Source: Bradyrhizobium sp. NDS-1
GTDB taxonomy: Bacteria > Pseudomonadota > Alphaproteobacteria > Rhizobiales > Xanthobacteraceae
Direction: 5' to 3'
Assembly (NCBI RefSeq): GCF_032918005.1
Contig: NZ_CP136628.1
Span: 4,511,501-4,575,500 of the forward strand
DNA: 64,000 nt
The notes below the pieces were generated by a model. It did no database searches. It had not been told where the DNA came from and saw only the letters and a program-made list of their open reading frames with translations. Shown in pieces: positions 1 through 64,000 of the stretch. How positions within the stretch are numbered: the first letter of the stretch is position 1; each line of letters starts with the position of its first letter. A program made the position numbers and the translations under genes.

Positions 1-358
1 AGACGCGGCCGTCATCGCCAATCACGGGATCGCAGAGATAGACGAGCTTCGCATTCCGCGTGAGCGCCCGCTCGACGAAATCGGCGATCACGGCGGCATT
101 GCCGGGCGAGCCGAGATAGCCGGTCACCAGCACGGCGGCCTCGTCGACGAGCCCGCGCTCTTCCACACCCTTCAGGAGATCGGCGACGAGCTCGGTCTCC
201 AGCACCCGCCCGCGCAGGCTCGGGTAGCGCGGATGGTTGGACAGCAGCGTCGTCGGCACCGCCGCAACGTTCACGCCCTCCGCCTGCATGGCATAGGCGG
301 CCGCGCTGTTGCCGACATGGCCGTGGACTACCTGGCTTTGAATCGAGATGACGAGCAT
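1..358 (-). CDS. Pyridoxal kinase, C-terminus outside window
   Basis: The first 119 residues of a PdxY/PdxK-type pyridoxal kinase, which phosphorylates pyridoxal with ATP in vitamin B6 salvage. The N-terminus has the family opening MLVISIQSQVVHGHVGNSAA, then a segment with SNHPRYPSLRGR and a domain ending in LCDPVIGDDGRV, where ATP-binding and catalytic residues would follow. An in-frame stop just upstream leaves ATG at 358 as the only plausible start; no good ribosome-binding site precedes it. The gene runs off the left edge, so the catalytic Asp region is unseen. Family confidence is high; PdxY versus PdxK cannot be separated. Confidence 0.85.
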   Translation of the reverse strand, partial: MLVISIQSQVVHGHVGNSAAAYAMQAEGVNVAAVPTTLLSNHPRYPSLRGRVLETELVADLLKGVEERGLVDEAAVLVTGYLGSPGNAAVIADFVERALTRNAKLVYLCDPVIGDDGRV

Positions 359-536
359 GAAGGAGGTCCGTAGGGTCTATTGTCGAGCGACACAAGCACG
401 CATCGTAGCTCGTATGGCGCGCAGCGTAATCCGAGAATCGCGCGGCGGCGTCATGCCGCGTTTCCGCCAACGTCGCAGGCCCGTCACTCACATGTGATAC
501 CTGCTGCCGGCCAAAGCCGAGCGCCGCATGCTAAAC

Positions 537-550
537 ATACCGTGCGGTAT
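537..550. promoter_or_regulatory. Palindromic operator upstream of SMR gene
   Basis: ATACCG-TG-CGGTAT is a perfect 6-2-6 inverted repeat ending 23 bases before the SMR start codon. This form is typical of TetR-family operators, and a TetR gene overlaps the end of the SMR gene, so autoregulation of the pair is the simplest reading. Confidence 0.6.
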
Positions 551-573
551 CTTTCTTTCGCACTAGGCCGACC

Positions 574-918
574 ATGACCTCCGCCTTCAATGCCTACGCA
601 GCGCTCGCCCTCGCCATCGTTTTCGAGGTCACCGCATCGGCCTTCCTGCAGCAATCCGCGCAGTTCACCCGGCCGTGGCCGACACTGGCCATGGTGCTGT
701 TCTATGTCGCCTCCTTCTACGCGCTGTCGGTCGCGATCCGCGTCATCCCCTTGAGCATCGCCTATGCGATCTGGGGCGGGGTCGGCATCATCCTGACCGC
801 CACCGTGTCCTTCGTGCTGTTCCGCCAGATGCTGGACGCTGCGGCCTTCGTCGGCATCGCGCTGATCGTGTCAGGGGTCGTGATCATCAACCTGTTCTCG
901 CAGACCACGGCGCATTGA
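574..918 (+). CDS. SMR family multidrug efflux transporter
   Basis: A 114-residue small multidrug resistance protein with four hydrophobic helices, which exports cationic drugs in exchange for protons as a dimer in the inner membrane. The membrane-embedded acidic residue of the family lies in helix 1 (AIVFEVTASAFLQ, Glu18), and the conserved YAIWGGVG motif of helix 3 is present. It ends in a TGATG overlap with the downstream TetR gene, so the two are probably co-translated. The length is normal for the family. EmrE-like versus SugE-like specificity cannot be decided from sequence. Confidence 0.9.
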   Translation: MTSAFNAYAALALAIVFEVTASAFLQQSAQFTRPWPTLAMVLFYVASFYALSVAIRVIPLSIAYAIWGGVGIILTATVSFVLFRQMLDAAAFVGIALIVSGVVIINLFSQTTAH

Positions 919-1505
919 TGCCGGAAAACCGCTACACCCGCGCCAAGCAGCCCGAGCAGGTCCGGCGCGCCCTGCTCGACCACGCCGCGGCAATCGCCAT
1001 GGACCATGGCGTCGCCGGTGTCACGGTGCAGGCGGTCGCAGCGGCGGCCGGCGTCACCAAGGGCGGGCTATTTCACCATTTTGGCAGCAAGCAGGCGCTG
1101 ATCGAGGGCCTGTTTGCCGACCTCCTCGCTCGCGTCGATGCCGAGATTGACGCCGCAGTCGGATCCGATCCGAAGCCACGCGGCAGCTTCACGCGGGCCT
1201 ATGTGAATGCGGTGTTCACCGGCAAGGCGTTCGGATTCGCGACCCCGTGGGCGGCATTGAGCATGGTCGTCGTCACCGATCCGCCGCTGCGCCGGCTCTG
1301 GAACGACTGGATCAAGGCGCGCCTGAAGCGTCATCGCACGACCGACGGCGCACCCGATCTGCACATCGTGCGCCTGGCCGCCGACGGCGCCTGGCTCTCC
1401 TATGTCACGACGGGACAAACGCGCATGAGCGCCGAGCTTCGCGCCGTGCACGCAAGGCTGCTTGCACAGACCTATCGACGCGGACAGTGGGGCCCGGCAG
1501 CCTAG
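918..1505 (+). CDS. TetR/AcrR family transcriptional regulator
   Basis: A 195-residue regulator with an N-terminal helix-turn-helix (about residues 30-60; GVTVQAVAAAAGVTKGGLFHHFGSKQALIE is the TetR signature region) and a divergent helical ligand domain. Its ATG shares a base with the stop of the SMR exporter, indicating translational coupling. It is the likely repressor acting on the palindrome ahead of the exporter. The longer open frame upstream lies inside the exporter gene and is not used. Confidence 0.88.
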   Translation: MPENRYTRAKQPEQVRRALLDHAAAIAMDHGVAGVTVQAVAAAAGVTKGGLFHHFGSKQALIEGLFADLLARVDAEIDAAVGSDPKPRGSFTRAYVNAVFTGKAFGFATPWAALSMVVVTDPPLRRLWNDWIKARLKRHRTTDGAPDLHIVRLAADGAWLSYVTTGQTRMSAELRAVHARLLAQTYRRGQWGPAA

Positions 1506-1578
1506 CGGCCCTGCTCCGGCCTGGGCAGACGCGGTCGAAATAGCGATCTCAAATGTCGTCCGCTCGCCCAGCCCGCGG

Positions 1579-1785
1579 TCAGGCCGCCGACAGCTGATCG
1601 AACTCGGGCGGTGCGTAGGCCTTGCCGTCCTGATCGGTGATAACGACCCGCCACCCCTCGCTGGCCCACACTTTCGCCTTCGCCACGATGAGCAGCCGGC
1701 TCTCGCGGGCGAAACTGTACTTTTCGTTGTCGCGTTCTGCGATCATCTTGTAGGCCAATTCGCGTCCCCTTGCGTCGCCCTGCAC
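1579..1785 (-). CDS. Small conserved hypothetical protein (68 aa)
   Basis: A short soluble protein with no family I recognise; it includes the stretch KYSFARESRLLIVAKAKVW followed by a GWRVVITDQDG turn. I chose the GTG at 1785 because GAGGAGG lies about five bases upstream, an excellent ribosome-binding site; a longer ATG reading has none. The frame is rich in charged residues and looks translated. It stands alone between the TetR gene and another small gene. Confidence 0.55.
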   Translation of the reverse strand: MQGDARGRELAYKMIAERDNEKYSFARESRLLIVAKAKVWASEGWRVVITDQDGKAYAPPEFDQLSAA

Positions 1786-2028
1786 CCAGCCTCCTCGTGG
1801 CAGCGGGCTTTGGCGGCAATTCGCCGGGAGCGTGGCAATTTGGTGCCATCCGCACAGCATGGCGGTGGCGGGCGGCAAAGCGTGCCCCGCAGGAATCCGA
1901 TTCCATCCCTCGCAGGCTTGCCCGCCTGCGACGGCACGGGGCCGTCTTGATGTCGTCCTCGATCAGCCGCCGGGCGGTTCGTCCCGTCACATCAGCAATG
2001 AAACCGATCGTCCCACGCCCGAACTCCG

Positions 2029-2307
2029 CTAGTGCACGCGGATGATGTGGGGGCGGCCCAGATCGATCAGCCCCTGCACCGCCGAGAGGCGATCGTCGAG
2101 GGCTGCGATGGTGAGCAGCAGATTGTTGCGGCGCTCGTCGAGCATGCCCATCTCGGCGCCGGTGAGCTTCATGCTCGTCCGTTCCTTTTGAATCCCTTCG
2201 AGGGACTCGCGCAATCCGGCAATCAGGCCGGTCAGCTGTTTGGCCTCTTTCGTCATCGAACGCTTCGCGACATTCTGGCGGCGCGAGTCCGCCTGGCTCT
2301 GTCTCAT
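2029..2307 (-). CDS. Small coiled-coil hypothetical protein
   Basis: A 92-residue, strongly helical protein: residues 20-85 show heptad-like spacing of Leu/Ile/Met (KQLTGLIAGLRESLEGIQ, LDERRNNLLLTIAALDDRL). This suggests a two-helix coiled coil. No enzyme motif, signal peptide or membrane segment. An internal Met at residue 18 (MTKEAKQL) is an alternative start. I do not recognise a family; the regular coiled coil argues that it is a real gene. Confidence 0.6.
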   Translation of the reverse strand: MRQSQADSRRQNVAKRSMTKEAKQLTGLIAGLRESLEGIQKERTSMKLTGAEMGMLDERRNNLLLTIAALDDRLSAVQGLIDLGRPHIIRVH

Positions 2308-2430
2308 GTCATCCTCCCGTGCCCCGCTGCCCCGAGTGGATACTTACAGCTTTGGATAGACATGTTACGATCGATGAAATCTGCCCGCGAAAAACCGACT
2401 TAAATTGTCGCGACCTCGACCTGGCGAAGA

Positions 2431-2456
2431 AAAGCCCGGCGCGGTGGCCGGGCTTT
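2431..2456 (-). terminator. Rho-independent terminator of the SH3 gene
   Basis: Perfect 10-bp stem AAAGCCCGGC / GCCGGGCTTT with a 6-base loop, followed on the minus strand by a T-rich tract. It lies 11 bases past the stop of the SH3-domain gene. Confidence 0.85.
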
Positions 2457-2467
2457 CCTTGGCGACG

Positions 2468-3442
2468 CTAGTGCTTCTGATGGCCACCGCCGGGGCCGCC
2501 GGCCGGTGCACCGCCGCCACGAGGGGCGGCATTGATGTGGGCAGCACCGCCGCCGCCGCCATGCGGCATTGCAGGTGCCGCCGCGCGCGGCGCCGGCATC
2601 TGCGCACGGGCATTCATCGGCGAACCGTGGCTGACACTCGGCTGGGCGACGCGGGGCGTCGCAGGCCGAGCCGCAGGCGTGGCCGAGACGCGCGGTGCCT
2701 CATGCCCACGCGTCATCGGCTGCGTGCGCACGGCGGTGCGGCCTGCAGCATGGTCGTGCATCATGCGCCCCTGCGCCTCACGTGGACCGCGGGTCTGCAC
2801 GGCAGTGCGCTCGTTCACGATACGCTCGCTGCGTCCGGCGCGAGTCCGGTCGACCGTCACCGCAGCATCGCGCTTGGAGATGGCAGCATCCGGCCGCGCC
2901 GTCGCGGCATCACGTCCGGAGATCGCCGCCCCGGCCTTGCCGCGCACGCCGCTGCGTTCGAGCGCTATCGCCGCGTCGCGCGTTGCCGCGCGACCGATGC
3001 GAGCCGCGCGCGGATCGATCGTCATCCGCGTCGCGACGCTCCGATGCGAGCTCCAGTAATTATTCCAATAAGCGTGGCGGCGATACCAGGGACGTCCGCC
3101 ATAGTGGCTCGACCAGTACGACGTCAGCACGAAGGGGACGACAGGAACGTCGATCACATCGACATAGTCGGGGAGATAGACGTAATGGTTGCGATAGAGA
3201 TATTCGAGATATTGCGACGACACCCAGCCGCGATCGTCTGAGAAGCTGACGTCGCACCAGGCATTGCCGCGCAGGCAGCCATGGATGTTGACGCGGGCGC
3301 CGCCGGGGATGCGATCGACCAGCGGAAAGCCCGTGCCCGGCCCGGCCCTCAAGCCGGTCGAGACGGTGACGATGCCCGGCGCGGCCAGTGCGGCTGTTGG
3401 CGCGAGCAGCAATGCGGCAAGTAAAACACTCTTGAATTTCAT
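2468..3442 (-). CDS. Secreted SH3-domain protein with basic, low-complexity tail
   Basis: A 324-residue exported protein. Residues 1-22 are a clear signal peptide (MKFKSVLLAALLLAPTAALA), followed by one bacterial SH3 (SH3b) domain at about 25-85 containing STGLRAGPGTGFPLVDRIPGG and WCDVSFSDDRGWVSS, as in proteins that bind peptidoglycan. A Tyr/Trp-rich linker follows, then about 180 residues rich in Ala, Arg, Pro and Gly ending in a Gly/His-rich tail. GAGGAGG precedes the ATG at 3442, so that start was chosen. Likely a cell-envelope protein; its role is unknown. Confidence 0.8.
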   Translation of the reverse strand: MKFKSVLLAALLLAPTAALAAPGIVTVSTGLRAGPGTGFPLVDRIPGGARVNIHGCLRGNAWCDVSFSDDRGWVSSQYLEYLYRNHYVYLPDYVDVIDVPVVPFVLTSYWSSHYGGRPWYRRHAYWNNYWSSHRSVATRMTIDPRAARIGRAATRDAAIALERSGVRGKAGAAISGRDAATARPDAAISKRDAAVTVDRTRAGRSERIVNERTAVQTRGPREAQGRMMHDHAAGRTAVRTQPMTRGHEAPRVSATPAARPATPRVAQPSVSHGSPMNARAQMPAPRAAAPAMPHGGGGGAAHINAAPRGGGAPAGGPGGGHQKH

Positions 3443-3597
3443 GGCGTGTTCCTCCTCTTTTGAATCGGAACGCGCAAGCGGAACGGGCGTTCCGTTTCCG
3501 TAGGTCTCATCCGTCGAAAGACGAAGCACAGGCTCCGCGCGGTTCAATATTCATCCGCCGTTCATCGGCCCGGCGCCGGCAATGGTGCTGCCGGATC

Positions 3598-5520
3598 TCA
3601 GCTCACCTGCAGCATGAACCCGTCGAAATACGATGCAAGCCCGGCAAAATCATCGAGCGGCAGCACGGTCGCAACATACTGGTCGGGCCGCACCACGATC
3701 ATGCAGCCGGCTGTCCGATCGATGCCCCGCATTGCGAAAACGTCGTGGCCGCTCTTGAGGTCAGGACAGAACATTTTCTCGTAGTCGCGCAAACCATAGC
3801 GCCCCTTGCGCGGGAGCAGCAATGGCGGCATTGCCTCGATGGCGAGTTCGCGATGGCCCTGCTGGAATATCGCGCGCAGATCGATCACGCTGTCGATGTC
3901 GGCGCCGCCAGGCGTATATCGCCGGACCGGCGACTTCGGGGACTCCGCGAGGAAATTGCACAGCGCGCGAATGGCCGAGCCTGCGGCGGCAGGATCTTCG
4001 GCGGGCGAGAACGCGTAGATGCGGAAGCGGCCGTCGGCGTGCGCGGCGTGACCGAGATGGACCGGCTTTGCATCGGCAAGCCGGATCACCGGGGCGGAAT
4101 GGAAGCGCTTGCCGATCACGAAGCCTTGCGCGAGGTGCTGATGCGACCCGGCGCCGGTGAGAAGCGACGGCTTGTAATGCGTGGCCGTGCCGGCGGTGTA
4201 GCGGCCGTGCCTGACGAAATAGTCCTGCGTCCTGGCGGCATCGGCGCCGCCGGCCTTGGCGGCGGAGGCGAGAATTCCTGCCCACTCGCGGTCGAAGTCG
4301 ATCAGCTCCTTGGCAACCGCCTGGCGCTCCTCCGAATAGGAATGCATCAGGTGTGGCGCGCACTGCTTCCGCATGACGGCGGCGAGCTTCCAGCCGAGAT
4401 TGAAGGCATCCTGCATCGAGACGTTCATGCCCTGCCCCGCCTTCGGACTGTGGGTATGGCAGGCATCGCCGGCGATGAAGATGCGCGGTAGACGCGTCTC
4501 GATCGCGGCCTCCGGCACGTCGTCGAACTTGTCGGTCAGGCGCTGGCCGATCTCGTAGACCGACCACCAGGCGATCTCCTTCACCTCGAGCGTATGCGGC
4601 TTCAGGATTCGCTGCGCCTTGGCGATCACGTCATCGGCCGTGATATTGCGGTTGGCGACGCGTTCACCGGCCTCGAGCTTGGCGAGCTCGACATAGATGC
4701 GGACCATGTAGCCGCCTTCCCGCGGGATGATCAGCAGGCTGCCATCCTTCGCCGACTGGACGAGCGACTTGAAGCGGATGTCCGGAAAATCGGTCACGGC
4801 CAGCACGTCCATCACGCCCCAGGCGTGGTTGGCGGAATCGCCGTGCAGCTCGCGGCCGATCGACCTGCGCACGGTGCTGCGGGCGCCATCGCAGCCGACG
4901 ACATAGCGCGCTCTGATCGTCTCGATCTCTCCTTCATGCGCGGTATCGATCCGCTCGAGCCGCACGGTCACGGCATGATCGTCGACAGCCGCGAACTGGT
5001 CGACCTCGAGGTTGATGAGGCGGCGGCTGTAAAAGGGCTCCAGCTTGGCCGGCGATTTGCGCATGACGTCGAGAAAGCCGTCATGGATGCGTGCCTGGTT
5101 GAGGATGACGTGCGGAAATTCAGATAGCCCGTCCTCGACGTCCTGCACACGGCCGCTGCGGATGACGGTCTCGGGCGAACGTTCGTCCGGCTTCCAGAAC
5201 GTCGTTTCGTTGACCCAATAGGCCTCCTTCAGCACGCGCTCGCTGAAGCCGTAGGCGTGAAACATTTCCATGGTGCGGCAAGCGATGCCGTCGGCCTGCC
5301 CGACCAGCAGCCGATCGGGCTTCTGCTCGATGATGCAGGTCTTGATATCGGGGAACTGCGCAAGCTGGGCGGCGAGTGTGAGGCCCGCAGGGCCACAGCC
5401 GACGATGAGGACATCGACTTCGTCGGGCACGGCGCCCGTGGCGCCCGAGGCCTGAACGCGCTCGGCGGGATCGGCGAATTCAGGATCGCCCGGCTGAAAT
5501 CCATTCAGATGGAATTGCAT
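3598..5520 (-). CDS. mobA: FAD-dependent aromatic hydroxylase, 3-hydroxybenzoate 4-monooxygenase type
   Basis: A 640-residue class A flavoprotein monooxygenase. FAD/NADPH motifs are all present: GxGxxG at 41-46 (VGCGPAGLTLA), the DG motif at 212-213 (VVGCDGARSTVRR), the GD motif at 352-353 (IFIAGDACHTHSPKAGQG), and a C-terminal thioredoxin-like domain from about 450. Length and architecture match Comamonas MobA, which makes protocatechuate from 3-hydroxybenzoate; phenol 2-monooxygenase is the main alternative. GGGAGAG precedes the ATG. It is divergent from a MarR gene with a shared operator, as known for mobA/mobR. Substrate is inferred from family and context. Confidence 0.78.
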   Translation of the reverse strand: MQFHLNGFQPGDPEFADPAERVQASGATGAVPDEVDVLIVGCGPAGLTLAAQLAQFPDIKTCIIEQKPDRLLVGQADGIACRTMEMFHAYGFSERVLKEAYWVNETTFWKPDERSPETVIRSGRVQDVEDGLSEFPHVILNQARIHDGFLDVMRKSPAKLEPFYSRRLINLEVDQFAAVDDHAVTVRLERIDTAHEGEIETIRARYVVGCDGARSTVRRSIGRELHGDSANHAWGVMDVLAVTDFPDIRFKSLVQSAKDGSLLIIPREGGYMVRIYVELAKLEAGERVANRNITADDVIAKAQRILKPHTLEVKEIAWWSVYEIGQRLTDKFDDVPEAAIETRLPRIFIAGDACHTHSPKAGQGMNVSMQDAFNLGWKLAAVMRKQCAPHLMHSYSEERQAVAKELIDFDREWAGILASAAKAGGADAARTQDYFVRHGRYTAGTATHYKPSLLTGAGSHQHLAQGFVIGKRFHSAPVIRLADAKPVHLGHAAHADGRFRIYAFSPAEDPAAAGSAIRALCNFLAESPKSPVRRYTPGGADIDSVIDLRAIFQQGHRELAIEAMPPLLLPRKGRYGLRDYEKMFCPDLKSGHDVFAMRGIDRTAGCMIVVRPDQYVATVLPLDDFAGLASYFDGFMLQVS

Positions 5521-5548
5521 GAGCTCTCCCGTCAAACATTCTTGATAT

Positions 5549-5574
5549 TGATCAGTATGCTGATGATCAGTATA
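5549..5574. promoter_or_regulatory. Twin MarR operator between mobA-like and marR genes
   Basis: TGATCAGTAT occurs twice in direct orientation, at 5549-5558 and 5564-5573. The second copy sits in a 19-bp near-perfect palindrome TATGCTGATGATCAGTATA (5556-5574), and the first in ATATTGATCAGTAT (12 of 14 palindromic). The position between divergent starts fits a MarR dimer controlling both genes. Confidence 0.65.
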
Positions 5575-5619
5575 CTTGTCAACGATCGTACACGTCGCGC
5601 CCGGTCTGAGGAGAATGCG

Positions 5620-6084
5620 GTGAAAGACAACAACGACATGCCCGGGCATCTGGCGCGCCGGTTCCAGCAGATCGCGGTTGCCGTGTTTCTGGCCGAGGTC
5701 GAGGATGCCGGCTTCGACCTGACGCCGGTGCAATACGCCGCGCTGGCGACCATCAAGGCCAATCCGGGGCTCGACCAGGTGACGCTCGCAGGATTGATCG
5801 CCTACGACCGCACCACCATCACCGGCGTGATTGATCGCCTGGTGCAGAAGGGGCTGATCGAGCGCCGCGCCTCAAGCCGCGACCGCCGCGCCCGCGAGCT
5901 CGGGATTACCGACGAGGGTCGGCGTACCCTGCGCAAGGTCACGCCGGCCGTGGAATCGGCCCAGCGCATCATCCTGCGCGGCCTCAGCGCAAAGGAGGGC
6001 GAGGAATTGATGCGGCTGCTGCACAAGGCGATTGCCGCCGGCAATGAGCTCAGTCGCGCGCCGCTGCGCGAAGTGCAGGTCTGA
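5620..6084 (+). CDS. mobR: MarR family transcriptional regulator (MobR-like)
   Basis: A 154-residue winged-helix regulator. The MarR DNA-binding core is at about 50-110 (VTLAGLIAYDRTTITGVIDRLVQKGLIER, then wing DRRARELGITDEG). The start is GTG, with GAGGAG six to seven bases upstream. Divergent from the mobA-like hydroxylase, with paired TGATCAGTAT sites between them. MobR of Comamonas represses mobA and is released by 3-hydroxybenzoate; I infer the same role here from gene order, not from the ligand pocket. Confidence 0.75.
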   Translation: MKDNNDMPGHLARRFQQIAVAVFLAEVEDAGFDLTPVQYAALATIKANPGLDQVTLAGLIAYDRTTITGVIDRLVQKGLIERRASSRDRRARELGITDEGRRTLRKVTPAVESAQRIILRGLSAKEGEELMRLLHKAIAAGNELSRAPLREVQV

Positions 6085-6201
6085 TTTCAGACGCGTCCGC
6101 AATTGTCGCGGCGGGCTAAACCAGGAACTAACTTTCAGCTGCTAACGTCGGCCGCATTGCACGCTTAACGCGCGATTAACTTTTGCGGGACGGAGTTCCG
6201 G

Positions 6202-6633
6202 ATGTTCAGGTTCCTCGTTATGGCCGCAGCCATGACGCTCTCGGCCAGTCATGCTGTGGCGGGCGGCCATGGCGGCGGAGACCCTCCTCCGCCGAAGGTC
6301 GAGGCACCGGTGGCTCCAGCCAAAGTCATCCTGACCAAGCAGGGTCCCAAGCTCGTCAATCTCAACGGAATGACGCTCTATACCTATGAGCGCGACACTA
6401 CCGGAAAGACGTCGAGCTGCAACGGCAAGTGCACCGAGAGCTGGGTGCCGCTCGCCGCTACGGCCGACGCCAAAGCCGTCGGCGACTTCACCGTGATCAG
6501 CCGCGACGACGGCAGCAGGATGTGGGCGTACCGCTACCGTCCGCTCTACACTTCACCGGCCGACAAGGCGCCGGGCGATGCCAACGGCAACGCCATGACG
6601 CTGCAATGGCGGGTCGCTCGGCCTGAGAACTAG
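6202..6633 (+). CDS. Secreted repeat protein (COG4315 / lipoprotein_15 type)
   Basis: A 143-residue protein with a signal peptide (residues 1-20, ending ASHAVA) and a Gly/Pro-rich linker. The family's two repeats follow: NLNGMTLYTYERDTTGKTSS with CNGKCTESWVPL, then RDDGSRMWAYRYRPLYTSPAD. Two Cys in CNGKC could form a disulfide. Periplasmic; the function of the family is unknown. It stands alone on the plus strand, convergent with an L,D-transpeptidase gene. Confidence 0.8.
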   Translation: MFRFLVMAAAMTLSASHAVAGGHGGGDPPPPKVEAPVAPAKVILTKQGPKLVNLNGMTLYTYERDTTGKTSSCNGKCTESWVPLAATADAKAVGDFTVISRDDGSRMWAYRYRPLYTSPADKAPGDANGNAMTLQWRVARPEN

Positions 6634-6675
6634 CGCAAGATCGTCGCGCGAGAGTCGCAGCGCGCACGAATTTCC

Positions 6676-7329
6676 TTAGCCTCGCCAGCCTCCGCCGGCC
6701 TCCGCTCGCGCGCTCTGTCCGGGCGGCAGCACGACGACCATCGAATTGAGCTTCACCCGATCGTACAGATCGATCACGTCCTCGTTTCGCATCCGGATGC
6801 AGCCTGACGAGATTGCCTGCCCGATATATTCCGGCTGGTTGGTGCCGTGGATGCGGTAGAGCGTGTCCTTGTTGCCGGTATAGAGATAGATGCCGCGCGC
6901 ACCCAGCGGATTGGCCGGACCGCCGGGAACGCGCGCCGGATAAGGTCCGAGCCGCGCCTGGATGTCTGCCGTCGGAACCCAGTCGGGCCATTCCGCCAGA
7001 CGGCCAACCCGCGCAACGCCGGAGAACGCCATGGCTTCCTCGCCGACCGCAACGCCGTAGCGGATCGCCTTGCCTTCAGGCAGCACGTAATAGAGGTAGC
7101 GCGCGTCGGTATCGACGAGGATAGTGCCTGGCTGCTCCTTGCGGTGGTAATCGACGACGTGGCGGAGATATTGCTCGGGCACGTTCGCCTTCGCGTAAGG
7201 CGTATGCGCGAGCAACTGCCGGTCGCGCGGCGTCATGCTCGCGTCGCTCGACGGCGAAAGCGTTGCCTGCATGCAGCCGCCCAGCGGCAGCAAGGCAACA
7301 ACGAACAAAGCGAGTATGGATCTTGGCAC
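6676..7329 (-). CDS. L,D-transpeptidase lipoprotein (YkuD/ErfK family)
   Basis: A 217-residue envelope protein. A lipobox LGGC gives a lipidated Cys19 after a short hydrophobic leader. The YkuD domain covers about 70-205, with the catalytic HGTNQPEYIGQ...SSGCIRM signature (His and Cys nucleophile). Such enzymes make 3-3 cross-links in peptidoglycan or attach envelope proteins. GTG at 7329 places the lipobox at the usual distance; a TTG at 7383 would give an 18-residue extension, and neither start has a strong ribosome-binding site. Confidence 0.88.
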   Translation of the reverse strand: MPRSILALFVVALLPLGGCMQATLSPSSDASMTPRDRQLLAHTPYAKANVPEQYLRHVVDYHRKEQPGTILVDTDARYLYYVLPEGKAIRYGVAVGEEAMAFSGVARVGRLAEWPDWVPTADIQARLGPYPARVPGGPANPLGARGIYLYTGNKDTLYRIHGTNQPEYIGQAISSGCIRMRNEDVIDLYDRVKLNSMVVVLPPGQSARAEAGGGWRG

Positions 7330-7597
7330 CCCCGGCCCCCGAATAGCGATAGCAACGCCCCCAGCCTCCCCAGATGCTGACAAAATCGTGCTGAAAACAA
7401 GGCGGCGCGGAACACATGCGCGTGTTCGACAAATTGGGTTCCATCACCACAAACGGCGGAAGAGCGTCGCATCATCTCCATCCCCTCGCCTTGCTTTGGT
7501 CAAACCCGGCTGGACTCGTGCGTCATCGGGCCGGGCTGATCGGATTTGCCCGGCTCGCCGCACCAGATCGGCTCGCGCCAATGCGACCAGGACTTAA

Positions 7598-7626
7598 CAC
7601 CCGGGCTTCAAGCACCCGGGCTTCAA
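7598..7626. repeat. Tandem 15-bp direct repeat
   Basis: CACCCGGGCTTCAA occurs at 7598-7611 and 7613-7626, separated by one G. The second copy abuts the AAAGGAG ribosome-binding site of the next gene. It may be a slippage duplication or a regulatory repeat. Confidence 0.7.
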
Positions 7627-7636
7627 AGGAGCTGCG

Positions 7637-8686
7637 ATGCTCGCGACGCTGAACCCTAAGCAAATCGTCGATGAGATCGTGAAGGACACGGTCAAGGACA
7701 ACGATCCGCACGACGCGATTCAGATTTCACCCGACATCGTGCGGGCTTCGCGTCCCATCAGCGTTGCGCCCGCGCTGGCACCTGACGTCACGACGCGTCC
7801 GGAACCGAAATTCGCGCCGGAGCCCAGGTTCTCGCTTGAGCGCAAAATCTCTCTGGAGCCCCGGTTCAGTCCTGTCTCGGAGCCGCCGGCGGCACCCCCA
7901 CCCTCGGTTGATACTGCCGTACGCGTCGCAGCGAACGACGGTCATGGCCCGCGGAAGCGATCTGCCGTAGGCAACTGGATGCGCGGTGCATTCGTCACGT
8001 TCCTGTTTGCCGGAGGAAGCGTAGCCGCCACCATCGCGTGGGAGAAGCACGGCGATACCGCCAAACAAATGCTCGCCGAATGGACCCCGGTCTTGGCGTC
8101 GCTGCTGCCTCTGACATCGCAGTCCGCCACATCGCAGACCGCGCCGGTCGCCGCCGCCCAAGCCGCGCCGGCCGCGGAGCAAGCTGCCCCGCCTGCGGCA
8201 CAAGCGGCGGTCGATCAAACGGCCGTTCAACCCATAGCGCCGCCTGCGACCCAGGTTGCAGCCGCCGCGCCTGCGGCAACACCATCCGATGCCGCGCAGT
8301 CGGTGCAATCGATGACGCGCGACCTCGCCGCGATGGCGCAGCAGATCGAGCAGCTCAAGGCCAACATCGCCGAGTTGAAGGCCGGACAGGAGCAGATGGC
8401 CCGCGAGATGGCAAAGCCGCCCGCGCCGAAGCCGACAGCGGAGGTCAAGCCTCTCGATCCGCGCGCACGCGCAGCTGCGCTGCCGTCACCGCCGCCGGTT
8501 CGCAAACCGAAACCGGTCGTGTCGCACACTTACATGCCGGCCTCTTCGCCTGCGCCGCTCGCGCCTCCGCCGCCGCCCTCGCGAGCTGCCGCGATTCCGC
8601 CGCCATCGGCCGCACCTGTCACCACGACTGAAGCCGTTGCCGATGACGACGGACCAATCGTGCGTCCGCCGATGCCGTTGCGCTAG
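7637..8686 (+). CDS. Single-span membrane protein with Ala/Pro-rich domain
   Basis: A 349-residue protein of unknown function. Residues 1-110 are a cytoplasmic Pro-rich segment with repeated PxxPEPRFSLE-type units, followed by a basic patch (PRKRS) and one membrane span at about 116-135. An Ala/Gln/Pro low-complexity linker and a short coiled coil (MAQQIEQLKANIAELKAGQEQM, about 235-258) come next, and the C-terminus is Pro-rich. AAAGGAG seven bases before the ATG fixes the start. The shape resembles an inner-membrane scaffold; no catalytic motif is seen. Confidence 0.75.
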   Translation: MLATLNPKQIVDEIVKDTVKDNDPHDAIQISPDIVRASRPISVAPALAPDVTTRPEPKFAPEPRFSLERKISLEPRFSPVSEPPAAPPPSVDTAVRVAANDGHGPRKRSAVGNWMRGAFVTFLFAGGSVAATIAWEKHGDTAKQMLAEWTPVLASLLPLTSQSATSQTAPVAAAQAAPAAEQAAPPAAQAAVDQTAVQPIAPPATQVAAAAPAATPSDAAQSVQSMTRDLAAMAQQIEQLKANIAELKAGQEQMAREMAKPPAPKPTAEVKPLDPRARAAALPSPPPVRKPKPVVSHTYMPASSPAPLAPPPPPSRAAAIPPPSAAPVTTTEAVADDDGPIVRPPMPLR

Positions 8687-9063
8687 AGGCACGCAACAGC
8701 ACGGCGCCGCTACGACGTCGCGTAAGCTGTCCGAGTCGATGTCGTGCGTTGAGTCCGGGCAATTACGGAAAGCGACGCGCAGGTCATCTTTCGCTCAAGA
8801 GAAAAGGCCGTCGGGAGCTATGCCGGCGGCCTTCTCTTGCAGCTGCCGGTTCCCGGAGCCCGGTTCTGCTGCAATTCCATGCTTCATGATCACGCCACGT
8901 ATTTAATAAATTCTTAATGGACCAACATGCTGCACATCATTTCTGCGCCATAAGCACAGAGATTGCGCGGCCTGTTCATCCGCTGGATATCGACTCAGTG
9001 GTACCATCCGACATGTGTTGAGACTTCCACCGAAGCTCAGCTCCTCACACCGGGGGAATTCTG
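8687..9063. other. Intergenic region with hairpin and AT-rich promoter zone
   Basis: 377 bases without a convincing gene. It holds the hairpin listed at 8801-8836 and an AT-rich tract around 8900-8920 (TTTAATAAATTCTTAAT), a likely promoter for the DUF6894 gene, whose GGGGGAA ribosome-binding site closes the region. Confidence 0.5.
8801..8836 (+). terminator. Probable terminator hairpin
   Basis: Imperfect stem GAAAAGGCCGTCGG / CCGGCGGCCTTCTC (12 of 14 paired, the rest G-U compatible) around an 8-base loop. It is 115 bases past the membrane-protein gene and lacks a long T-run. Confidence 0.45.
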
Positions 9064-9294
9064 ATGCCTTACTACTCCTTCGATCTTGTGGTTGGTGAAG
9101 AGTTCAGGAACCAGGGCGGAATCATTCTCGAAGACATCGAGGTTGCCTCCGATCGAGCCGATCAACTGGCGACCGAGCTGTCGCAGGTGAAGCCGGAGCT
9201 GCAGCAGAAGGGCTGCGCGGTGCGAGTCACCGATCGCGATCACAACGAGCTCTATCGGACACCGCTCGATCCGGTGCCGGCCTGGCGACGCTGA
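9064..9294 (+). CDS. DUF6894 family small protein
   Basis: A 76-residue protein beginning MPYYSFDLVVGEEFRNQGGIILED, the usual opening of the rhizobial DUF6894 group, in which a two-strand N-terminus precedes a helix of Asp/Ala/Glu residues (ASDRADQLATELSQVKPEL). Function unknown; members are often present in many copies per genome. A GGGGGAA ribosome-binding site precedes the ATG. Its stop codon directly abuts the stop of the convergent SDR gene with no spacer. Confidence 0.75.
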   Translation: MPYYSFDLVVGEEFRNQGGIILEDIEVASDRADQLATELSQVKPELQQKGCAVRVTDRDHNELYRTPLDPVPAWRR

Positions 9295-10080
9295 CTATTC
9301 AGCAAAGGACGGCGGCTCGAACCAGTTCGTCAGCGACAATCCGCCGTCGACGACGAAAGCCGCGCCGGTGACGTAACCGGAGAGCTTGTTCGACAGCACC
9401 GCGAGCGCCATCGGTGCGAGGTCATTGGCCTCACCGAGGCGCCCGAGCGGAATGTGCCGTGCCAGCGCGGGATCCGCAACGAACCCGCCGGCCGCGATCG
9501 CGCCGGGCACCAGCGCGTTGACGCGGATGCCGTAGCGGCCAAACGATTTGGCCAGCTCCTTCACCAGCATCGCCAGCCCCGCCTTCGCCGTTGAATAGTG
9601 CGGCAGGTTGCGCGGCGTGCCCGCATGCAGCGAGGTGAGAAACAGGAACGAGCCCGGCCGCTTCGCCGCGATCAGCCGCTTTGCGAGTTCGCGCGCCAGG
9701 TGAAAGCCGGCATCGAGATTGACGGCATGCATCTGCTGCCAGATCCTGCGATCGACCGCGAACACATGATCGGCCTCCCGCCGCGGTGGCGACGCGCTGT
9801 GGACCAAATGCGTGATCTCGCCCAATGCTGCGTTCGCGGCGGCAAGCAGCGCGTCGCACGCATCCAACTCGGCGAGATCGCCGACCCAGGGCACCGCCAA
9901 TTCAGGCCGCCGGCTGGCGCCGATCGCGGCCGTCACCCGCTCGGCGTTCACATCGGCGAACACGGTCCGGACGCCCTCGCCGACCAAGGCCTGCGCGATC
10001 GCGCGGCCGATGCCGTTGCCCGCGCCGGTGACGAGTGCGGTGTCACGGGCAGGATCGAACGGGGTGCTGAACAGGCTCAT
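9295..10080 (-). CDS. Short-chain dehydrogenase/reductase
   Basis: A 261-residue classical SDR. The cofactor motif is TGAGNGIGRAIAQ near residue 20, Asp about 40 residues later (VFADVN) favours NAD(H), and the catalytic Ser and Tyr-x3-Lys lie in LFLTSLHAG and HYSTAKAGLAM. The C-terminus has the usual GAAFVVDGGLS. Start MSLFSTPFD chosen over a longer form with no ribosome-binding site. Substrate unknown; it stands alone, so no pathway can be assigned. Confidence 0.85.
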   Translation of the reverse strand: MSLFSTPFDPARDTALVTGAGNGIGRAIAQALVGEGVRTVFADVNAERVTAAIGASRRPELAVPWVGDLAELDACDALLAAANAALGEITHLVHSASPPRREADHVFAVDRRIWQQMHAVNLDAGFHLARELAKRLIAAKRPGSFLFLTSLHAGTPRNLPHYSTAKAGLAMLVKELAKSFGRYGIRVNALVPGAIAAGGFVADPALARHIPLGRLGEANDLAPMALAVLSNKLSGYVTGAAFVVDGGLSLTNWFEPPSFAE

Positions 10081-10210
10081 GTCACTCTCCGCGGCCGGAT
10101 TTCGGGCCACGATAGCGCACCGCAGGGGGAAGCGACAAATTCGCCCCGGCACCATTGCCGAGCGGCCCGCCGGACGCTAGCCTCTCAAAAAACGGAGGAG
10201 ATACCTGAGG

Positions 10211-10600
10211 ATGCGCTACGGTTTGCTGATCGCTGGCCTGTTGCTGATCGCCGCTCCGGCCCAAGCCGATGACCACACACGCTCGACCTATGTCACACTG
10301 GTCTTGCAGGCCTTCGCCGCCAAGGTCGAATGCCCGGGCACGGACGTGGCCTACCAGGACCTGGTGCAGAAGGCGGAGCAGATGCACCTGCCCCAAGGCA
10401 CCACCGAGAAGGTGCGCAAGGCGATTGCATGGATGCACACCGGCGGCAAGATGGGAGAGAAGCAGGACGACGATTTGATGGCCGAGGTCGCCGTGGCGAC
10501 CCAGGCGACCGATCTCAACCAGCGCCGCCTCGGCATGCCCAATTGGTGCGAGACTCAGAAGAGCAACCTCGCCGGCCTGATCCGCGCCAAAGGCGGCTAG
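10211..10600 (+). CDS. Secreted hypothetical protein
   Basis: A 129-residue protein with a signal peptide (MRYGLLIAGLLLIAAPAQA, cut before DDHT). The mature part is a small helical domain with two Cys (KVECPG and NWCETQK) that may pair in the periplasm. CGGAGGAG lies upstream of the ATG. No family recognised. Confidence 0.7.
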   Translation: MRYGLLIAGLLLIAAPAQADDHTRSTYVTLVLQAFAAKVECPGTDVAYQDLVQKAEQMHLPQGTTEKVRKAIAWMHTGGKMGEKQDDDLMAEVAVATQATDLNQRRLGMPNWCETQKSNLAGLIRAKGG

Positions 10601-10712
10601 CAGGCAGCTTTCGCGGCGTTAAGCACGCCGCAGGGAGATTTTGCGCCGGCCAAAAATTGTTCACAATTCTGGAAAGCATGCGGGCCTCTTCGAATTCGAA
10701 CAGGAATCTCTC

Positions 10713-10958
10713 ATGCGGATGATCCATGTCGTTTTCGCCGGCACGCTCGCGGCCGCCACGGTGCTGACGGGCCCTGTGCTGGCGAAGAATTCAGACAGCC
10801 AAAAAGCCGAGGGCAATTCGCCCTCCTCGAGCTGCAGCGCCTATCAGCAGGCGCCTGACGGGACTTGGGAGCAGCTTCCCTGCAAGGAGGCAGGGGACCG
10901 CAGCCAGCCGCAAACCCGCAGATCCTCATCGCAGGGAACCGAGCACGACGGCCGTTGA
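10713..10958 (+). CDS. Small secreted hypothetical protein
   Basis: An 81-residue protein with a signal peptide (about residues 1-23, ending in GPVLA). The mature part is polar and Ser/Gln-rich, with two Cys in SSCSAYQQ and QLPCKEAG. The start at 10713 is preferred over an upstream ATG because it begins the signal peptide; the ribosome-binding site AGGAA is modest. Low complexity and no known domain. Confidence 0.6.
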   Translation: MRMIHVVFAGTLAAATVLTGPVLAKNSDSQKAEGNSPSSSCSAYQQAPDGTWEQLPCKEAGDRSQPQTRRSSSQGTEHDGR

Positions 10959-10980
10959 GGCGCCTGCCCCTGCAGGTGGT

Positions 10981-11166
10981 TCAGCTCTGGTGAGGCCCGC
11001 GTATGATCTTCATGGCATCGGCGATGTGACGCCACTCTCTGGCCTCTTCGCCCTCGCCGCGGCCCTCGCAGGCCTGGGCCTGCTCGGCGGCCTTGGCGAT
11101 CGCAGCAAAACCGTGCTGTTCGAGCATCTGCCGCGCAACGGTATGGACCTGAACCTCGGACATCAT
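10981..11166 (-). CDS. Small hypothetical protein (61 aa)
   Basis: A compact, mostly helical protein (MMSEVQVHTVARQMLEQHG, then a Glu/Ala/Arg helix). GGAGAG nine bases upstream of the first ATG supports translation. No Cys, signal or membrane segment; no family recognised. It sits head-to-tail upstream-side of minE but about 200 bases from it, so it is probably independent. Confidence 0.6.
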   Translation of the reverse strand: MMSEVQVHTVARQMLEQHGFAAIAKAAEQAQACEGRGEGEEAREWRHIADAMKIIRGPHQS

Positions 11167-11304
11167 GGGCGCTCTCCGTCTGATGAGGCCGCGGGGTCTG
11201 GCTCGACTCTCCCGCGGTCTCAGATAATGATCTTGCCGCAGGTCCCGTTCCGCCCGCCGTCGATCACATCGGCAGGCCGGGGAACGTAAGCGACACGAAC
11301 GACA

Positions 11305-11336
11305 AAGGCGGCCCGCCATGCCCGGCGGACCGCCTT
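11305..11336 (-). terminator. Terminator of the min operon
   Basis: Stem AAGGCGGCCCGCC / GGCGGACCGCCTT (12 of 13 paired) with a 6-base loop, followed on the minus strand by TTTG. It lies 39 bases beyond the minE stop. Confidence 0.7.
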
Positions 11337-11374
11337 CTCACCCACCCCAAATGGGCCGCCGTCAGTCGCGCCCC

Positions 11375-11656
11375 CTACGCGACCGCCGCTTTCTTGCGCT
11401 CGAAATCATTGGGCACCTCGATATCGACCTCCAGGGTCGACACATCGTCGCCGCGCTCGAGCCGCACGATGACCTTGGTCGGATCCAGCGTCACATGCTT
11501 GGAGACGACAGCGAGAATTTCCTCACGCAGCACGCCGAGCAGATCGGGCTGGCCACGCATTCCGCGTTCATGGGCAAGCAGGATCTGCAGCCGTTCGCGC
11601 GCGACGGGTGCAGAGGCCTTGTTCCCGCGGAGAAGTCGGAGCAGACCCATGCTCAT
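11375..11656 (-). CDS. minE: Cell division topological specificity factor MinE
   Basis: A 93-residue MinE. The N-terminal MinD-activating segment contains [13 protein letters not shown], and the C-terminal topological-specificity domain has the [13 protein letters not shown] and [10 protein letters not shown] strands. MinE stimulates MinD ATPase and releases it from the membrane, driving pole-to-pole oscillation. GGAGGG precedes the ATG at 11656, and the gene overlaps minD by four bases (ATGA), so they are translationally coupled. Last gene of minCDE. Confidence 0.95.
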
Positions 11657-12468
11657 GCCGCCCTCCGTCGCAGCAGACGATCCATGAAGCCCTTGCGCTC
11701 GGTCGGCACCTGCATCGGAACGGTGTCGCCGCACAGCCGGCGCGCCGCGTCGATATAGGCCCGCGCCGGTGCGCCGTCCGCGTTCGACAGCGTGACCGGC
11801 GTGCCGACGTTGGAGGCGCGCAGCACGTCCTGGCTCTCGGGGATGATGCCGAGCAAGGGTGTCGCGAGGATCTCGAGGATGTCCTCGATCGTCAGCATCT
11901 CGCCGCGCGCGGCGCGTGAGGGATCGTAGCGGGTGATGAGAATGTGCTTCTCGACCCGCTCGCCCTTCTCGGCTCGCACGGTCTTGGAATCGAGCATGCC
12001 GATGATGCGGTCGGAATCGCGCACCGACGACACTTCCGGATTGGTGACGATCACGGCCTCGTCGGCGAAGCGCATCGCCATGGAGGCGCCGCGCTCGATG
12101 CCGGCCGGGCTGTCGCAGATCACCCAGTCGAAGCGGCCGCGCAAATCCTCGATGACCTTGCCGACACCCTCTTCCGTCAGCGCGTCCTTGTCGCGGGTCT
12201 GCGAGGCCGGCAGCAGCCACAAATTCTCCAGACGCTTGTCCTTGATCAGCGCCTGCGGGAGTTTGGCAACGCCCTGCACCACGTTGATGAGGTCGAACAC
12301 GACGCGGCGTTCGGCCCCCATCACGAGGTCGAGGTTCCGCAGGCCGACGTCGAAATCGACGACGACGACCTTGTCGCCGCGCTGCGCGAGCGCGGCCCCC
12401 AGCGCGGCGGTGGTCGTGGTCTTGCCGACCCCGCCCTTGCCTGATGTCACGACCAGTACCTTGGCCAT
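11653..12468 (-). CDS. minD: Septum site-determining ATPase MinD
   Basis: A 271-residue deviant-Walker ATPase. The N-terminus has [16 protein letters not shown] (P-loop with signature Lys), [14 protein letters not shown] (switch I) and [10 protein letters not shown] (switch II/Walker B). The C-terminus ends in a basic amphipathic helix, [12 protein letters not shown], for membrane targeting. MinD recruits MinC to membranes to block FtsZ assembly away from midcell. It lies 19 bases downstream of minC and overlaps minE by four. Confidence 0.97.
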
Positions 12469-12487
12469 CTCGAAAATCTCCTTCTGG

Positions 12488-13186
12488 TCAGTTCAGCGCG
12501 GTAATTCGCATGGTGTTGCCTTGCAGGAAGGCTTGGGCCGGCCGCCCGCGAAGAGCGGCGTCGATATCGTCGGCGGTCTGATAAAATCCATCGATTGCAA
12601 GCAGTTCGGCCTCGATCTTCTGACAATAGATGCGCGCACTCGTGTGCCCGTTCACGCCCGCCATGGCGCGGCCGCGCAGGGCGCCGTAGACGTGGATCGA
12701 GCCGCCGGCGACGACTTCCGCGCCGGAACCGACCGAGCCGAGGATGGTGACGTCGCCTTCGGGGAAGATCACGGTCTGGCCCGATCGCACCGGGTTTTCG
12801 AGCAGCAGTGAGGTCGGCTTGGCCTCGGTCTTCGCCTCAGCCTTTTTGGGCGCGTTTGGCTCGACCACGCAGCTGCGTCCGCCCGACAGCAGCGGCGGCA
12901 TCATCGGGGTCAACCTGGCCTCCTCCACGCCCTCGATCCCGAGCACGCGGATGTTGCGGTCCTGCAGGCTGGTGAGCAGATGGCCGATGCCGGACTGGCT
13001 GAGGTCGACCGAGGACAGGTCGATCACCACGGGCCGGCCGGCAAAGAAGCCCGGTGAGCGGGCGATGGTCGCGTCGATCTCGTGCAGCCAGTCCAGAACC
13101 GGAACCGTCGGCGTGAACACGAAGGCCACGTAGGAGCGCCCGCGCAGGCGCACCATTTGGCGTTGAGGTTTGACTGCAGCCTCCAT
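12488..13186 (-). CDS. minC: Septum site-determining protein MinC
   Basis: A 232-residue inhibitor of FtsZ polymerisation. The N-terminal domain (about 1-105) carries FAGRPVVIDLSSVDLSQ; a Pro/Lys-rich linker follows, then the C-terminal beta-helix that binds MinD (QTVIFPEGDVTILGSVGSGAEVVA, then GSIHVYGALRGRAMAG). First gene of minCDE. No strong ribosome-binding site is seen before the ATG at 13186. Confidence 0.95.
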   Translation of the reverse strand: MEAAVKPQRQMVRLRGRSYVAFVFTPTVPVLDWLHEIDATIARSPGFFAGRPVVIDLSSVDLSQSGIGHLLTSLQDRNIRVLGIEGVEEARLTPMMPPLLSGGRSCVVEPNAPKKAEAKTEAKPTSLLLENPVRSGQTVIFPEGDVTILGSVGSGAEVVAGGSIHVYGALRGRAMAGVNGHTSARIYCQKIEAELLAIDGFYQTADDIDAALRGRPAQAFLQGNTMRITALN

Positions 13187-13300
13187 AGCGGCCGACTCGT
13201 TCCCTGTTATTGAATGGTTAACGATGCGGCGGATATGGTTAATGGCCGGTTAATTCTCCGTGGGAATACCTGGGGGATGGGCAGGCTGGAGCCGCTTTCG

Positions 13301-13434
13301 TGTCCCGGACGGGCTGCAGCGTGCAACGCTGCTGCGCAGAGCCGGGACCCACGCCTCCCGGATCATGCTCTCGGTAAAATGGGCCCCGGCTCTGCAGCGC
13401 ACCGTCTAAGGGACGCTGCGCTACGTCCGGGGCA
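13301..13434. repeat. Long imperfect inverted-repeat element
   Basis: A 134-bp palindromic element with outer arms TGTCCCGGACGGGCTGCAGCG and CGCTGCGCTACGTCCGGGGCA, and inner arms GCTGCGCAGAGCCGGGACCC and GGGCCCCGGCTCTGCAGCGC. It lies between minC and the ABC binding-protein gene. It resembles dispersed non-coding elements of Bradyrhizobium chromosomes, and could also end transcription. Confidence 0.6.
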
Positions 13435-13463
13435 GGTGCGGAGAACGGGGCAACGGCTGCCCC

Positions 13464-14480
13464 TTACCTCTTCACCTTGCTCGCGTCCATCTTGATGCTC
13501 GGATCCAGCATCTTCGTCGTGAACGCCGTCGTCACGTCGAATGGCTTCTCCATGCCGAGATAGGTGTGGACCAGATCGTAGTCCTTCTTCATCCGCTCGC
13601 CGTCGATCCAGCCGAGACCCTTGGTGGTGGTGAACTCGTCCGTCATCAGGAACTTGATGCGCTCCCACTGGCGCTCCTGGTTCTCCTTGTCGAGACCGGA
13701 GACCTGGTCGAGCAGCGCCTTCAGGCACGGCGTGGCGTCGGCGACGCAGGCGGCAAAGGCCTTCTGCGTGACACGCACGAAGTCTTCGACGACCTTCGGA
13801 TTCTTCTGCAGGTAAGCGCCGTTGACGATCAGCGAGTTGCCGTAAGGATTGAGCCCGATGTCCTTCCAGTTGACGTAGCCGAGGTCCTGTCCGAACTCGA
13901 TCACCTTCAGATCGTGCTCGTTGTAGAAGTCACTGATGATGTCGACGGTGTGGCTCTTCAACGCCGCGATCTTCGCGGTCGGCCCGACATTGACGAAGCC
14001 GACGGCATCGGGTGCAAGGCCTGCGGCCTTGGCGAAGGCCGGCCACATCACGCGCGAGGCATCGCCGGGCGGATTGCCGATCTTGTGGCCGGCAAAATCC
14101 TTCACCCCGTTCACGCCGTAGCTCTTCAGCCAGTAGAAGGTCTGTCCGGTATTGGCGTAGACGCTCATCACGGCAACGGTGTCGGCGCCCTTGCTCTTGG
14201 CCACCAGCATGGTGGCGAGATCGGCGACGCCGAAGGGCGAGCCGCCGGAGCCGACCTTGGCGGCGGAGACGCCGGAGCCCTTGCCGACCTCGATGGAGAG
14301 GTCGATGCCCGCCTTCTCGTACCAGCCCTGCGCCTTGGCGTAATAATACGGCGAGTGGTCGGCCGTCGGCGTCCAGTTGAGGATCAGGTTCACAGCCTCG
14401 CCCGCGCTCGCCGGCACCGCCGGCAAACCGAGCGCCAGCGCCAATACCAGGGCAGAGCCCGCCGCTTGCAAATGCTTCAT
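13464..14480 (-). CDS. ABC transporter substrate-binding protein, NMT1/SsuA type
   Basis: A 338-residue periplasmic protein. A signal peptide (residues 1-24, ending VPASA) is followed by the NMT1/THI5-like fold: LNLILNWTPTADHSPYYYAKAQGWY-type opening (seen as VNLILNWTPTADHSPYYYA), then GKGSGVSAAKVGSGGSPFGVAD and KSKGADTVAVMSVY. GAGGAGAGG precedes the ATG. It is divergent from the TetR, permease and enzyme genes that end with a matching ATPase. NMT1-like proteins bind pyrimidines, taurine, sulfonates or other small molecules; the ligand here is unknown. Confidence 0.85.
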   Translation of the reverse strand: MKHLQAAGSALVLALALGLPAVPASAGEAVNLILNWTPTADHSPYYYAKAQGWYEKAGIDLSIEVGKGSGVSAAKVGSGGSPFGVADLATMLVAKSKGADTVAVMSVYANTGQTFYWLKSYGVNGVKDFAGHKIGNPPGDASRVMWPAFAKAAGLAPDAVGFVNVGPTAKIAALKSHTVDIISDFYNEHDLKVIEFGQDLGYVNWKDIGLNPYGNSLIVNGAYLQKNPKVVEDFVRVTQKAFAACVADATPCLKALLDQVSGLDKENQERQWERIKFLMTDEFTTTKGLGWIDGERMKKDYDLVHTYLGMEKPFDVTTAFTTKMLDPSIKMDASKVKR

Positions 14481-14580
14481 CGCACCTCTCCTCATTGCCG
14501 CGACCCGGCTTGTCGCTCTCCCCATGGAAGGATACCAATGCAACAAGCCCGCCCTCAACTTGTCAACTGTTTGGTTGGAA

Positions 14581-15228
14581 ATGACCGCAAAACGATCTGG
14601 CGACACCGTGCCGCAGCGGCGCGACCCCGTCGCCACCCGCAAGAAACTGCTCACCGCGGCGCGGCTGGAATTCGCCCGGCATGGCCTTGCGGGGGCCCGC
14701 GTCGACGAGATCGCCGAGCGCGCCGGCGTCAACAAGCAGCTCGTCTATCATTACTTCGGCGACAAGGACGCGCTCTACCTCGCCGTACTCGAATGGGTCT
14801 ATGAGGACATCCGCGAGCAGGAGCGCCGGCTCAATCTCGAAGGCCTGCCACCGGAGAAGGCGATCCGCAGGCTGATCGAAGCCTCGTTCGACCATCTGGC
14901 CGCAAACCCCGATTTCATCGTGCTTTTGAACGACGAGAACCGCAGCGGCGCCCGCCACGTCCGCGGCTCGACCCGGCTGGAGGCGATGCATTCCCCGCTG
15001 GTCAAGAGCGTCTCGCACATCCTCAACGAAGGCGTGCGCGCGGGCGTGTTCCGCAAGGGGATCGATCCGGTCCAACTCTATATCTCCATTGCCGGCCTCA
15101 GCTATTTCTTCTTCTCCAACACGCCGACGCTGTCGGCGATTTTCGGCAAGGACCTGTCGAGCCGCGCCCAGCGCCGCGCCCGTCGCAGGCACGTCGCCGA
15201 CCTCGTGCTCCACTCGCTCCGGCCATAA
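14581..15228 (+). CDS. TetR family regulator, RutR-like
   Basis: A 215-residue regulator. The helix-turn-helix is at about 20-65 (ARVDEIAERAGVNKQLVYHYFGDKDALY) and the ligand domain carries DENRSGARHVRGSTRLEAMHSPL. Located between the divergent binding-protein gene and the permease gene, with a 7-2-7 palindrome right after its stop in the spacing used by RutR. The ATG lacks a good ribosome-binding site; an in-frame ATG at 14524 would add 19 residues. It likely controls the whole cluster, sensing the imported compound or a product. Confidence 0.82.
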   Translation: MTAKRSGDTVPQRRDPVATRKKLLTAARLEFARHGLAGARVDEIAERAGVNKQLVYHYFGDKDALYLAVLEWVYEDIREQERRLNLEGLPPEKAIRRLIEASFDHLAANPDFIVLLNDENRSGARHVRGSTRLEAMHSPLVKSVSHILNEGVRAGVFRKGIDPVQLYISIAGLSYFFFSNTPTLSAIFGKDLSSRAQRRARRRHVADLVLHSLRP

Positions 15229-15244
15229 TCAACCAACTGGTTGA
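15229..15244. promoter_or_regulatory. Palindromic operator before ABC permease gene
   Basis: TCAACCA-AC-TGGTTGA has perfect 7-bp arms with a 2-bp spacer, the same geometry as the RutR site TTGACCA-NN-TGGTCAA. It follows the tetR stop by one base, 83 bases before the permease start. A weaker relative (TCAACTGTTTGGTTGG) lies just before the tetR ATG. Confidence 0.65.
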
Positions 15245-15327
15245 AACTTTCCTCAAGGGCGGTTAGGCTTGCGGCTGCTTAGGCTGAAGATTTGCGGCAT
15301 CGCCGCCGCGCCAACAGGGAGCAACCG

Positions 15328-16098
15328 GTGGCAGGAGACAGCGCACGCGCCTCGCGCAGGTTTGCGATCATCCTGATCGTGCACCTCGCCGTGCTCGTGC
15401 TCTGGCAGGTCCTGGTCGACGCCTTCCACGTGCCGAAATTCATCCTGCCCTCCCCGCTCGCGACCGTGCAGACGCTGGGAACCGCGAGCTATGCCTGGGG
15501 CGCCAACACGCTGGTGACGGCGATCGAGATCCTCGGCGGCTTCGCGCTCGGCGCCTTCGTCGGCGTCGCGCTCGCGGTGATCTTCAGTTGGGCGCCGCTG
15601 CTGAGCCTCGTGCTGCTGCCGCTGTTCGTGACACTGAACATGATCCCGAAGGTCGCGCTCGGCCCGCTCTTCATCGTCTGGTTCTCCTACGGCATCGTGC
15701 CGAACATCCTGATCGCCTTCAGCATCTGCTTCTTTCCGATCCTGCTCACCACCGCGCGGGGCCTGCGCGAGGTCGAGCCGGACCTGCTCGACCTCGTGAA
15801 ATCGCTGCGCGGCTCGCGCTGGACGTTGTTTCGCAAGATCCAGCTGCCGGGATCGCTGCCTTACATATTCTCCGGCATGAAGGTCGGCGCCATCCTCGCG
15901 GTCGCCGGCGCCATCGTCGGGGAATTCATCGCCTCCGAGCGCGGGCTCGGCTACCTCATGATCCAGGTGCAGTCCTCGCTCGACACGCCCGCGATGGTGA
16001 TGGCGGTCGTGCTGCTGACACTGCTCGGGGTCGCGCTCTACGGCCTGGTGCTCGCCCTCGAACGCATGTTCGTGGTCGGCGACGCAAGACAGACCTGA
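15328..16098 (+). CDS. ABC transporter permease, SsuC/TauC type
   Basis: A 256-residue inner-membrane protein with about six hydrophobic helices and the binding-protein-dependent transport motif (EVEPDLLDLVKSLRGSRWTLFRKIQLPGSLPYIFSGMKVG; the EAA loop that contacts the ATPase). GTG at 15328 was chosen because GGGAG lies upstream and a positively charged, short N-terminus results. Together with the binding protein at 13464 and the ATPase at 19026 it completes a Tau/Ssu-type importer. Confidence 0.9.
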   Translation: MAGDSARASRRFAIILIVHLAVLVLWQVLVDAFHVPKFILPSPLATVQTLGTASYAWGANTLVTAIEILGGFALGAFVGVALAVIFSWAPLLSLVLLPLFVTLNMIPKVALGPLFIVWFSYGIVPNILIAFSICFFPILLTTARGLREVEPDLLDLVKSLRGSRWTLFRKIQLPGSLPYIFSGMKVGAILAVAGAIVGEFIASERGLGYLMIQVQSSLDTPAMVMAVVLLTLLGVALYGLVLALERMFVVGDARQT

Positions 16099-16130
16099 CA
16101 ACGACAGAACTAGGACCGGGGACCAGATCC

Positions 16131-17168
16131 ATGCTGCTCACACGCCAGACGCTGCCCAAGACCATCCCCGATATCGCTGCCCTCGACGATCTCCTGTGCC
16201 GGCCGAGCCAGGCGCTGATCGACGACCTCAAGAAAGTCGAGGGCGACATCATGATCCTCGGCGTCGGCGGCAAGATGGGGCCGACGCTGGCGGGGCTCGC
16301 AAAAGCCGCCGTCCCGGATCGCCGCGTGATCGGCGTCGCCCGCTTCAGCGAAGCCGGTGTTGAGGAGTGGCTGCAGGCGCGCGGCGTGGAGACCATCAGT
16401 TGCGACCTGATGGACGAGCGCGCGATCCAGGCGCTGCCGAAGACACCCAACATCATTTTCATGGCCGGTAGAAAATTCGGCGCCGAGGGCGATCTGTCGC
16501 TGACTTGGGCCATGAACGCGCACGTGCCGGCGCTGGTCGCGCAGGCCTTCCCGTCCTCGCGCATCGTCGCGTTCTCGACCGGCTGCATCTATCCGTTCGT
16601 GCCGGTCGACGGCAAAGGCTCGACCGAGGACATGGCGCCGAACCCGCCCGGCGAATACGCGCAATCCTGCGTCGGCCGGGAGCGGATGTTCGAGTATTTC
16701 TCGCATAAGTTCGCAACGCCGGGACGGCTGTTCCGCCTCAATTACGCAATCGACATGCGCTACGGCGTCCTGCACGACATCGCGACGAAAGTGCTCGCGG
16801 GTACACCGATCGACGTCAGCCTCGGCCATGTCAATTTCATCTGGCAGGGCGACGCCTCGGCGCAGGCACTGCGCTGCCTCGCGCATTGCACGACGCCGAC
16901 CTCGCCGATCAACGTCAGCGGCCACGAGATTTTGGCGGTGCGCGATCTCGCCCAAAAATTCGGCGCAAGGTTCGGCCGCGCACCGGTGCTGACAGGCAAG
17001 GAGGAGCCGACGGCGTGGCTGACCGACACGTCAAGGGCGGTCGAACTGTTCGGCCTGCCTGTCGTCGACACCGAGCAACTGATCGCCTGGACCGCGGATT
17101 GGGTCTCGCGCGCCATGCCGAGCCTCGGCAAGCCCACCAAATACGAGGTGCGCGATGGCCGTTACTGA
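16131..17168 (+). CDS. NAD-dependent epimerase/dehydratase-like protein
   Basis: A 345-residue extended-SDR fold protein. A dinucleotide motif MILGVGGKMGPTLAG lies at 42-55 after a 40-residue N-terminal extension; VAFSTGCIYPF carries the Ser/Thr near 150, and Tyr176 is in GEYAQSCVGRERMFEYF. The Lys expected four residues after Tyr is Cys180, so the standard catalytic triad is incomplete. It lies 32 bases after the permease gene and overlaps the acetyltransferase by 14 bases. It may act on the imported compound; the reaction is unknown. Confidence 0.8.
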   Translation: MLLTRQTLPKTIPDIAALDDLLCRPSQALIDDLKKVEGDIMILGVGGKMGPTLAGLAKAAVPDRRVIGVARFSEAGVEEWLQARGVETISCDLMDERAIQALPKTPNIIFMAGRKFGAEGDLSLTWAMNAHVPALVAQAFPSSRIVAFSTGCIYPFVPVDGKGSTEDMAPNPPGEYAQSCVGRERMFEYFSHKFATPGRLFRLNYAIDMRYGVLHDIATKVLAGTPIDVSLGHVNFIWQGDASAQALRCLAHCTTPTSPINVSGHEILAVRDLAQKFGARFGRAPVLTGKEEPTAWLTDTSRAVELFGLPVVDTEQLIAWTADWVSRAMPSLGKPTKYEVRDGRY

Positions 17169-17976
17169 CGCCCCGCCCATCCTCAAGCTTGGCGTCGACG
17201 ACGCGCTGGCAGGGCTCGCGCTATCGACGGAGGCGCACTGGAACCAGATCGAGGACGATTGGCGCATCTTCCTGCGTGAAGGCGTCGTGTTCGGCATTCG
17301 TGACGGTGCGCGACTGGTCGCGACCGCAGCCCTGCTGCCCTATTCCGGCAACAACGCCTGGATCAGCATGGTGCTGGTATCAGGCACGCATCGCCGCCGT
17401 GGCCTTGCCACCCGTCTCGTCGACGCCTGCCTGGAAACCGCGCGCCAGAACGGCCTGACCAGCTGGCTCGACGCCACGCCCGACGGCGCCGAGGTGTACG
17501 GACCGCTGGGGTTTACACCGACGCTGCAATTGCGCCGCCTGAAGCTGATGAAACCCGCGCGAGCCGAAGCGCCGCCCCCGTCATCCGCAACACTCGATGC
17601 GCTTCGTATGCGGGACCGGCGGGCCACAGGTTTCGACCGGTCTGCCCTGCTCTCCGCCTTCGCACAGCGCACCGGCTCGCGGATCGTGTCCGCGAACGGC
17701 GCCATCGCGCTGGTTCGCGACGGCAGAACCGCCCGCCATATCGGCCCGTTGTTCGCGGACGACGCCGCGGCAGCTCTGGCCTTGGTTGACGCGATCGTGC
17801 GCTCCGAGACCAGTCCGATGCTGCTCGACGCCGTCGCCGCGCAAGGCGTACTCCTGGATGGATTGCTGGCTGCCGGCTGGACCATCGAGCGTCCGTTCCA
17901 GCGCATGCGGTTCGGCGCCGCCACCATCGCCGCCGAAGAAATGCCATTCGCCGTCGCCGGCCCCGAATTCGGATAG
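17155..17976 (+). CDS. GNAT acetyltransferase with C-terminal YitH/HolE-like domain
   Basis: A 273-residue protein. The N-terminal GNAT domain (about 30-130) has the acetyl-CoA loop HRRRGLATRLVD at 79-90 and YGPLGFTPTLQLRR; the C-terminal 130 residues resemble the second domain of YitH/HolE-type acetyltransferases (IVSANGAIALVRDGRTARHIGPLF). It overlaps the upstream SDR-like gene by 14 bases and is six bases from the DapA-like gene, so it is part of the operon. Acetylation of a pathway amine is an inference. Confidence 0.82.
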   Translation: MAVTDAPPILKLGVDDALAGLALSTEAHWNQIEDDWRIFLREGVVFGIRDGARLVATAALLPYSGNNAWISMVLVSGTHRRRGLATRLVDACLETARQNGLTSWLDATPDGAEVYGPLGFTPTLQLRRLKLMKPARAEAPPPSSATLDALRMRDRRATGFDRSALLSAFAQRTGSRIVSANGAIALVRDGRTARHIGPLFADDAAAALALVDAIVRSETSPMLLDAVAAQGVLLDGLLAAGWTIERPFQRMRFGAATIAAEEMPFAVAGPEFG

Positions 17977-17982
17977 GACATC

Positions 17983-19038
17983 ATGCATCACAGCCAGATC
18001 CACAGCGACATCCGCAAGCTGATCGCCGACGGCACCGTGATGCCGGCGCATCCCCTCGCCCTCACCGCCGAGCGCCAGCTCGACAAGACGCATCAGCGCG
18101 CGCTGACGCGCTATTACATCGACGCGGGCTCAGGCGGCCTTGCGGTCGGCGTGCACACCACCCAATTCGCGATCCGCGACGTCGGCCTCTACCGCCCCGT
18201 GCTCGAGCTCGCCGCCGAGACGGCAGCACACTGGACCAAGCGTGCGCTGGCAATGGTCGCAGGCCTTGCCGGCCCAACCAGCCAGGCAACCGCCGAAGCC
18301 CGCACCGCGCGCGACATCGGCTATCACGCCGGCCTGCTCAGCCTCGCCGCGATGAAGAGCGCCTCCGAGGACGAGATCATCGCCCACTGCACGGCGGTCG
18401 CCGCCGAAATCCCGCTGATCGGCTTCTATCTTCAGCCGGCCGTCGGCGGGGTTGTCCTGTCGAGCCGTTTCTGGCAGCGCTTCGCCTCGATCGACAATGT
18501 CATCGCCATCAAGATCGCGCCTTTCAACCGTTACCGGACCCTCGATGTGCTGCGCGGCGTCGCGGCGGCCGGCGCGCTCGACCGCGTCGCGCTCTACACC
18601 GGCAATGACGATCACATCCTGCTCGACCTGATGCTGCCGTTCGACCTTCGCGAGAACGGCAGCACCACGCGGACCTATTTCAAAGGCGGCCTGCTCGGCC
18701 ATTGGTCGGTTTGGACCGCGAGCGCGATCAAGCAGTTCGAGCGTTGCAAGGCAACGCGGCACAAGGACAGCGTACCCGCGGACCTGCTCGCGCTTGATGC
18801 CCGCGTCACCGACTGCAACAGCGCTTTCTTCGACGTCGCCAATGATTTTCACGGCTGCATCGCAGGCTGCCATGAAGTTCTGAGGCGCCAGGGCCTGATG
18901 AAAGGTCTGTGGTGCCTCGATCCGAACGAAGGCCTCAGCCCCGGCCAGAAGGAGGAGATCGATCGCGTCACCCGTGAGCACGCCGACCTCAGCGACGATG
19001 CCTTCGTCGCCGCCAACCTGAATAAATGGCTGGCATGA
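17983..19038 (+). CDS. DapA-like (dihydrodipicolinate synthase family) aldolase/lyase
   Basis: A 351-residue TIM-barrel protein of the DHDPS/NAL superfamily, which forms a Schiff base between an active-site Lys and a 2-oxo acid. The likely Schiff-base Lys is K177 (AIKIAPFNRY) and the Tyr equivalent lies in GFYLQPAVGG (Y149). The usual GTTGE loop reads GVHTTQ (56-61), so the substrate is not the normal DapA one. About 50 residues longer than DapA, with a C-terminal extension. Overlaps the ATPase gene by 13 bases. Confidence 0.85.
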   Translation: MHHSQIHSDIRKLIADGTVMPAHPLALTAERQLDKTHQRALTRYYIDAGSGGLAVGVHTTQFAIRDVGLYRPVLELAAETAAHWTKRALAMVAGLAGPTSQATAEARTARDIGYHAGLLSLAAMKSASEDEIIAHCTAVAAEIPLIGFYLQPAVGGVVLSSRFWQRFASIDNVIAIKIAPFNRYRTLDVLRGVAAAGALDRVALYTGNDDHILLDLMLPFDLRENGSTTRTYFKGGLLGHWSVWTASAIKQFERCKATRHKDSVPADLLALDARVTDCNSAFFDVANDFHGCIAGCHEVLRRQGLMKGLWCLDPNEGLSPGQKEEIDRVTREHADLSDDAFVAANLNKWLA

Positions 19039-19808
19039 GCTCGGCCCCCTTCATCAGCCTGCAAGGCGTCCGCAAGGTCTATCGCAGCGGCGGCGCCGAG
19101 TTTCTCGCGGTGTCCGACGTCACCATGGACGTGCAGGAGGGTGAGCTGGTCTCACTGGTCGGCCCGTCCGGCTGCGGCAAGACCACGGTGATGAAGATCC
19201 TGGCCGGCCTGCACGACGCCGACGGCGGCACCGTGACGATCGGCAACGCGAAGAGCCCGTTCGACCCGACCCGCGACGTCGGCATGGTGTTTCAGCAGGC
19301 GCTGCTCCTGAAGTGGCGCACCATCCTGGACAACGTGCTATTGCCGGCCGAGATCGTCGGCCTGCCCATGAAGGCCGCGCGCGAGCGGGCGCGCGATCTG
19401 CTCAACCTGGTCGGGCTCGCCGGCTATGAGCAGAAATATCCGCAGCAGCTCTCCGGCGGCATGCAGCAGCGCACCGCGATCGCGCGCGCCTTCGTCCACG
19501 ATCCCAAGCTGATCCTGATGGACGAGCCGTTCGGCGCGCTGGATGCGCTGACGCGAGAGCAGATGAATCTGGAAATGCTGCGGATCTGGCGCCAGAGCGG
19601 CAAGACCATCATCTTCGTCACGCATTCGATCCAGGAGGCCGTGTTCCTGTCCTCGCATTGCGCCGTGCTGACCGCAGGACCTGCGAAGATGGCCGACTAT
19701 TTCCCGATCGACCTGCCCTTCCCCCGCGACCTGCCGCTCAAGACCACCGACGCATTCGGTGCCTATGCGCGAAGGATCTATGCGAAGCTTGGATTGGGAG
19801 CGGTGTAA
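19026..19808 (+). CDS. ABC transporter ATP-binding protein, SsuB/TauB type
   Basis: A 260-residue ATPase with all core motifs: Walker [10 protein letters not shown] (46-54), Q-loop Gln90, signature LSGGMQQR (142-149), Walker B LILMDE (162-167) and switch His200. It is the last gene of the five-gene plus-strand unit (permease, SDR-like, GNAT, DapA-like, ATPase) and overlaps the preceding gene. It pairs with the permease at 15328. Confidence 0.93.
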
Positions 19809-19823
19809 GCTGCTCCCTCCGCC

Positions 19824-19950
19824 GTCATTCCGGGGCGCGACGAAGTCGCGAGCTATGATGCGCAATTGCGCATCTGAGAATCCACCGGGCAACACAACGC
19901 GCGGTGAAATGGATTCCGGGCTCGCGCCAAGCGGCGCGCCCCGGAATGAC
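19824..19950. repeat. 127-bp inverted-repeat element
   Basis: Perfect 16-bp arms GTCATTCCGGGGCGCG (19824-19839) and CGCGCCCCGGAATGAC (19935-19950) flank a core with its own small palindromes (CGCGACGAAGTCGCG, TGCGCAATTGCGCA). It lies between two convergent genes, as expected of a dispersed non-coding element. Confidence 0.75.
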
Positions 19951-19999
19951 AGTGTCCTTTTGGATCACGCCCGAGAACACCGCGCCCCTGTGCCTGTGC

Positions 20000-21091
20000 T
20001 CAGCTCTTGTTGCGCATCTTGCTGAGCAGGTAATTGTCGTAAAAATTCTCCGCGATCTGCGTATAGAACAGCAGCTCCTTCATATACGCGTCGTGGCTGT
20101 CCTTGGTCCGCTTGAACAGCTCGCTCTTGGCGGCGAGCTCGTTCAAATGCTCCTGGGTCGCGTTATAGCAGGCCTCCAGCACCGGTTGCGGGAACGCTTT
20201 CAGCTCCGCGCCGTTGGCGAGCAGCCGCTTCAGCGCCGCCGGATTCACGCTGTCGTATTTCTCGAGCATCCAGGCGCCGGCCGCCGCGCCCGCCTGGTTG
20301 ACGATCGCCTGGTACTGCTTGGGCAGCGAGGCCCATTTCTCGTCGTTGACGATCATGTGCAGCATGGCGCCGCCTTCCCACCAGCCGGGGAAGTAGTAGT
20401 ACTTGGCGACCTTCTGGAATCCGAGCTTCTCGTCGTCATAGGGACCGACGAACTCGACCGCGTCGATCGTGCCCTTCTCCAGCGCCGGATAGATGTCACC
20501 GCCTGCGATCTGCTGCGGAACGACCCCGAGCTTTGCCAGCACATGGCCGCCCATGCCGGCGATGCGGAATTTGAGACCCTTCAGGTCGTCGACGGTCTTG
20601 ATCTCCTTGCGGAACCAGCCGCCCATCTGGGTGCCGGAATTGCCGCAGAGAATCGCGTGCGCCTTGAACGGTTTCAGCGCCTCATTGGTGAGGTCGGCGC
20701 CACCGCCGAAGTGCCACCACGATTCCTGATGGCGATGGTTCATGCCGAAGGGCGCGCCGGTGGCATAGGCCAGCGCAGGCTCCTTGCCGATGTAGAAATA
20801 GAGCGGGGTCTGCGCCATCTCCACCGAGGACGTGCTGACGGCATCGAGCGCCTGCAAGCCCGGAACGATCTCGCCGGCGCCAAAGGTCTGGATCTGAAAT
20901 TTGTTGTCCGTGGCCTCGGCGATATATTTCGCGAAGGTCTGCGCCGTGCCGTAGATGGTGTCGAGCGATTTGGGGAAGCTCGAGGTCAGGCGCCATTTGA
21001 TCTCGGGCATGCTCTGCGCGATCGCAGGTGCAGCAACCAGCGTCGTCGCGCCGGCGGCCGCGCCGCCCGTGAGAAATGTACGGCGTTTCAT
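20000..21091 (-). CDS. TRAP transporter substrate-binding protein (DctP/TakP-like), orphan
   Basis: A 363-residue periplasmic protein with a Tat signal (MKRRTFLTGGAAAGATTLVA, cut near APAIAQ). The DctP fold is evident: SSFPKSLDTIYGTAQTFAKYI at the start of the mature part, QIAGGDIYPALEKGTIDAVEFVGPYDD for the carboxylate-binding loop, and a long C-terminal helix typical of the TakP alpha-keto acid binders. No membrane subunits are nearby; the complete dctPQM set at 35 kb is separate. Convergent with the ABC ATPase gene. Confidence 0.88.
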   Translation of the reverse strand: MKRRTFLTGGAAAGATTLVAAPAIAQSMPEIKWRLTSSFPKSLDTIYGTAQTFAKYIAEATDNKFQIQTFGAGEIVPGLQALDAVSTSSVEMAQTPLYFYIGKEPALAYATGAPFGMNHRHQESWWHFGGGADLTNEALKPFKAHAILCGNSGTQMGGWFRKEIKTVDDLKGLKFRIAGMGGHVLAKLGVVPQQIAGGDIYPALEKGTIDAVEFVGPYDDEKLGFQKVAKYYYFPGWWEGGAMLHMIVNDEKWASLPKQYQAIVNQAGAAAGAWMLEKYDSVNPAALKRLLANGAELKAFPQPVLEACYNATQEHLNELAAKSELFKRTKDSHDAYMKELLFYTQIAENFYDNYLLSKMRNKS

Positions 21092-21220
21092 GGTGGGTTC
21101 TCCCTGAAAGCAAGTTTGAAACTTATGGGCTTGCGGCAACGGTCTTTGCCGACCGTTTGCCCGTTCCTGGAACGGAGTTCAAGTTGTGAAAGCCTAGCCT
21201 ATAGCTCCGATGGAGCGCCG

Positions 21221-21478
21221 CTAGAGCAGCTTCGCGCTCACGAACAGCGCGCGCACGGCGTTGGTCGCCTGCACCGCCAGCATCGCGTTACCGGCCGCGC
21301 CTTCGAGGGCCGCGACGGCGTCCTCATGCAGGGAACGGAATTCCATCCACTCGACCGACTTGAAGTTGGTGAGGAATTGATAGGCCTGGCCGACGGTCGC
21401 GATCGCCAGCGTGTCACCGTTCAACTTGATCTTGAACGTCGTACGCAGCGGGGTCTCGGAATTCGTTGGATCACTCAT
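21221..21478 (-). CDS. DUF982 family small protein
   Basis: An 85-residue protein that fits the DUF982 pattern common in Rhizobiales: a short beta segment with TVGQAYQFLTNF, a Trp-Met-Glu motif (KSVEWMEF) and a helix of Ala-rich residues (DAVAALEGAAGNAMLAVQAT) ending in ARxxFVxAA-like NAVRALFVSAKLL. Function unknown. It stands alone between the TRAP binding protein and the Tlde1-domain gene. Confidence 0.7.
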   Translation of the reverse strand: MSDPTNSETPLRTTFKIKLNGDTLAIATVGQAYQFLTNFKSVEWMEFRSLHEDAVAALEGAAGNAMLAVQATNAVRALFVSAKLL

Positions 21479-21544
21479 GGGCTGCTTCTGGACGATGACG
21501 GCTTAACGAACGGGAAACGGCAGCCCCGCCGCAGCAGGCAAATA

Positions 21545-22582
21545 TCAGGAGTTGGTGCTCGCGCGCTGCGAGGCGGTCGCCGATCCGCTCAGGCTCGGCA
21601 CCACGACGAGGCGATTGAACTCGCCATTGTCGTAAGCTTTGAGGAAACGATCATAGTCCTTGATCGAGACGCAGCCGTTGGAATCGCCGCGCGGTCCCAG
21701 CAAGTAGTTGTGCGTGAGCAGACCGACACGGCCAAGCGCGCTGGTGCCTTCGACCGGGGTCATACGCAGCGCACGGACGCCGTGAAAAAGCTTTTCACGC
21801 GGCTTCAGGTCGTAGATCGCGGGCGGGGTCGCCCCCACCATCCGCCGGTCGACATGGTCGGGATCGTCCATCAGCGCGCCCAAGCCTGAATGGGCTTCCA
21901 GCGCCACGCCGCTCGGCAGGTAAAGCGCCTTGGCCTTGATGTCGTAGACCGCCGTTCGCGAATCGTAGCCGAGGGCGGCGAGATCCGGAGCCCTGCCGAG
22001 CAGGCCATCGCCGGGGGTCAGCGAGGCCAGCTTGATCTTGTCGGTGAATTTTTCGAAGAAATTGCGATTATCGGCCCTGGGACCGGTATCGGCATAGGCT
22101 TGGCTGGAGGCGATCTGGGCGGCGAGGTCCGCCTGGACCGGCCTCGAGCGCGGCATCGGGACGACGTCGGCGCGATGCGAGGGCCTCCTCTCGTCGACCG
22201 CGGTCCGATCGTCATCGGTCAGCATCGAGCGCCAGTCGTCGCCCTGAAGCTTCTGCGCGAGCATCGCCTTGGCATCGCGAAGCTTGAGCTGGACCGCATT
22301 CAGGGCGGAACGCTCCAGTGTCCGGAGGCCGAGGTCCCGAGCCGGCGGATTGCCGGATGCCGAAGCGAAACGATCTTCGAAAGACGGCGTATTGCCAGGC
22401 GGCAACGCGGCGGAGACCAGCGGGCTCGAAGCGCCCAGATTCGAATCCCCGACGATGTCCACGACCCAGGCGGCGGCGCCCAGTGCCAGCGCGACGGCGG
22501 CAAGAGACAGCAAAACGCGCTCGGCCCGCCCGATTCGGCGGCGCGACAACAGCCTCTCGGCGTGTCCTGCGTCGGAAACCAT
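21545..22582 (-). CDS. Membrane-anchored Tlde1 (DUF2778) domain protein
   Basis: A 345-residue protein. A basic N-terminus and one membrane span (about 22-42) are followed by a long polar linker, then a C-terminal Tlde1/DUF2778 domain (about 210-335) with the catalytic pair: His in GVALEAHSGLGALMDDP and Cys in GPRGDSNGCVSIKDYDRF. Tlde1 domains are L,D-transpeptidase-like and modify peptidoglycan; some are type VI effectors. Here the anchor and lack of secretion genes suggest a housekeeping envelope role. ATG at 22582 follows GGGGATC. Confidence 0.8.
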   Translation of the reverse strand: MVSDAGHAERLLSRRRIGRAERVLLSLAAVALALGAAAWVVDIVGDSNLGASSPLVSAALPPGNTPSFEDRFASASGNPPARDLGLRTLERSALNAVQLKLRDAKAMLAQKLQGDDWRSMLTDDDRTAVDERRPSHRADVVPMPRSRPVQADLAAQIASSQAYADTGPRADNRNFFEKFTDKIKLASLTPGDGLLGRAPDLAALGYDSRTAVYDIKAKALYLPSGVALEAHSGLGALMDDPDHVDRRMVGATPPAIYDLKPREKLFHGVRALRMTPVEGTSALGRVGLLTHNYLLGPRGDSNGCVSIKDYDRFLKAYDNGEFNRLVVVPSLSGSATASQRASTNS

Positions 22583-22714
22583 CAGATCCCCAAATAACCC
22601 CCCGGGGGACCCAACCCCCACCCGGAGACTCTATATCAGCTACCACATTGGGAGCCAAAAGTTAGGCATAATCGCGGCCGGTAAGGGTCCGGAGTGGACA
22701 TTCCGAGGTATCCA

Positions 22715-23152
22715 ATGACCGATCCTTTCGATCTAGACCGGTTTGTCCGGGCCCAAGACCCGGTCTATCGGGACGTTCAGGGGGAGCTGATCCGAGGGCG
22801 GAAGCAGAGCCACTGGATGTGGTTCGTCTTCCCCCAAATCGCAGGCCTCGGCTTCAGCCCCATGTCGCAGCGCTACGCCATCGGCTCCCCCGAGGAGGCG
22901 AAGGCCTATCTCGCCCATCCCGTGCTCGGCGCGCGGCTGATCCAATGCACCCGCCTCGTCCTCACCGTTCAGGGGCGGAGCATCAACGCGATCCTCGGCG
23001 CGCCCGACGACGCCAAATTCCGCTCGTCGATGACGTTGTTCGGCGCGGTGTCCGATGAGCCCATTTTCGACGAGGCGCTCGCCCGCTATTTCGCAGGCGA
23101 GCGCGACACCGCGACGCTGGAGATCCTGTCGAGGCTGGATCGGAATGCCTAG
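22715..23152 (+). CDS. DUF1810 family protein
   Basis: A 145-residue soluble protein with the DUF1810 signature: DRFVRAQDPVY near the start, GRKQSHWMWFVFPQIAGLGFSPMSQRYAI, then an SPEEAKAYLAHPVLGARL segment and a C-terminal helix. The family's biochemical role is not known to me. ATG at 22715 has GAGGT upstream. It is divergent from the Tlde1 gene and convergent with the enoyl-CoA hydratase gene. Confidence 0.82.
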   Translation: MTDPFDLDRFVRAQDPVYRDVQGELIRGRKQSHWMWFVFPQIAGLGFSPMSQRYAIGSPEEAKAYLAHPVLGARLIQCTRLVLTVQGRSINAILGAPDDAKFRSSMTLFGAVSDEPIFDEALARYFAGERDTATLEILSRLDRNA

Positions 23153-23161
23153 CGCCTGCGA

Positions 23162-23938
23162 TCAACGCCCCTGGAAGACGGCCGCACGACGCTCGATGAA
23201 GGATTGAATTCCCTCCTTCGCGTCCGCGCTGCCGAGCACACGGGCGCGCATCTCGGGGATGTAGGCGATCGCCGCCGCCTCGCCGCCTTCGACGTACTTG
23301 GCCGCCGCTTCCTTGGTGACCTGGATGCCGAGCGGCGCATTGCGCGCGATGATGTCGGCGAGCGCCATCGCACGCACGATCTGCTCTCCCGGCGGCACGA
23401 TCTCCTGGACGAGGCCGATCGCATGAGCGCGGTCGGCCGAAAATTCGTCGCACAGGAACAGATGATACATCGCGTCGCCCCAGCCGGCGCGCGACAGGAA
23501 ACGGAAATGCGCGCCGCCGAGTGGCGCAATGCCGCGCCTGGATTCCATTTGGCAGAAGCGTGAATCCGCTGCGGCCACCACGATATCGCCGGCGAGCATC
23601 AGCTCGATGCCGACGGTGAAGACGATGCCCTGCACGGCGGTGATAACAGGCTTGCGGCAGCGCTTGGCTAGGCCGAACGGATCGACGTTACCTTCCCTGA
23701 CGTTGCGCTTCTCCGCTGCAGGCCCGAAGAATTTCGGCATGTCGAGACCAGCGGTGAAATCCCTGCCCTCGGCGCAGATCACGCCGACGCGGTAGGCCTC
23801 CTTGTCGTGCAGCTCGGTCAGCGCATCGGACAATTGCTCCATCATCACCGGCGTGAACGCGTTCTTCTTCGCGGCATTGTCGATGATGATCTTGAGAACG
23901 TGGCCGTGCACCTCGGTACGAATTTGTCCTTCGCTCAT
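23162..23938 (-). CDS. Enoyl-CoA hydratase/isomerase family protein (crotonase)
   Basis: A 258-residue crotonase-fold protein. The CoA/oxyanion motifs are present: KKNAFTPVMMEQLSDAL, GRDFTAGLDMPKFF and the second loop QGIVFTVGIELMLAGDIVVAAADSRFCQME. The usual Glu that activates water is in the ESRRGIAPLGG region. It follows the tautomerase gene on the same strand (40-base gap), so the two may be one transcript controlled by the divergent TetR. CoA substrate unknown. Confidence 0.85.
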   Translation of the reverse strand: MSEGQIRTEVHGHVLKIIIDNAAKKNAFTPVMMEQLSDALTELHDKEAYRVGVICAEGRDFTAGLDMPKFFGPAAEKRNVREGNVDPFGLAKRCRKPVITAVQGIVFTVGIELMLAGDIVVAAADSRFCQMESRRGIAPLGGAHFRFLSRAGWGDAMYHLFLCDEFSADRAHAIGLVQEIVPPGEQIVRAMALADIIARNAPLGIQVTKEAAAKYVEGGEAAAIAYIPEMRARVLGSADAKEGIQSFIERRAAVFQGR

Positions 23939-23978
23939 GCGCTTCTCTCCGTGATCGTCATTTGGGTTTTGGTGAACG

Positions 23979-24494
23979 TCAGGCCGGCAGCTGAACCGCC
24001 GCGCGGATTGCCTTGATTCGCTCCGGCGTGAACACGCCGGATTCGAGCAGCTGAAGGATCGAGAGCACGCCGCCCCGCGACCCCCAGCTTCCTTCCTCGA
24101 TGATCTCGAAATTGACCCACCAGGTCGGCGCCGGTTTCTGCATTCCGCAGGCCTCCGCGAGCCGCGCGAGCACGTTGCGGATCACCTCGGCGCGCACCTC
24201 GGCCGGCCAGGCCGCGTTCATCACCGCGATCCTGACGGTGATGATGTCGCGCGGGGTGTCCTGATCGGACAGGAGCTGGCCGCCGACCGCCATGCGGTCG
24301 GCTGGAAGTTCATGGAAATGGACCTGGAAGCCCATCCGCGCAGCCGGCACGTGCTGGCCGATCTCGGGCTCGAGCACGGCATCGGTCAGGGTTTCCGCGA
24401 GGCAGCGGCGCTGCGTCAGGCTGAGCCGGCCCGGGGGGGCGGTCACGGTGATGATGGTCAAGGTCGCCTCTGGAAAATCTATGACACTCGTCAT
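23979..24494 (-). CDS. Tautomerase-like protein
   Basis: A 171-residue protein with an N-terminal 4-oxalocrotonate tautomerase/MIF-like beta-alpha-beta unit (ATLTIITVTAPPGRLSLTQRRCLAETLTDAVL) and a second similar unit (DIITVRIAVMNAAWPAEVRAEVIRNVLARLAEA). This is a fused dimer arrangement. The catalytic N-terminal Pro of classical tautomerases is not at position 2, so activity is uncertain. It starts inside the operator region shared with the divergent TetR gene. Confidence 0.65.
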   Translation of the reverse strand: MTSVIDFPEATLTIITVTAPPGRLSLTQRRCLAETLTDAVLEPEIGQHVPAARMGFQVHFHELPADRMAVGGQLLSDQDTPRDIITVRIAVMNAAWPAEVRAEVIRNVLARLAEACGMQKPAPTWWVNFEIIEEGSWGSRGGVLSILQLLESGVFTPERIKAIRAAVQLPA

Positions 24495-24529
24495 ATTTCA
24501 GCACGGCTTGCCTATGTCAAGCGTCATAG
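24479..24529. promoter_or_regulatory. Two TetR operators, 33 bp apart, in divergent promoter
   Basis: CTATGACACTCGTCATAT begins at 24479 and CTATGTCAAGCGTCATAG at 24512; both have CTATG.C-N4-G.CATA arms and lie exactly 33 bases (about three helical turns) apart. The first covers the tautomerase start codon; the second is 20 bases before the TetR ATG. Both genes are probably repressed by the TetR protein. Confidence 0.65.
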
Positions 24530-24548
24530 TCTAGATGGGGCGCCAACC

Positions 24549-25172
24549 ATGGGACTTCCGATGACCTCCAGCACGCGCGACAAGATGATCGCCGGCGCCG
24601 CCGATCTGATGAGCCGCCGCGGCTTGAATGCCACCAGCATGCGCGACGTCGTTCGCCACACGTCGACGCCCCGCGGCTCGATCGGTCACCACTTTCCGGA
24701 GGGCAAGCAGCAATTGATCGCCGAAGCCGTGACCTTCGCCGGCAAGGAGGTGTCCATTCCCCTGGAGAAGGTCATGAGCGACCGCGGCGCGATCGGCGGC
24801 TTGCGGGCCTTCGTTGCGTCCTGGCGCCGCCGGCTGGAGGCAACCGGCTTCGAGGCCGGGTGTCCGGTGCTCGCCGTTGCCGTCGACCGCTATGTCGGCG
24901 AGGCGTCCGACAAGGACGATGAGGCGGCGCAGCAGCACCTGCTCGACCTCGCCGACGGCGTGTTCGCCGAATGGCGGCGGATCATGCGTGCGGCCCTGCT
25001 GCGCGAAGGGCTGGCTGCGGAACGCGCGGAACGGCTGGCAACGCTCGTCGTCGCCTCGATCGAAGGCACGGTCGCGATGTGCCGGGCAAACCGTAGCGCA
25101 GACGCGCTCGATCAGGTCCAAGAAGAGCTGGAGGCGGTGCTGTTCGCCGCCCTCGCCCCCACCCGCAGATAG
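24549..25172 (+). CDS. TetR family regulator, LmrA/YxaF-like
   Basis: A 207-residue regulator. The DNA-binding domain (about 10-55: GAADLMSRRGLNATSMRDVVRHTSTPRGSIGHHFPEGKQQLI) has the LmrA/YxaF form with GSIGHHFPEGK in place of the usual YYHF motif. The ligand domain carries FEAGCPVLAVAVD. It is divergent from the tautomerase gene and 14 bases upstream of the hydratase gene, sharing its transcript. ATG at 24549 or, 12 bases on, MTSSTRD. Confidence 0.85.
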   Translation: MGLPMTSSTRDKMIAGAADLMSRRGLNATSMRDVVRHTSTPRGSIGHHFPEGKQQLIAEAVTFAGKEVSIPLEKVMSDRGAIGGLRAFVASWRRRLEATGFEAGCPVLAVAVDRYVGEASDKDDEAAQQHLLDLADGVFAEWRRIMRAALLREGLAAERAERLATLVVASIEGTVAMCRANRSADALDQVQEELEAVLFAALAPTRR

Positions 25173-25186
25173 ATTGGAGACGCATC

Positions 25187-25972
25187 GTGGACCTTTCCCG
25201 ACAGCGCGAGCTCGCCCGTCATCTCGCCAAATTGCGCCGCGAGGGCCGGCAACAAAGCGGCCTCGAAGAACGGCTGGTCCCGCCGGATGCAGATACGGCG
25301 TACCATGTTGCCAGGATGGTGGAAGAGGAGTTGGGCTGGGTTGTCGTCGGATGGAAGATCGCAGGCATGAAGTCCGGACTCCAGCGCCAGCTTCGCATCT
25401 CCTCGCCGATTTATGGGCGGGTGTTCGCGCCCCTGATCAAGAGCTCGCCCGCCAGCGTCGAGCACGCCAGGCAATGCAGCCCGATACCGGAAGTCGAGTA
25501 CCAGGCGCGCCTCGGCGCCGACCTGCCACCGCGCGCGAAGCCCTATACGGCGGACGAGGTCGGGGACGCCGTCGCCTCGTTGCATCCCGGCATCGAGCTA
25601 GCGGAGTGCCGCTTCGTTCACGATGCGGCATTTCCGCCAATGCCGGCGATCATGGCGGACGGCTCTGGATCGGGAACGATCGTGCTCGGGGAGCCTATCG
25701 CCGACTGGCGCAACCGCGACATCGCCAATCAGAACGTCGTCCTCAATTGCAATGGCATCGAGAGGCGCCGCGGCTCCGCTGCGGAGGCGATTGACCACCC
25801 GCTGGTGCCGCTGGCCTGGCTTGCCAACGAGCTGTCGCGGACAGGCATCGGTCTCAAGGCCGGCCAGACGATCAGGACGGGCACGCTGACCGGCATGCTG
25901 CGGCCGAAGGCCGGAGAAACCTACGTTGCCGATTTCGGTGCGCTGGGATCGGTGAGCGCGACCTACGGTTGA
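25187..25972 (+). CDS. Hydratase/decarboxylase of the 2-oxopent-4-enoate (MhpD) type
   Basis: A 261-residue protein of the fumarylacetoacetate-hydrolase-like superfamily, whose members hydrate 2-hydroxypentadienoate or decarboxylate 4-oxalocrotonate in aromatic meta-cleavage. Motifs include [31 protein letters not shown] (metal-binding Glu region) and [12 protein letters not shown] start with TTGGAGA upstream. In an operon with the TetR gene and opposite a tautomerase, a set seen in meta-cleavage routes; but no ring-opening dioxygenase is present, so the pathway is unsettled. Confidence 0.72.
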
Positions 25973-26066
25973 GAGGGCGCCATCGCGCCGAGAGCGTAAA
26001 CCCAAGATTAACACGGGCAAACTATGGTCCGGGCAAGATAATTCCCCGTTATTTGCCGGACAGATC

Positions 26067-28148
26067 ATGAAAATCGGTACACTGCTGACCTCTGCCATCG
26101 TCTCGCTCTCGACCGTGGGCGGCGGCCTTGCCGTGTACGTCGCCGTGACCAAGTACCAGACGATGGAGCGGATCACCGAAGCCCAGGGCCGGCTCGCGAT
26201 CGCCCGCGCCGTCAGCGACATCCCGCGCTATCTCAATCCCGAGCGCGGCTTCTCCACCAACATCCTCTTTGGGCCTGCGGCCATCGACCCTGCGCTGCTT
26301 GTCGAGCAGGACAAGCTGCGCAAGCAGACCGACGGCGCCCGCGACAAGATGAACGCACTGCGCAAGGAGCTGCCCGGCCCGTTTGACGACGGCACCACCA
26401 TCGGCAACAGCATCGACGGCATCAATGCGAAGTTCACGGCGTTGCGCGAGGCCATCAACAAGGCAATGGTTGGGCCGGCCGAGGCGCGCAAGGACGCCGC
26501 CAGGAAGATCGTCGCCGACAATGCGGTGCTCAACGGTGGCGTGACCGCGCTGCTCAACGAGCAGGTCCGCCGCATGGCGATCCTGAACGGTGACGCCTAC
26601 CGGCAGGCCAGCTACGCCAACACCGCGATGACGTTGCGCGACGTCGGCGGTTTCAACTCCAGCCTGCACAAGAATCTCGTCGGCGGCAAGAAGCCGGCGA
26701 CCGACGCCGAGAAGGCCGACATCGGACGCTCGCAGGGCCGCAACGACCAGCTGGTGATGGCGCTGCTGGAACTGCGAGGCAATCCGGCAACTCCGGCCAA
26801 CGTCGCCGCAGCGCTGGAGAAGTTCAACTCGATCTATGTCGAGGAGTTCGGCCGCGAGCTCAAGCTCGTCAAGGACGGGGCGATCAGCGGCAAGTACGAA
26901 CACGACATGGATACCTATTATGCCGCCACGCAGCGCGGGCTCAGCACCATCATCGAGGTTCGCGACGCCTTCTACGACAACGCCGAACAGATCCTCTCCG
27001 GTGCTTCTTCGTCCGCGCGGACCAGCTTCACCGTCGCGCTTGCAGGCCTTGCCGCCGTGTTGATCGCGAGCGTCGGGCTCATCGTGATGGTTCGCCGCCG
27101 CGTCTGCGCTCCGATCGTCAAGCTGACGACGCGGATGTCGCGGCTTGCGGAGGGCGAGGTTGCGGACAGCATCCCCGGCGCCGAGCGCTCCGACGAGATC
27201 GGGGCAATGGCCGCGGCCGTGCAGGTCTTCAAGGACAACATGATCCGGGCCGACCGGCTCGCGGCCGAGAAGCAGGCCGAGAGCGACGGCAAGATGCGGC
27301 GCGCGCAGGCGCTCGACGAGCTGACCCGCGCATTCGAAGCCAAGGTCACCGAGCTCGTCGGCGGCCTGTCTCGCGCCTCCTCGACCATGGAAAGCACCGC
27401 TCAATCGATGACTTCGACGGCGGCCCAGACCAACAGCCAGGCCGCGGTCGTCGCCGCCGCCTCCGAGCAGACCTCGACCAATGTACAGACCGTCGCCAGC
27501 GCCACCGAAGAGCTGACCTCCTCCATCTCCGAGATCGGCCGTCAGGTCGCACAGAGCACCGAGATTGCCGCCCGCGCGGTCGACAACGCGCGCCGCACCG
27601 GCGATACCGCCCGTACGCTCGCGGAGGGCGCCCAGAAGATCGGCGACGTCGTCACGCTGATCCAGAGCATCGCCGAGCAGACCAACCTGCTCGCGCTGAA
27701 CGCGACCATCGAGGCCGCCCGTGCCGGCGATGCCGGCCGCGGCTTTGCGGTGGTTGCTTCCGAAGTGAAGTCGCTGGCGGGCCAGACCGCAAAGGCGACG
27801 ACCGAAATCTCCGAGCAGATCACGGCGATCCAAACCGCGAGCGACGAAACCGTGGCCGCGATCCGCAACGTCGCCGACGTCATCGGCGAAATCGACCAGA
27901 TCGGCACCGCGATCGCGGCGGCGATCGAGGAACAGGGCTCGGCCACCAAGGAGATCGCCCGCAGCGTCCAGGAGGCCGCCCGCGGCACCCAGGAGGTCAA
28001 CACCAACATATCAGGCGTGCAACGCGCGGCCGACGATACGGGCGCCGCCGCGAGGGAAGTTCTGGTCGCCGCCGAGCAGCTCTCGACCCAGTCGCGCGAT
28101 CTCGCCGGACAGTTCGACCGCTTCCTCGGCGAGGTCAGGGCGGCGTAG
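26067..28148 (+). CDS. Methyl-accepting chemotaxis protein
   Basis: A 693-residue chemoreceptor. The first membrane span is at about 7-29, a large helical periplasmic sensor follows to about 325, the second span is at about 325-350, then HAMP (to about 405; [24 protein letters not shown]) and the signalling domain with the conserved hairpin tip [40 protein letters not shown]. No CheR/CheB docking pentapeptide is at the C-terminus. The sensor resembles the HBM/NIT-type helical class. No other chemotaxis gene is nearby. Confidence 0.95.
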
Positions 28149-28154
28149 CGCGAT

Positions 28155-28745
28155 TCAATACGGCGGCGCCTTGCGCGCCCGCTGGGCTTTCGCCGCTTCG
28201 ATCCACCACGTCAGGTCATCAGCAAAGCGCGGGAACGAGCGTTCCAGTGCCTTGCCGCCCTCGCCGATCGGCTCGCCGTCCGCGGACAGGGTCTGCGCGA
28301 TCGGGCCGACGCCGATGGTGCTCGACACCACCACCATGCCCATCTCCGAGAGCGTGCCGTGCCAGGCGGTAGCGGCGCGTGCGCCGGACAGGCGGCCGGC
28401 CGAATAGCTCACGATCGCCGCCGGACGCCAGAACCACTCTTCGAGGAAATGGTCGGTGAGATTCTTCAGGCCGGGCTGGATGCCCCAATTGTATTCGCCG
28501 GTGACGAAGACGAAGCCGTCGGCGCCGCGGATCTGTCCGGCGAGCTTTTCCAGCGCCTCGGGCGCCGAACCCTGAGGATATTCCTTGTACATGCGATCGA
28601 GCATCGGCAGGCCGATCGCCTTTGCGTCGATGAACTCGACGTCCTCGCCGCGGCGGCGCAGACGATCGATGACGAAGTTCGCAAGGCGGATGCCCATGCG
28701 ATCGGAACGGTAGGAACCGTAGAGGACGAGGATGCGATTGCTCAT
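28155..28745 (-). CDS. NADPH-dependent FMN reductase
   Basis: A 196-residue flavodoxin-like protein. The FMN phosphate loop is LYGSYRSDRMGIRLA at about 9-22 (GSxR type), and the isoalloxazine loop is GEYNWGIQPGLKNLTDHF near 83-100, which fits the NADPH:FMN reductase/azoreductase-like family. It reduces flavin or quinone-type acceptors; the substrate is not known. Convergent with the chemoreceptor gene (6-base gap). Confidence 0.9.
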   Translation of the reverse strand: MSNRILVLYGSYRSDRMGIRLANFVIDRLRRRGEDVEFIDAKAIGLPMLDRMYKEYPQGSAPEALEKLAGQIRGADGFVFVTGEYNWGIQPGLKNLTDHFLEEWFWRPAAIVSYSAGRLSGARAATAWHGTLSEMGMVVVSSTIGVGPIAQTLSADGEPIGEGGKALERSFPRFADDLTWWIEAAKAQRARKAPPY

Positions 28746-28818
28746 GATGGTCGCATGCTACCACGTAACCGGCGCGCGCGGCGATTTCCTTTGTCGTGGC
28801 GTTTCGTGCGTGGGCGGT

Positions 28819-29022
28819 TCAGTGCGTCGCGCGATAGCTGGCCCGGCGCGGTATCGACCGGCATGCCAATCCTTCGGCCAGCACCTTCATGTCCTCATGC
28901 CGGCCGCTGCGAATCAGCCGCCCGAACTCGTCGGGTGAGAAAGGAAGACTTGGATCATCATCAATCGGGCGCCGCATTCGTGGACCGAAGAACCGCCGAA
29001 CCAGGCTAGCCAGCCGCCGCAT
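28819..29022 (-). CDS. Small hypothetical protein (67 aa)
   Basis: A very basic N-terminus (MRRLASLVRRFFGPRMRR) precedes an acidic, folded-looking stretch (DDDPSLPFSPDEFGRLIRSGRHEDM). A GAGGGAA ribosome-binding site lies about six bases before the ATG, so translation is likely. No family recognised; could be a small regulatory or membrane-binding peptide. Confidence 0.5.
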   Translation of the reverse strand: MRRLASLVRRFFGPRMRRPIDDDPSLPFSPDEFGRLIRSGRHEDMKVLAEGLACRSIPRRASYRATH

Positions 29023-29152
29023 GTCAATTCCCTCGCGCCAGCAACAAACCTCTCAGTCTGCACATTGTTCCTCCCGCACCTCTGAGATTGCAAGAGGTCG
29101 CTGAGGACTCCGCACCAAAAAAAATCTCGGAGAATAATCTCCTCTTCGTCGT

Positions 29153-29408
29153 GCTCGTCGGCAAAACGACGTAGCGTACAAACTCCTGATTGTGCTCGCG
29201 GTCCGAGCGCACCGCGTTCGCGGCGAAGCCGTGGTCGGGCTAGCCCATCGCGACGCAGGTCACGATGACTTCGTCCTCCGGAATTCTCCGCGACCTCGCA
29301 CACGACGTGAACATGCCAGGGCTCGATCTTCATCGACGACGGCGCGCGCTTGGCGCTCTCGATGATGACCTCGATCACCGCACGACCGGTTGCCGAGGCG
29401 GCGGGCAA
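29153..29408 (-). pseudogene. Nitroreductase remnant
   Basis: The minus strand starts with a nitroreductase N-terminal segment (GRAVIEVIIESAKRAPSSMK, then EPWHVHVVCEV), then shifts frame and continues with the family's C-terminal segment (IPEDEVIVTCVAMG, a stop, then PDHGFAANAVRSDREHNQEF). Roughly 130 central residues are missing, the frame changes at about 29280, and TAG replaces Tyr at 29240-29242. No functional protein can be made. Confidence 0.7.
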
Positions 29409-29456
29409 AACCTATGCTAACCCGCAAGCAAGACCAAGAACCCTGGAGGAGCCGCC

Positions 29457-30419
29457 ATGGCCGCGCCACTCGACCCCGTCATCGCCCAGATCATTCCGCT
29501 CATGCCGATGCGCGATCTCGCGGTCATGACACCGCAGAGCGCCCGTGATTCCTTGCGCCAGCTGGCTGCCTCGCGCGCCGCCATCCCGCCACCGCCGGTC
29601 GATCACGTGCAGGATATCAAGGTGAAAGGCGGCGTCGGCCCGCTCGACGCGCGTGTCTACCGGGTCGGCACCACGCCCGCGCCGACCGTGGTGTTCTTCC
29701 ATGGCGGCGGGTGGGTTGCTGGCGATCTCGAAACCCACGACCGGCAGGCGCGCAATCTTGCGATCGAGACCGGCGCGGTCGTCGTCTCCGTTGACTATCG
29801 ACGCCCGCCCGAGACGCGCTTTCCGGGCGCGTTCGAGGATGCCTTCGCTGCTGCAAGCGACATCTTCAACCGTGTTGCGGAATTTGGTGGCGATGCAAAA
29901 CGCCTCGGCGTTTCCGGCGACAGCGCCGGCGGCAATCTCGCGGCGACCACCGCGATCGCCTGCCGGGACGCCGGCATCAAGCTCGCCGCGCAATTGCTGG
30001 TCTATCCCGTGACCGACGTCGTCGGCGCTTATGCCGATGCCCACGAGAACGCACGCTACCCCTCGCGCGCCGAGAATGCCGAGGGCTACTTCCTGACGCG
30101 CGCCACGATGGAATGGTTTTGCGGCCATTATCTCGCCGATCCCGCTCACGCCAGCGACTGGCGCGTCTCGCCGCTGCGGACGGCATCCCTCGCCGGTGTC
30201 GCCCCTGCGATCGTCACCACCGCCTGGTTCGATCCCCTGCGCGACGAGGGCGCGGCCTATGCGCGGGCACTGGAGGCGGCCGGCGTCCGCGTCAAGCACC
30301 ACGAGGGCCCCGGCCTGATCCACGGTTATTTCGGCATGGGCGATGCCTCGGACGTCGCGCGCGCCGAGGCACAACGCGCACGCGCCGACTTCAAGGCGCT
30401 GCTCACGCGGGGGGTCTGA
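29457..30419 (+). CDS. Alpha/beta hydrolase, hormone-sensitive-lipase (Aes) family
   Basis: A 320-residue esterase. The oxyanion-hole motif is HGGGW (VVFFHGGGWVAGD), the nucleophile elbow is GDSAGG (VSGDSAGGNLA), and the Asp/His of the triad lie in FDPLRDEG and LIHGYFGMG. The N-terminal cap helices cover about 1-60. Cytoplasmic; hydrolyses short acyl esters or lactones by family. GGAGGAG before the ATG fixes the start. Confidence 0.9.
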   Translation: MAAPLDPVIAQIIPLMPMRDLAVMTPQSARDSLRQLAASRAAIPPPPVDHVQDIKVKGGVGPLDARVYRVGTTPAPTVVFFHGGGWVAGDLETHDRQARNLAIETGAVVVSVDYRRPPETRFPGAFEDAFAAASDIFNRVAEFGGDAKRLGVSGDSAGGNLAATTAIACRDAGIKLAAQLLVYPVTDVVGAYADAHENARYPSRAENAEGYFLTRATMEWFCGHYLADPAHASDWRVSPLRTASLAGVAPAIVTTAWFDPLRDEGAAYARALEAAGVRVKHHEGPGLIHGYFGMGDASDVARAEAQRARADFKALLTRGV

Positions 30420-30423
30420 TCTG

Positions 30424-30888
30424 CTAGGGCCCGTGCGTCCGCTGCGCGCCAGTGTGCCCCCAAGTCTCGTCCCAATCCTGGCCGGCGGCGTCGACGACGC
30501 GGCCGTCGGCTTCGAAGAACTTGTTCGGCACCTGGAAGATTGCCAGGATCAGGGCCCCGTCCGGACACCAGGCGGCATGCCGGCTGCCTGCCTCGCGCCA
30601 GATGAATTCGCCGGCTTTGCAGGCGATGCCCCGAGCGGGCCCCTCCTTGTCGACGAGCGCGCCTTCGATGACGTAACTCTGCTCGATGCCGACATGCTCG
30701 TGGTCGGGCAGCACCGATCCCGGCGCAAAGCGCATCAAGGCGGTCATCAGCCCCGTGCCGCGGTCGAACAGCAGCGTCTTGGCCTCGCAGCCGGGAAAGC
30801 GCGTCTTCTGCCAGTCCATGTTTTGCGGCTGAACCAGATGAGAATGCCGGTCGGTGGCTTCCTGGTCCTTCGGGATCGCGGCGTCCAT
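30424..30888 (-). CDS. Cupin-domain protein (ChrR-like)
   Basis: A 154-residue single-cupin protein. The metal-binding motif G(X)5HXH(X)3,4E(X)6G appears as PGSVLPDHEHVGIEQSYVIEG, and the second as GSRHAAWCPDGALIL. ChrR-type cupins and related dioxygenases use the same fold; the substrate is unknown. ATG at 30888 is preferred over the adjoining GTG because AGGAG is then seven bases upstream. Convergent with the esterase gene (4-base gap). Confidence 0.8.
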   Translation of the reverse strand: MDAAIPKDQEATDRHSHLVQPQNMDWQKTRFPGCEAKTLLFDRGTGLMTALMRFAPGSVLPDHEHVGIEQSYVIEGALVDKEGPARGIACKAGEFIWREAGSRHAAWCPDGALILAIFQVPNKFFEADGRVVDAAGQDWDETWGHTGAQRTHGP

Positions 30889-31086
30889 CACGATACTCCT
30901 TCCATCTCGACCGCCGGAAGCTAGCAGGATCGTCCGGCTGGGTCAGCGAGCGGTGCAACACGCCGGACGAACGCCGATCGCGCGAAAATCGGCAGGCAAA
31001 CCGGACGACCGGGCGCCATCCTGCTTGATTGCGCCACGATTCCCGGCTCCAATCCGCCCCGCCATTTCTGGTTCTGGGAGACACTC

Positions 31087-31335
31087 ATGATGAAACGGAT
31101 TTTCCTCGCTGCGGTCGTCGCCACCTTCGCGGCAGGCTCGGCCTTCGCGCAAGAAACCTGCGAGAGCAAGGCCGTCGGCAAGGACGGCAAGCCGCTGGCC
31201 GGCGCCGCCAAGACTTCGTTCCTGAAGAAGTGCAAAGCCGACGCCTGCACGCCCAAGGCCGTCAGCGCCGACGGCAAGCCGCTCGCTGGCGCCGCCAAGA
31301 ACAGCTTCATGAAGAAGTGCGAAGTCAGCGCGTAA
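31087..31335 (+). CDS. PsiF-repeat secreted protein
   Basis: An 82-residue exported protein. Signal peptide residues 1-21 (ending SAFA), then two copies of a PsiF-type unit: KAVGKDGKPLAGAAKTSFLKKC and KAVSADGKPLAGAAKNSFMKKC (17 of 22 identical), each with a Cys that closes the unit. PsiF in E. coli is phosphate-starvation inducible; its function is unknown. GGGAGACACTC precedes the ATG. The high identity of the two units suggests recent duplication. Confidence 0.82.
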   Translation: MMKRIFLAAVVATFAAGSAFAQETCESKAVGKDGKPLAGAAKTSFLKKCKADACTPKAVSADGKPLAGAAKNSFMKKCEVSA

Positions 31336-31376
31336 GGCGCTCCTTCCTTAGCGAACAAGACCGCCACGAACTCGTC

Positions 31377-31400
31377 ATGCCCGGGCTTGTCCCCGGGCAT
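31377..31400. repeat. Short GC-rich hairpin element
   Basis: ATGCCCGGG-CTTGTC-CCCGGGCAT is a perfect 9-bp stem with a 6-base loop. Hairpins with this core are abundant in Bradyrhizobium genomes. Located between the PsiF-like gene and a convergent hydrolase gene, it may terminate both. Confidence 0.7.
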
Positions 31401-31411
31401 CACGGAGGGAG

Positions 31412-32287
31412 TTAGTCCCGCCTGAACCGATAGTCGAACGCCCCATCCAGCGGCTTGATCCATCCCGCCGTCGGCGCCGGAAAATGCACCGGCAGGATCA
31501 ACGTGTCGGTGTCCGCAACGGACGCGAAGAATTTTCGCCGTGAGGCCGCCGACTGCTTCGGATCCCAATCGGGCTTCGCCGACCAATCCGGCTCGCGGCA
31601 CTGGATCTGGTGGTGCATCAGATCGCCGGCGACCACGGCGCGCTGGCCCTTCGACAGAATGTTCACGCAGCAATGGCAGGGCGAATGCCCCGGCGTCGGC
31701 GTCAGCGTCACGGTATCGTCGAGCGCGTAATCGTCATCCACCAGCAGCGCCTGCCCCGCTTCGACGATCGGCAGGCAATTGTCGCGAAACACGGTGCCGG
31801 GCGGATTGTTGCCCCTGGCATGCTCGGCCTCCCAGGCCGCATACTCGCCCTTGTGGAAGACGTATTTCGCGTTCGGGAACGTCGGCACCCAGCGGCCGTC
31901 GCGCAAGGTCGTATTCCAGCCGGTGTGGTCGATATGCAGATGCGTGCAGAACACGTAGTCGATCTGCTCGAAGGCGATGCCGAGCGCGAACAACTCGTTG
32001 CGCCAGCGTTCCTTGCCGGGGAAGTCGAACGGCGGCGGATGGCCCTTGTCCTCACCGGTGCAGGTGTCGACCAGAATGGTGTAGCGCGGCGTGCGCACCA
32101 CGAAGGTCTGATAGGTGATCACCATCAAGCCGCGCGCGGCGTCGAACACCTCCGGCTCCATCGTCGGCAGATGGCGTTTGAACACGCCCTCGTCATAGGC
32201 GGGGAAAAAATCCTGCGGCCGCCGCCATGGCCCTTCCCGCTCGATCACCGCGTCGATGGTGATGTCGCCGATTCGGAGTTGTTTCAT
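31412..32287 (-). CDS. MBL-fold metallo-hydrolase
   Basis: A 291-residue metallo-beta-lactamase-fold enzyme. The zinc motif HxHxDH is THLHIDHTGWN (His116, His118, Asp120, His121); TPGHSPCHCC and GDLMHHQIQ supply the third and fourth ligands. The fold matches lactonase/quorum-quenching or aryl-sulfatase-like groups, so the substrate is unknown. ATG at 32287 has GGGAG about ten bases upstream. The protein has no signal peptide. Confidence 0.88.
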   Translation of the reverse strand: MKQLRIGDITIDAVIEREGPWRRPQDFFPAYDEGVFKRHLPTMEPEVFDAARGLMVITYQTFVVRTPRYTILVDTCTGEDKGHPPPFDFPGKERWRNELFALGIAFEQIDYVFCTHLHIDHTGWNTTLRDGRWVPTFPNAKYVFHKGEYAAWEAEHARGNNPPGTVFRDNCLPIVEAGQALLVDDDYALDDTVTLTPTPGHSPCHCCVNILSKGQRAVVAGDLMHHQIQCREPDWSAKPDWDPKQSAASRRKFFASVADTDTLILPVHFPAPTAGWIKPLDGAFDYRFRRD

Positions 32288-32427
32288 GGGTGTTCGCTCC
32301 CTTTTTTGTGAAAGCGTAGCGAACGGGCTCAGGGCATTCAAGGCGCCGAACGCAAAGAGCTTCGGCGGGCGTGCCGCAAATCAACCTCAAATAGCGGAGA
32401 AAATGACGGTGGAATGAGGAATGTCCG

Positions 32428-33411
32428 GTGGGCAGGAAATTGAAAATAACCGCGGCAATCATGGTTGCCGTCGCAGCTGGCATCTACGTCAACAACGCCA
32501 GCCTTCTGGCGCCGCATCCAGACGGCACGCCGGTGCTGCTCGCCCATCGCGGCATCGCGCAGCGTTTCGACGAGCGGGACCTGAAGAACGACACCTGCAC
32601 GGCCGCGCGGATGTTGCCGCCGGCGCACGATTACCTCGAGAACACGCTGCGCTCGATGCGCGCGAGCTTCGAGGCCGGTGCGGATGTCGTCGAGCTCGAC
32701 GTGCACCCGACCACCGACGGCGAGTTCGCCGTCTTCCACGACTGGACGCTCGACTGCCGGACCGACGGCAACGGCGTCACACGCGCGCAGAGCATGGCGA
32801 AGCTGAAGACGCTCGACATCGGCTACGGCTACACTGCCGACGGTGGCAAGTCCTTCCCGTTCCGCGGCAAGGGTGTTGGCATGATGCCGTCATTGTCGGA
32901 GGTGTTCGCCGCCTTCCCCGGCAAGCAACTGCTCATCAACGTGAAGAGCCGGGACCCCGACGAAGGCGACAGACTTGCCGCCGTGCTGAATACGCTGCCG
33001 GCCGAGCGGCGCCGGACCATCATGGTCTATGGCGGCAACGAGCCGATCGAGGCGATCCGTCGCCTCACCCCCGATGTCCGCACGATCTCGCGCGGGGCAA
33101 TCAAGAGCTGCCTGACCCGCTATATCGGCTATGGCTGGACCGGCCTGGTCCCGGCAGCCTGCCGCAATGCGATGGTGCTGGTGCCGATCAACGCCGCTCC
33201 CTGGCTATGGGGCTGGCCCGATCGTTTCCTCGCACGCATGAACGGCGTCAACAGCGCGGTCTTCGCGCTCGGTCCCTACAGCGGCGGCGAGTTCTCTACC
33301 GGCATTGATACGCCGGAAATATTCGCGCGGTTGCCGCAAGGCTATTCCGGCGGCATCTGGACCAACGAGATCGAGGCAATCGCCAAGCTCGCAGGCGGGA
33401 GCCGAGATTAG
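32428..33411 (+). CDS. Glycerophosphodiester phosphodiesterase family protein (GDPD)
   Basis: A 327-residue exported or membrane-anchored protein with a hydrophobic N-terminus (residues 6-25). The GDPD motifs are LLAHRGIAQRFDE (catalytic His-Arg), ENTLRSMRASFEAGADVVELDVHPTTDGEFAVFHDWTLD (metal Glu/Asp, second His). The GTG start has GAGGAA upstream. Substrate likely a glycerophosphodiester, by family. Its stop overlaps the stop of the convergent ABC-F gene by three bases. Confidence 0.88.
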   Translation: MGRKLKITAAIMVAVAAGIYVNNASLLAPHPDGTPVLLAHRGIAQRFDERDLKNDTCTAARMLPPAHDYLENTLRSMRASFEAGADVVELDVHPTTDGEFAVFHDWTLDCRTDGNGVTRAQSMAKLKTLDIGYGYTADGGKSFPFRGKGVGMMPSLSEVFAAFPGKQLLINVKSRDPDEGDRLAAVLNTLPAERRRTIMVYGGNEPIEAIRRLTPDVRTISRGAIKSCLTRYIGYGWTGLVPAACRNAMVLVPINAAPWLWGWPDRFLARMNGVNSAVFALGPYSGGEFSTGIDTPEIFARLPQGYSGGIWTNEIEAIAKLAGGSRD

Positions 33412-35030
33412 CTCCGCAACCCCGGCGCCTCCTGCCCGGTCCGCGCGACATATTCCGTATAGCCGCCACCGAACTGGTGGATACCCTCCGGCGTCAGCTC
33501 CAGCACGCGGTTCGACAGCGTCGCCAGGAAATGACGGTCATGCGAGACGAACAGCATGGTGCCCTCGAAATCCGATAGCGCGTTGATCAGCATCTCCTTG
33601 GTGGCGAGGTCGAGATGGTTGGTCGGCTCGTCCAGCACCAGGAAGTTCGGCGGGTCGAACAGCATCTTGGCCATCACCAGCCGCGCCTTCTCGCCGCCCG
33701 ACAGCACCCGGCAGCGCTTCTCGACGTCGTCGCCGGAGAAGCCGAAGCAGCCGGCGAGCGCGCGCAAGGAGCCCTGCCCCGCGGTCGGAAACGCGTATTC
33801 GAGCGACTGAAACACCGTCTGCTCGCCGTCGAGCAGATCCATCGCGTGCTGGGCGAAATAGCCCATCTTGACGCTGCCGCCGACCGCCACCGTGCCCTCA
33901 TCAGGCTCGCTCGCGCCCGCAACGAGCTTGAGCAGCGTCGACTTGCCGGCGCCGTTGACGCCCATCACGCACCAGCGCTCCCGACGGCGGATCATGAAAT
34001 CGAGCCCGTCATAGATGCGCTTCGATCCGTAACCCTTGTGCACGTTCTTGAGCGCGACGACGTCCTCGCCCGAACGCGGCGCCGGCGGAAAGTCGAACGC
34101 GACGCTCTGGCGCCGGCGCGGCGGCTCCACCCGCTCGATCTTGTCGAGCTTCTTGACCCGGCTCTGCACCTGGGCGGCGTGCGAGGCGCGCGCCTTGAAG
34201 CGTTCGATGAACTTGATCTCCTTGGCGAGCATCGCCTGCTGGCGCTCGAACTGGGCCTGCTGCTGCTTCTCGTTCTGCGCCCGCTGCTGCTCGTAGAATT
34301 CGTAATCGCCGGTGTAGGTCGTGAGCGATCCGGAATCGATCTCGATCACCTTCGAGATCACGCGGTTGATGAACTCGCGGTCATGCGAGGTCATCAGCAG
34401 CGTGCCTTCGTAATCGTGCAGGAATTTTTCCAGCCAGATCAGGCTCTCGATATCGAGATGGTTGCTCGGCTCGTCGAGCAACATCACGTCGGGACGCATC
34501 AGAAGGATGCGCGCCAGCGCCACGCGCATCTTCCAGCCGCCGGAGAGCTTGCCGACGTCACCGTCCATCATCTCCTGGCTGAAGCCCAGGCCGGACAGCG
34601 CCTCGCGCGCGCGGCCGTCGAGCGCATAGCCGTCGAGCTCCTCGAAGCGATGCTGCACCTCGCCATAGCGGGCGATGATCTCCTCCATCTGGTCGGCCTT
34701 GTCAGGGTCGGCCATCGCAGCCTCGAGCTCGCGCAGCTCGGCCGCGACCTCGCTGACGGGACCCGCGCCATTCATCACCTCGGCGACGGCGCTGCGGCCG
34801 CTCATCTCGCCGACATCCTGGTTGAAATAGCCGATGGTGATGCCGCGATCGGTCGAGACCTGCCCCTCGTCGGGCAACTCCTCGCCGGCGATCATCCGGA
34901 ACAATGTGGTCTTGCCCGCACCGTTCGGGCCGACAAGGCCGATCTTCTCGCCCTTGTTGAGGGCGGCGGAGGCTTCGATGAACAGGATCTGGTGGCCGGC
35001 TTGCTTGCTGACGTTGTCGAGGCGGATCAT
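33408..35030 (-). CDS. ABC-F family ATPase
   Basis: A 540-residue soluble protein with two ABC domains and no membrane span. Domain 1 has GPNGAGKTT and LSGGWKMRVALARI; domain 2 has GVNGAGKST and LSGGEKARLVMA; both have LLDEP.NHLD Walker B regions. The linker between (about 240-310) is a long charged helix. ABC-F proteins act on ribosomes, some giving antibiotic resistance; YbiT/EttA-like roles fit here. MIRLDNVSKQ at 35030 is the standard start although the ribosome-binding site is weak. Confidence 0.9.
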   Translation of the reverse strand: MIRLDNVSKQAGHQILFIEASAALNKGEKIGLVGPNGAGKTTLFRMIAGEELPDEGQVSTDRGITIGYFNQDVGEMSGRSAVAEVMNGAGPVSEVAAELRELEAAMADPDKADQMEEIIARYGEVQHRFEELDGYALDGRAREALSGLGFSQEMMDGDVGKLSGGWKMRVALARILLMRPDVMLLDEPSNHLDIESLIWLEKFLHDYEGTLLMTSHDREFINRVISKVIEIDSGSLTTYTGDYEFYEQQRAQNEKQQQAQFERQQAMLAKEIKFIERFKARASHAAQVQSRVKKLDKIERVEPPRRRQSVAFDFPPAPRSGEDVVALKNVHKGYGSKRIYDGLDFMIRRRERWCVMGVNGAGKSTLLKLVAGASEPDEGTVAVGGSVKMGYFAQHAMDLLDGEQTVFQSLEYAFPTAGQGSLRALAGCFGFSGDDVEKRCRVLSGGEKARLVMAKMLFDPPNFLVLDEPTNHLDLATKEMLINALSDFEGTMLFVSHDRHFLATLSNRVLELTPEGIHQFGGGYTEYVARTGQEAPGLRS

Positions 35031-35353
35031 GGGGTCTTTATGGGGGGATTTTTGCGTTGCAGCGTCATAGGCCATGGCGGGCGCCAGGGGAAGCCCGGCG
35101 GGGCACGGATTCCGGCTCGGCAGATGGCCGCGTCGGTCATACTGCGCTGCGACAGGCGCGTGAGTATCCGGCCATGTCGAGCGCGAACGGGACCGCCTGA
35201 GACCAACAATGCGACACCGGGGCGCTTGCCGGATGGCGGCAATGTGTCCAAACTCCGATCGAAGTCGCTGGAATGCGGCATACCTCCAGCGGTGATCAAC
35301 GAAAAGCGCAGGCAAAGCGCGTTCGAACAACAACGCCGCCAGGGAGGACGTCC

Positions 35354-36481
35354 ATGACTGCAAAGTCTGACAAGACCAGAACTACGCGTCGGAAGTTCCT
35401 GCTGACCGCCGGCGCGGCCGGCGCTGCCACCATCGCCATGCCGCAAGTCAGCCGGGCGCAAACGGCGACCCTGAAGATGCAGGGTTCATGGGGCAAGGCC
35501 GATGTCTTCAACGAGATGGCCGAAGATTATGTGAAGCGCGTCAACGAGATGGCCGGAGGCCGGTTGCGCATCGACTATCTCGTCGGCGGTTCGGTCGTGC
35601 ACCCGTTCCAGGTCTTCGATGGCGTTCATGGCGGCCAGCTCGACGCTGCACACACGGTCACGGTCTACTGGTACGGCAAGCACAAGGCCGCCTCGCTGTT
35701 CGGGACCGGCCCGGTGTTCGGCTTCAACGCCAACGAAGGCCTCGGCTGGATCCACAACGGCGGCGGCAAGGAGCTGTTCGAGGAGCTCCAGACCAAGATC
35801 ATGAACGTCAACATCAAGAGCTTCTTCGCCATGCCGATGCCGACCCAGCCGCTCGGCTGGTTCAAGAAGCCGATCACCAGCGACGCCGATCTCAAGGGCT
35901 TGAAGTATCGCACGGTGGGCCTGGCCGCCGACCTCTTCCAGGCGATGGGCGCATCCGTCGCCCAGCTACCCGGTGGCGAGATCGTGCCCGCCATGGAGCG
36001 CGGCGTGATCGACGGGTTCGAGTTCAACAATCCGACCTCGGACCGGCGTTTCGGCGCGCAGGATGTCGCCAAGAACTACATGATGGGCAGCCATCATCAG
36101 GCGACGGAATATTTCGAGATCATGTTCAACCGGACGAAATTCAACGCGCTGCCGAAGGAACAGCAGGCGATCCTGCAATACGCAGCCGAAGCCGTGTCCT
36201 CCGCCAACGAATGGAAGGCCATGGATTATTATTCGAAGGACCTGCAGGAGCTGATCAACAAGGACAAGGTCAACGTCCAGCGGACACCGAAGTCGGTGTT
36301 CGACGCGCAGATCAAGGCGTGGGACGGTCTGATCGCCCAGCTCGGCTCGGATCCGTTCATGAAGAAGGTCATGGATTCGCAGAAGGACTGGGTGCGCCGC
36401 GTGGTTTACTACAACATGAACAACGCGACGGACTACCGCGGCGCCTTCGAGCATCACTTCCCAGGGGTACTCAAGGTCTGA
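35354..36481 (+). CDS. dctP: TRAP transporter substrate-binding protein DctP
   Basis: A 375-residue periplasmic binding protein with a Tat signal (TRRKFLLTAGAAG, cut near VSRAQ). The DctP fold shows VGGSVVHPFQVFDGVHGGQLDA, LPGGEIVPAMERGVIDGFEFNN and a C-terminal long helix. GGGAGG precedes the ATG. First gene of a complete TRAP set (P-Q-M), followed by an amidase, so the imported solute may be an amide or an organic acid. Divergent from the ABC-F gene. Confidence 0.9.
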   Translation: MTAKSDKTRTTRRKFLLTAGAAGAATIAMPQVSRAQTATLKMQGSWGKADVFNEMAEDYVKRVNEMAGGRLRIDYLVGGSVVHPFQVFDGVHGGQLDAAHTVTVYWYGKHKAASLFGTGPVFGFNANEGLGWIHNGGGKELFEELQTKIMNVNIKSFFAMPMPTQPLGWFKKPITSDADLKGLKYRTVGLAADLFQAMGASVAQLPGGEIVPAMERGVIDGFEFNNPTSDRRFGAQDVAKNYMMGSHHQATEYFEIMFNRTKFNALPKEQQAILQYAAEAVSSANEWKAMDYYSKDLQELINKDKVNVQRTPKSVFDAQIKAWDGLIAQLGSDPFMKKVMDSQKDWVRRVVYYNMNNATDYRGAFEHHFPGVLKV

Positions 36482-36565
36482 GCGCTATCGCTTCATTCGC
36501 GTGAGGCCGTACAGACGGGCGGCGTAGTCGAAGCGCCGCCCACGAATGGAGGGGGACGTCCGGAT

Positions 36566-37195
36566 GTGTCGCTCGCAGCGAGCTCGGCTCGCATGACCAA
36601 ATTTCTGTTCTTCATCGACGAGCTCAGCACGTGGGTCGGCAAGGCGTTCGCATGGCTGATTCTCGTCCTTACGCTGGCTGTCAGCTACGAGGTGTTCGTG
36701 CGCTACGTGCTGCGTGCGCCGACCACCTGGGCCTTCGACATCAGCTACATCACCTATGGCGCGATGTTCCTGATGGCGGGCGCATATACGCTCTCGCGCA
36801 ACGGCCATGTGCGCGCAGACGTGGTGTACCGCCTCTGGTCACCGCGCACCCAGGCGACGATGGACCTCGTCCTGTACATCCTGTTCTTCCTGCCGGCGAT
36901 CGCGGCGCTGATGTATTCAGGCTGGAACTACGCCCAGATGTCCGTGCGCTTCCGCGAAGTCAGCATCTTCAGCCCGGCTGGCGTGCCGGTGTTTCCGCTG
37001 AAGGCGCTGATCCCGCTCACCGGTTTCCTTCTGTTTCTGCAAGGGTTCGCTGAAATCATTCGCTGTGTGCTGTGCATCCGCACCGGCCGATGGCCGCAGC
37101 GCCTGCACGACGTGGAAGAGACCGAGAGCCTCATCATCCGCGAACATCAGCAGCATGCGGCTGAGCCGCAGAGCGATAAGGGGCCAGGCGCATGA
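36566..37195 (+). CDS. dctQ: TRAP transporter small permease DctQ
   Basis: A 209-residue protein with four hydrophobic helices and the DctQ pattern VLTLAVSYEVFVRYVLRAPTTWAFDISYITYG. It links the binding protein to the large permease. The GTG start has GGAGGGGG ten bases upstream; ATG at 36593 is an alternative. Overlaps dctM by four bases (ATGA). An acidic tail follows the last helix. Confidence 0.88.
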   Translation: MSLAASSARMTKFLFFIDELSTWVGKAFAWLILVLTLAVSYEVFVRYVLRAPTTWAFDISYITYGAMFLMAGAYTLSRNGHVRADVVYRLWSPRTQATMDLVLYILFFLPAIAALMYSGWNYAQMSVRFREVSIFSPAGVPVFPLKALIPLTGFLLFLQGFAEIIRCVLCIRTGRWPQRLHDVEETESLIIREHQQHAAEPQSDKGPGA

Positions 37196-38541
37196 CCGAT
37201 CCACAACTCGGCATGCTGATGTTGGGACTGTTCATCTTCATCATCATGCTCGGCTTCCCGATCGCGTTCACGCTGATGGCGATGGGCGTCTCGTTCGGCT
37301 ACTACGCCTATTACACCCCCGGTCAGGACTTCTTCCAGAACCGCATCTTCACGCTTCTGGTGCAGAAGACATTCGAGGTCACAACCAGCGATGTGCTGGT
37401 CGCGGTTCCGCTGTTCCTGTTCATGGGTTATTTGATCGAGCGCGCAAACATACTCGACCGCCTGTTCTACTCGCTCCAATTGTCGATGAAGAACGTGCCG
37501 GGCGCACTCGCAGTGGCCACCCTGATCACCTGCGCGATGTTCGCCACCGCCACCGGCATTGTCGGCGCGGTCGTCACGCTGATGGGCCTGCTGGCCCTGC
37601 CGGCAATGCTGCGCGCAGGTTACGACGTCAAGCTGTCGGCCGGCGTGGTCTGTGCCGGCGGCTGCCTCGGCATTCTGATCCCGCCGAGCATCCTCCTGAT
37701 CGTCTATGCGGCCACCGCCGGTGTTTCGGCGGTCAAGCTTTATGCGGCTGCTTTCTTTCCGGGGTTCCTGCTGGCCGGGCTCTACGTCCTCTATGCGATG
37801 GGGCGCGCGATGATCAATCCAGCGCTCGCGCCGAAGCTGCCGCCCGAGCAGACCAATGTGCCGCTCAGGACGGTGATCTGGGCACTCGCCACATCGTTCC
37901 TTCCGCTGGCGGTGCTGATCGTTTCGGTGCTCGGCGCGATCCTGCTCGGGCTGGCGACGCCATCCGAGGCCGCCGCGGTCGGCGCACTCATGAGCATCGT
38001 TCTGGCCGCCGCCTATCGTTCGCTCAATTTCACGATGATGCGTGAATCGGTCTATCTGACGGTGCGTGCCACCGCGATGGTCTGTTACCTGTTCATCGGA
38101 TCGTGGACGTTCTCCGCGGTGTTTGCCGTCCTCGGCGGACAGTCGGTGGTCGAACAGTTTTTCGCCTCAATGAACCTGTCGCCGATCCAGTTCCTGCTGC
38201 TGACCCAGGTGATCATCTTCCTGCTCGGCTGGCCGCTGGAATGGACCGAGATCATCATCATCTTCGTGCCGATCTTCCTGCCACTGCTGCCCCAGTACGG
38301 CATCGATCCGATCTTCTTCGGCATCCTTGTGGCGCTGAACACGCAAACGGCGTTCAATACGCCGCCGGTCGCGATGGCCGCGTTCTATCTAAAGGGCGTG
38401 GCGCCGCCTCAGGTGAAGCTGACCGATATCTTCTCCGGCGCGCTTCCCTTTGTCGGCCTGGTCTTCCTCACCATGGCACTGGTCTACATCTTCCCGGGGA
38501 TCGCATTGTGGCTGCCTAATGCTCTCTATGGATCGCGATGA
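37192..38541 (+). CDS. dctM: TRAP transporter large permease DctM
   Basis: A 449-residue membrane protein with about 12 spans and the DctM repeats: DVLVAVPLFLFMGYLIERANI, CAGGCLGILIPPSILLIVYA and TPSEAAAVGALMSI. It moves solute with sodium down its gradient. ATGA overlap with dctQ. Ends just before the amidase gene, so the amidase is likely on the same transcript. Confidence 0.93.
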   Translation: MTDPQLGMLMLGLFIFIIMLGFPIAFTLMAMGVSFGYYAYYTPGQDFFQNRIFTLLVQKTFEVTTSDVLVAVPLFLFMGYLIERANILDRLFYSLQLSMKNVPGALAVATLITCAMFATATGIVGAVVTLMGLLALPAMLRAGYDVKLSAGVVCAGGCLGILIPPSILLIVYAATAGVSAVKLYAAAFFPGFLLAGLYVLYAMGRAMINPALAPKLPPEQTNVPLRTVIWALATSFLPLAVLIVSVLGAILLGLATPSEAAAVGALMSIVLAAAYRSLNFTMMRESVYLTVRATAMVCYLFIGSWTFSAVFAVLGGQSVVEQFFASMNLSPIQFLLLTQVIIFLLGWPLEWTEIIIIFVPIFLPLLPQYGIDPIFFGILVALNTQTAFNTPPVAMAAFYLKGVAPPQVKLTDIFSGALPFVGLVFLTMALVYIFPGIALWLPNALYGSR

Positions 38542-38572
38542 GCGGCCGCGGCAAACCGCAGAAAGACGGCGC

Positions 38573-39973
38573 ATGAGTCTCAACACGCTCGGACTTACCG
38601 AAGCTGCAGCCGGCATCCGCGACGGCCGGTTCAGCTCGGTGGAGCTTGTCGCCGACTGCCTCAGGCGGATCGATGAGGTCGACGGCGATATCCGAGCGTG
38701 GGCGTTCCTCGATCGCGACCACGCGATGCGCCAGGCCCAGGCCGCTGACGATCATCGCAAGCATGGCAAGGCCGTGGGCCCGCTGCATGGCGTGCCCGTG
38801 GGCATCAAGGATATCTTCGACACCGGCGACATGCCGACGGAATTCGGATCGGAGCTGTGGGCCGGACGCACGCCGCGCTCCGACGCAGCAGCGGTGGCGC
38901 GTCTGCGAGCGGCCGGAGCCGTGATCCTCGGCAAGACGGTGACCACCGAGTATGCCTACTACAATCCCGGCAAGACCCGAAATCCGCACAACACCGATCA
39001 CACGCCCGGCGGATCGTCCTCCGGCTCCGCCGCGGCCGTCGCGGCGCTGATGGCGCCGGGTGCCATCGGCTCGCAGACCAACGGTTCGGTGATCCGTCCT
39101 GCCGCTTTCTGCGGCGTGGTCGGCTTCAAGCCCACGCATGGCCTCATTCCACGCAGCGGTGCGCTCGAATTGTCGCGCACGCTCGATCATGTCGGCGTGT
39201 TTGGGCGCAGCGTCGCGGACGTCGCCCTGCTCGCCGAGGTCCTGGTCGGCTTCGACCAGGAGGATCCGGACACAAGACCTGTCGCGAGCCCGCCATTCTC
39301 CGCGATTGCGGCGAGCGAGCCGCCGTTACCGCCGCGATTTGCCTTCGTGCGATCTCCGGTCTGGGATCAGGCCGAACCGGTGACGCGAGCGGCCTTCCCT
39401 GAACTTGTCGAGGCTTTGGGCGAGGCTTGCAGCGAGGTCGAGCTTGGCCCGAGCTTCGACCGGGCCATCGATATGCACCGCATCATCATGGAAGTCGACA
39501 TGGCGCACAATCTGCGGCGCGACTACCAGCGAGGCGGCGACAGACTGAGCACGCGGCTGCGCCAGGCGATCGAGCGCGGCCGCGCGCATCTCGCGCTGGA
39601 TTACCGCGACGCCCTGTCCGCGATTGCGCCGCTCAACCAGACGCTGGATCATATCTTTGACGAATACGACGCCATCCTGACGCCCGCTGCTCCCGGCGCG
39701 GCGCCGGCAGTCGAGACGACCGGCAATCCGAGCTTCTGCACGCTTTGGACCTATCTCGGCGTGCCCGCCATCAGCCTGCCATTGATGAGCTCCGAAACCG
39801 GCCTTCCGCTGGGCCTTCAGCTTGTCGGCCGCCGCGGCAACGACGCCCGCCTCCTGCGCACGGCGCACTGGCTTGTCAGAACAATCGGACACACCGGTCG
39901 CGGCGCTCGGCGCAAGGTACCGGGCACCGGAGCGAAATCGGCTGCCGCTGCGGAACAAAGGAACATGCGATGA
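38573..39973 (+). CDS. Amidase (amidase signature family)
   Basis: A 466-residue amidase-signature hydrolase. The Ser-cisSer-Lys triad is visible: Lys in GVPVGIKDIFDTG, the glycine/serine-rich loop GGSSSGSAAAV and the nucleophile Ser in GSQTNGSVIRPAAFCGVVGFKP. Follows dctM by 31 bases and overlaps the next tiny gene by four bases. Its place after a TRAP importer suggests hydrolysis of the imported amide. ATG at 38573 has only a weak ribosome-binding site. Confidence 0.9.
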   Translation: MSLNTLGLTEAAAGIRDGRFSSVELVADCLRRIDEVDGDIRAWAFLDRDHAMRQAQAADDHRKHGKAVGPLHGVPVGIKDIFDTGDMPTEFGSELWAGRTPRSDAAAVARLRAAGAVILGKTVTTEYAYYNPGKTRNPHNTDHTPGGSSSGSAAAVAALMAPGAIGSQTNGSVIRPAAFCGVVGFKPTHGLIPRSGALELSRTLDHVGVFGRSVADVALLAEVLVGFDQEDPDTRPVASPPFSAIAASEPPLPPRFAFVRSPVWDQAEPVTRAAFPELVEALGEACSEVELGPSFDRAIDMHRIIMEVDMAHNLRRDYQRGGDRLSTRLRQAIERGRAHLALDYRDALSAIAPLNQTLDHIFDEYDAILTPAAPGAAPAVETTGNPSFCTLWTYLGVPAISLPLMSSETGLPLGLQLVGRRGNDARLLRTAHWLVRTIGHTGRGARRKVPGTGAKSAAAAEQRNMR

Positions 39974-40140
39974 CCAATGTGATCACCGGACTCATCGGCC
40001 TCGCGCTTGTGATGACATTCCTTGGAATTCTGGTGTTTTGGATCAAGGCCATTCCACTCATCATCATTGTTGTGGGCGTCATGATTCTGGCAGTGATCGA
40101 TTTCGTGCGATCGCTGCGGGCCAACGGCGAGCTCCGCTGA
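39970..40140 (+). CDS. Short membrane protein coupled to the amidase
   Basis: A 56-residue protein with two hydrophobic helices (MTNVITGLIGLALVMTFLGIL and IPLIIIVVGVMILAVIDFV) and a basic C-terminus. Its ATG overlaps the amidase stop (ATGA), so it is translated from the TRAP-amidase transcript. No family recognised; it could be an accessory subunit of the transporter. Confidence 0.68.
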   Translation: MTNVITGLIGLALVMTFLGILVFWIKAIPLIIIVVGVMILAVIDFVRSLRANGELR

Positions 40141-40358
40141 CTGCCGGCTTGGCCGGAGCAGCCAACAAAATCAGGGACATGAAGAAAGTCGCTCGTCACT
40201 TCGCGGAGCTTAATATCAATCCATGGCCGCCGTAGTTGGCTGCCCTCTGCGATATGAGGCCCAACCCACAATGTCGCCTTTTCGGTCCAAGTCGGACATC
40301 CAGATGCTCGACTTGAATGTCGCCTTCCGAGAGCAGACGCGACGGAACTAGCAGTAAC

Positions 40359-41063
40359 CTACGCCCTTCGCATCAGCTTGAGCGACGCCGCAAGCCGCAA
40401 GCTGCGCTTGCCGGCGAGCGCGATGCCTTCGAGTTCGCCGCTGTCGGCCGTGCAGGTCCCGGAGAACCCGATCCCGACCTCGAAGCCGCCAAAGACGGGG
40501 TTTTCCCCTTTCGCAGGCGTGTGCTCCTGGTTCAGCATTTCGCCCTTCCAACGGCCGTCCGCCGAGGAATAGGAGCCGAGATAATAGAAGAACGCATCGC
40601 CCCCGAGGATGCGGCCGTCGATCAGCAGCATCACGCCGGAGAGGCTGGCCTGGACACCATCGAGCGCGCGCAGGCCCATTCCGTAGAGTCCATTGGCGAT
40701 GCCGCCCTGCCCGATCGTGCCGCGCGGCGGCAGCGCCCCGTCGTCGAGCCGCGTGAGATTGGCCCAGAAAGGGGCACCCGGCATCGTGTTCGCACCGCCC
40801 TGAAGACGGATCTCGTTGCCGATCAGCCGGCCCCGCGCGCCGATCGTGGCGACATCGGCTCCCATCAGCGGCTTGTAGTTGGGATCGAGGTTATGCCGCT
40901 CGGTGATGACCTCGGCGACGATCTCGCCGCCCTGCTCGGCATAGGTGCCGAGATGCGCGAAGCCCGAATTGCCGCCGAGCATCTTGCCGTCATGCAGGCA
41001 CATGATGCTGCGCCCGAACGCATCGTTGACGCCGTATTCAACTTTATAGAGCCCGTCCAGCAA
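40359..41063 (-). CDS. GrlR-like protein with two tandem domains
   Basis: A 234-residue protein made of two GrlR-type units: residues 1-100 (GLYKVEYGVNDAFGRSIMCL, then KMLGGNSGFAHLGTY) and 120-234 (GLYGMGLRALDGVQASLSGV, then GRILGGDAFFYYLGSYSSADG). The GLY...GG(N/D)..F.(Y/H).G.Y pattern matches GrlR, a regulator first described in type III secretion control of enterobacteria. The TTG at 41063 aligns with the other copies in this window but lacks a ribosome-binding site. No secretion gene is near. Confidence 0.7.
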   Translation of the reverse strand: MLDGLYKVEYGVNDAFGRSIMCLHDGKMLGGNSGFAHLGTYAEQGGEIVAEVITERHNLDPNYKPLMGADVATIGARGRLIGNEIRLQGGANTMPGAPFWANLTRLDDGALPPRGTIGQGGIANGLYGMGLRALDGVQASLSGVMLLIDGRILGGDAFFYYLGSYSSADGRWKGEMLNQEHTPAKGENPVFGGFEVGIGFSGTCTADSGELEGIALAGKRSLRLAASLKLMRRA

Positions 41064-41401
41064 CGTCTTGAACCCGCAAAATCGGAAAACAATCGCGGCT
41101 AACTAGCATCGACACCGCGCTGAAGCCACCCTGCTTTTCCGCGCAGGACCACTCGCGGGATGCTTGCTGCCACGAGGCCTCCTGCCCCTGTTTTGCCCGG
41201 CGCGTCAAGAATAGTTCGACAAATCCGCAATCCGAAGCAGGTCCAGGCAGCCGTGTAGGCAGCTTTACTCCCGTGGGATTTCAACCACTTGGCTACTGTG
41301 CATGGGGTTGTTTTTCGACTTTTTGTGTCCGGCTCGGCGGAAGGGACGCTGACCATCAGCGCCAGCTCGAACCCGCCGAGGCCGCGGCGCGACCAAGCGG
41401 C
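41064..41401. other. Intergenic region, no gene seen
   Basis: 338 bases between the GrlR-like gene and the next gene. It has a T-rich patch near 41310 (GGGGTTGTTTTTCGACTTTTTGT, in two runs) that may be a transcription end or a promoter element. No reading frame with a ribosome-binding site was found. Confidence 0.4.
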
Positions 41402-41860
41402 ATGAATGAGCCGCAGCCATCTGCCGAAGACGAACTCAGCGCAATCATCGCCAGGGCCGCGAAGCAGCCGCTGCTCGATGCCGCCTACGAGCTCTGGCGT
41501 CAGCGCAATCGCCTGGAGGCGATCGCAGACCCTCCCACCGACGAAGAGGTCCGCGTCAACCGCACCCTCTCGATGGAGACGTTCGGCGTCCGGTACCGTT
41601 ACAAGCGCGAGCACGCCCATGAAGGACCGATGTTCCGCTATGTGAAGCGCGCCCATCCCGGCGCCGACGATCAGGCTATCAGGCAGGCCATCATCACCGC
41701 CGTCAAATTCGAAGATGCCTACAACAAGCACTTCGACTGGAACGGCGATTTTGGGAATTGCGTGGCGCGCGCGGTGGCACAGGCCGCACGAAAATATCCG
41801 CACTATCTCGAGACCACCTATCGCGACGCCCGCAACGATCTCGCCTATTACATGAAGTGA
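41402..41860 (+). CDS. Conserved hypothetical protein (152 aa)
   Basis: A soluble protein with a disordered start (MNEPQPSAEDELSAIIARAA) and a helical body (QPLLDAAYELWRQRNRLEAI, DQAIRQAIITAVKFEDAYNKHF). No enzyme motif or membrane segment. ATG at 41402; the sequence upstream is unlike coding DNA. No family recognised. Convergent with the SEL1-repeat gene (no spacer). Confidence 0.6.
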   Translation: MNEPQPSAEDELSAIIARAAKQPLLDAAYELWRQRNRLEAIADPPTDEEVRVNRTLSMETFGVRYRYKREHAHEGPMFRYVKRAHPGADDQAIRQAIITAVKFEDAYNKHFDWNGDFGNCVARAVAQAARKYPHYLETTYRDARNDLAYYMK

Positions 41861-42688
41861 TCAGAAGCACAGTGTGGTGACGAGCTTGCCCTGCTTGTCC
41901 TTGATCGCGTAGGGACAGCGAATACGCTCCAGCGCCTTCTTGGCGTCGTCGTCGCCGAGCGCCGCGGCCCGCTCGTAATAGGCCTTCGCGGCATCCTTGT
42001 CCTTCGGTCCGCCGCGGCCTTCCTGGGCGAAGGCACCCATCCGCTCCAGCGCACCGGGGTGGTTCTGCGCGGCCGCCTTCTCGAACAGCGCGCGCGCCGT
42101 GGCGTCGTCCTTCGCACCGCCTGCACCTTCGGAGAGCATCAGGCCGAGCTGGTACTGCGCCTCCGCATTGGTCTCGGCAGCCTTGCCGAGCAGCGCGCGC
42201 GCCTGGGCAGGATCGGCCGGCGCAGCGCCGCCTGCGCCGCCGAGCGCAGCGAGATTGCTGATGCCGCGGGGGTTGCCTGATTGCGCGGCCTTCTCGAACA
42301 GCTTCCGCGCTTGCGCCTCGTCCTTGGCGATACCGGAGCCCGTGCCATAGGCAACGCCGAGCTCGACCATGGCCGCACTCGATCCCTTGTCGGCCGCCTT
42401 GCGCCAGGCGGCGATCGCCTCTGCCGTCTGCCGGTTGGCCGCATAGGCGCGGCCAAGCGCGAACATCGCTCGGCGCGATGACGGCGCGGCCTGTCTGCAG
42501 AACTTGATCGCGGTCGCAACGTCGGAGGATGCGATCTCGCTCACGCCCCTCACGTCGGCCGGCTTGTCGGGATCGCTGGGATCGGCCGCCACGCGATCGC
42601 ACAGAACGAGATCGGCCGATTGCGCCTGCGCAGTCAGGGGCGCGGCGAGCACAAAGAGGATGGCAAGCAGATAAGTCCGCATGGACAT
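41861..42688 (-). CDS. Secreted SEL1/TPR-repeat protein
   Basis: A 275-residue exported protein. A signal peptide (about residues 3-22, ending AAPLTAQA) precedes at least four SEL1-like repeats of about 36 residues (GSSAAMVELGVAYGTGSGIAKDEAQARKLFEKAAQ, AEAQYQLGLMLSEGAGGAKDDATARALFEKAA and similar). Such repeats form helical protein-binding arms, usually in the periplasm here. Two Cys near each end could form a disulfide. Confidence 0.85.
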   Translation of the reverse strand: MSMRTYLLAILFVLAAPLTAQAQSADLVLCDRVAADPSDPDKPADVRGVSEIASSDVATAIKFCRQAAPSSRRAMFALGRAYAANRQTAEAIAAWRKAADKGSSAAMVELGVAYGTGSGIAKDEAQARKLFEKAAQSGNPRGISNLAALGGAGGAAPADPAQARALLGKAAETNAEAQYQLGLMLSEGAGGAKDDATARALFEKAAAQNHPGALERMGAFAQEGRGGPKDKDAAKAYYERAAALGDDDAKKALERIRCPYAIKDKQGKLVTTLCF

Positions 42689-42714
42689 GACGTTGCGTCT
42701 CCACTCCGGAAAAT

Positions 42715-43398
42715 TCAAGGCTCGAGTCCCGATCGGCGCAGGACGGGCACGACCTCCGGCGATGCCAAATAGCGCAGCAGGCGGTCGGCGCCGGCGGCAT
42801 TTAGTGGGTTCGCCGTGCGGCCGGCGGAGAACACGGCCGGTGTCTGCAAGTCATGCGGAACCGGTCCAACCACATCGATGCCTTCGACCTGCTTCAGCTC
42901 ACTGATCTGCTGCACGGCGAGATCGGCCTGGCCGCTGACGAGGCACAGCGCCGTAAAGCCCTGCTCCACGATGGTGGCCTTGGCGTTGATCTCGGCGGCG
43001 ATCCCCATCCGCACGATCAGCTTTGCGAAATACACGCCGCTTGCGCCGAGCCGCGAATAGGCAACCGACCGCGCAGTGAGCAGCGTCTTGCGCAGCGCGG
43101 CTTCGCTTGTGATGTCCGGATGCGCCTGCCCTGCCCGCACTGCGATGCCGACGAAGGAGCGCGCGAGATCAACCGCGCTCGCGGCGACCACGCGGCCTTC
43201 ATCGATCATCTCGTCGAGCCCCTCGCGCGTGAGGATGACGAGGTCGGCCGCCTCGCCGCCGCGCAACCGCTCGAGCAGCGCCAGGGTCGGCGCGAAATCG
43301 CTGTCCACGTGAACGCCGCTGGCGGCCTCGAACGCGGAGGACAGGCTGCCCATCGCCCCCATCAGACCGAGCGTCGAGAGCATGCGAACGTTGTCCAT
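42715..43398 (-). CDS. ModA-like substrate-binding fold protein without signal peptide
   Basis: A 227-residue protein with the extracellular solute-binding fold of molybdate-type binders (residues 18-60: SSAFEAASGVHVDSDFAP; then SVAYSRLGASGVYFAKLIVRMGI; VGPVPHDLQTPAVFSAG). There is no signal peptide: it starts MDNVRMLSTLGLMGAMG. A cytoplasmic ligand-binding role, or an unusual start, is implied. It lies 18 bases downstream of the second GrlR-like gene on the same strand. Confidence 0.75.
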   Translation of the reverse strand: MDNVRMLSTLGLMGAMGSLSSAFEAASGVHVDSDFAPTLALLERLRGGEAADLVILTREGLDEMIDEGRVVAASAVDLARSFVGIAVRAGQAHPDITSEAALRKTLLTARSVAYSRLGASGVYFAKLIVRMGIAAEINAKATIVEQGFTALCLVSGQADLAVQQISELKQVEGIDVVGPVPHDLQTPAVFSAGRTANPLNAAGADRLLRYLASPEVVPVLRRSGLEP

Positions 43399-43416
43399 GA
43401 GCCATTCCCGTCGCGA

Positions 43417-44118
43417 TCAGGCGCGGTGCATCAGCTTGAGCGCCGCGGTCAGGCGCAGGCTGCGCTTGCCGGCGAGCGCGGTCGCCTCCAGCACCGCCTC
43501 TTCCGCGTCGTAGCTGCCGGAGAAGCCGATGCCGACCTCGTGGCCGCCGAAGATCGGGTCGTCCTTGGCCGGCGTGTGTTCCTGGTTGAGGATCTGCCCC
43601 TTCCAGCGGCCCTTCGCGGCGGTGTAGCTGCCGAGATAGTAGAACGCGGCATCGCCGCCGAGGATGCGCCCCTGATTGAGCAGCATCACGCCGGTGAGCC
43701 CGCCGTCGAGACCGTCGAGCATACGCAGGTGAATCGAGTAGAGACCATCGGCAATGCCGGCTTCGCCGACGCCGCCGGCGATCGGCGCTTCGTCTTCCAT
43801 GATCGGCGTCATCAGCGACTGGAAGGGCACGCCAGGCACCTCCTTGAGCTCGCCCTTGAAGCGATAGAGATCGCCGTCGGCCCAGCCCTTCGCGATCAAG
43901 GTCGCATCGTCGGTGCCGGCCATGGCGCGGTAGTTCGGATCCGGGTTGTGGCGGACGGTCTTGATCACGACGTCGACGCCGCTTTCGGTCTTGTCGTAGG
44001 TGCCGATATGGGCGAAGGCCGAATTGCCGCCGAGCATCTTGCCGTTGGCGGCATGCATCACGCTCCGGCCGACCGTGTCGCCGAGCTGAAATCTGACCTT
44101 GTAGAAACCTTCAATCAC
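43417..44118 (-). CDS. GrlR-like protein with two tandem domains
   Basis: A 233-residue paralogue of the protein at 40359. Units: 1-105 (GFYKVRFQLGDTVGRSVM, then KMLGGNSAFAHIGTY) and 120-233 (GLYSIHLRMLDGLDGGLTGV, then GRILGGDAAFYYLGSYTAAKG). The C-terminal halves of the two proteins are closely alike (LNQEHTPAK..P.FGG.EVGIGFSG). GTG at 44118 gives a length equal to the paralogue; ATG at 44145 is an alternative. It probably shares a transcript with the ModA-like gene downstream. Confidence 0.72.
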   Translation of the reverse strand: MIEGFYKVRFQLGDTVGRSVMHAANGKMLGGNSAFAHIGTYDKTESGVDVVIKTVRHNPDPNYRAMAGTDDATLIAKGWADGDLYRFKGELKEVPGVPFQSLMTPIMEDEAPIAGGVGEAGIADGLYSIHLRMLDGLDGGLTGVMLLNQGRILGGDAAFYYLGSYTAAKGRWKGQILNQEHTPAKDDPIFGGHEVGIGFSGSYDAEEAVLEATALAGKRSLRLTAALKLMHRA

Positions 44119-44240
44119 CAGCCGTGTCCCCGGCCCAGCGCGCATCCGAGTCCACTCTATCCCGCATTCAGACGCGATGGACAAGCTTCGCGCCGGCCGA
44201 GATCGGCGGGCCGCACGACCGGCTATCATCCAGACGCAAA

Positions 44241-44272
44241 AATCCGCCGGAGCCTTGCGGCTCCGGCGGATT
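44241..44272 (-). terminator. glnII Rho-independent terminator
   Basis: A perfect 14-bp stem AATCCGCCGGAGCC / GGCTCCGGCGGATT with a 4-base loop, followed on the minus strand by TTTTTG. It is about 44 bases beyond the glnII stop. Confidence 0.92.
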
Positions 44273-44315
44273 GAAACCAACCCGGGCCAGCCCCCCAGCC
44301 CGGGCCGGGAGGATC

Positions 44316-45350
44316 CTAGGCCGCGGCCTTCTTGTCTGCCGGCACGGACGCGATCGTCTTCAGGATCTGCGAAGCGATCTGGTATGGGTCGCCCTGCGAG
44401 TTCGGACGGCGGTCTTCCAGATAGCCCTTGTAGCCGTTGTTGACGAAGGAGTGCGGAACGCGGATCGAGGCACCGCGGTCGGCCACGCCGTAGCTGAACT
44501 TGTTCCACGGCGCGGTCTCGTGCTTGCCGGTCAGACGCTTGTCGTTGTCCGGGCCGTAGACGGCGATGTGGTCCATCAGGTTCTTGTCGAAGGCGGCCAT
44601 CAGGGCTTCGAAATATTCCTTGCCGCCGACGGTGCGCATGTACTCGGTCGAGAAGTTGGCGTGCATGCCCGAGCCGTTCCAGTCGGTGTCGCCGAGCGGC
44701 TTACAGTGGAACTCGATATCGATGCCGTACTTCTCGGTGAGGCGCAGCATCAGGTAGCGGGCCATCCACATTTCGTCGGCGGCCTTCTTGGAGCCCTTGC
44801 CGAAGATCTGGAATTCCCACTGGCCCTTGGCGACTTCCGCGTTGATGCCTTCATGGTTGATGCCGGCAGCCAGGCAGAGGTCGAGATGCTCTTCGACGAT
44901 CTTGCGGGCGACGTCGCCGACGTTCGAGTAGCCGACGCCCGTGTAGTACGGGCCCTGCGGCGCCGGATAGCCGGAGGACGGGAAGCCGAGCGGGCGGCCG
45001 TCCTTGTAGAAGAAGTATTCCTGCTCGAAGCCGAACCAGGCGCCCGCGTCGTCGAGAATGGTGGCGCGCTTGTTGGAGGGGTGCGGGGTCTTGCCGTCCG
45101 GCATCATGACTTCGCACATCACGAGCACGCCGTTGGTGCGCGCGGCGTCCGGGAAGACGGCGACAGGCTTCAGCACGCAATCGGAGCTGTGGCCTTCGGC
45201 CTGCTGGGTGGAGGAGCCATCGAAGCCCCAGAGCGGAAGCTGCTCGAGCGTCGGGAACGACGCGAATTCCTTGATCTGAGTTTTGCCGCGCAAGTTCGGG
45301 GTCGGCGTATATCCGTCGAGCCAGATGTACTCGAGCTTATACTTGGTCAT
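44316..45350 (-). CDS. glnII: Glutamine synthetase II, eukaryote-type
   Basis: A 344-residue type II glutamine synthetase, making glutamine from glutamate, ammonia and ATP. The N-terminus MTKYKLEYIWLDGY, the LWGFDGSSTQQAEG active-site loop, NGSGMHANFSTEYMR and APWNKFSYGVADRGASIRVP are strongly conserved with rhizobial GlnII. A sigma-54 promoter lies upstream and a strong terminator follows. In Bradyrhizobium glnII is switched on by NtrC under nitrogen limitation; here the promoter form supports that. Confidence 0.97.
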   Translation of the reverse strand: MTKYKLEYIWLDGYTPTPNLRGKTQIKEFASFPTLEQLPLWGFDGSSTQQAEGHSSDCVLKPVAVFPDAARTNGVLVMCEVMMPDGKTPHPSNKRATILDDAGAWFGFEQEYFFYKDGRPLGFPSSGYPAPQGPYYTGVGYSNVGDVARKIVEEHLDLCLAAGINHEGINAEVAKGQWEFQIFGKGSKKAADEMWMARYLMLRLTEKYGIDIEFHCKPLGDTDWNGSGMHANFSTEYMRTVGGKEYFEALMAAFDKNLMDHIAVYGPDNDKRLTGKHETAPWNKFSYGVADRGASIRVPHSFVNNGYKGYLEDRRPNSQGDPYQIASQILKTIASVPADKKAAA

Positions 45351-45890
45351 TGAGCCTCTCTGTAGATGATGCGAAAGGTCGGGGGGCCCGAGGGCCCCCG
45401 AACGTTTTGTACCCGGCCACCATCGGCCGGCCCTTTACAAGCATTTGTCGTGCCAAAAGGACGCAGTACGGCAGGTTTGCCACCGTCGCCGCCGTCTCCT
45501 TGCGACGAGCAGACCACCTCCCGCGATATGCGTCATAGCCGCGCACCTTCGCGTGTCGCTGCAACGCGAAAATCCCGGCGAAATCGCCCGATTCTGCAGC
45601 AGACGGCACGGTCCTGGAAGTTGCCGATGAAACGCGCATCAACGTCCAGCAATTTTCGCAAAGCGAACCACCCCTGCCTAGCAACCTTTGCAACGGCCTA
45701 GGCATTAGCCACCGACAGCGTGCCTTAGGGGATGCAGACCCAGACCTGCCTTCAAATTAGGCGGCAACTGATTTCCTTTTCAGCACTTTCCAATCCGGGG
45801 GGCACGGCCGATATGGGGATTCCGGTAACCACAATCGAACGAGTCGGGCGCACCATGGAGGCTGAGGCGCTTCGACCAAGGAGAATCGCA
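45351..45890. other. glnII-gstI divergent regulatory region
   Basis: 540 bases between two divergent genes. It contains the glnII sigma-54 promoter (45440-45455) and the ribosome-binding site AAGGAG of the DUF2735 gene (45878-45883). No convincing NtrC palindrome with the standard spacing was found, though GCGCACCTTCGCGTGTCGC (45541-45559) has partial symmetry. No translated gene is evident. Confidence 0.55.
45440..45455 (-). promoter_or_regulatory. Sigma-54 promoter of glnII
   Basis: On the minus strand: TGGCACG-ACAA-ATGCT. The GG and GC of the -24/-12 elements are spaced correctly and 15 of the 16 positions fit TGGCAYR-N4-TTGCW. It lies about 90 bases ahead of the glnII start codon. Confidence 0.85.
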
Positions 45891-46091
45891 ATGATGAACA
45901 ATGGTCTGAGTCACGGATCGGCAACGATCTATCAATTCCCGGTCGGGGGCCGCGCAGCTCTCGCCGGACGCCGCTATGGCGAGACTCGCCTTCCTGCCGA
46001 TCACGCCTCGCTTCCGGCGAACTCGATCTGCAGCGACAGCTGGTACCACCAGGACGCGGTCGACGAAGCCAAGCCGAAATGGGATCGCTGA
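45891..46091 (+). CDS. gstI: DUF2735 protein, GstI-like (glutamine synthetase translation inhibitor)
   Basis: A 66-residue protein with TIYQFPVGGRAALAGRR and the C-terminal SICSDSWYHQDAVDEAKP motif. In Rhizobium leguminosarum, gstI encodes a peptide of about this size next to and divergent from glnII that blocks GSII synthesis under nitrogen excess. Same position and size here. AAGGAG is seven bases before the first ATG, which is why 45891 was chosen over a longer frame. A strong terminator follows. The regulatory role is inferred from family and location. Confidence 0.78.
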   Translation: MMNNGLSHGSATIYQFPVGGRAALAGRRYGETRLPADHASLPANSICSDSWYHQDAVDEAKPKWDR

Positions 46092-46145
46092 TGCCCGTGC
46101 TTGGTCTGAAACCGCCGCGCCGGCGGAAGCCTCCGGCGGCAGTTC

Positions 46146-46181
46146 AAAAAGGGTCGAAACAACGATGTTTCGGCCCTTTTT
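46146..46181 (+). terminator. Terminator of the DUF2735 gene
   Basis: A 16-bp stem AAAAAGGGTCGAAACA / TGTTTCGGCCCTTTTT (15 Watson-Crick pairs and one T-G) with a 4-base loop, and a T-run inside the 3' arm. Confidence 0.88.
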
Positions 46182-46351
46182 GATTCTCGCGTGAATGACG
46201 CCGTACAGATCACCGCGCAGGCCGTCGCCGGCCGCTTCAGATACTCGACCGTGGTGGTCCCGGACTTGATCGCCCCCTGAAATTAGGCCTCAACTAGACC
46301 TCAAGGACGCCACCTCGTGCGCCCAATGGAACCATAACCGAAGCCGATCCC

Positions 46352-47110
46352 ATGCAAGCCTCTTCCCTGAGAGACTCCCCTGCCCGCCACCTCGCCCTGC
46401 AAGGCGCCAGCAATTTTCGCGATCTCGGCGGCTATCCGACGTCCGACGGCCGCACCACGCGCTGGCGGCACATCTTCCGCTCCAACCATCTCGGCCAGCT
46501 CACCGCCGCCGATGTCGAGATCGTCCGCGCGCTGGGCGTGCGAAGCGCGTTCGATTTCCGCGGGGTTGAGGAGCGCGCGGCCGGCGTCTGCGTCGTCGAC
46601 GACATCACGGTGCATTCGCTGCCGATCGAGCCGAGCGTAGTCGCCGCGCTGCGCGCCGAACTCGCCAGGGGTACGCTGACGGGGCCGGTCGCCCTCGAGC
46701 TCATGCGCGAATCCTATCGCAACTACGTTCGCCACCACACGCACAGCTTTCGCAACCTGTTCGCCCATCTCCTGGAGGACCGTGCGCCGCTGGTGATCCA
46801 CTGCACCGCCGGCAAGGACCGCACCGGCTTTGCGAGCGCGCTGATCCTGCATGTGCTCGGCGTGCCCGATGAAATCATCGCCGAGGACTATTTGCTCACC
46901 AACCAGCACTACAAGCGCGATGCGACGGCGGCCATCGACCTGCCGGACGACGTGCGCAATGCCATCGGCAGCGTCGAAGCCTCTTACCTTGCCGCGGCTT
47001 TCGAGGCGGTCGGCAAGGAGTACGGCGATCTCGAAAGCTATTTGCGCGACGGACTCAAGCTCGGCACGGCGGAGCGAGCCGCGCTGAAGGCGCGCTATCT
47101 GCAATCATAG
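46352..47110 (+). CDS. Protein tyrosine/serine phosphatase
   Basis: A 252-residue DSP-like phosphatase. The active site is HCTAGKDRTG (150-159; Cys151, Arg157 of CX5R). The N-terminus LQGASNFRDLGGYPTSDGRTTRWRHIFRSNHLGQL is the signature of the bacterial lipid/tyrosine phosphatase (LipA/PtpB) group. The C-terminus is helical. Substrate may be a phosphotyrosine or a phosphoinositide. In a plus-strand pair with the SDR gene (20-base gap). Confidence 0.9.
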   Translation: MQASSLRDSPARHLALQGASNFRDLGGYPTSDGRTTRWRHIFRSNHLGQLTAADVEIVRALGVRSAFDFRGVEERAAGVCVVDDITVHSLPIEPSVVAALRAELARGTLTGPVALELMRESYRNYVRHHTHSFRNLFAHLLEDRAPLVIHCTAGKDRTGFASALILHVLGVPDEIIAEDYLLTNQHYKRDATAAIDLPDDVRNAIGSVEASYLAAAFEAVGKEYGDLESYLRDGLKLGTAERAALKARYLQS

Positions 47111-47130
47111 GCCGCCGCGCCGGGAGAACG

Positions 47131-47814
47131 ATGATGCAAGACAAGGTCCTGATCGTGACAGGGGCACGCGGCGCGCTCGGCAAGGTGGTTGCGGAGGTCG
47201 CGCAGTCGCGCGGCGCGCGCGTCGCCGGCATCGATCACGCACCTTCGCAAGTGCCCGCGACGCCTGAAAGCATCGAGATCGGAGGCGTCGACCTGTCCGA
47301 TGCAATCCAGGCGAAGGCAGCAGTCGATGCGGCAGCAGAGCATTTCGGCCGTCTCGATGCGCTGATCAACATCGCCGGCGGCTTCGCGTTCGAGACCGTC
47401 GGCGACGGCGACCTCAAGTCCTGGCAGCGCATGTACACGCTCAATGTCCTGACCGCGCTCAACGCGTCACGCGCGACGCTGCCGCACCTCGCCGCGTCCA
47501 AAGCCGGCCGCATCGTGAATATCGGCGCCATGGGCGCGCTCCAGGCCGGCAGCGGCATGGGGCCTTATGCGGCCTCGAAGGCAGGCGTGCATCGCCTTAC
47601 CGAGGCGCTCGCCAACGAGTGGAAGGGCAAGGTCACGGTGAACGCGGTGCTGCCGTCGATCATCGACACCAAGGCCAACCGCACCGACATGCCGAAAGCT
47701 GACTTCTCCAAATGGGTGACGCCGCAGGAACTCGCCGAGGTCATCCTGTTCCTGGCCAGCGACGCCGCGAGCGGCATCACCGGCGCGCTGATCCCGGTGG
47801 GCGGGCGGGTGTGA
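47131..47814 (+). CDS. Short-chain dehydrogenase/reductase
   Basis: A 227-residue SDR with TGARGALGKVVAE (cofactor loop), NIAGGF (structural Asn), INIGAMGALQ (Ser replaced by Ala in this position) and YAASKAGVHRL (Tyr-x3-Lys). A catalytic Ser may be elsewhere in GSGMGPYAASK. Follows the phosphatase by 20 bases and abuts the convergent GrlR-like gene. Substrate unknown. Confidence 0.85.
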   Translation: MMQDKVLIVTGARGALGKVVAEVAQSRGARVAGIDHAPSQVPATPESIEIGGVDLSDAIQAKAAVDAAAEHFGRLDALINIAGGFAFETVGDGDLKSWQRMYTLNVLTALNASRATLPHLAASKAGRIVNIGAMGALQAGSGMGPYAASKAGVHRLTEALANEWKGKVTVNAVLPSIIDTKANRTDMPKADFSKWVTPQELAEVILFLASDAASGITGALIPVGGRV

Positions 47815-48162
47815 TCAGTCCGGCACCAGCAGCCGCAGATGGCCTTTGAAGCGGATGCTCTGCTTGCCGGCGAGCGCGATGCCTTCGCCATAGGCGGTCT
47901 CGTCGGTGTAGGTGCCGCTGAAGCCGATGGTCACGATCTTGCGGCCCCACACCGGACGTTCGTCGAATGAGGGCGAGTGCTCCTCATTGGTCAGTTCGCC
48001 CTTCCACTTGCCGCCAGCCGAGGTGTAGCTGCCGTAGGCAAAGAAGAATGAATCGCCACCCCGCATCGTACCGTCGCGCAGGACCATGACGCCCTGATTG
48101 CCGCCCTGCACAGCATCGAGCATTTCGATACGGATATGATAGAGCCCGTTCCTGATTGTCAT
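47815..48162 (-). CDS. GrlR-like protein, single domain
   Basis: A 115-residue single-unit GrlR-like protein: NGLYHIRIEMLDAVQGGNQG, then DGTMRGGDSFFFAYGSYTSAGGKWKGELTNEEHSPSFDERP and a C-terminal IALAGKQSIRFKGHLRLL. Its unit matches the second domain of the two larger proteins, so they look like fusions of this unit. ATG at 48162 chosen by alignment; the ribosome-binding site is weak. Third member in 8 kb. Confidence 0.75.
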   Translation of the reverse strand: MTIRNGLYHIRIEMLDAVQGGNQGVMVLRDGTMRGGDSFFFAYGSYTSAGGKWKGELTNEEHSPSFDERPVWGRKIVTIGFSGTYTDETAYGEGIALAGKQSIRFKGHLRLLVPD

Positions 48163-48281
48163 CTTCGTCACGCCCGGCGGTCCCCGCCCGCAGGATAACT
48201 GGACCATCCGGCTCCGATCAAATGGTGCAGATCCCCGCGTCCGATCCCGGCTAAACTGCCGACAACTGATTCTCCGATCGG

Positions 48282-48989
48282 ATGTCACCCGGAACTTTTC
48301 CCTTGGAAACCGCACTCTACCTGCCCGTCAAACGCTTCCTCGAAGAGCTTGGCTTCACCGTGAAGGGCGAGATCGGTGGCTGCGATCTCGTGGGCCTCAG
48401 CGCCGGCGATCCGCCCGTGGTGGTGATCGGCGAGCTCAAGCTCGCCTTCAATCTCGAGCTGATCCTGCAGGCGGTCGATCGCGCATCGGCTGCCGACGAA
48501 GTCTGGATCGCGGCGAAGATGTCGATCCGCGGCAAGGGGCGCGAGAGCGATGCGCGTTACCGCAACCTCTGCCGCCGCCTTGGCTTCGGCATGCTGGGTG
48601 TCACCGATCGCGGCCAGGTCGAGGTGCTGGTGAAGCCGCCGACTTCTGCGCCGCGCCGCGAGCCGAAGGTACGTTCGCGCCTCGTCGCCGAGCACCAGCG
48701 CCGCCAGGGCGATCCCGTGCTTGGCGGCGGCACCCGCGCGCCGATCATGACGGCCTACCGGCAGCAGGCGCTGGTCTGCGCCTCGGCGCTCGCCGAGGGG
48801 CCGCGGCGGGTGGGCGAATTGCGCGAACGCTGTCCCGATGCCGGCAAGATCTTGCTTAACAATGTGTATGGCTGGTTCGAACGGGCCGACCGGGGGATTT
48901 ACGGACTCACCGAAGCCGGACACGCGGCCCTGAAACGCTGGCCACAGCACCGGGTTGAGGTCGATGCCGGCGTTGCGTCGCTTCCATGA
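48282..48989 (+). CDS. DUF2161 PD-(D/E)XK phosphodiesterase-fold protein
   Basis: A 235-residue protein. The N-terminal domain has the nuclease motif pattern: Glu in KGEIGGCDLVGL, then VVVIGELKLAFN (Asp-x-Glu-x-Lys type), matching DUF2161. The C-terminal region (about 155-230) looks like a winged-helix (VGELRERCPDAGKILLNNVYGWFERADRGIYGLTEAGHAAL). A DNA-related role is possible but no partner gene is nearby, and its activity is not known. Confidence 0.82.
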   Translation: MSPGTFPLETALYLPVKRFLEELGFTVKGEIGGCDLVGLSAGDPPVVVIGELKLAFNLELILQAVDRASAADEVWIAAKMSIRGKGRESDARYRNLCRRLGFGMLGVTDRGQVEVLVKPPTSAPRREPKVRSRLVAEHQRRQGDPVLGGGTRAPIMTAYRQQALVCASALAEGPRRVGELRERCPDAGKILLNNVYGWFERADRGIYGLTEAGHAALKRWPQHRVEVDAGVASLP

Positions 48990-49083
48990 CACCCGACCGG
49001 TGCATAGCTGAGATGCCACACCAATTTCATATTGCAATGCAACATTAGCAGCACTAGGTATCCCGGCATCAAACGAGGCCGTT

Positions 49084-49389
49084 ATGAACGCAGACTGGAA
49101 TACCAAATATGGCACGCGGCGCGTCCGCCATGATCCGCCCACCCTGGATGAGGCGATCTTCGCCGCCATCGGCATCACCGATGATCAGGAGCAGCAGGCC
49201 GAGATCGCCGCAGCCTTGATGGGGATGCCGCTCGATGTCGTGCAGGCCGAGGTGAAGAAGCAGGCGCGCACCAACAGCCGCGTCACTGCGACCCGCGTGA
49301 TCGCCGGTGAACAGGGTGCACAGCGCTCCGTCGTGGTCGAACGCCGCGTCGTCCGCCGCTTCGGCAACGACAAGCGCACGGGCACCTGA
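49084..49389 (+). CDS. Conserved hypothetical protein (101 aa)
   Basis: A small soluble protein with an acidic/helical core (TLDEAIFAAIGITDDQEQQAEIAAALMGMPLDVVQAEVKKQ) and a basic tail (SVVVERRVVRRFGNDKR). No enzyme motif. A perfect terminator follows 23 bases after its stop, supporting a real transcription unit. No family recognised; the basic tail could bind nucleic acid. Confidence 0.65.
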   Translation: MNADWNTKYGTRRVRHDPPTLDEAIFAAIGITDDQEQQAEIAAALMGMPLDVVQAEVKKQARTNSRVTATRVIAGEQGAQRSVVVERRVVRRFGNDKRTGT

Positions 49390-49412
49390 GCGCCTGGTTG
49401 TCCACCTAATAT

Positions 49413-49445
49413 AAAAGCGGACCGGTTTTCCCGGTCCGCTTTTTT
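49413..49445. terminator. Bidirectional terminator
   Basis: Perfect 13-bp stem AAAAGCGGACCGG / CCGGTCCGCTTTT, loop TTTTC, then TT. The A-run on the other side makes it usable by both the plus-strand gene before it and the minus-strand GNAT gene after it. Confidence 0.9.
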
Positions 49446-49468
49446 GATTCCGGCCCTGCTCTGTTAAG

Positions 49469-50080
49469 TCAGGCGGCGCGATTGCCGTACATGCTGGAGA
49501 TGATCTTCCAGCAAGTCGAGTTGAAGCTGAGAAGAGCGCGCCCGGCCACAAAGGGCGACGCCGCGAGATCGGCGAACTCGGCCTCAGGCGACTTGGCCAG
49601 ATCAATGGTGCCGGTCGATTCCCCGTGGCGGAAAGCCAGATGCGCGCCGAACTTCCTGGCGAGCGCCCGCATGGCGTGGTTCTCGGCGCCCGTGGTGATG
49701 CGCAGGCGCTTATAGCCCTTCCAGCGCGCCTCGGCGACCAGGCGGCGGAACAGCACGGTGCCGACACCCTGGCGGCGCGCAGAGGCTTCCACGCTGAAGG
49801 CGACTTCGGGCAAAGAACCGTCTTCCTCCGGATGCAGTTCGGCCGCACCGCGGACAACGCCGTCGACGATGTAGGCGACGATCACCGTGCCATCCTCGGC
49901 ACAGCGTGCGGCGTATCGCTCGATGAAGCTGTCGTCGAGAAAACCGTTGAAGCGATCATGCCTGCTTTCGGCATCGAGTCTCAGCAGGTGATCGCGCAGA
50001 AGCGGCAATTCTTCCTGCTGGCTCAAGGTCCGCACATAGCCCGGAACGGACGTCATGCGGGTCGTGTCTTCAAGTGCCAC
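49469..50080 (-). CDS. GNAT family N-acetyltransferase
   Basis: A 203-residue GNAT protein. The acetyl-CoA motif is VEASARRQGVGTVLFRRLVAEARWKG; the body includes DGVVRGAAELHPEE and LRITTGAENHAMRALARKFG. The GTG at 50080 has AGAGGAG about eight bases upstream, so it is preferred over longer ATG forms. A C-terminal hydrophobic tail (about 20 residues) is unusual. Substrate unknown. Confidence 0.83.
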   Translation of the reverse strand: MALEDTTRMTSVPGYVRTLSQQEELPLLRDHLLRLDAESRHDRFNGFLDDSFIERYAARCAEDGTVIVAYIVDGVVRGAAELHPEEDGSLPEVAFSVEASARRQGVGTVLFRRLVAEARWKGYKRLRITTGAENHAMRALARKFGAHLAFRHGESTGTIDLAKSPEAEFADLAASPFVAGRALLSFNSTCWKIISSMYGNRAA

Positions 50081-50231
50081 GTCAAAAACTCCTCTTGGTG
50101 TCCCTCGAGGAGGCGTTCGAATCCCTAGGCCCCCAATATTGTGCATCGCAACATACATTTCAAGTCGGGAACCTGCCCAAGTTTCGGGCATGAGGGGCGA
50201 CCAATTCGTTAATGAGATCAAGGCCCCGTAG

Positions 50232-50633
50232 TCATACGAGGACCAGCTGGGTCTGGGTCACCACCGCGACCAGCTTGCCGTCTTCGGTCTCCAGCCGGGT
50301 GGTCCAGACCTGGGTCCGGCGGCCACGATGGACCGGGGTTGCAGTCGCAATAACCGTGGTTCCCTCCTTGGCCCCACCAATGAAATTGGTCTTGCTCTCG
50401 AGCGTGGTCGTGCCCTTGGCATCGTCAGGCAGGTTGATCACGGTCGCGGCCGCGCCAACGGAATCGGCCAGCGCCATCACGGCCCCGCCATGGATGGTGT
50501 GGTGAAGCGTGCAGAGATCGGGCCGGACCGTCATCCGCGCCACCACGCGGTCTTTCTCGGCCTCGACGAACTCGACGCCCTTGAGCTCGGCGAACGGCAT
50601 CTTCATCGCTTTGAGTTTCTCGAGCTGCGTCAT
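50232..50633 (-). CDS. PaaI-type hotdog thioesterase
   Basis: A 133-residue hotdog-fold protein of the PaaI/YdiI group: LKGVEFVEAEKDRVVARMTV, then HHTIHGGAVMALADSVGAAAT (catalytic HGG) and TNFIGGAKEGTTVIATATPVHRGRRTQVWTTRL. Hydrolyses acyl-CoA thioesters, often phenylacetyl-type. GGGAGGA precedes the ATG. Alone in this part of the minus strand. Confidence 0.88.
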   Translation of the reverse strand: MTQLEKLKAMKMPFAELKGVEFVEAEKDRVVARMTVRPDLCTLHHTIHGGAVMALADSVGAAATVINLPDDAKGTTTLESKTNFIGGAKEGTTVIATATPVHRGRRTQVWTTRLETEDGKLVAVVTQTQLVLV

Positions 50634-50751
50634 CAGATGTCCTCCCAAAACCTTGTCGTTTCAGCGTGAATTGTTCCGGGCGGCAAGGCAATGACGTCTG
50701 AGGTAAAGGCCGTGCTGACATCGGCGCTACAGTGCATGGGCCCTCCCGGTT

Positions 50752-50896
50752 CCGTCATCCTGAGGCGCGAGCTGCGCGATGCGCACGCCGTACAGAAGGC
50801 CTCGAAGGATGAACGGCCGCGATGCAGCCGGGCCGTCGCCCGTCGAGCTCCTCAGCGGCGCATCGGCGCCACCGGGCTCACGCCTCAGGGTGACGG
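50752..50896. repeat. 145-bp inverted-repeat element
   Basis: Arms CCGTCATCCTGAGGCG (50752-50767) and CGCCTCAGGGTGACGG (50881-50896) match at 15 of 16 positions. The core has further short palindromes (GCGCATCGGCGC). Placed between PaaI-type and kynU genes; non-coding. Confidence 0.72.
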
Positions 50897-50906
50897 TGAT
50901 GGATTT

Positions 50907-52109
50907 TCACGTCACCGCATTCACGACCTGATATTCCGGCCGTCGCCACACCTCGCCGGCGATCACGTCCTCGATGATCTCGGCGGCACGGATGATCTCG
51001 CTCTCACCGATATACAGCGGCGTGATCCCGAATCTCATGATGTCGGGCGCGCGAAAATCGCCGATGAGGCCGCGGGCGATCAGCGCCTGCATGGCGGCGT
51101 AGCCGCCGCCGAAGGCGAAGGAGACCTGCGAGCCGCGGCGATCGTGCGCGCGCGGGGTGACGAGCTCGAGTTGCGGGCAACGGCGTTCGACCTCCGCAAT
51201 GAGAAGATCGCCGAGCGCCAGCGAGCGCGCACGCACCTCCGCGATGTCGACACGGTCCCAGATGTCGAGCGAGGCCTCCAGCGCCGCCATCGCCAGCACC
51301 GGCGGCGTGCCGACCCGCATTCGCTCGACGCCACCTGCGGCCGCATAGGCAAGCTCGAATGCGAAGGGTTTGGCGTGGCCCATCCACCCCGACAGCGCAG
51401 CGCGCGCGCTGTCGGCGTGTCGCGGTGCGACGTAGAGGAAGGCCGGCGAGCCCGGGCCGGCATTGATGTATTTGTAGGTGCACCCCGCAGCGAAATCGGC
51501 GCCGCTCCCGGCGAGATCGACCGGCAACGCGCCGGCCGAATGCGCGAGATCCCAGACCGTAACGATGCCGAGTGCATGCGCTTTCGCAGTCAGATGCGCC
51601 ATGTCGTGGCGGCGGCCGGTGCGGTAGTCGACCTCGGTGATGTAGAGCACCGCCACCTCCTCCGACAGCGCGGATTCGATCTCCTCCGGCGCGACCAGAC
51701 GCAATTCATGGCCGCGCCCGAGCGTGGCGATCAGGCCTTCGGCCATGTAGAGGTCGGTCGGGAAGTTGCCCGTGTCCGACAGGACGATCTTGCGCGACGC
51801 ATTCATGTCGAGCGCGGCGGCGAGCGCCTGATAGACCTTGAGCGACAACGTGTCTCCGACCATCACCGAGCCGGCTTCCGCGCCGATCAGCCGCGCGATG
51901 CGATCGCCGACATGGCGCGGCTGGGCGTACCAGCCTGCGGTGTTCCAGGCGCGGATCAGCTCATCGCCCCACTCCGTCGTAATGACGCGGTTGACGCGCT
52001 CGGCAACGCCGGATGGCAGCGCGCCAAGCGAGTTGCCGTCGAGATAGATCACGCCATCCGGCAAGTGGAACAGAGCCTTGGTGTCGTCATAGACGCGATA
52101 TTTGGTCAT
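50907..52109 (-). CDS. kynU: Kynureninase
   Basis: A 400-residue PLP enzyme that splits kynurenine into anthranilate and alanine. YLDGNSLGALP and TEWGDELIRAWNTAGW are family motifs; the Schiff-base Lys is Lys213 in GCTYKYIN, following DLAHSAGALPVDL. Downstream of kynA by 19 bases in the same operon. This step completes conversion of tryptophan to anthranilate. Confidence 0.95.
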   Translation of the reverse strand: MTKYRVYDDTKALFHLPDGVIYLDGNSLGALPSGVAERVNRVITTEWGDELIRAWNTAGWYAQPRHVGDRIARLIGAEAGSVMVGDTLSLKVYQALAAALDMNASRKIVLSDTGNFPTDLYMAEGLIATLGRGHELRLVAPEEIESALSEEVAVLYITEVDYRTGRRHDMAHLTAKAHALGIVTVWDLAHSAGALPVDLAGSGADFAAGCTYKYINAGPGSPAFLYVAPRHADSARAALSGWMGHAKPFAFELAYAAAGGVERMRVGTPPVLAMAALEASLDIWDRVDIAEVRARSLALGDLLIAEVERRCPQLELVTPRAHDRRGSQVSFAFGGGYAAMQALIARGLIGDFRAPDIMRFGITPLYIGESEIIRAAEIIEDVIAGEVWRRPEYQVVNAVT

Positions 52110-52128
52110 GGATATTTCTTGGGCATTT

Positions 52129-52968
52129 CTACAGAATTGTCCGCACGCGCCAGAGCTCGGGGAACAGCTCCACCTCCAGCATGCGTTTGAGATAGCTGAC
52201 GCCGCCGGTGCCGCCGGTTCCGCGCTTGAAGCCGATGACGCGCTCGACCGTCGTCACGTGATTGAAGCGCCAGCGGCGGAAGTAATCCTCGAAGTCGACC
52301 AGTTTTTCGGCGAGCTCGTAGAGCATCCAATGCTTCTCCGGTGCCTCGTAGACGACGCGCCAGGCCTGCAGAACGCCTTCGTTGAAGCTGTGGGTCTCGC
52401 GGACATCGCGCGCCAACACCGCGGCCGGCATCTCGAGTCCGTTGCGGTCGGCGAGCCGCAGCACTTCGTCATAGAGGCTGGGCGTCGCGAGCTCGGCTTC
52501 GAGCAGCTTCGTCGTCTCCGCATCGTGCGCGTGCGGCTTGAGCATGGCGCTGTTGCGGTTGCCGAGCAGGAATTCGATCAGCCGGTATTGCCGCGACTGA
52601 AAGCCCGAGGATTGTCCGAGCTGCGAGCGGAAGCGCGTATACTCGCTCGGCGTCATCGTGCGCAGCACGTCCCAGGCATTGTTGAGCTGCTCGAAGATCC
52701 GCGACATCCGCGCTAGCATCTTCATGGCAGGCTGCACCTCGTCGCTGGCGATGGCGCGGCGCGCGGCGCTGAGCTCGTGGATGGCGAGGCGCATCCACAG
52801 CTCCGTGGTCTGATGCTGGATGATGAACAGCATCTCGTCATGCGCTTCGGAGAGCGGATGCTGCGCGCCGAGGATCGCATCCAGCGCCAAATAGTCGCCA
52901 TAGGACATGCGCCGGGCGAAATCGGTCTCGGCGCCTTCGCTCGTGGGATCGTAATCGCTGGACGTCAT
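52129..52968 (-). CDS. kynA: Tryptophan 2,3-dioxygenase
   Basis: A 279-residue haem dioxygenase that opens the indole ring of tryptophan to N-formylkynurenine. Conserved [36 protein letters not shown] (distal His52), [18 protein letters not shown] (substrate Arg), and [24 protein letters not shown] (haem His and the TGG loop) are all present. Middle gene of a three-gene operon with the formamidase-type hydrolase and kynU. Confidence 0.96.
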
Positions 52969-53004
52969 GGGCAGGCCCTTTCGAATGATCGTCCCCGGCT
53001 TTGC

Positions 53005-53814
53005 TCAGTCGAGGCCGATCAGGCGCGCGGTGATCGGCGACGACGGATCCTTCAGTCCGTCGATCACGGTAAAATGGTTCAGCCCGGGATCGACGACGAG
53101 GCGGGTCGGCACGTCAAACCCGGTCCAGACATTGGCCATCAGATCGGACTGGCGGATGAATTCGGGCCGCTCGCCGCCACCGACCCAGGCGGTGACAGGC
53201 GAATGCCCGCGCGGCAGATGCAGCGCTGCGCTTTCCAGCGTCGCCTCCTCCATCGTCATGCCGAGCGTCTCGTTCATCTTCGTCTTGAGCAGCGGACGAA
53301 GGTCGTGCAGGCCGCTGATCGAGAGCGTGCCTGCGATACGGTTGAAGACGGCAGGCTCGAGCCGGCTGTCGTCGCACAGCATGCGCGTGACGAGGTGGCC
53401 GCCGGCGGAATGGCCGGCGAGCCGGATCGGCCCTGCGACGAGCGAAGCCGCCTTGCCGATCGCGCCGGTGATCTCGACGGTGATGGCGCAGATGCTCGCA
53501 GCCGGCGTCAACGTGTAACTCGGCAACGCCACCGTCCAGCCGTGGTGGCGCGCACCTTCGGCAAGATCGGTCCATGTCGACTTGTCGAACCGCATCCAAT
53601 AGCCGCCATGCACGAAGACGACGAGACCCTTGCTGTCACCGTCAGGCAGGATCAGGTCGAGGCGCTGGCGTTCGCCCGGGCCATAGGCGATGTCGGCCCG
53701 AAAATCCTTCAGCCCGGCACGATAGGCCGCGGCTCGCTCCGTCCACAGTCCTGGCATCTTGTCCGAGCCCGGGATGTGGGCCGAATTGGCATAAGCATCA
53801 TCCCAATCGCGCAT
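53005..53814 (-). CDS. Alpha/beta hydrolase, arylformamidase-type, of the kyn operon
   Basis: A 269-residue esterase/formamidase fold protein. Oxyanion motif HGGYW (VVFVHGGYWMRF), nucleophile elbow GHSAGGH (LAGHSAGGHLVTRML), acid/base His in GLNHFTVI. It matches the animal/fungal AFMID type rather than the metal-dependent bacterial KynB. In operon before kynA (36-base gap) and so probably supplies kynurenine by removing the formyl group of N-formylkynurenine. Confidence 0.83.
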   Translation of the reverse strand: MRDWDDAYANSAHIPGSDKMPGLWTERAAAYRAGLKDFRADIAYGPGERQRLDLILPDGDSKGLVVFVHGGYWMRFDKSTWTDLAEGARHHGWTVALPSYTLTPAASICAITVEITGAIGKAASLVAGPIRLAGHSAGGHLVTRMLCDDSRLEPAVFNRIAGTLSISGLHDLRPLLKTKMNETLGMTMEEATLESAALHLPRGHSPVTAWVGGGERPEFIRQSDLMANVWTGFDVPTRLVVDPGLNHFTVIDGLKDPSSPITARLIGLD

Positions 53815-53941
53815 TGTGACTCCACTCGTCCACCGAACCGGCCGCCAGTCTGCCACCGGCGCGGGCGGCATCCTAGTCTTTATTTTAAGCTTAAAGGATT
53901 TGGAGAGGCCGATGATTTGCGCACCGGGCGCTTCGGCCGAG

Positions 53942-54041
53942 GTGCCGCAGGGTGGGCAAAACGGAGCGTGCCCACGCATTTGGCCATGGCGGAGAAAATG
54001 GGTGGGCGTGTTGCTTCGCGCCTTTGCCCACCCTGGGGCAC
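53942..54041. repeat. 100-bp inverted-repeat element
   Basis: Arms GTGCCGCAGGGTGGGCAAA (53942-53960) and TTTGCCCACCCTGGGGCAC (54023-54041) match at 18 of 19 positions. The element sits just past the M20 peptidase gene and ahead of the kyn operon, and holds no reading frame of its own. Confidence 0.75.
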
Positions 54042-54057
54042 CGCGAGATTTCGCTCG

Positions 54058-55335
54058 CTACGCCTTCTCCACGCCGCACCATTCCGCGATGAACAGCGCC
54101 ATCGCCTTGGACGTCTTCTTGAGCGACTCCAGCTCGACGAATTCGTTGAAGCCGTGCATTTCGCCGCCGCTGGCGCCGAAGCACAAGCTTGGGATGCCCT
54201 CGTTGAGGCCGTAGAAACGGGTGTCGGTGAGCGCGGTGAAGACGAGATCCTCCGGCACGCCGCCGTAGACCTTGCCGAACGCGCTGGCGAACGCGGCCTC
54301 CGGCGCGGCAGCGTCGGTCAGCTCATAGCCTTCCGACAGGAAGCCCGACCACACGATCTCGGGCGGATTGTTGGCGAGGAAGCGGTGGTTGCGCGCCGCA
54401 GCCGCGACGCAGGCCGTGATCTCCTTCTGGTGATCGGCGATCGACCATCCCGGTAGCACCGCGATCCGGCAATCGACGTCGCACCAGGCCGGCACGCTGG
54501 AAGCCCAGTCGCCCCCCTTGATGATGCCGGGGTTGAAGTTGATCGGATGGTTCAACGTCTTGAAGTGCCGATCGGCTTTCGCACGCTCGTTCCACTCGAT
54601 CTCGAGTTTTTGCAGCGCCTGGATCAAGTGGTACGCCGCCATGATCGCATTTGCCCCGGAGCCGGCGAAGGCCACGTGAGTCGGATGGCCCTTCACGCGC
54701 AGGCGGAACCAGATCACGCCGACCTGCGAGCGCACCATCTTGCCGCCGGTCGGCTCCGGAATGAAGCAGGCCTCGGCACGGTAGCCGCGCTGCAGCGTCG
54801 AAAGCGCACCGACGCCGGTGCTCTCTTCCTCGATCACGGATTGAAAATGGATCCGCGCCGTCGGCTTGAAGCCCGCGGCCTTGATTGCGTCCAGCGCATA
54901 GAGCGCGCCGATGGTCCCCGACTTCATGTCGCACGCGCCGCGGCCGAACATCTTGCCGTCCTTGACGACGGGCGAAAACGGCGGCGTGTCCCATAATTCC
55001 AGCGGCCCGGCCGGCACTACATCGCAGTGCCCCTGGAGGATCAGCGATTTGCCGCCGTTCGTTTGCGGGCGGTAGGTCCCCACCACCGAGCGCGCCCTGG
55101 AGAAATCATGCTCGATCGGGCCGAAGCCGCGCAGATCCTTGAGGTCGTCGACGTTGATGTGCCAATCGTCGACCTCATAGCCACGCTCGCGCAGGAGGTC
55201 GCCGATCATGTCCTGGCACGGCCCCTCCGCCCCTCGTGTCGAAGGGATCGCGACGAAATCGCGTGTGGTGGCAAGCTGGGCTTCGAAGCCGGCGTCGACG
55301 GCGTCGAGAATCCTCTGCTGCATTTCGGCATTCAT
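54058..55335 (-). CDS. M20 family peptidase/deacylase (ArgE/DapE type)
   Basis: A 425-residue zinc aminoacylase/peptidase. Metal and catalytic residues lie in LQGHCDVVPAGP (His103, Asp105), GRGACDMKSG (Asp136) and SVIEEESTGVGAL (Glu169, Glu170), with a later His in GASGGEMHGFNE. The dimerisation domain is near residues 210-315. GGAG is about eight bases before the ATG at 55335. Acts on N-acyl amino acids or small peptides; the exact substrate is unknown. Confidence 0.9.
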   Translation of the reverse strand: MNAEMQQRILDAVDAGFEAQLATTRDFVAIPSTRGAEGPCQDMIGDLLRERGYEVDDWHINVDDLKDLRGFGPIEHDFSRARSVVGTYRPQTNGGKSLILQGHCDVVPAGPLELWDTPPFSPVVKDGKMFGRGACDMKSGTIGALYALDAIKAAGFKPTARIHFQSVIEEESTGVGALSTLQRGYRAEACFIPEPTGGKMVRSQVGVIWFRLRVKGHPTHVAFAGSGANAIMAAYHLIQALQKLEIEWNERAKADRHFKTLNHPINFNPGIIKGGDWASSVPAWCDVDCRIAVLPGWSIADHQKEITACVAAAARNHRFLANNPPEIVWSGFLSEGYELTDAAAPEAAFASAFGKVYGGVPEDLVFTALTDTRFYGLNEGIPSLCFGASGGEMHGFNEFVELESLKKTSKAMALFIAEWCGVEKA

Positions 55336-55388
55336 CAGGCAACTCCAGGCATTCCAATGGTCCCAAGGAGTGCGCAAACTAGCCGATT

Positions 55389-56114
55389 TCAGCCGTTCGG
55401 GTACTCCACAAAATAAGCATCCCGCAATGCATCTTCGAGCAGCCGGCCCTCGGAATAGCCACTCAATGTCGCCGGGCGCGTGACGCCGTCGAGCAGGCGC
55501 GGGCACGGTTCCGGCGTGCCGATCACGGTGCGCACCGGGATGCGCTCGGCATAGATCGGCAAGGCATAGTCCTCGTCGTCGTCAGCGACGCCCTTGGCGC
55601 GGATCTTGGCCGAAGCTTCCTCGATCTCCATGGCGATGAAGGACGTCGCCTTGATCTCCTGCGTGGTACTTGCCCTGAGGCTGGCGGTGCGGTCCGGGAA
55701 GAAGCGGTCGACCATCGCGATGACCGCGCGTGCCTTCTCCGCGGGATCGGTGACGAGATAGGCGGTGCCGAACGCCATCACCGCCCGGTAGTCGGCGGAG
55801 TGGTTGAATCCGCAGCGCGCCAGCACGAGGCTGTCGAGATGGGCGACCGTGAGACACACGCGCTCGCCCCTGGTCTGATTGCGCAGCATCCGGCTGGCGC
55901 TCGAGCCGTGCCAGTACAGCTTCGTACCCTCGCGCCAGAAGAAGGTCGGCGTGCAATAGGGCTGGCCGTCAATGGCGTAGGAGACGTGGCAGAGCATCGA
56001 GGAATCCAGGATGCGATGGACCGTCTCGTGATCATAGAAGCCGCGGTCGTGACGGCGCTTCACCTGGTTGCGCGCCGATGTCGGATAGGAATTCGGGGTC
56101 TCGGTCTGGCTCAC
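55389..56114 (-). CDS. Pyridoxamine 5'-phosphate oxidase (PPOX)-fold flavoprotein
   Basis: A 241-residue FMN-binding split-barrel protein of the NimA/PPOX-like type: HRILDSSMLCHVSYAIDGQPYCTPTFFWREGTKLYWHGSSAS, then FGTAYLVTDPAEKARAVIAMVDRFFP. The family reduces nitro or flavin substrates or binds B6-type compounds. GTG at 56114 has AGGAG six bases upstream. Divergent from a MocR regulator, a common arrangement in which MocR controls a B6-related or amine gene. Confidence 0.84.
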   Translation of the reverse strand: MSQTETPNSYPTSARNQVKRRHDRGFYDHETVHRILDSSMLCHVSYAIDGQPYCTPTFFWREGTKLYWHGSSASRMLRNQTRGERVCLTVAHLDSLVLARCGFNHSADYRAVMAFGTAYLVTDPAEKARAVIAMVDRFFPDRTASLRASTTQEIKATSFIAMEIEEASAKIRAKGVADDDEDYALPIYAERIPVRTVIGTPEPCPRLLDGVTRPATLSGYSEGRLLEDALRDAYFVEYPNG

Positions 56115-56189
56115 GACGGCTCCTGCTCGGATTGAAAGACTCTGGGAGCAGTTGTAGCGGAGCATTTGGTCTGCGATAGTTCCAATTCC

Positions 56190-57662
56190 ATGCAAAAAAT
56201 TCCGACCAATTCGCTCCCCTCTCCGGCCAGGACCGAGCTGCCGCTCGACCTCGCCGGCCCGCACGTCACGCCGGGCGCCTCCGCCGCGCACCGGCTCTAT
56301 CAGGCGCTGTGCGAGATGATCGTCTCCGGCCTCGTCAAGCCCGGCGAGGCGCTGCCGCCGTCACGCACGCTGGCCAGGCAGACCGGCTTTCGGCGCAATG
56401 CCGTCGTCGCCGCCTATGAGCGCCTGATCGCCGATGGCTTTGCCGAGGCCACCGTTGGCTCCGGAACGTTCGTCGCCGCGCGCATCCCCGCGCGTGCGGC
56501 CGAACCGACGAGGCCGAGGGCGGCTGTCGCAACGCCCGGGCAAGGCGCGTTCGCACTCGGCTGCACGCATGTCGACGAACGCGCGGTGCAGCGCTTTCGC
56601 GCCTTCGTCGGCCGCCGCATGCGCGCCTTCGGCCCCGAGCACCTTCACTATGGCGATCCGCGCGGCAGCCGTGAGCTGCGCGAGGCAATCGCCGATCATT
56701 TGTTGTCGGCGCGCGGGCTGCGCTGCGATCCCGACCAGATCATGCTGACGTCGGGCACCCTGCACGCCCTGCGCATCGTGCTGAGCGCGATCCTCAAAGC
56801 GGACGACCAGGTCTGGTGCGAGGATCCCGGCTATCCCGCCGCGCGCAACACTGTCGCGCATTGCGGCTATCGCGCCGTGCCCATTCCCGTCGATGTGCAC
56901 GGCATGCGCGTCGCCAAGGGCCGCGCCGCAGCGCCGTCGGCGCGAGCAGCCTATGTCACGCCGTCGCACCAGTTTCCGCTGGGCGTGCAGATGTCGATGC
57001 CGCGGCGGCTCGAGCTGCTGGATTGGGCCAAGCAAGCCGGTGCTTTCGTGCTGGAGGACGACTACGACAGCGAGTTTCGCTACGACGGCGCACCGCTGAT
57101 GTCGCTCGCCGGCATTGATCGTCTCCAGCGCGTGATCTACCTGGGCACCTTTGCCAAGACGCTGTTTCCAGGTCTGCGCATCGGTTATTGCGCTCTGCCC
57201 GAACGCCTGATCACGGACGTAACGGCCGCGCGCGCGGCGCTCGACCGCTTCCCCGGGACGCTGATGGAAGGCGCGGTGGCCGACATGCTCAATTCGGGCG
57301 CGTTCGCCGCAAACCTCAGGCGCGTCCGCAAGCTCTACCGAGAGGCGCGGGACGTGCTGGCCGAAACGCTGGAAGCCGCATCCGATGGCGCGCTATCGGT
57401 GCCGGTGCCGTCACAAGGCCTGCACCTGGTCGCCCGGTTCGATCCCTCGATCGACCTGTCGGTGGCCGCGCGGGCCAAGCAGGCGGCCGGCGCGGAAGGC
57501 TGGCTGTTGGCGGACACCTATTCGCGCGCGCGCCCTCTGCCAGGCTTCGTGCTGGGATTTTCAGGGCATGCAGTTCCACAGCTCGTGGCATCTGCCGAAC
57601 GGCTCGCGCGGGAATCACGGTCGGCCCTGCGCGCGAAAAGCAGGTCGGTTCGGCCGGCATAA
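56190..57662 (+). CDS. MocR-type GntR family regulator with aminotransferase domain
   Basis: A 490-residue fusion: an N-terminal GntR winged helix (about 35-100; ALCEMIVSGLVKPGEALPPSRTLARQTGFRRNAVVAAYERL) and a C-terminal class I aminotransferase-like domain with the PLP Lys in LGTFAKTLFPGLRIGY and DDYDSEFRYDG. MocR regulators bind PLP and an amino acid to control nearby genes. Divergent from the PPOX gene, which is its likely target. ATG at 56190; no strong ribosome-binding site. Confidence 0.88.
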   Translation: MQKIPTNSLPSPARTELPLDLAGPHVTPGASAAHRLYQALCEMIVSGLVKPGEALPPSRTLARQTGFRRNAVVAAYERLIADGFAEATVGSGTFVAARIPARAAEPTRPRAAVATPGQGAFALGCTHVDERAVQRFRAFVGRRMRAFGPEHLHYGDPRGSRELREAIADHLLSARGLRCDPDQIMLTSGTLHALRIVLSAILKADDQVWCEDPGYPAARNTVAHCGYRAVPIPVDVHGMRVAKGRAAAPSARAAYVTPSHQFPLGVQMSMPRRLELLDWAKQAGAFVLEDDYDSEFRYDGAPLMSLAGIDRLQRVIYLGTFAKTLFPGLRIGYCALPERLITDVTAARAALDRFPGTLMEGAVADMLNSGAFAANLRRVRKLYREARDVLAETLEAASDGALSVPVPSQGLHLVARFDPSIDLSVAARAKQAAGAEGWLLADTYSRARPLPGFVLGFSGHAVPQLVASAERLARESRSALRAKSRSVRPA

Positions 57663-57726
57663 TCAAGCTTCACTATCAGAATCGCTGACCGCTCCCTACA
57701 TTGCGTCGCAGCTTTCGGGAGCCTTC

Positions 57727-57975
57727 ATGATGTCACTCCGCCACGCGACCTGCCTCTCGCTCCTGGTTTCCCTCGCGCTTGCCTCGACCGCGCGCGCTGC
57801 CACCATCGGGCGTGAGCAGGACATCGTGGATCTGAAGCTCGGCCAGCGCGTGCTGGTGGATGACGGAACCTGCCCCGCGGGACAAGTCAGGGAAGTGCGC
57901 GGCGCAAGGATGACCGACAAGGGCGTCTCGCGCACGAGCTCCTGCGTGCCGCGGCACGGGCCGAAAATAAAATGA
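57727..57975 (+). CDS. Small secreted hypothetical protein
   Basis: An 82-residue exported protein. The signal peptide is residues 1-24 (MMSLRHATCLSLLVSLALAS..ARA). The mature part has a compact beta pattern (VDLKLGQRVLVDDGTCPAGQVREVRGARM) with two Cys that may form a disulfide. GGGAG is six bases before the first ATG. No family recognised with certainty; rhizobial genomes carry several of these. Confidence 0.7.
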   Translation: MMSLRHATCLSLLVSLALASTARAATIGREQDIVDLKLGQRVLVDDGTCPAGQVREVRGARMTDKGVSRTSSCVPRHGPKIK

Positions 57976-57987
57976 TGGCCTGAGAAG

Positions 57988-58350
57988 CTACTTCGCCGGA
58001 TCGAACATGCACTGCAAGGTCGGCTTGGCGATCTTTGTGAAGGTCGGGCCAATCTCACCCTGCTTGGAGACCGGAACCCAGTCGGTTTCGATGGTGGGCA
58101 CACCGGTCTCGCTGATGCCACGCAACAGCGCTTCGCGCAGGTCGCGGTCCTCGACGGCGGCCGCGGCGTGATCGTGCAAGCAGCCGCAGACTTGCTCCGG
58201 GTGCTCCCAGCGCCCGGTCATGTGCGGCGCGCACTGGCGCACGAATTCGCTGCGGGGATCCGGCAACCTCGTGGGCGCGCGCACCTGCGCCTGAGCGGCA
58301 GTGATCGTGAGAACAGAGACGAATACAGCGGCGCAAAATCGGACGATCAT
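57988..58350 (-). CDS. Secreted hypothetical protein with four Cys
   Basis: A 120-residue protein with a signal peptide (residues 1-21, ending AAQAQ). The mature part has Cys in VRQCAPHM, QVCGCLHDH and LQCMF, spaced for two disulfides. Convergent with the preceding secreted-protein gene (12-base gap). The ribosome-binding site is weak. No family recognised. Confidence 0.65.
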   Translation of the reverse strand: MIVRFCAAVFVSVLTITAAQAQVRAPTRLPDPRSEFVRQCAPHMTGRWEHPEQVCGCLHDHAAAAVEDRDLREALLRGISETGVPTIETDWVPVSKQGEIGPTFTKIAKPTLQCMFDPAK

Positions 58351-58384
58351 GAAGGCCTTTATCGGCTGAATCTCTTGTTGTCGA

Positions 58385-58549
58385 TCAGAAGCGCGCTGCA
58401 ACCACGATCGGCTGCGACGTCGTGGTGATGACCGGCGAGCCGCTGTACTGGAAGGTGCCGACGCCGGGCAGATTGCCGTCCGGCGAGCCCGCGAACGAGG
58501 AACCCGCAACCACGAAAGCGAAAGCAAGGATGAAGCTGAGCGTGCGCAT
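58385..58549 (-). CDS. Short secreted peptide (54 aa)
   Basis: A tiny protein: signal peptide (MRTLSFILAFAFVVAGSSFA) then a 34-residue mature part SPDGNLPGVGTFQYSGSPVI and so on. GGAGA precedes the ATG at 58549 by about seven bases. Short and with no domain, but the signal peptide and start make it a likely real gene. It is 35 bases upstream of, and co-directional with, the four-Cys secreted protein. Confidence 0.6.
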   Translation of the reverse strand: MRTLSFILAFAFVVAGSSFAGSPDGNLPGVGTFQYSGSPVITTTSQPIVVAARF

Positions 58550-59177
58550 GGTCTTGTCTCCGAATTCCGTGGCCGGCGGTGCGCCGTTCGTCGTTGTGAA
58601 GCTGATAACCATGGGCGGTTTCGCCCGTGATGCGCCAAACGCGCAAAATGGTTTCATCTTGCGTGAGAATTGTTTCGTCCGGTCCTAGCCGACGACACAA
58701 TTCTCCGAAAATACCAATCATTTCAGGAAGGTCTCGCCGGAGATCAAGGTGGCCTGCCAAGTTCCGGCACCGGTACGCGAACACACCCGACGCAGCCGCC
58801 GTCATGCTCCCGCCTCACGCGCTTCACACGCATTTTACGTTTTTCTGCTGAAGAGGCTGGCAAACGAAGGCTGGGTCTTATCGAACCGGGGGCGCGTTCG
58901 CTGCGACCCAAGCCATCGAAACCTGGACGCCCGGAGCACCGGGCGCGTTGACTTGAGGATGGCCATTATGGTGGCGCAAGATCGCGCAACGCCGCGCGAG
59001 GCGGACCAACGGACGGAGAGCGGAGATCGACGACCCAGTCGCGTCGCCTCAGCCGGCGCGATGTCGCTGCAATCTGGCCGCGGCTTTGAGGCCGCTCCAC
59101 AGGCATTCGTGCGGCTGACCGGCTCGCATCTTGTCAAACCCTAGGCCAGCCGCGCCTCTATCACTGGCGAAAGCGCG
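58550..59177. other. Long intergenic region, no clear gene
   Basis: 628 bases between a secreted peptide gene and creA. Several frames are open by chance in this GC-rich DNA, including one starting with ATG near 58961 behind GAGGATGG, but none has a recognisable domain or signal. A small RNA or an unrecognised peptide is possible. Confidence 0.4.
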
Positions 59178-59726
59178 TCAGTGCGTGAAGAACTCGCCGC
59201 ACTTCTGGACGTTTGCGTCCGCCGGTCCCCACGGCATGATCGGCACGGTCGAGGTCGAGTTCTTCGGCGAGCCTTCGATCAGCCTGTCCGAATAGACCAT
59301 GTAGACCAGCACGTTGCGCTTGGCGTCGCAGCCGCGGACAATCTGCATCTTCTTGAAGAACAGCGAACGGCGCTGACGGAACATGTCGTCGCCCTGCTCC
59401 ATCTTGTTCTTGAACTTGATCGGGCCGACCTGGCGGCAGGCCAGTGAGATGTCCGAGACCTCCTCGGCAAGGCCAAGCCAACCCTTGAAGCCTCCCTTCT
59501 CCGGCACCGTGAAATGACAGGCGACGCCCTCGACTTCGGGATCGTCGAGACCATAGGTCGCAAGCTTGTCGTTCGGGCTCATCCATTTGAACACGGTGGA
59601 GCGGCGGAAGATCAGATCGGGCTCGTCGGCAGCTTGGACGGACGCCGCCGGCACAGCCAAGGCCAGGAGGAATAAGGCAAGGCCTTTCAAGCGGATGCCG
59701 GCAAGACCAGGGAAACGAGATGACAT
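59178..59726 (-). CDS. creA: CreA family periplasmic protein
   Basis: A 182-residue exported protein. A signal peptide (to about residue 33, ending SVQAA) precedes the CreA core: RRSTVFKWMSPNDKLATYGLDDPEVEGVACHFT, then VSDISLACRQVGPI, RQRRSLFFKKMQIVRGCDAKRNVLVYMVYSDRLIEGSP and STVPIMPWG. Periplasmic; the family's role is unknown. GGAGAA precedes the ATG at 59726. Confidence 0.92.
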   Translation of the reverse strand: MSSRFPGLAGIRLKGLALFLLALAVPAASVQAADEPDLIFRRSTVFKWMSPNDKLATYGLDDPEVEGVACHFTVPEKGGFKGWLGLAEEVSDISLACRQVGPIKFKNKMEQGDDMFRQRRSLFFKKMQIVRGCDAKRNVLVYMVYSDRLIEGSPKNSTSTVPIMPWGPADANVQKCGEFFTH

Positions 59727-59922
59727 GAAGTTCTCCGGTAACAAGTCCCTGCAATGTAGGAACGCGTCCGCCCGACAGGAAGACGACAGGCAGCCGGCGG
59801 TGGCCGCTGTTTACCGCTCTGTGAGGCTTTTTTGCTACGTCTTGAACAAAAGTAGCTAACGGCAGAACCGCGCTGCTGGTGAACGCGTATCCCCTTTGCG
59901 AGACTAACGTCTGATTTGGATT

Positions 59923-61503
59923 ATGGATTCGAGGATGTTCAGCGTGAACGGGTCGGGTTTTTCTGCCAAGCCGGCGCGGCTTTGGCAGGTCGCCATCTTG
60001 ACGGCGGCGGGTGCAATCGGCGCGACCAGCCAGGCAGACGCAGCCTATTATTATTGGACGGATTATTCCGACGGATCCTATTACGCTCGGCAGGGCCGGC
60101 ATCCCGAGATACAGCGCCAGAAGCCCCAGAAGCGTGGCGCGGCCGGCAAGAAAGACGCTGTCGCCGAGAAGGAAGCCGGCACCAAGCCACAAGGGCCATT
60201 GGTCATCGTCGTCTCGATCGACCGACAGAAGGTGACGGTCTACGACACCAAAGGCCTGTTCGCGGAATCTCCGGTGTCAACAGGCATGAAGGGCCATTCG
60301 ACGCCGATGGGTGTGTTCAGCGTCATCCAGAAGCACAAATTCCACCGCTCCAACATCTATAGCGGCGCGCCGATGCCGTACATGCAACGGATCACCTGGT
60401 CCGGGGTCGCCATGCATGCCGGCGCGTTGCCGGGCTATCCGGCCTCGCATGGCTGCATCCGCATGCCGATGGCGTTCGCGATGAAGATGTGGAATTGGAC
60501 CAGGATGGGCGCGCGCGTCATCGTCGCGCCCGGCGAGGTGACGCCGCACAGCTTCTCCCATCCCCTGCTCGCCTCCGTGCGCGTGCCACCGCAGCCTGTT
60601 GCCAACCTCGAGCCGCAGACCAATGTGGGCGACAAGGCAGACAAGGGCGCCGCGCAAACCAAAGCCACCGAGATCAAGCCTGTCGAAACCAAGACCGCCA
60701 GCGCCGACAGCGGGGTCGAGCTACGCACCTCCGTCGGCCATGCCGTGATGTCGGATGTGACCACGGGGAATGCGGCCGCCCACGAGGAAGCCGCCGACAA
60801 GGCCAGGACGGCTGAGGCAACCGACGCGACCAAGCCGCAGTCGGCAGATGCCGCCAAGCCGGCCAACGAGGACAAGCCCGCCGACAAGGCCGAGCCGACC
60901 AGGACGCAAGCGGCGGGCTCCGCAAAGACGCCAGATGCACCGGCGCCTGCGCTCGCCGCCCCGCCCGATGCGAAGAAGGACGAGAGCCGCATGGCCGAGC
61001 CGGCGCCGGCCGCGAAGCCGGAGGCACCCAAGCGGGCCGGCCAGATCGCCGTCTTCATCAGCCGCAAGGATTCCAAGCTCTACGTGCGGCAGAATTTTGC
61101 GCCGCTGTTCGAGGTGCCGGTCACGATCGCCCCAAGCGACCGGCCGCTCGGCACGCATATCTTCACCGCTGAACTCGACAAGATCGATACCAATGCGCTG
61201 CGTTGGTCGGTGGTGTCTCTGCCCGTCTCCGCCCGTTCCGCGGCACGCGAGGACGATGGCCGCCTCACGCGCGGCCAGCGCGGCGCTGCCGTGATCCCCG
61301 TCGCCGCCAAGCCCGTGACTGCCAAGCCGGTGGTCACGCCGGACAGCCCGGCTGCAGCCCTCGACCGCATCTCGATCCCCGCCGACACCATGGCGAAGAT
61401 CAACGAGATGCTGACCACTGGCGGCTCGATCATCATCTCCGACCAGGGCATCAACCAGGGCGAGACCGGCGAAGGCACCGACTTCATAGTCCGCCTCTAT
61501 TAG
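59923..61503 (+). CDS. Two-domain L,D-transpeptidase with degenerate second domain
   Basis: A 526-residue exported protein. A signal peptide ends near residue 40 (TSQADA). YkuD domain 1 (about 92-205) has the active-site MHAGALPGYPASHGCIRM (His165, His176, Cys178). A long Lys/Ala/Pro linker follows, then a second YkuD-like region (about 373-526: GQIAVFISRKDSKLYVRQN, RPLGTHIFTAE, IISDQGINQGETGEGTDFIV) without the HxxGxxxxSHGC signature, so probably inactive. Likely peptidoglycan cross-linking. Confidence 0.88.
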   Translation: MDSRMFSVNGSGFSAKPARLWQVAILTAAGAIGATSQADAAYYYWTDYSDGSYYARQGRHPEIQRQKPQKRGAAGKKDAVAEKEAGTKPQGPLVIVVSIDRQKVTVYDTKGLFAESPVSTGMKGHSTPMGVFSVIQKHKFHRSNIYSGAPMPYMQRITWSGVAMHAGALPGYPASHGCIRMPMAFAMKMWNWTRMGARVIVAPGEVTPHSFSHPLLASVRVPPQPVANLEPQTNVGDKADKGAAQTKATEIKPVETKTASADSGVELRTSVGHAVMSDVTTGNAAAHEEAADKARTAEATDATKPQSADAAKPANEDKPADKAEPTRTQAAGSAKTPDAPAPALAAPPDAKKDESRMAEPAPAAKPEAPKRAGQIAVFISRKDSKLYVRQNFAPLFEVPVTIAPSDRPLGTHIFTAELDKIDTNALRWSVVSLPVSARSAAREDDGRLTRGQRGAAVIPVAAKPVTAKPVVTPDSPAAALDRISIPADTMAKINEMLTTGGSIIISDQGINQGETGEGTDFIVRLY

Positions 61504-61602
61504 GCATTAGGCCCGCTCGCCCCGCCAGATAACGCGGTGTTGACGAGGTGGATCGCACCGGCGGAGTAACATGTGCTCCGGATCATTTCGGGGGACGCCG
61601 TC

Positions 61603-62172
61603 ATGATGAATCGCAGAACCATGCTCACCATGGCGTTTGCCGGCACGCTGGTGCCGGTCACGCGTGCTTTCGCCGAGGGCGGCATGAGCCGGATCTCGGC
61701 CTATGCCTTCTCATTCCCCGCCTTGTCGGGCGACGACATCCGTCTGGCCGCTTTCACCGGCAAGCCGCTGCTGGTGGTCAACACCGCCTCGCTTTGTGGC
61801 TACACGCCGCAATATGCCGGATTGCAGGAGGTCTGGACCGAGTTTCGCGCCCGCGGGCTCACCGTGATCGGCGTGCCGTCGAATGATTTCGGCGGTCAGG
61901 AGCCCGGCGGCCGCAGCGAAATCACTGAGACCGCGCACCACCAATATGGTGTTACGTTCCCGATCGCAGCGAAAGCCGTCGTCATCGGAGCGAAGGCGCA
62001 TCCATTCTACAAATGGGCCGCCGAGGCGCGACCAAGGGAAGTTCCGCGCTGGAACTTCCACAAATACCTGATCGGCCGCGACGGTTATATCGCCGATGTC
62101 TTTCCGTCCGCGGTCGAACCGGCCGACACGCGGATCAAGACTGCCGTTGCCAGGGCGCTAGCAGACAGTTGA
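61603..62172 (+). CDS. Glutathione peroxidase (Cys type)
   Basis: A 189-residue thiol peroxidase of the glutathione peroxidase family. Peroxidatic Cys in VVNTASLCGYTPQYAGLQEVW (Cys in place of selenocysteine), then GVPSNDFGGQEPGG (Gln) and WNFHKYLIGRDG (Trp, Asn). The N-terminus has a twin-Arg/hydrophobic leader (MMNRRTMLTMAFAGTLVPV..AFA), so it acts outside the cytoplasm, which is unusual for the family. GGGGGAC precedes ATG 61603. Confidence 0.9.
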   Translation: MMNRRTMLTMAFAGTLVPVTRAFAEGGMSRISAYAFSFPALSGDDIRLAAFTGKPLLVVNTASLCGYTPQYAGLQEVWTEFRARGLTVIGVPSNDFGGQEPGGRSEITETAHHQYGVTFPIAAKAVVIGAKAHPFYKWAAEARPREVPRWNFHKYLIGRDGYIADVFPSAVEPADTRIKTAVARALADS

Positions 62173-62338
62173 CGCTGACGCCGCCCAATCCGGTTGGGCA
62201 CAATTGGGGCGGGATGCCAAACAGCCGTTGCAATGGCGATGGCCCACCATCTAGGCTAGGATCGTTTGGGCAGGATGGGTTCTTGCCGGAGGCGAAAAGC
62301 CGCGGCAGAACAATGGGATCAATCTCGAGGACAACACC

Positions 62339-63364
62339 ATGCGCGTGGCGGCAGGACTGATTTTGGCAAGCGCGGTATCTCTGGCGATGTCCGGCGCAGC
62401 ATGGTCACAAACTCCGGCCGCAAAGCCCGCAGCCGCGACACAAGCTGCACCCGCGCCAGCACCAGCTGCGGCGACGCCCGCCCCGGTTCCGGCCGCCGCT
62501 CCCGCTGCAGCCGCCGCACCAGCCGGCTTCGTCAATCCGCCCCCGCCCAAGCAAGCGCCGCAGCCGGCCCGCGCAGCCTGCAACACGCCGGGCGCGCTCG
62601 GTGTCGCCCGCACCGTCGAGATCGACACCACGGGTGGTCCCGGCTTTGGCTTCGAGCATTTCAAGGAGCTCGACTTCCTGCGCGACAAGGAGGTGGTCCT
62701 GACCTTCGACGACGGCCCCTGGCCGCGCAACACGCCCGCGGTGCTCAAGGCGCTCGCGGACGAATGCACCACCGGCATCTTCTTCATCATCGGCAAGCAC
62801 GCGACCTACGAGCCGGAGATCCTGAAGCAGGTCTACGCGGCCGGCCATACGGTCGGCGCCCACACTTGGTCGCACGCCAACCTCAACAACAAGAAGTTCA
62901 CCGAGGCGCAGCGCAAGGAAGAGATCGAGAAGGGCTTTGCGGCAGTGAAGTGGGCGCTCGGCGGTGTCTCGCCGGCACCGTTCTTCCGCTTCCCCGCCCT
63001 CCAGCATCCGCCGGAGATGGTCACCTATCTCGGCAACCGCAACGTCGGGATCTTCTCCTGCGACATCGACTCCTTCGACTTCAAGGCCTCAAAACCCGAG
63101 AAGATCGTCGAGACCGTGATGAAGAAGCTCGACACCAAGGGCAAGGGTATCGTCCTGATGCACGACTTCCAGAAGCACACTGCGGAAGCCCTGCCCGAGC
63201 TGCTCAAGCGCCTGAAGGCTGGCGGCTACAAGGTGGTGGCGATGCGCGCGAAGTTCCCCGCCTCGACCCTGCCTGAGTACGACCAGGAGCTGGTCAAGGA
63301 CCTCAAGCTGCCGACTGTGAGTCAGCGCCCGGTCAATTCCGTGGTGACGACCGTTTCCGAATAG
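62339..63364 (+). CDS. Polysaccharide deacetylase (NodB-type)
   Basis: A 341-residue exported protein. A signal peptide (to about residue 23) and an Ala/Pro linker (24-75) precede a NodB-homology domain at about 115-300: TFDDGPWPRN (122-131; Asp125 metal), GAHTWSHANLN (His175, His179), FFRFPALQHP and VLMHDFQKH. It removes N- or O-acetyl groups from cell-wall or surface polysaccharide by family. The linker suggests it works at the envelope. Confidence 0.92.
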   Translation: MRVAAGLILASAVSLAMSGAAWSQTPAAKPAAATQAAPAPAPAAATPAPVPAAAPAAAAAPAGFVNPPPPKQAPQPARAACNTPGALGVARTVEIDTTGGPGFGFEHFKELDFLRDKEVVLTFDDGPWPRNTPAVLKALADECTTGIFFIIGKHATYEPEILKQVYAAGHTVGAHTWSHANLNNKKFTEAQRKEEIEKGFAAVKWALGGVSPAPFFRFPALQHPPEMVTYLGNRNVGIFSCDIDSFDFKASKPEKIVETVMKKLDTKGKGIVLMHDFQKHTAEALPELLKRLKAGGYKVVAMRAKFPASTLPEYDQELVKDLKLPTVSQRPVNSVVTTVSE

Positions 63365-63371
63365 ACGGCCA

Positions 63372-63923
63372 TTGTCTTTCCGCATCGAAGGCTACGTCAT
63401 CGTCTCAGCGGACGGCATGCTCGCCGACGCCGGGCACGTCATGCCCGACAGGCTGAAGTTCGACGGTGACAAGCTGTTCTTCGAGCAGGCGCTCGATCGC
63501 GCCACGCTGATCGTGCATGGCCGCAACTCGCATGAGCAGCAGCCGAACTCGCCGAAGCGCAAGCGGCTGATCCTGACACGCAAGATCAAAGCGCTCACCG
63601 TCGATCCGGAGATGCCGAACGCGACACTGTGGAATCCGGAACACGCCAGCTTCGAGGAGGCCTGTGCCTTCGCCGATGTCGCCTCCGGCATGGTCGCCGT
63701 CATCGGCGGCCCCGTTGTGTTCGACATATTCATGGACCGTTACGACACGTTCTGGCTGTCGGAGGCCCCACATGTCCGCCTGCCCGGCGGCGAAGGCTGT
63801 TTCGTCGGCGTGCCCCAGCAGACTCCGCACGAGGTGCTTGCTTCACACGGGATGAAGCCGGATGCGCCCTACGTGCTCGACGCGGCGCATGACGTCACCG
63901 TCACGCCGTGGCGCAGGGCGTAG
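63372..63923 (+). CDS. RibD/dihydrofolate reductase-like protein
   Basis: A 183-residue protein with the RibD C-terminal/DHFR-like fold: IEGYVIVSADGMLADAGHVMPDRLKFDGDK, TLIVHGRNSHEQQPNSPKRKRLILTRKI and VIGGPVVFDIFMDRYDTFWLSEAPHVRLPGG. TTG start, 7 bases after the deacetylase stop. The family includes reductases and resistance proteins; the exact activity is unknown. Confidence 0.78.
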   Translation: MSFRIEGYVIVSADGMLADAGHVMPDRLKFDGDKLFFEQALDRATLIVHGRNSHEQQPNSPKRKRLILTRKIKALTVDPEMPNATLWNPEHASFEEACAFADVASGMVAVIGGPVVFDIFMDRYDTFWLSEAPHVRLPGGEGCFVGVPQQTPHEVLASHGMKPDAPYVLDAAHDVTVTPWRRA

Positions 63924-63925
63924 CG

Positions 63926-64000
63926 CTACACGTCCCCGTATGCCGCCTCGGCCGGACGCGTGGTGCGGCCGTACCCCATGATCATGAACAATGCGCCGAT
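63926..64000 (-). CDS. C-terminal tail of a membrane protein, cut by window edge
   Basis: The last 24 codons of a minus-strand gene: a hydrophobic stretch (IGALFMIMGYG) then a polar tail (RTTRPAEAAYGDV) and stop. This is the shape of the final helix and tail of a transporter. It is too short to assign a family. Confidence 0.4.
   Translation of the reverse strand: MGALFMIMGYGRTTRPAEAAYGDV

Follow-up and report, generated by a model that had tools for sequence, protein, structure and literature searches.

Seven genes between positions 13464 and 19808 of the window (the whole 64,000-nucleotide stretch of Bradyrhizobium DNA analyzed here) combine importer components, a regulator and three enzymes, raising the question of whether they act together and, if so, on which compound. 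The initial annotation proposed that the cluster imports and breaks down one small nitrogenous or acylated compound. A single import-and-breakdown unit is in line with the conservation, the operator and the uneven distribution described below, with the breakdown itself being what we infer; the proposed chemical nature of the substrate is not favored by our results.

Gene content, layout and a candidate operator

All seven genes were confirmed where the initial annotation had placed them, and eight window proteins were scanned against Pfam and NCBIfam profiles. A 338-aa NMT1/THI5-type periplasmic binding protein is encoded on the minus strand (13464..14480; Pfam NMT1, PF09084, 138.3 bits, above the gathering score of 20.5), and its N-terminus looks signal-peptide-like by eye. 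Divergent from it on the plus strand are the gene for a 215-aa TetR-family regulator (14581..15228; TetR_C_29, 139.6 bits) and then an overlapping unit that encodes an ABC importer permease (15292..16098; BPD_transp_1, 94.8 bits), a 345-aa extended SDR without the catalytic Lys (16131..17168), a 273-aa GNAT acetyltransferase (17155..17976; Acetyltransf_1, 47.3 bits) with a second, degenerate-looking domain (Acetyltransf_18), a 351-aa DapA-like protein (17983..19038) and the importer ATPase (19026..19808; ABC_tran, 111.7 bits). Thus, the description of importer genes enclosing three enzymes holds for the permease and ATPase, which lie on the same strand, but not for the divergent binding protein. 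The SDR and GNAT genes overlap by 14 bases (17155-17168) and the DapA-like and ATPase genes by 13 (19026-19038), both as first annotated; the latter overlap also occurs in distant loci (e.g., L074, L076, L080, L081, L109, and L151). The gene order extends beyond close relatives, the gene set is shared by different genera and the SDR/DapA-like pair occurs in four phyla, so the cluster is more than a chance assembly.

The regulator had been called RutR-like. The resemblance holds at the level of the superfamily, but the protein scores only 62.3 bits against the NCBIfam RutR model (TIGR03613), for which the cut-off is 368. Ahead of the permease gene on the plus strand lies a palindrome, TCAACCAACTGGTTGA (15229..15244), whose sole exact match in the genome is this site. 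With at most one mismatch it is found beside the TetR gene in 73 of 92 loci, compared with 0 of 92 for the reversed control, and it is likely the TetR operator. A possible second, weak copy just before the TetR start (14563..14578, plus strand) has three mismatches and is unconvincing alone; the window contains seven three-mismatch matches where 1.01 are expected.

An exclusive pair of divergent enzymes

The SDR and its DapA-like partner form an exclusive pair in the genomes compared. At the thresholds used for their presence, 31 of 397 genomes of the same order encode both proteins, 366 neither and 0 one alone, a gene-presence count that, like the others across genomes, is confounded by ancestry. 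Two genomes (G805 and G822) hold both genes at separate locations, and the SDR gene is no more than 12 kb from the DapA-like gene in 105 of 110 loci. Distances for the two proteins correlate (r = 0.89; 43 loci plus the window), and the pair is also present in Actinomycetota, Bacillota and one planctomycete. In loci without annotation, genes were called with a home-made GC-frame script, some of them on the wrong strand; the counts over 101, 110, 50, and 43 loci and over the 92 GNAT homologues are based on ORF matches rather than these calls.

Both enzymes depart from their families in ways that are conserved, and these odd residues are family traits. The SDR matches the Epimerase family (PF01370) at 27.8 bits (gathering score 20.9), and has invariant glycines at positions 44, 47, and 50. 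Tyr176 is kept in all 44 sequences, whereas position 180, the site of the catalytic Lys, is Cys in 41 (including the window protein) and Val in three. The YxxxK motif of classical and extended dehydrogenases such as Udh is therefore absent, as first noted, and the Lys-less SDR may be no dehydrogenase at all. A PDB search with it returned weak matches only, among them TerB, which carries the label oxidoreductase.

The DapA-like protein matches the DHDPS family (PF00701) at 33.9 bits (gathering score 22.1), and the match is partial, covering residues 27-216. The initial annotation had it keeping the Schiff-base Lys and lacking the GTTGE loop, and both features proved to be conserved. K177, aligned to the family Lys, is present in 47 of 47 sequences, and the loop site reads VH(T)TQF, with V57, H58, T60, Q61, and F62 invariant in the same set; the GxTGE carboxylate-binding loop of DHDPS/NAL enzymes acting on 2-oxo acids is missing. 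Scores against the N-acetylneuraminate lyase models (NF003164, 21.8 of 281 bits; TIGR00683, 20.5 of 382 bits) are far below cut-off. A database search gave at least 8000 scored candidates; among the 120 matches listed, those with names are at most “dihydrodipicolinate synthase,” lyase family or hypothetical.

Partner genes, importers and the probable substrate

The company of the pair changes among relatives. The adjacent importer can be of the NMT1 ABC, carbohydrate ABC, tripartite tricarboxylate or MFS type, and the pair gains neighbors of the Gfo/Idh, isomerase-like, enolase-like, and DUF993 types. At least one of MR480, MR380, isomerase-like, Gfo/Idh, and DUF993 is nearby in 24 of 50 diverse loci, a count for which some reference sequences were taken from those same loci. 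None of these sugar-type partners is nearby in 26 of the 50 or in the window itself (scripted count), and no Gfo/Idh protein was detected among the eight window proteins scanned. In this genome, the Gfo/Idh, isomerase-like, enolase-like, and DUF993 genes lie at a distance of 1.27 Mb, grouped in a sister cluster (C1 5.799-5.807 Mb). Its sequence (L171-L174) has no match to the palindrome with up to two mismatches, which speaks against this operator controlling that cluster too.

Among genomes that have the pair, 28 of 31 also have MR480, compared with 23 of 366 of those lacking the pair (17 of 20 and 20 of 362, respectively, outside the genus); for DUF993 the figures are 29 of 31 and 11 of 36. 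All of these proportions are confounded by ancestry, which the Fisher values do not take into account. Because MR480 and DUF993 also occur without the pair, they possibly serve another pathway. The 480-residue enolase-like partner matches the C-terminal enolase domain, MR_MLE_C, in L077 and L083 (33.0 and 31.0 bits; cut-off 29.4), not at all in L148, L138, L107, and L171, and had no match in a PDB search. No paper in the open-access library searched mentions DUF993; its lysine and YTGDD motifs align with DHDPS, but an hhalign probability of 2.7% (E 0.017) makes this relationship a lead only.

On the evidence of the partner genes and importer changes in relatives, a nitrogenous substrate is less likely than a sugar, cyclitol or sugar acid. 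Taken as a whole, the cluster may best be explained as a TetR-controlled, patchily spread import-and-catabolism operon for a polyhydroxylated compound, an explanation that we judge about evenly poised between right and wrong. The small molecule taken up by the NMT1-type ABC importer would most likely be a sugar, cyclitol, sugar acid or lactone. Consecutive steps would then fall to the Lys-less SDR, oxidizing or rearranging a keto-sugar-like intermediate, and to the DapA-like protein, whose K177 would bind the carbonyl of that intermediate in a Schiff base during cleavage or dehydration of the carbon chain; the GNAT would perform an accessory step. TetR would repress from the palindrome until the substrate or an intermediate is present. 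Enolase-like, Gfo/Idh, isomerase-like, and DUF993 steps, which some relatives encode together with the pair, may here be supplied by the sister cluster. Counted against this explanation are the loci without such partners, the sister cluster without the operator and the pyrimidine-precursor-binding relatives of the binding protein. More tentatively, the pair might perform an undescribed two-enzyme reaction over the four phyla, in which a Schiff-base lyase, its substrate loop remodeled to VHxTQF and centered on the invariant His, takes a keto-sugar or cyclitol ketone instead of a 2-oxo acid, obligately with an SDR that lacks the catalytic Lys and perhaps uses Cys180 and Arg183.

A nitrogenous substrate (a pyrimidine-like heterocycle, amine or amino sugar), with the GNAT acetylating an amine and the DapA-like protein cleaving the resulting 2-oxo acid, seems unlikely though not negligible. 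The solved chains nearest to the binding protein are 4nmy and 3ix1, the latter a formyl-aminopyrimidine binding protein, and binders of pyrimidine precursors are among its solved relatives. We did not rely on this similarity to name the substrate because importers differ among relatives. The GNAT gene also speaks for such a compound, being present in 32 of 50 diverse loci and in 89 of 101 in a separate set, with the acetyl-CoA motif [RQ]xxGx[GA] intact in 91 of 92 homologues; however, it is missing from 18 of the 50, and from the Actinomycetota and Bacillota records although the pair stays. Moreover, no pyrimidine-pathway (rut) gene was recognized around the operon with the profile families searched or on reading through its neighbors, and the RutR and taurine/sulfonate models score far below cut-off. 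Those latter scores also make it very improbable that a sulfonate or other sulfur compound is imported and its carbon skeleton processed. The binding protein, permease and ATPase rise above noise with SsuA, SsuC, TauC, and TauB-type models, but all fall far short (for the binding protein, 52.6 of 163.5 bits with SsuA, TIGR01728, and 31.1 of 304.25 with the taurine binding protein, TIGR01729), and no desulfonating enzyme family is represented among the seven genes. Distinctly unlikely, too, is that the three enzymes build or detoxify something instead of degrading a carbon source. DHDPS-family enzymes also condense, SDRs are common in nucleotide-sugar biosynthesis and TerB is a weak relative of this SDR; yet importers are in constant company with the pair, and CoA-transferase, enoyl-CoA hydratase, 2-hydroxyacid dehydrogenase or serine ammonia-lyase genes lie near it in some relatives.

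The function of this operon becomes testable through the exclusive pairing of close DapA-like relatives with one Lys-less SDR, the candidate operator and the partner families that recur. Other unassigned proteins, namely DUF993, the 480-residue enolase-like group and this branch of NMT1 importers, would gain a context as well.

Comparison with known systems

A known pathway with the same genes, which would have counted against the initial proposal, was sought and none was found in the open-access library searched, nor any paper on this gene set. By family, Udh is an epimerase-type dehydrogenase, Gci is enolase-superfamily-like and KdgD belongs to the DHDPS family. The oxidative hexuronate pathway, a non-phosphorylating route outlined as Udh-Gci-KdgD (PMC6353982), resembles the operon in its epimerase-type SDR and DHDPS-family enzyme, and in the enolase-like gene of relatives. 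It differs in that the operon SDR lacks the catalytic Lys, the window has no enolase-like gene and the DapA-like protein, without GxTGE, falls short of the KdgD-type model (5-dehydro-4-deoxyglucarate dehydratase, NF002958; 22.3 bits, cut-off 278). The levoglucosan/3-keto-sugar pathway, outlined as LgdA-LgdB-LgdC, shares the Gfo/Idh and PF01261 superfamilies with relatives and the sister cluster (PMC10066097). However, the levoglucosan dehydrogenase model (NF052479) gives the sister-cluster Gfo/Idh 53.9 bits against a cut-off of 650, and the word “dihydrodipicolinate” does not occur in the main text of that paper.

Like the NMT1/THI5-type ABC importers (ThiXYZ, Ssu, and Tau), the operon has one binding protein, permease and ATPase of these families, but none of its proteins reaches the NCBIfam cut-off of a substrate-specific model that it matches. 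Finally, the DapA-like protein matches the DHDPS/N-acetylneuraminate lyase family above cut-off and shares its Schiff-base Lys, but has V-H-x-T-Q-F in place of G-[ST]-T-G-E and is longer by some 50 residues at the C-terminus, a stretch that has its own invariant positions.

Pairing of the SDR and DapA-like genes

The operon (window 13464-19808) comprises seven genes, assigned from gene calls and family matches, in the 7.65-Mb, single-contig genome of Bradyrhizobium sp. NDS-1 (G000; the window is C1 4511501-4575500). A divergent gene for an NMT1-family binding protein is accompanied on the plus strand by a TetR regulator and then a permease-SDR-GNAT-DapA-like-ATPase unit with two internal overlaps, of 14 and 13 bases. 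On the left the operon is flanked by minC and minD, as read by eye, and on the right by a lone DctP-type TRAP binding protein (20000-21139, minus strand).

A scan of GTDB genome contigs gave at least 551 confirmed relatives, of which the best 80 were used as loci; among the matches listed, the closest is from Bradyrhizobium diazoefficiens SZCCT0449 (99% identity in the DapA-like protein). In these best 80, the left flank is matched in 31 and the right in 28, and the operon unit recurs far more widely than its flanks. The full gene order is seen in Bradyrhizobium, Rhodopseudomonas (locus L063), Rhodoplanes (L072, L073), Mangrovicella (L076) and Ferrovibrio (L080), and it recurs on Tistrella and Sulfitobacter plasmids. 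Other loci keep the enzymes with a rearranged or replaced importer (L077, L078, L082-L084, L087, L088). The DapA-like gene was found in 12/398 genomes of the phylum sample, 4/250 from the order of genome G379 (one of the four as two partial matches), 31/397 from its own order and 11 of 15 sampled from its own genus. We infer horizontal spread from this patchy presence.

That the SDR and DapA-like genes belong together is close to certain. Of 110 loci, drawn from the scan (80), plasmid records (10) and genome regions (20), 105 have an SDR relative no more than 12 kb from the DapA-like gene. The five without one are L059, where the stretch starts inside the GNAT gene, L079, L137, and L150 and L154 (genomes G805 and G822), whose SDR sits on a different contig or at a distance of about 40 kb. 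Both genes occur in the same 31 of the 397 genomes of the order, which represent 10 genera, and neither in the other 366 (Fisher 7e-47, ignoring shared ancestry). The cut-offs were E up to 1e-20 for DapA-like and 1e-40 for SDR; because the weakest SDR match listed has E 1.1e-110, this agreement was not made by the cut-off. Because five genomes (G657, G679, G692, G751, G785) carry a second SDR, the two genes do not keep a strict 1:1 ratio.

Pairwise protein distances correlate with those of the DapA-like protein at r = 0.89 for the SDR (43 loci plus the window); the corresponding values are 0.76 (GNAT), 0.72 (TetR) and 0.46 (ATPase), with differing locus subsets per protein. The two genes also lie side by side in Actinomycetota (L102, L107, L108, L110), Bacillota (L104, L106) and Planctomycetota (L105). 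GNAT is less tightly linked, being present in 32 of 50 diverse loci, the planctomycete included, and absent from those Actinomycetota and Bacillota records that carry the pair.

Residues conserved across the two families

A comparison of 47 DapA-like sequences, 46 of which share 50-86% identity with the window protein, shows the Schiff-base K177, V57, H58, T60, Q61, F62 and YTGNDD (205-210) to be invariant; at position 59, 43 sequences have T, 2 have S and 2 have A. A profile alignment puts V57-F62 opposite the G-S-T-G-E loop of a lyase of known structure. Y149, placed by eye at the catalytic Tyr position, is conserved in 44 sequences and replaced by A in 2 and S in 1. All 44 SDR sequences compared have S149, Y176, R183 and E184; at position 180, the Lys site of YxxxK, 41 carry C and 3 carry V. 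The residue deviations of both proteins are thus family traits, not decay of a single copy. The NDS-1 genome holds eight further DHDPS-family genes (82.5-330.7 bits), and the window protein is by far the weakest member, at 33.7 bits.

Partner genes, a second cluster and a candidate operator

Genes near the pair in relatives encode Gfo/Idh/MocA proteins, a PF01261 isomerase-like protein, a 480-residue enolase-like group (MR480), an ordinary 380-residue MR/MLE enzyme (MR380), DUF993, PhyH and small MetE-like proteins. The best Gfo/Idh models, inositol dehydrogenase and levoglucosan dehydrogenase, are both far under cut-off. MR480 exceeds the MR_MLE_C cut-off in L077 and L083 only, and a domain search gave no match for those of L138, L148, L107 and L171. 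Its conserved KxK, D267, E302, D327 and K350 fit the enolase-superfamily signature.

A script-based count placed one or more of MR480, MR380, isomerase-like, Gfo/Idh and DUF993 near the pair in 24 of 50 diverse loci (individually, MR480 in 17, isomerase-like in 20, Gfo/Idh in 11 and DUF993 in 7; TctA in 9), with some self-matches because several reference sequences came from those loci. Annotation of the records contributes a further isomerase and Gfo/Idh in L105 and a Gfo/Idh in L108. At the genome level, MR480 occurs in 28/31 genomes with the pair and 23/366 without, and DUF993 in 29/31 and 11/36, the 36 being listed order members without a match in the phylum and order samples; thus, both also exist independently of the pair. 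A PhyH dioxygenase and/or small MetE-like protein recurs beside SDR/DapA-like or DUF993 genes (L078, L083, L088, L137, L155, L167, L164, L165).

A second NMT1-importer cluster (L171, C1:5792501-5812400) lies 1.27 Mb from the operon. At about 5.799-5.807 Mb (locus 6040-15597), it has in a row a TetR gene, NMT1-type importer genes, MR480, Gfo/Idh, DUF993 and isomerase-like genes; a glyoxalase-family gene is also present. Its TetR is 50% identical to that of the operon. Parts of this set occur together with SDR and/or DapA-like genes in G785 (L167), G751 (L149), G661 (L170), G485 (L155) and G016 (L137), and in L078, L083 and L088. We infer that the two NDS-1 clusters serve one pathway.

The palindrome TCAACCAACTGGTTGA at 15229-15244, the genome's only exact match to TCAACCANNTGGTTGA, is probably bound by the operon's TetR. 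With up to two mismatches, TCAACCANNTGGTTGA has 29 genomic places versus 14 for a reversed control. Beside the TetR gene, a copy differing at no more than one position was found in 73 of the 92 loci whose TetR is at least 45% identical (reversed control, 0/92). Where TetR identity is below 80% (n = 35), 17 loci match with at most one mismatch and 24 with at most two, against 0 for the control in each case. At up to two mismatches, the motif was not found in the rearranged-importer loci L078, L083, L088, L103 and L147 or in sister clusters L171-L174. Extra SDR-GNAT copies in L161 (G751, 8469-16901) and L166 (G785, 2851-11300) have as neighbours MR380, tripartite-tricarboxylate importer genes and a protein of about 500 residues that weakly matches DUF3604; in L161 the motif flanks the copy.

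A putative pathway and its nearest known routes

Under TetR control, the importer would take up a polyhydroxylated compound, a keto intermediate would be converted by the SDR and DapA-like protein in two linked steps, and acetylation by GNAT would be an accessory step. We hold with moderate confidence that the imported substrate is sugar-type. Near the pair, L102, L107 and L148 carry CoA-transferase genes and an FAD-dependent oxidoreductase, and L102 and L107 additionally an enoyl-CoA hydratase, which suggests CoA-linked later steps.

A paper on 3-keto sugar hydrolases (PMC9007349) calls the fate of 3-ketogalactose unknown, and the term "dihydrodipicolinate" does not appear in its text. Membership in the oxidative hexuronate or levoglucosan pathway was rejected on the defining features of each. 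These two routes, oxidative hexuronate (PMC6353982) and levoglucosan (PMC10066097), are the nearest known ones by gene make-up.
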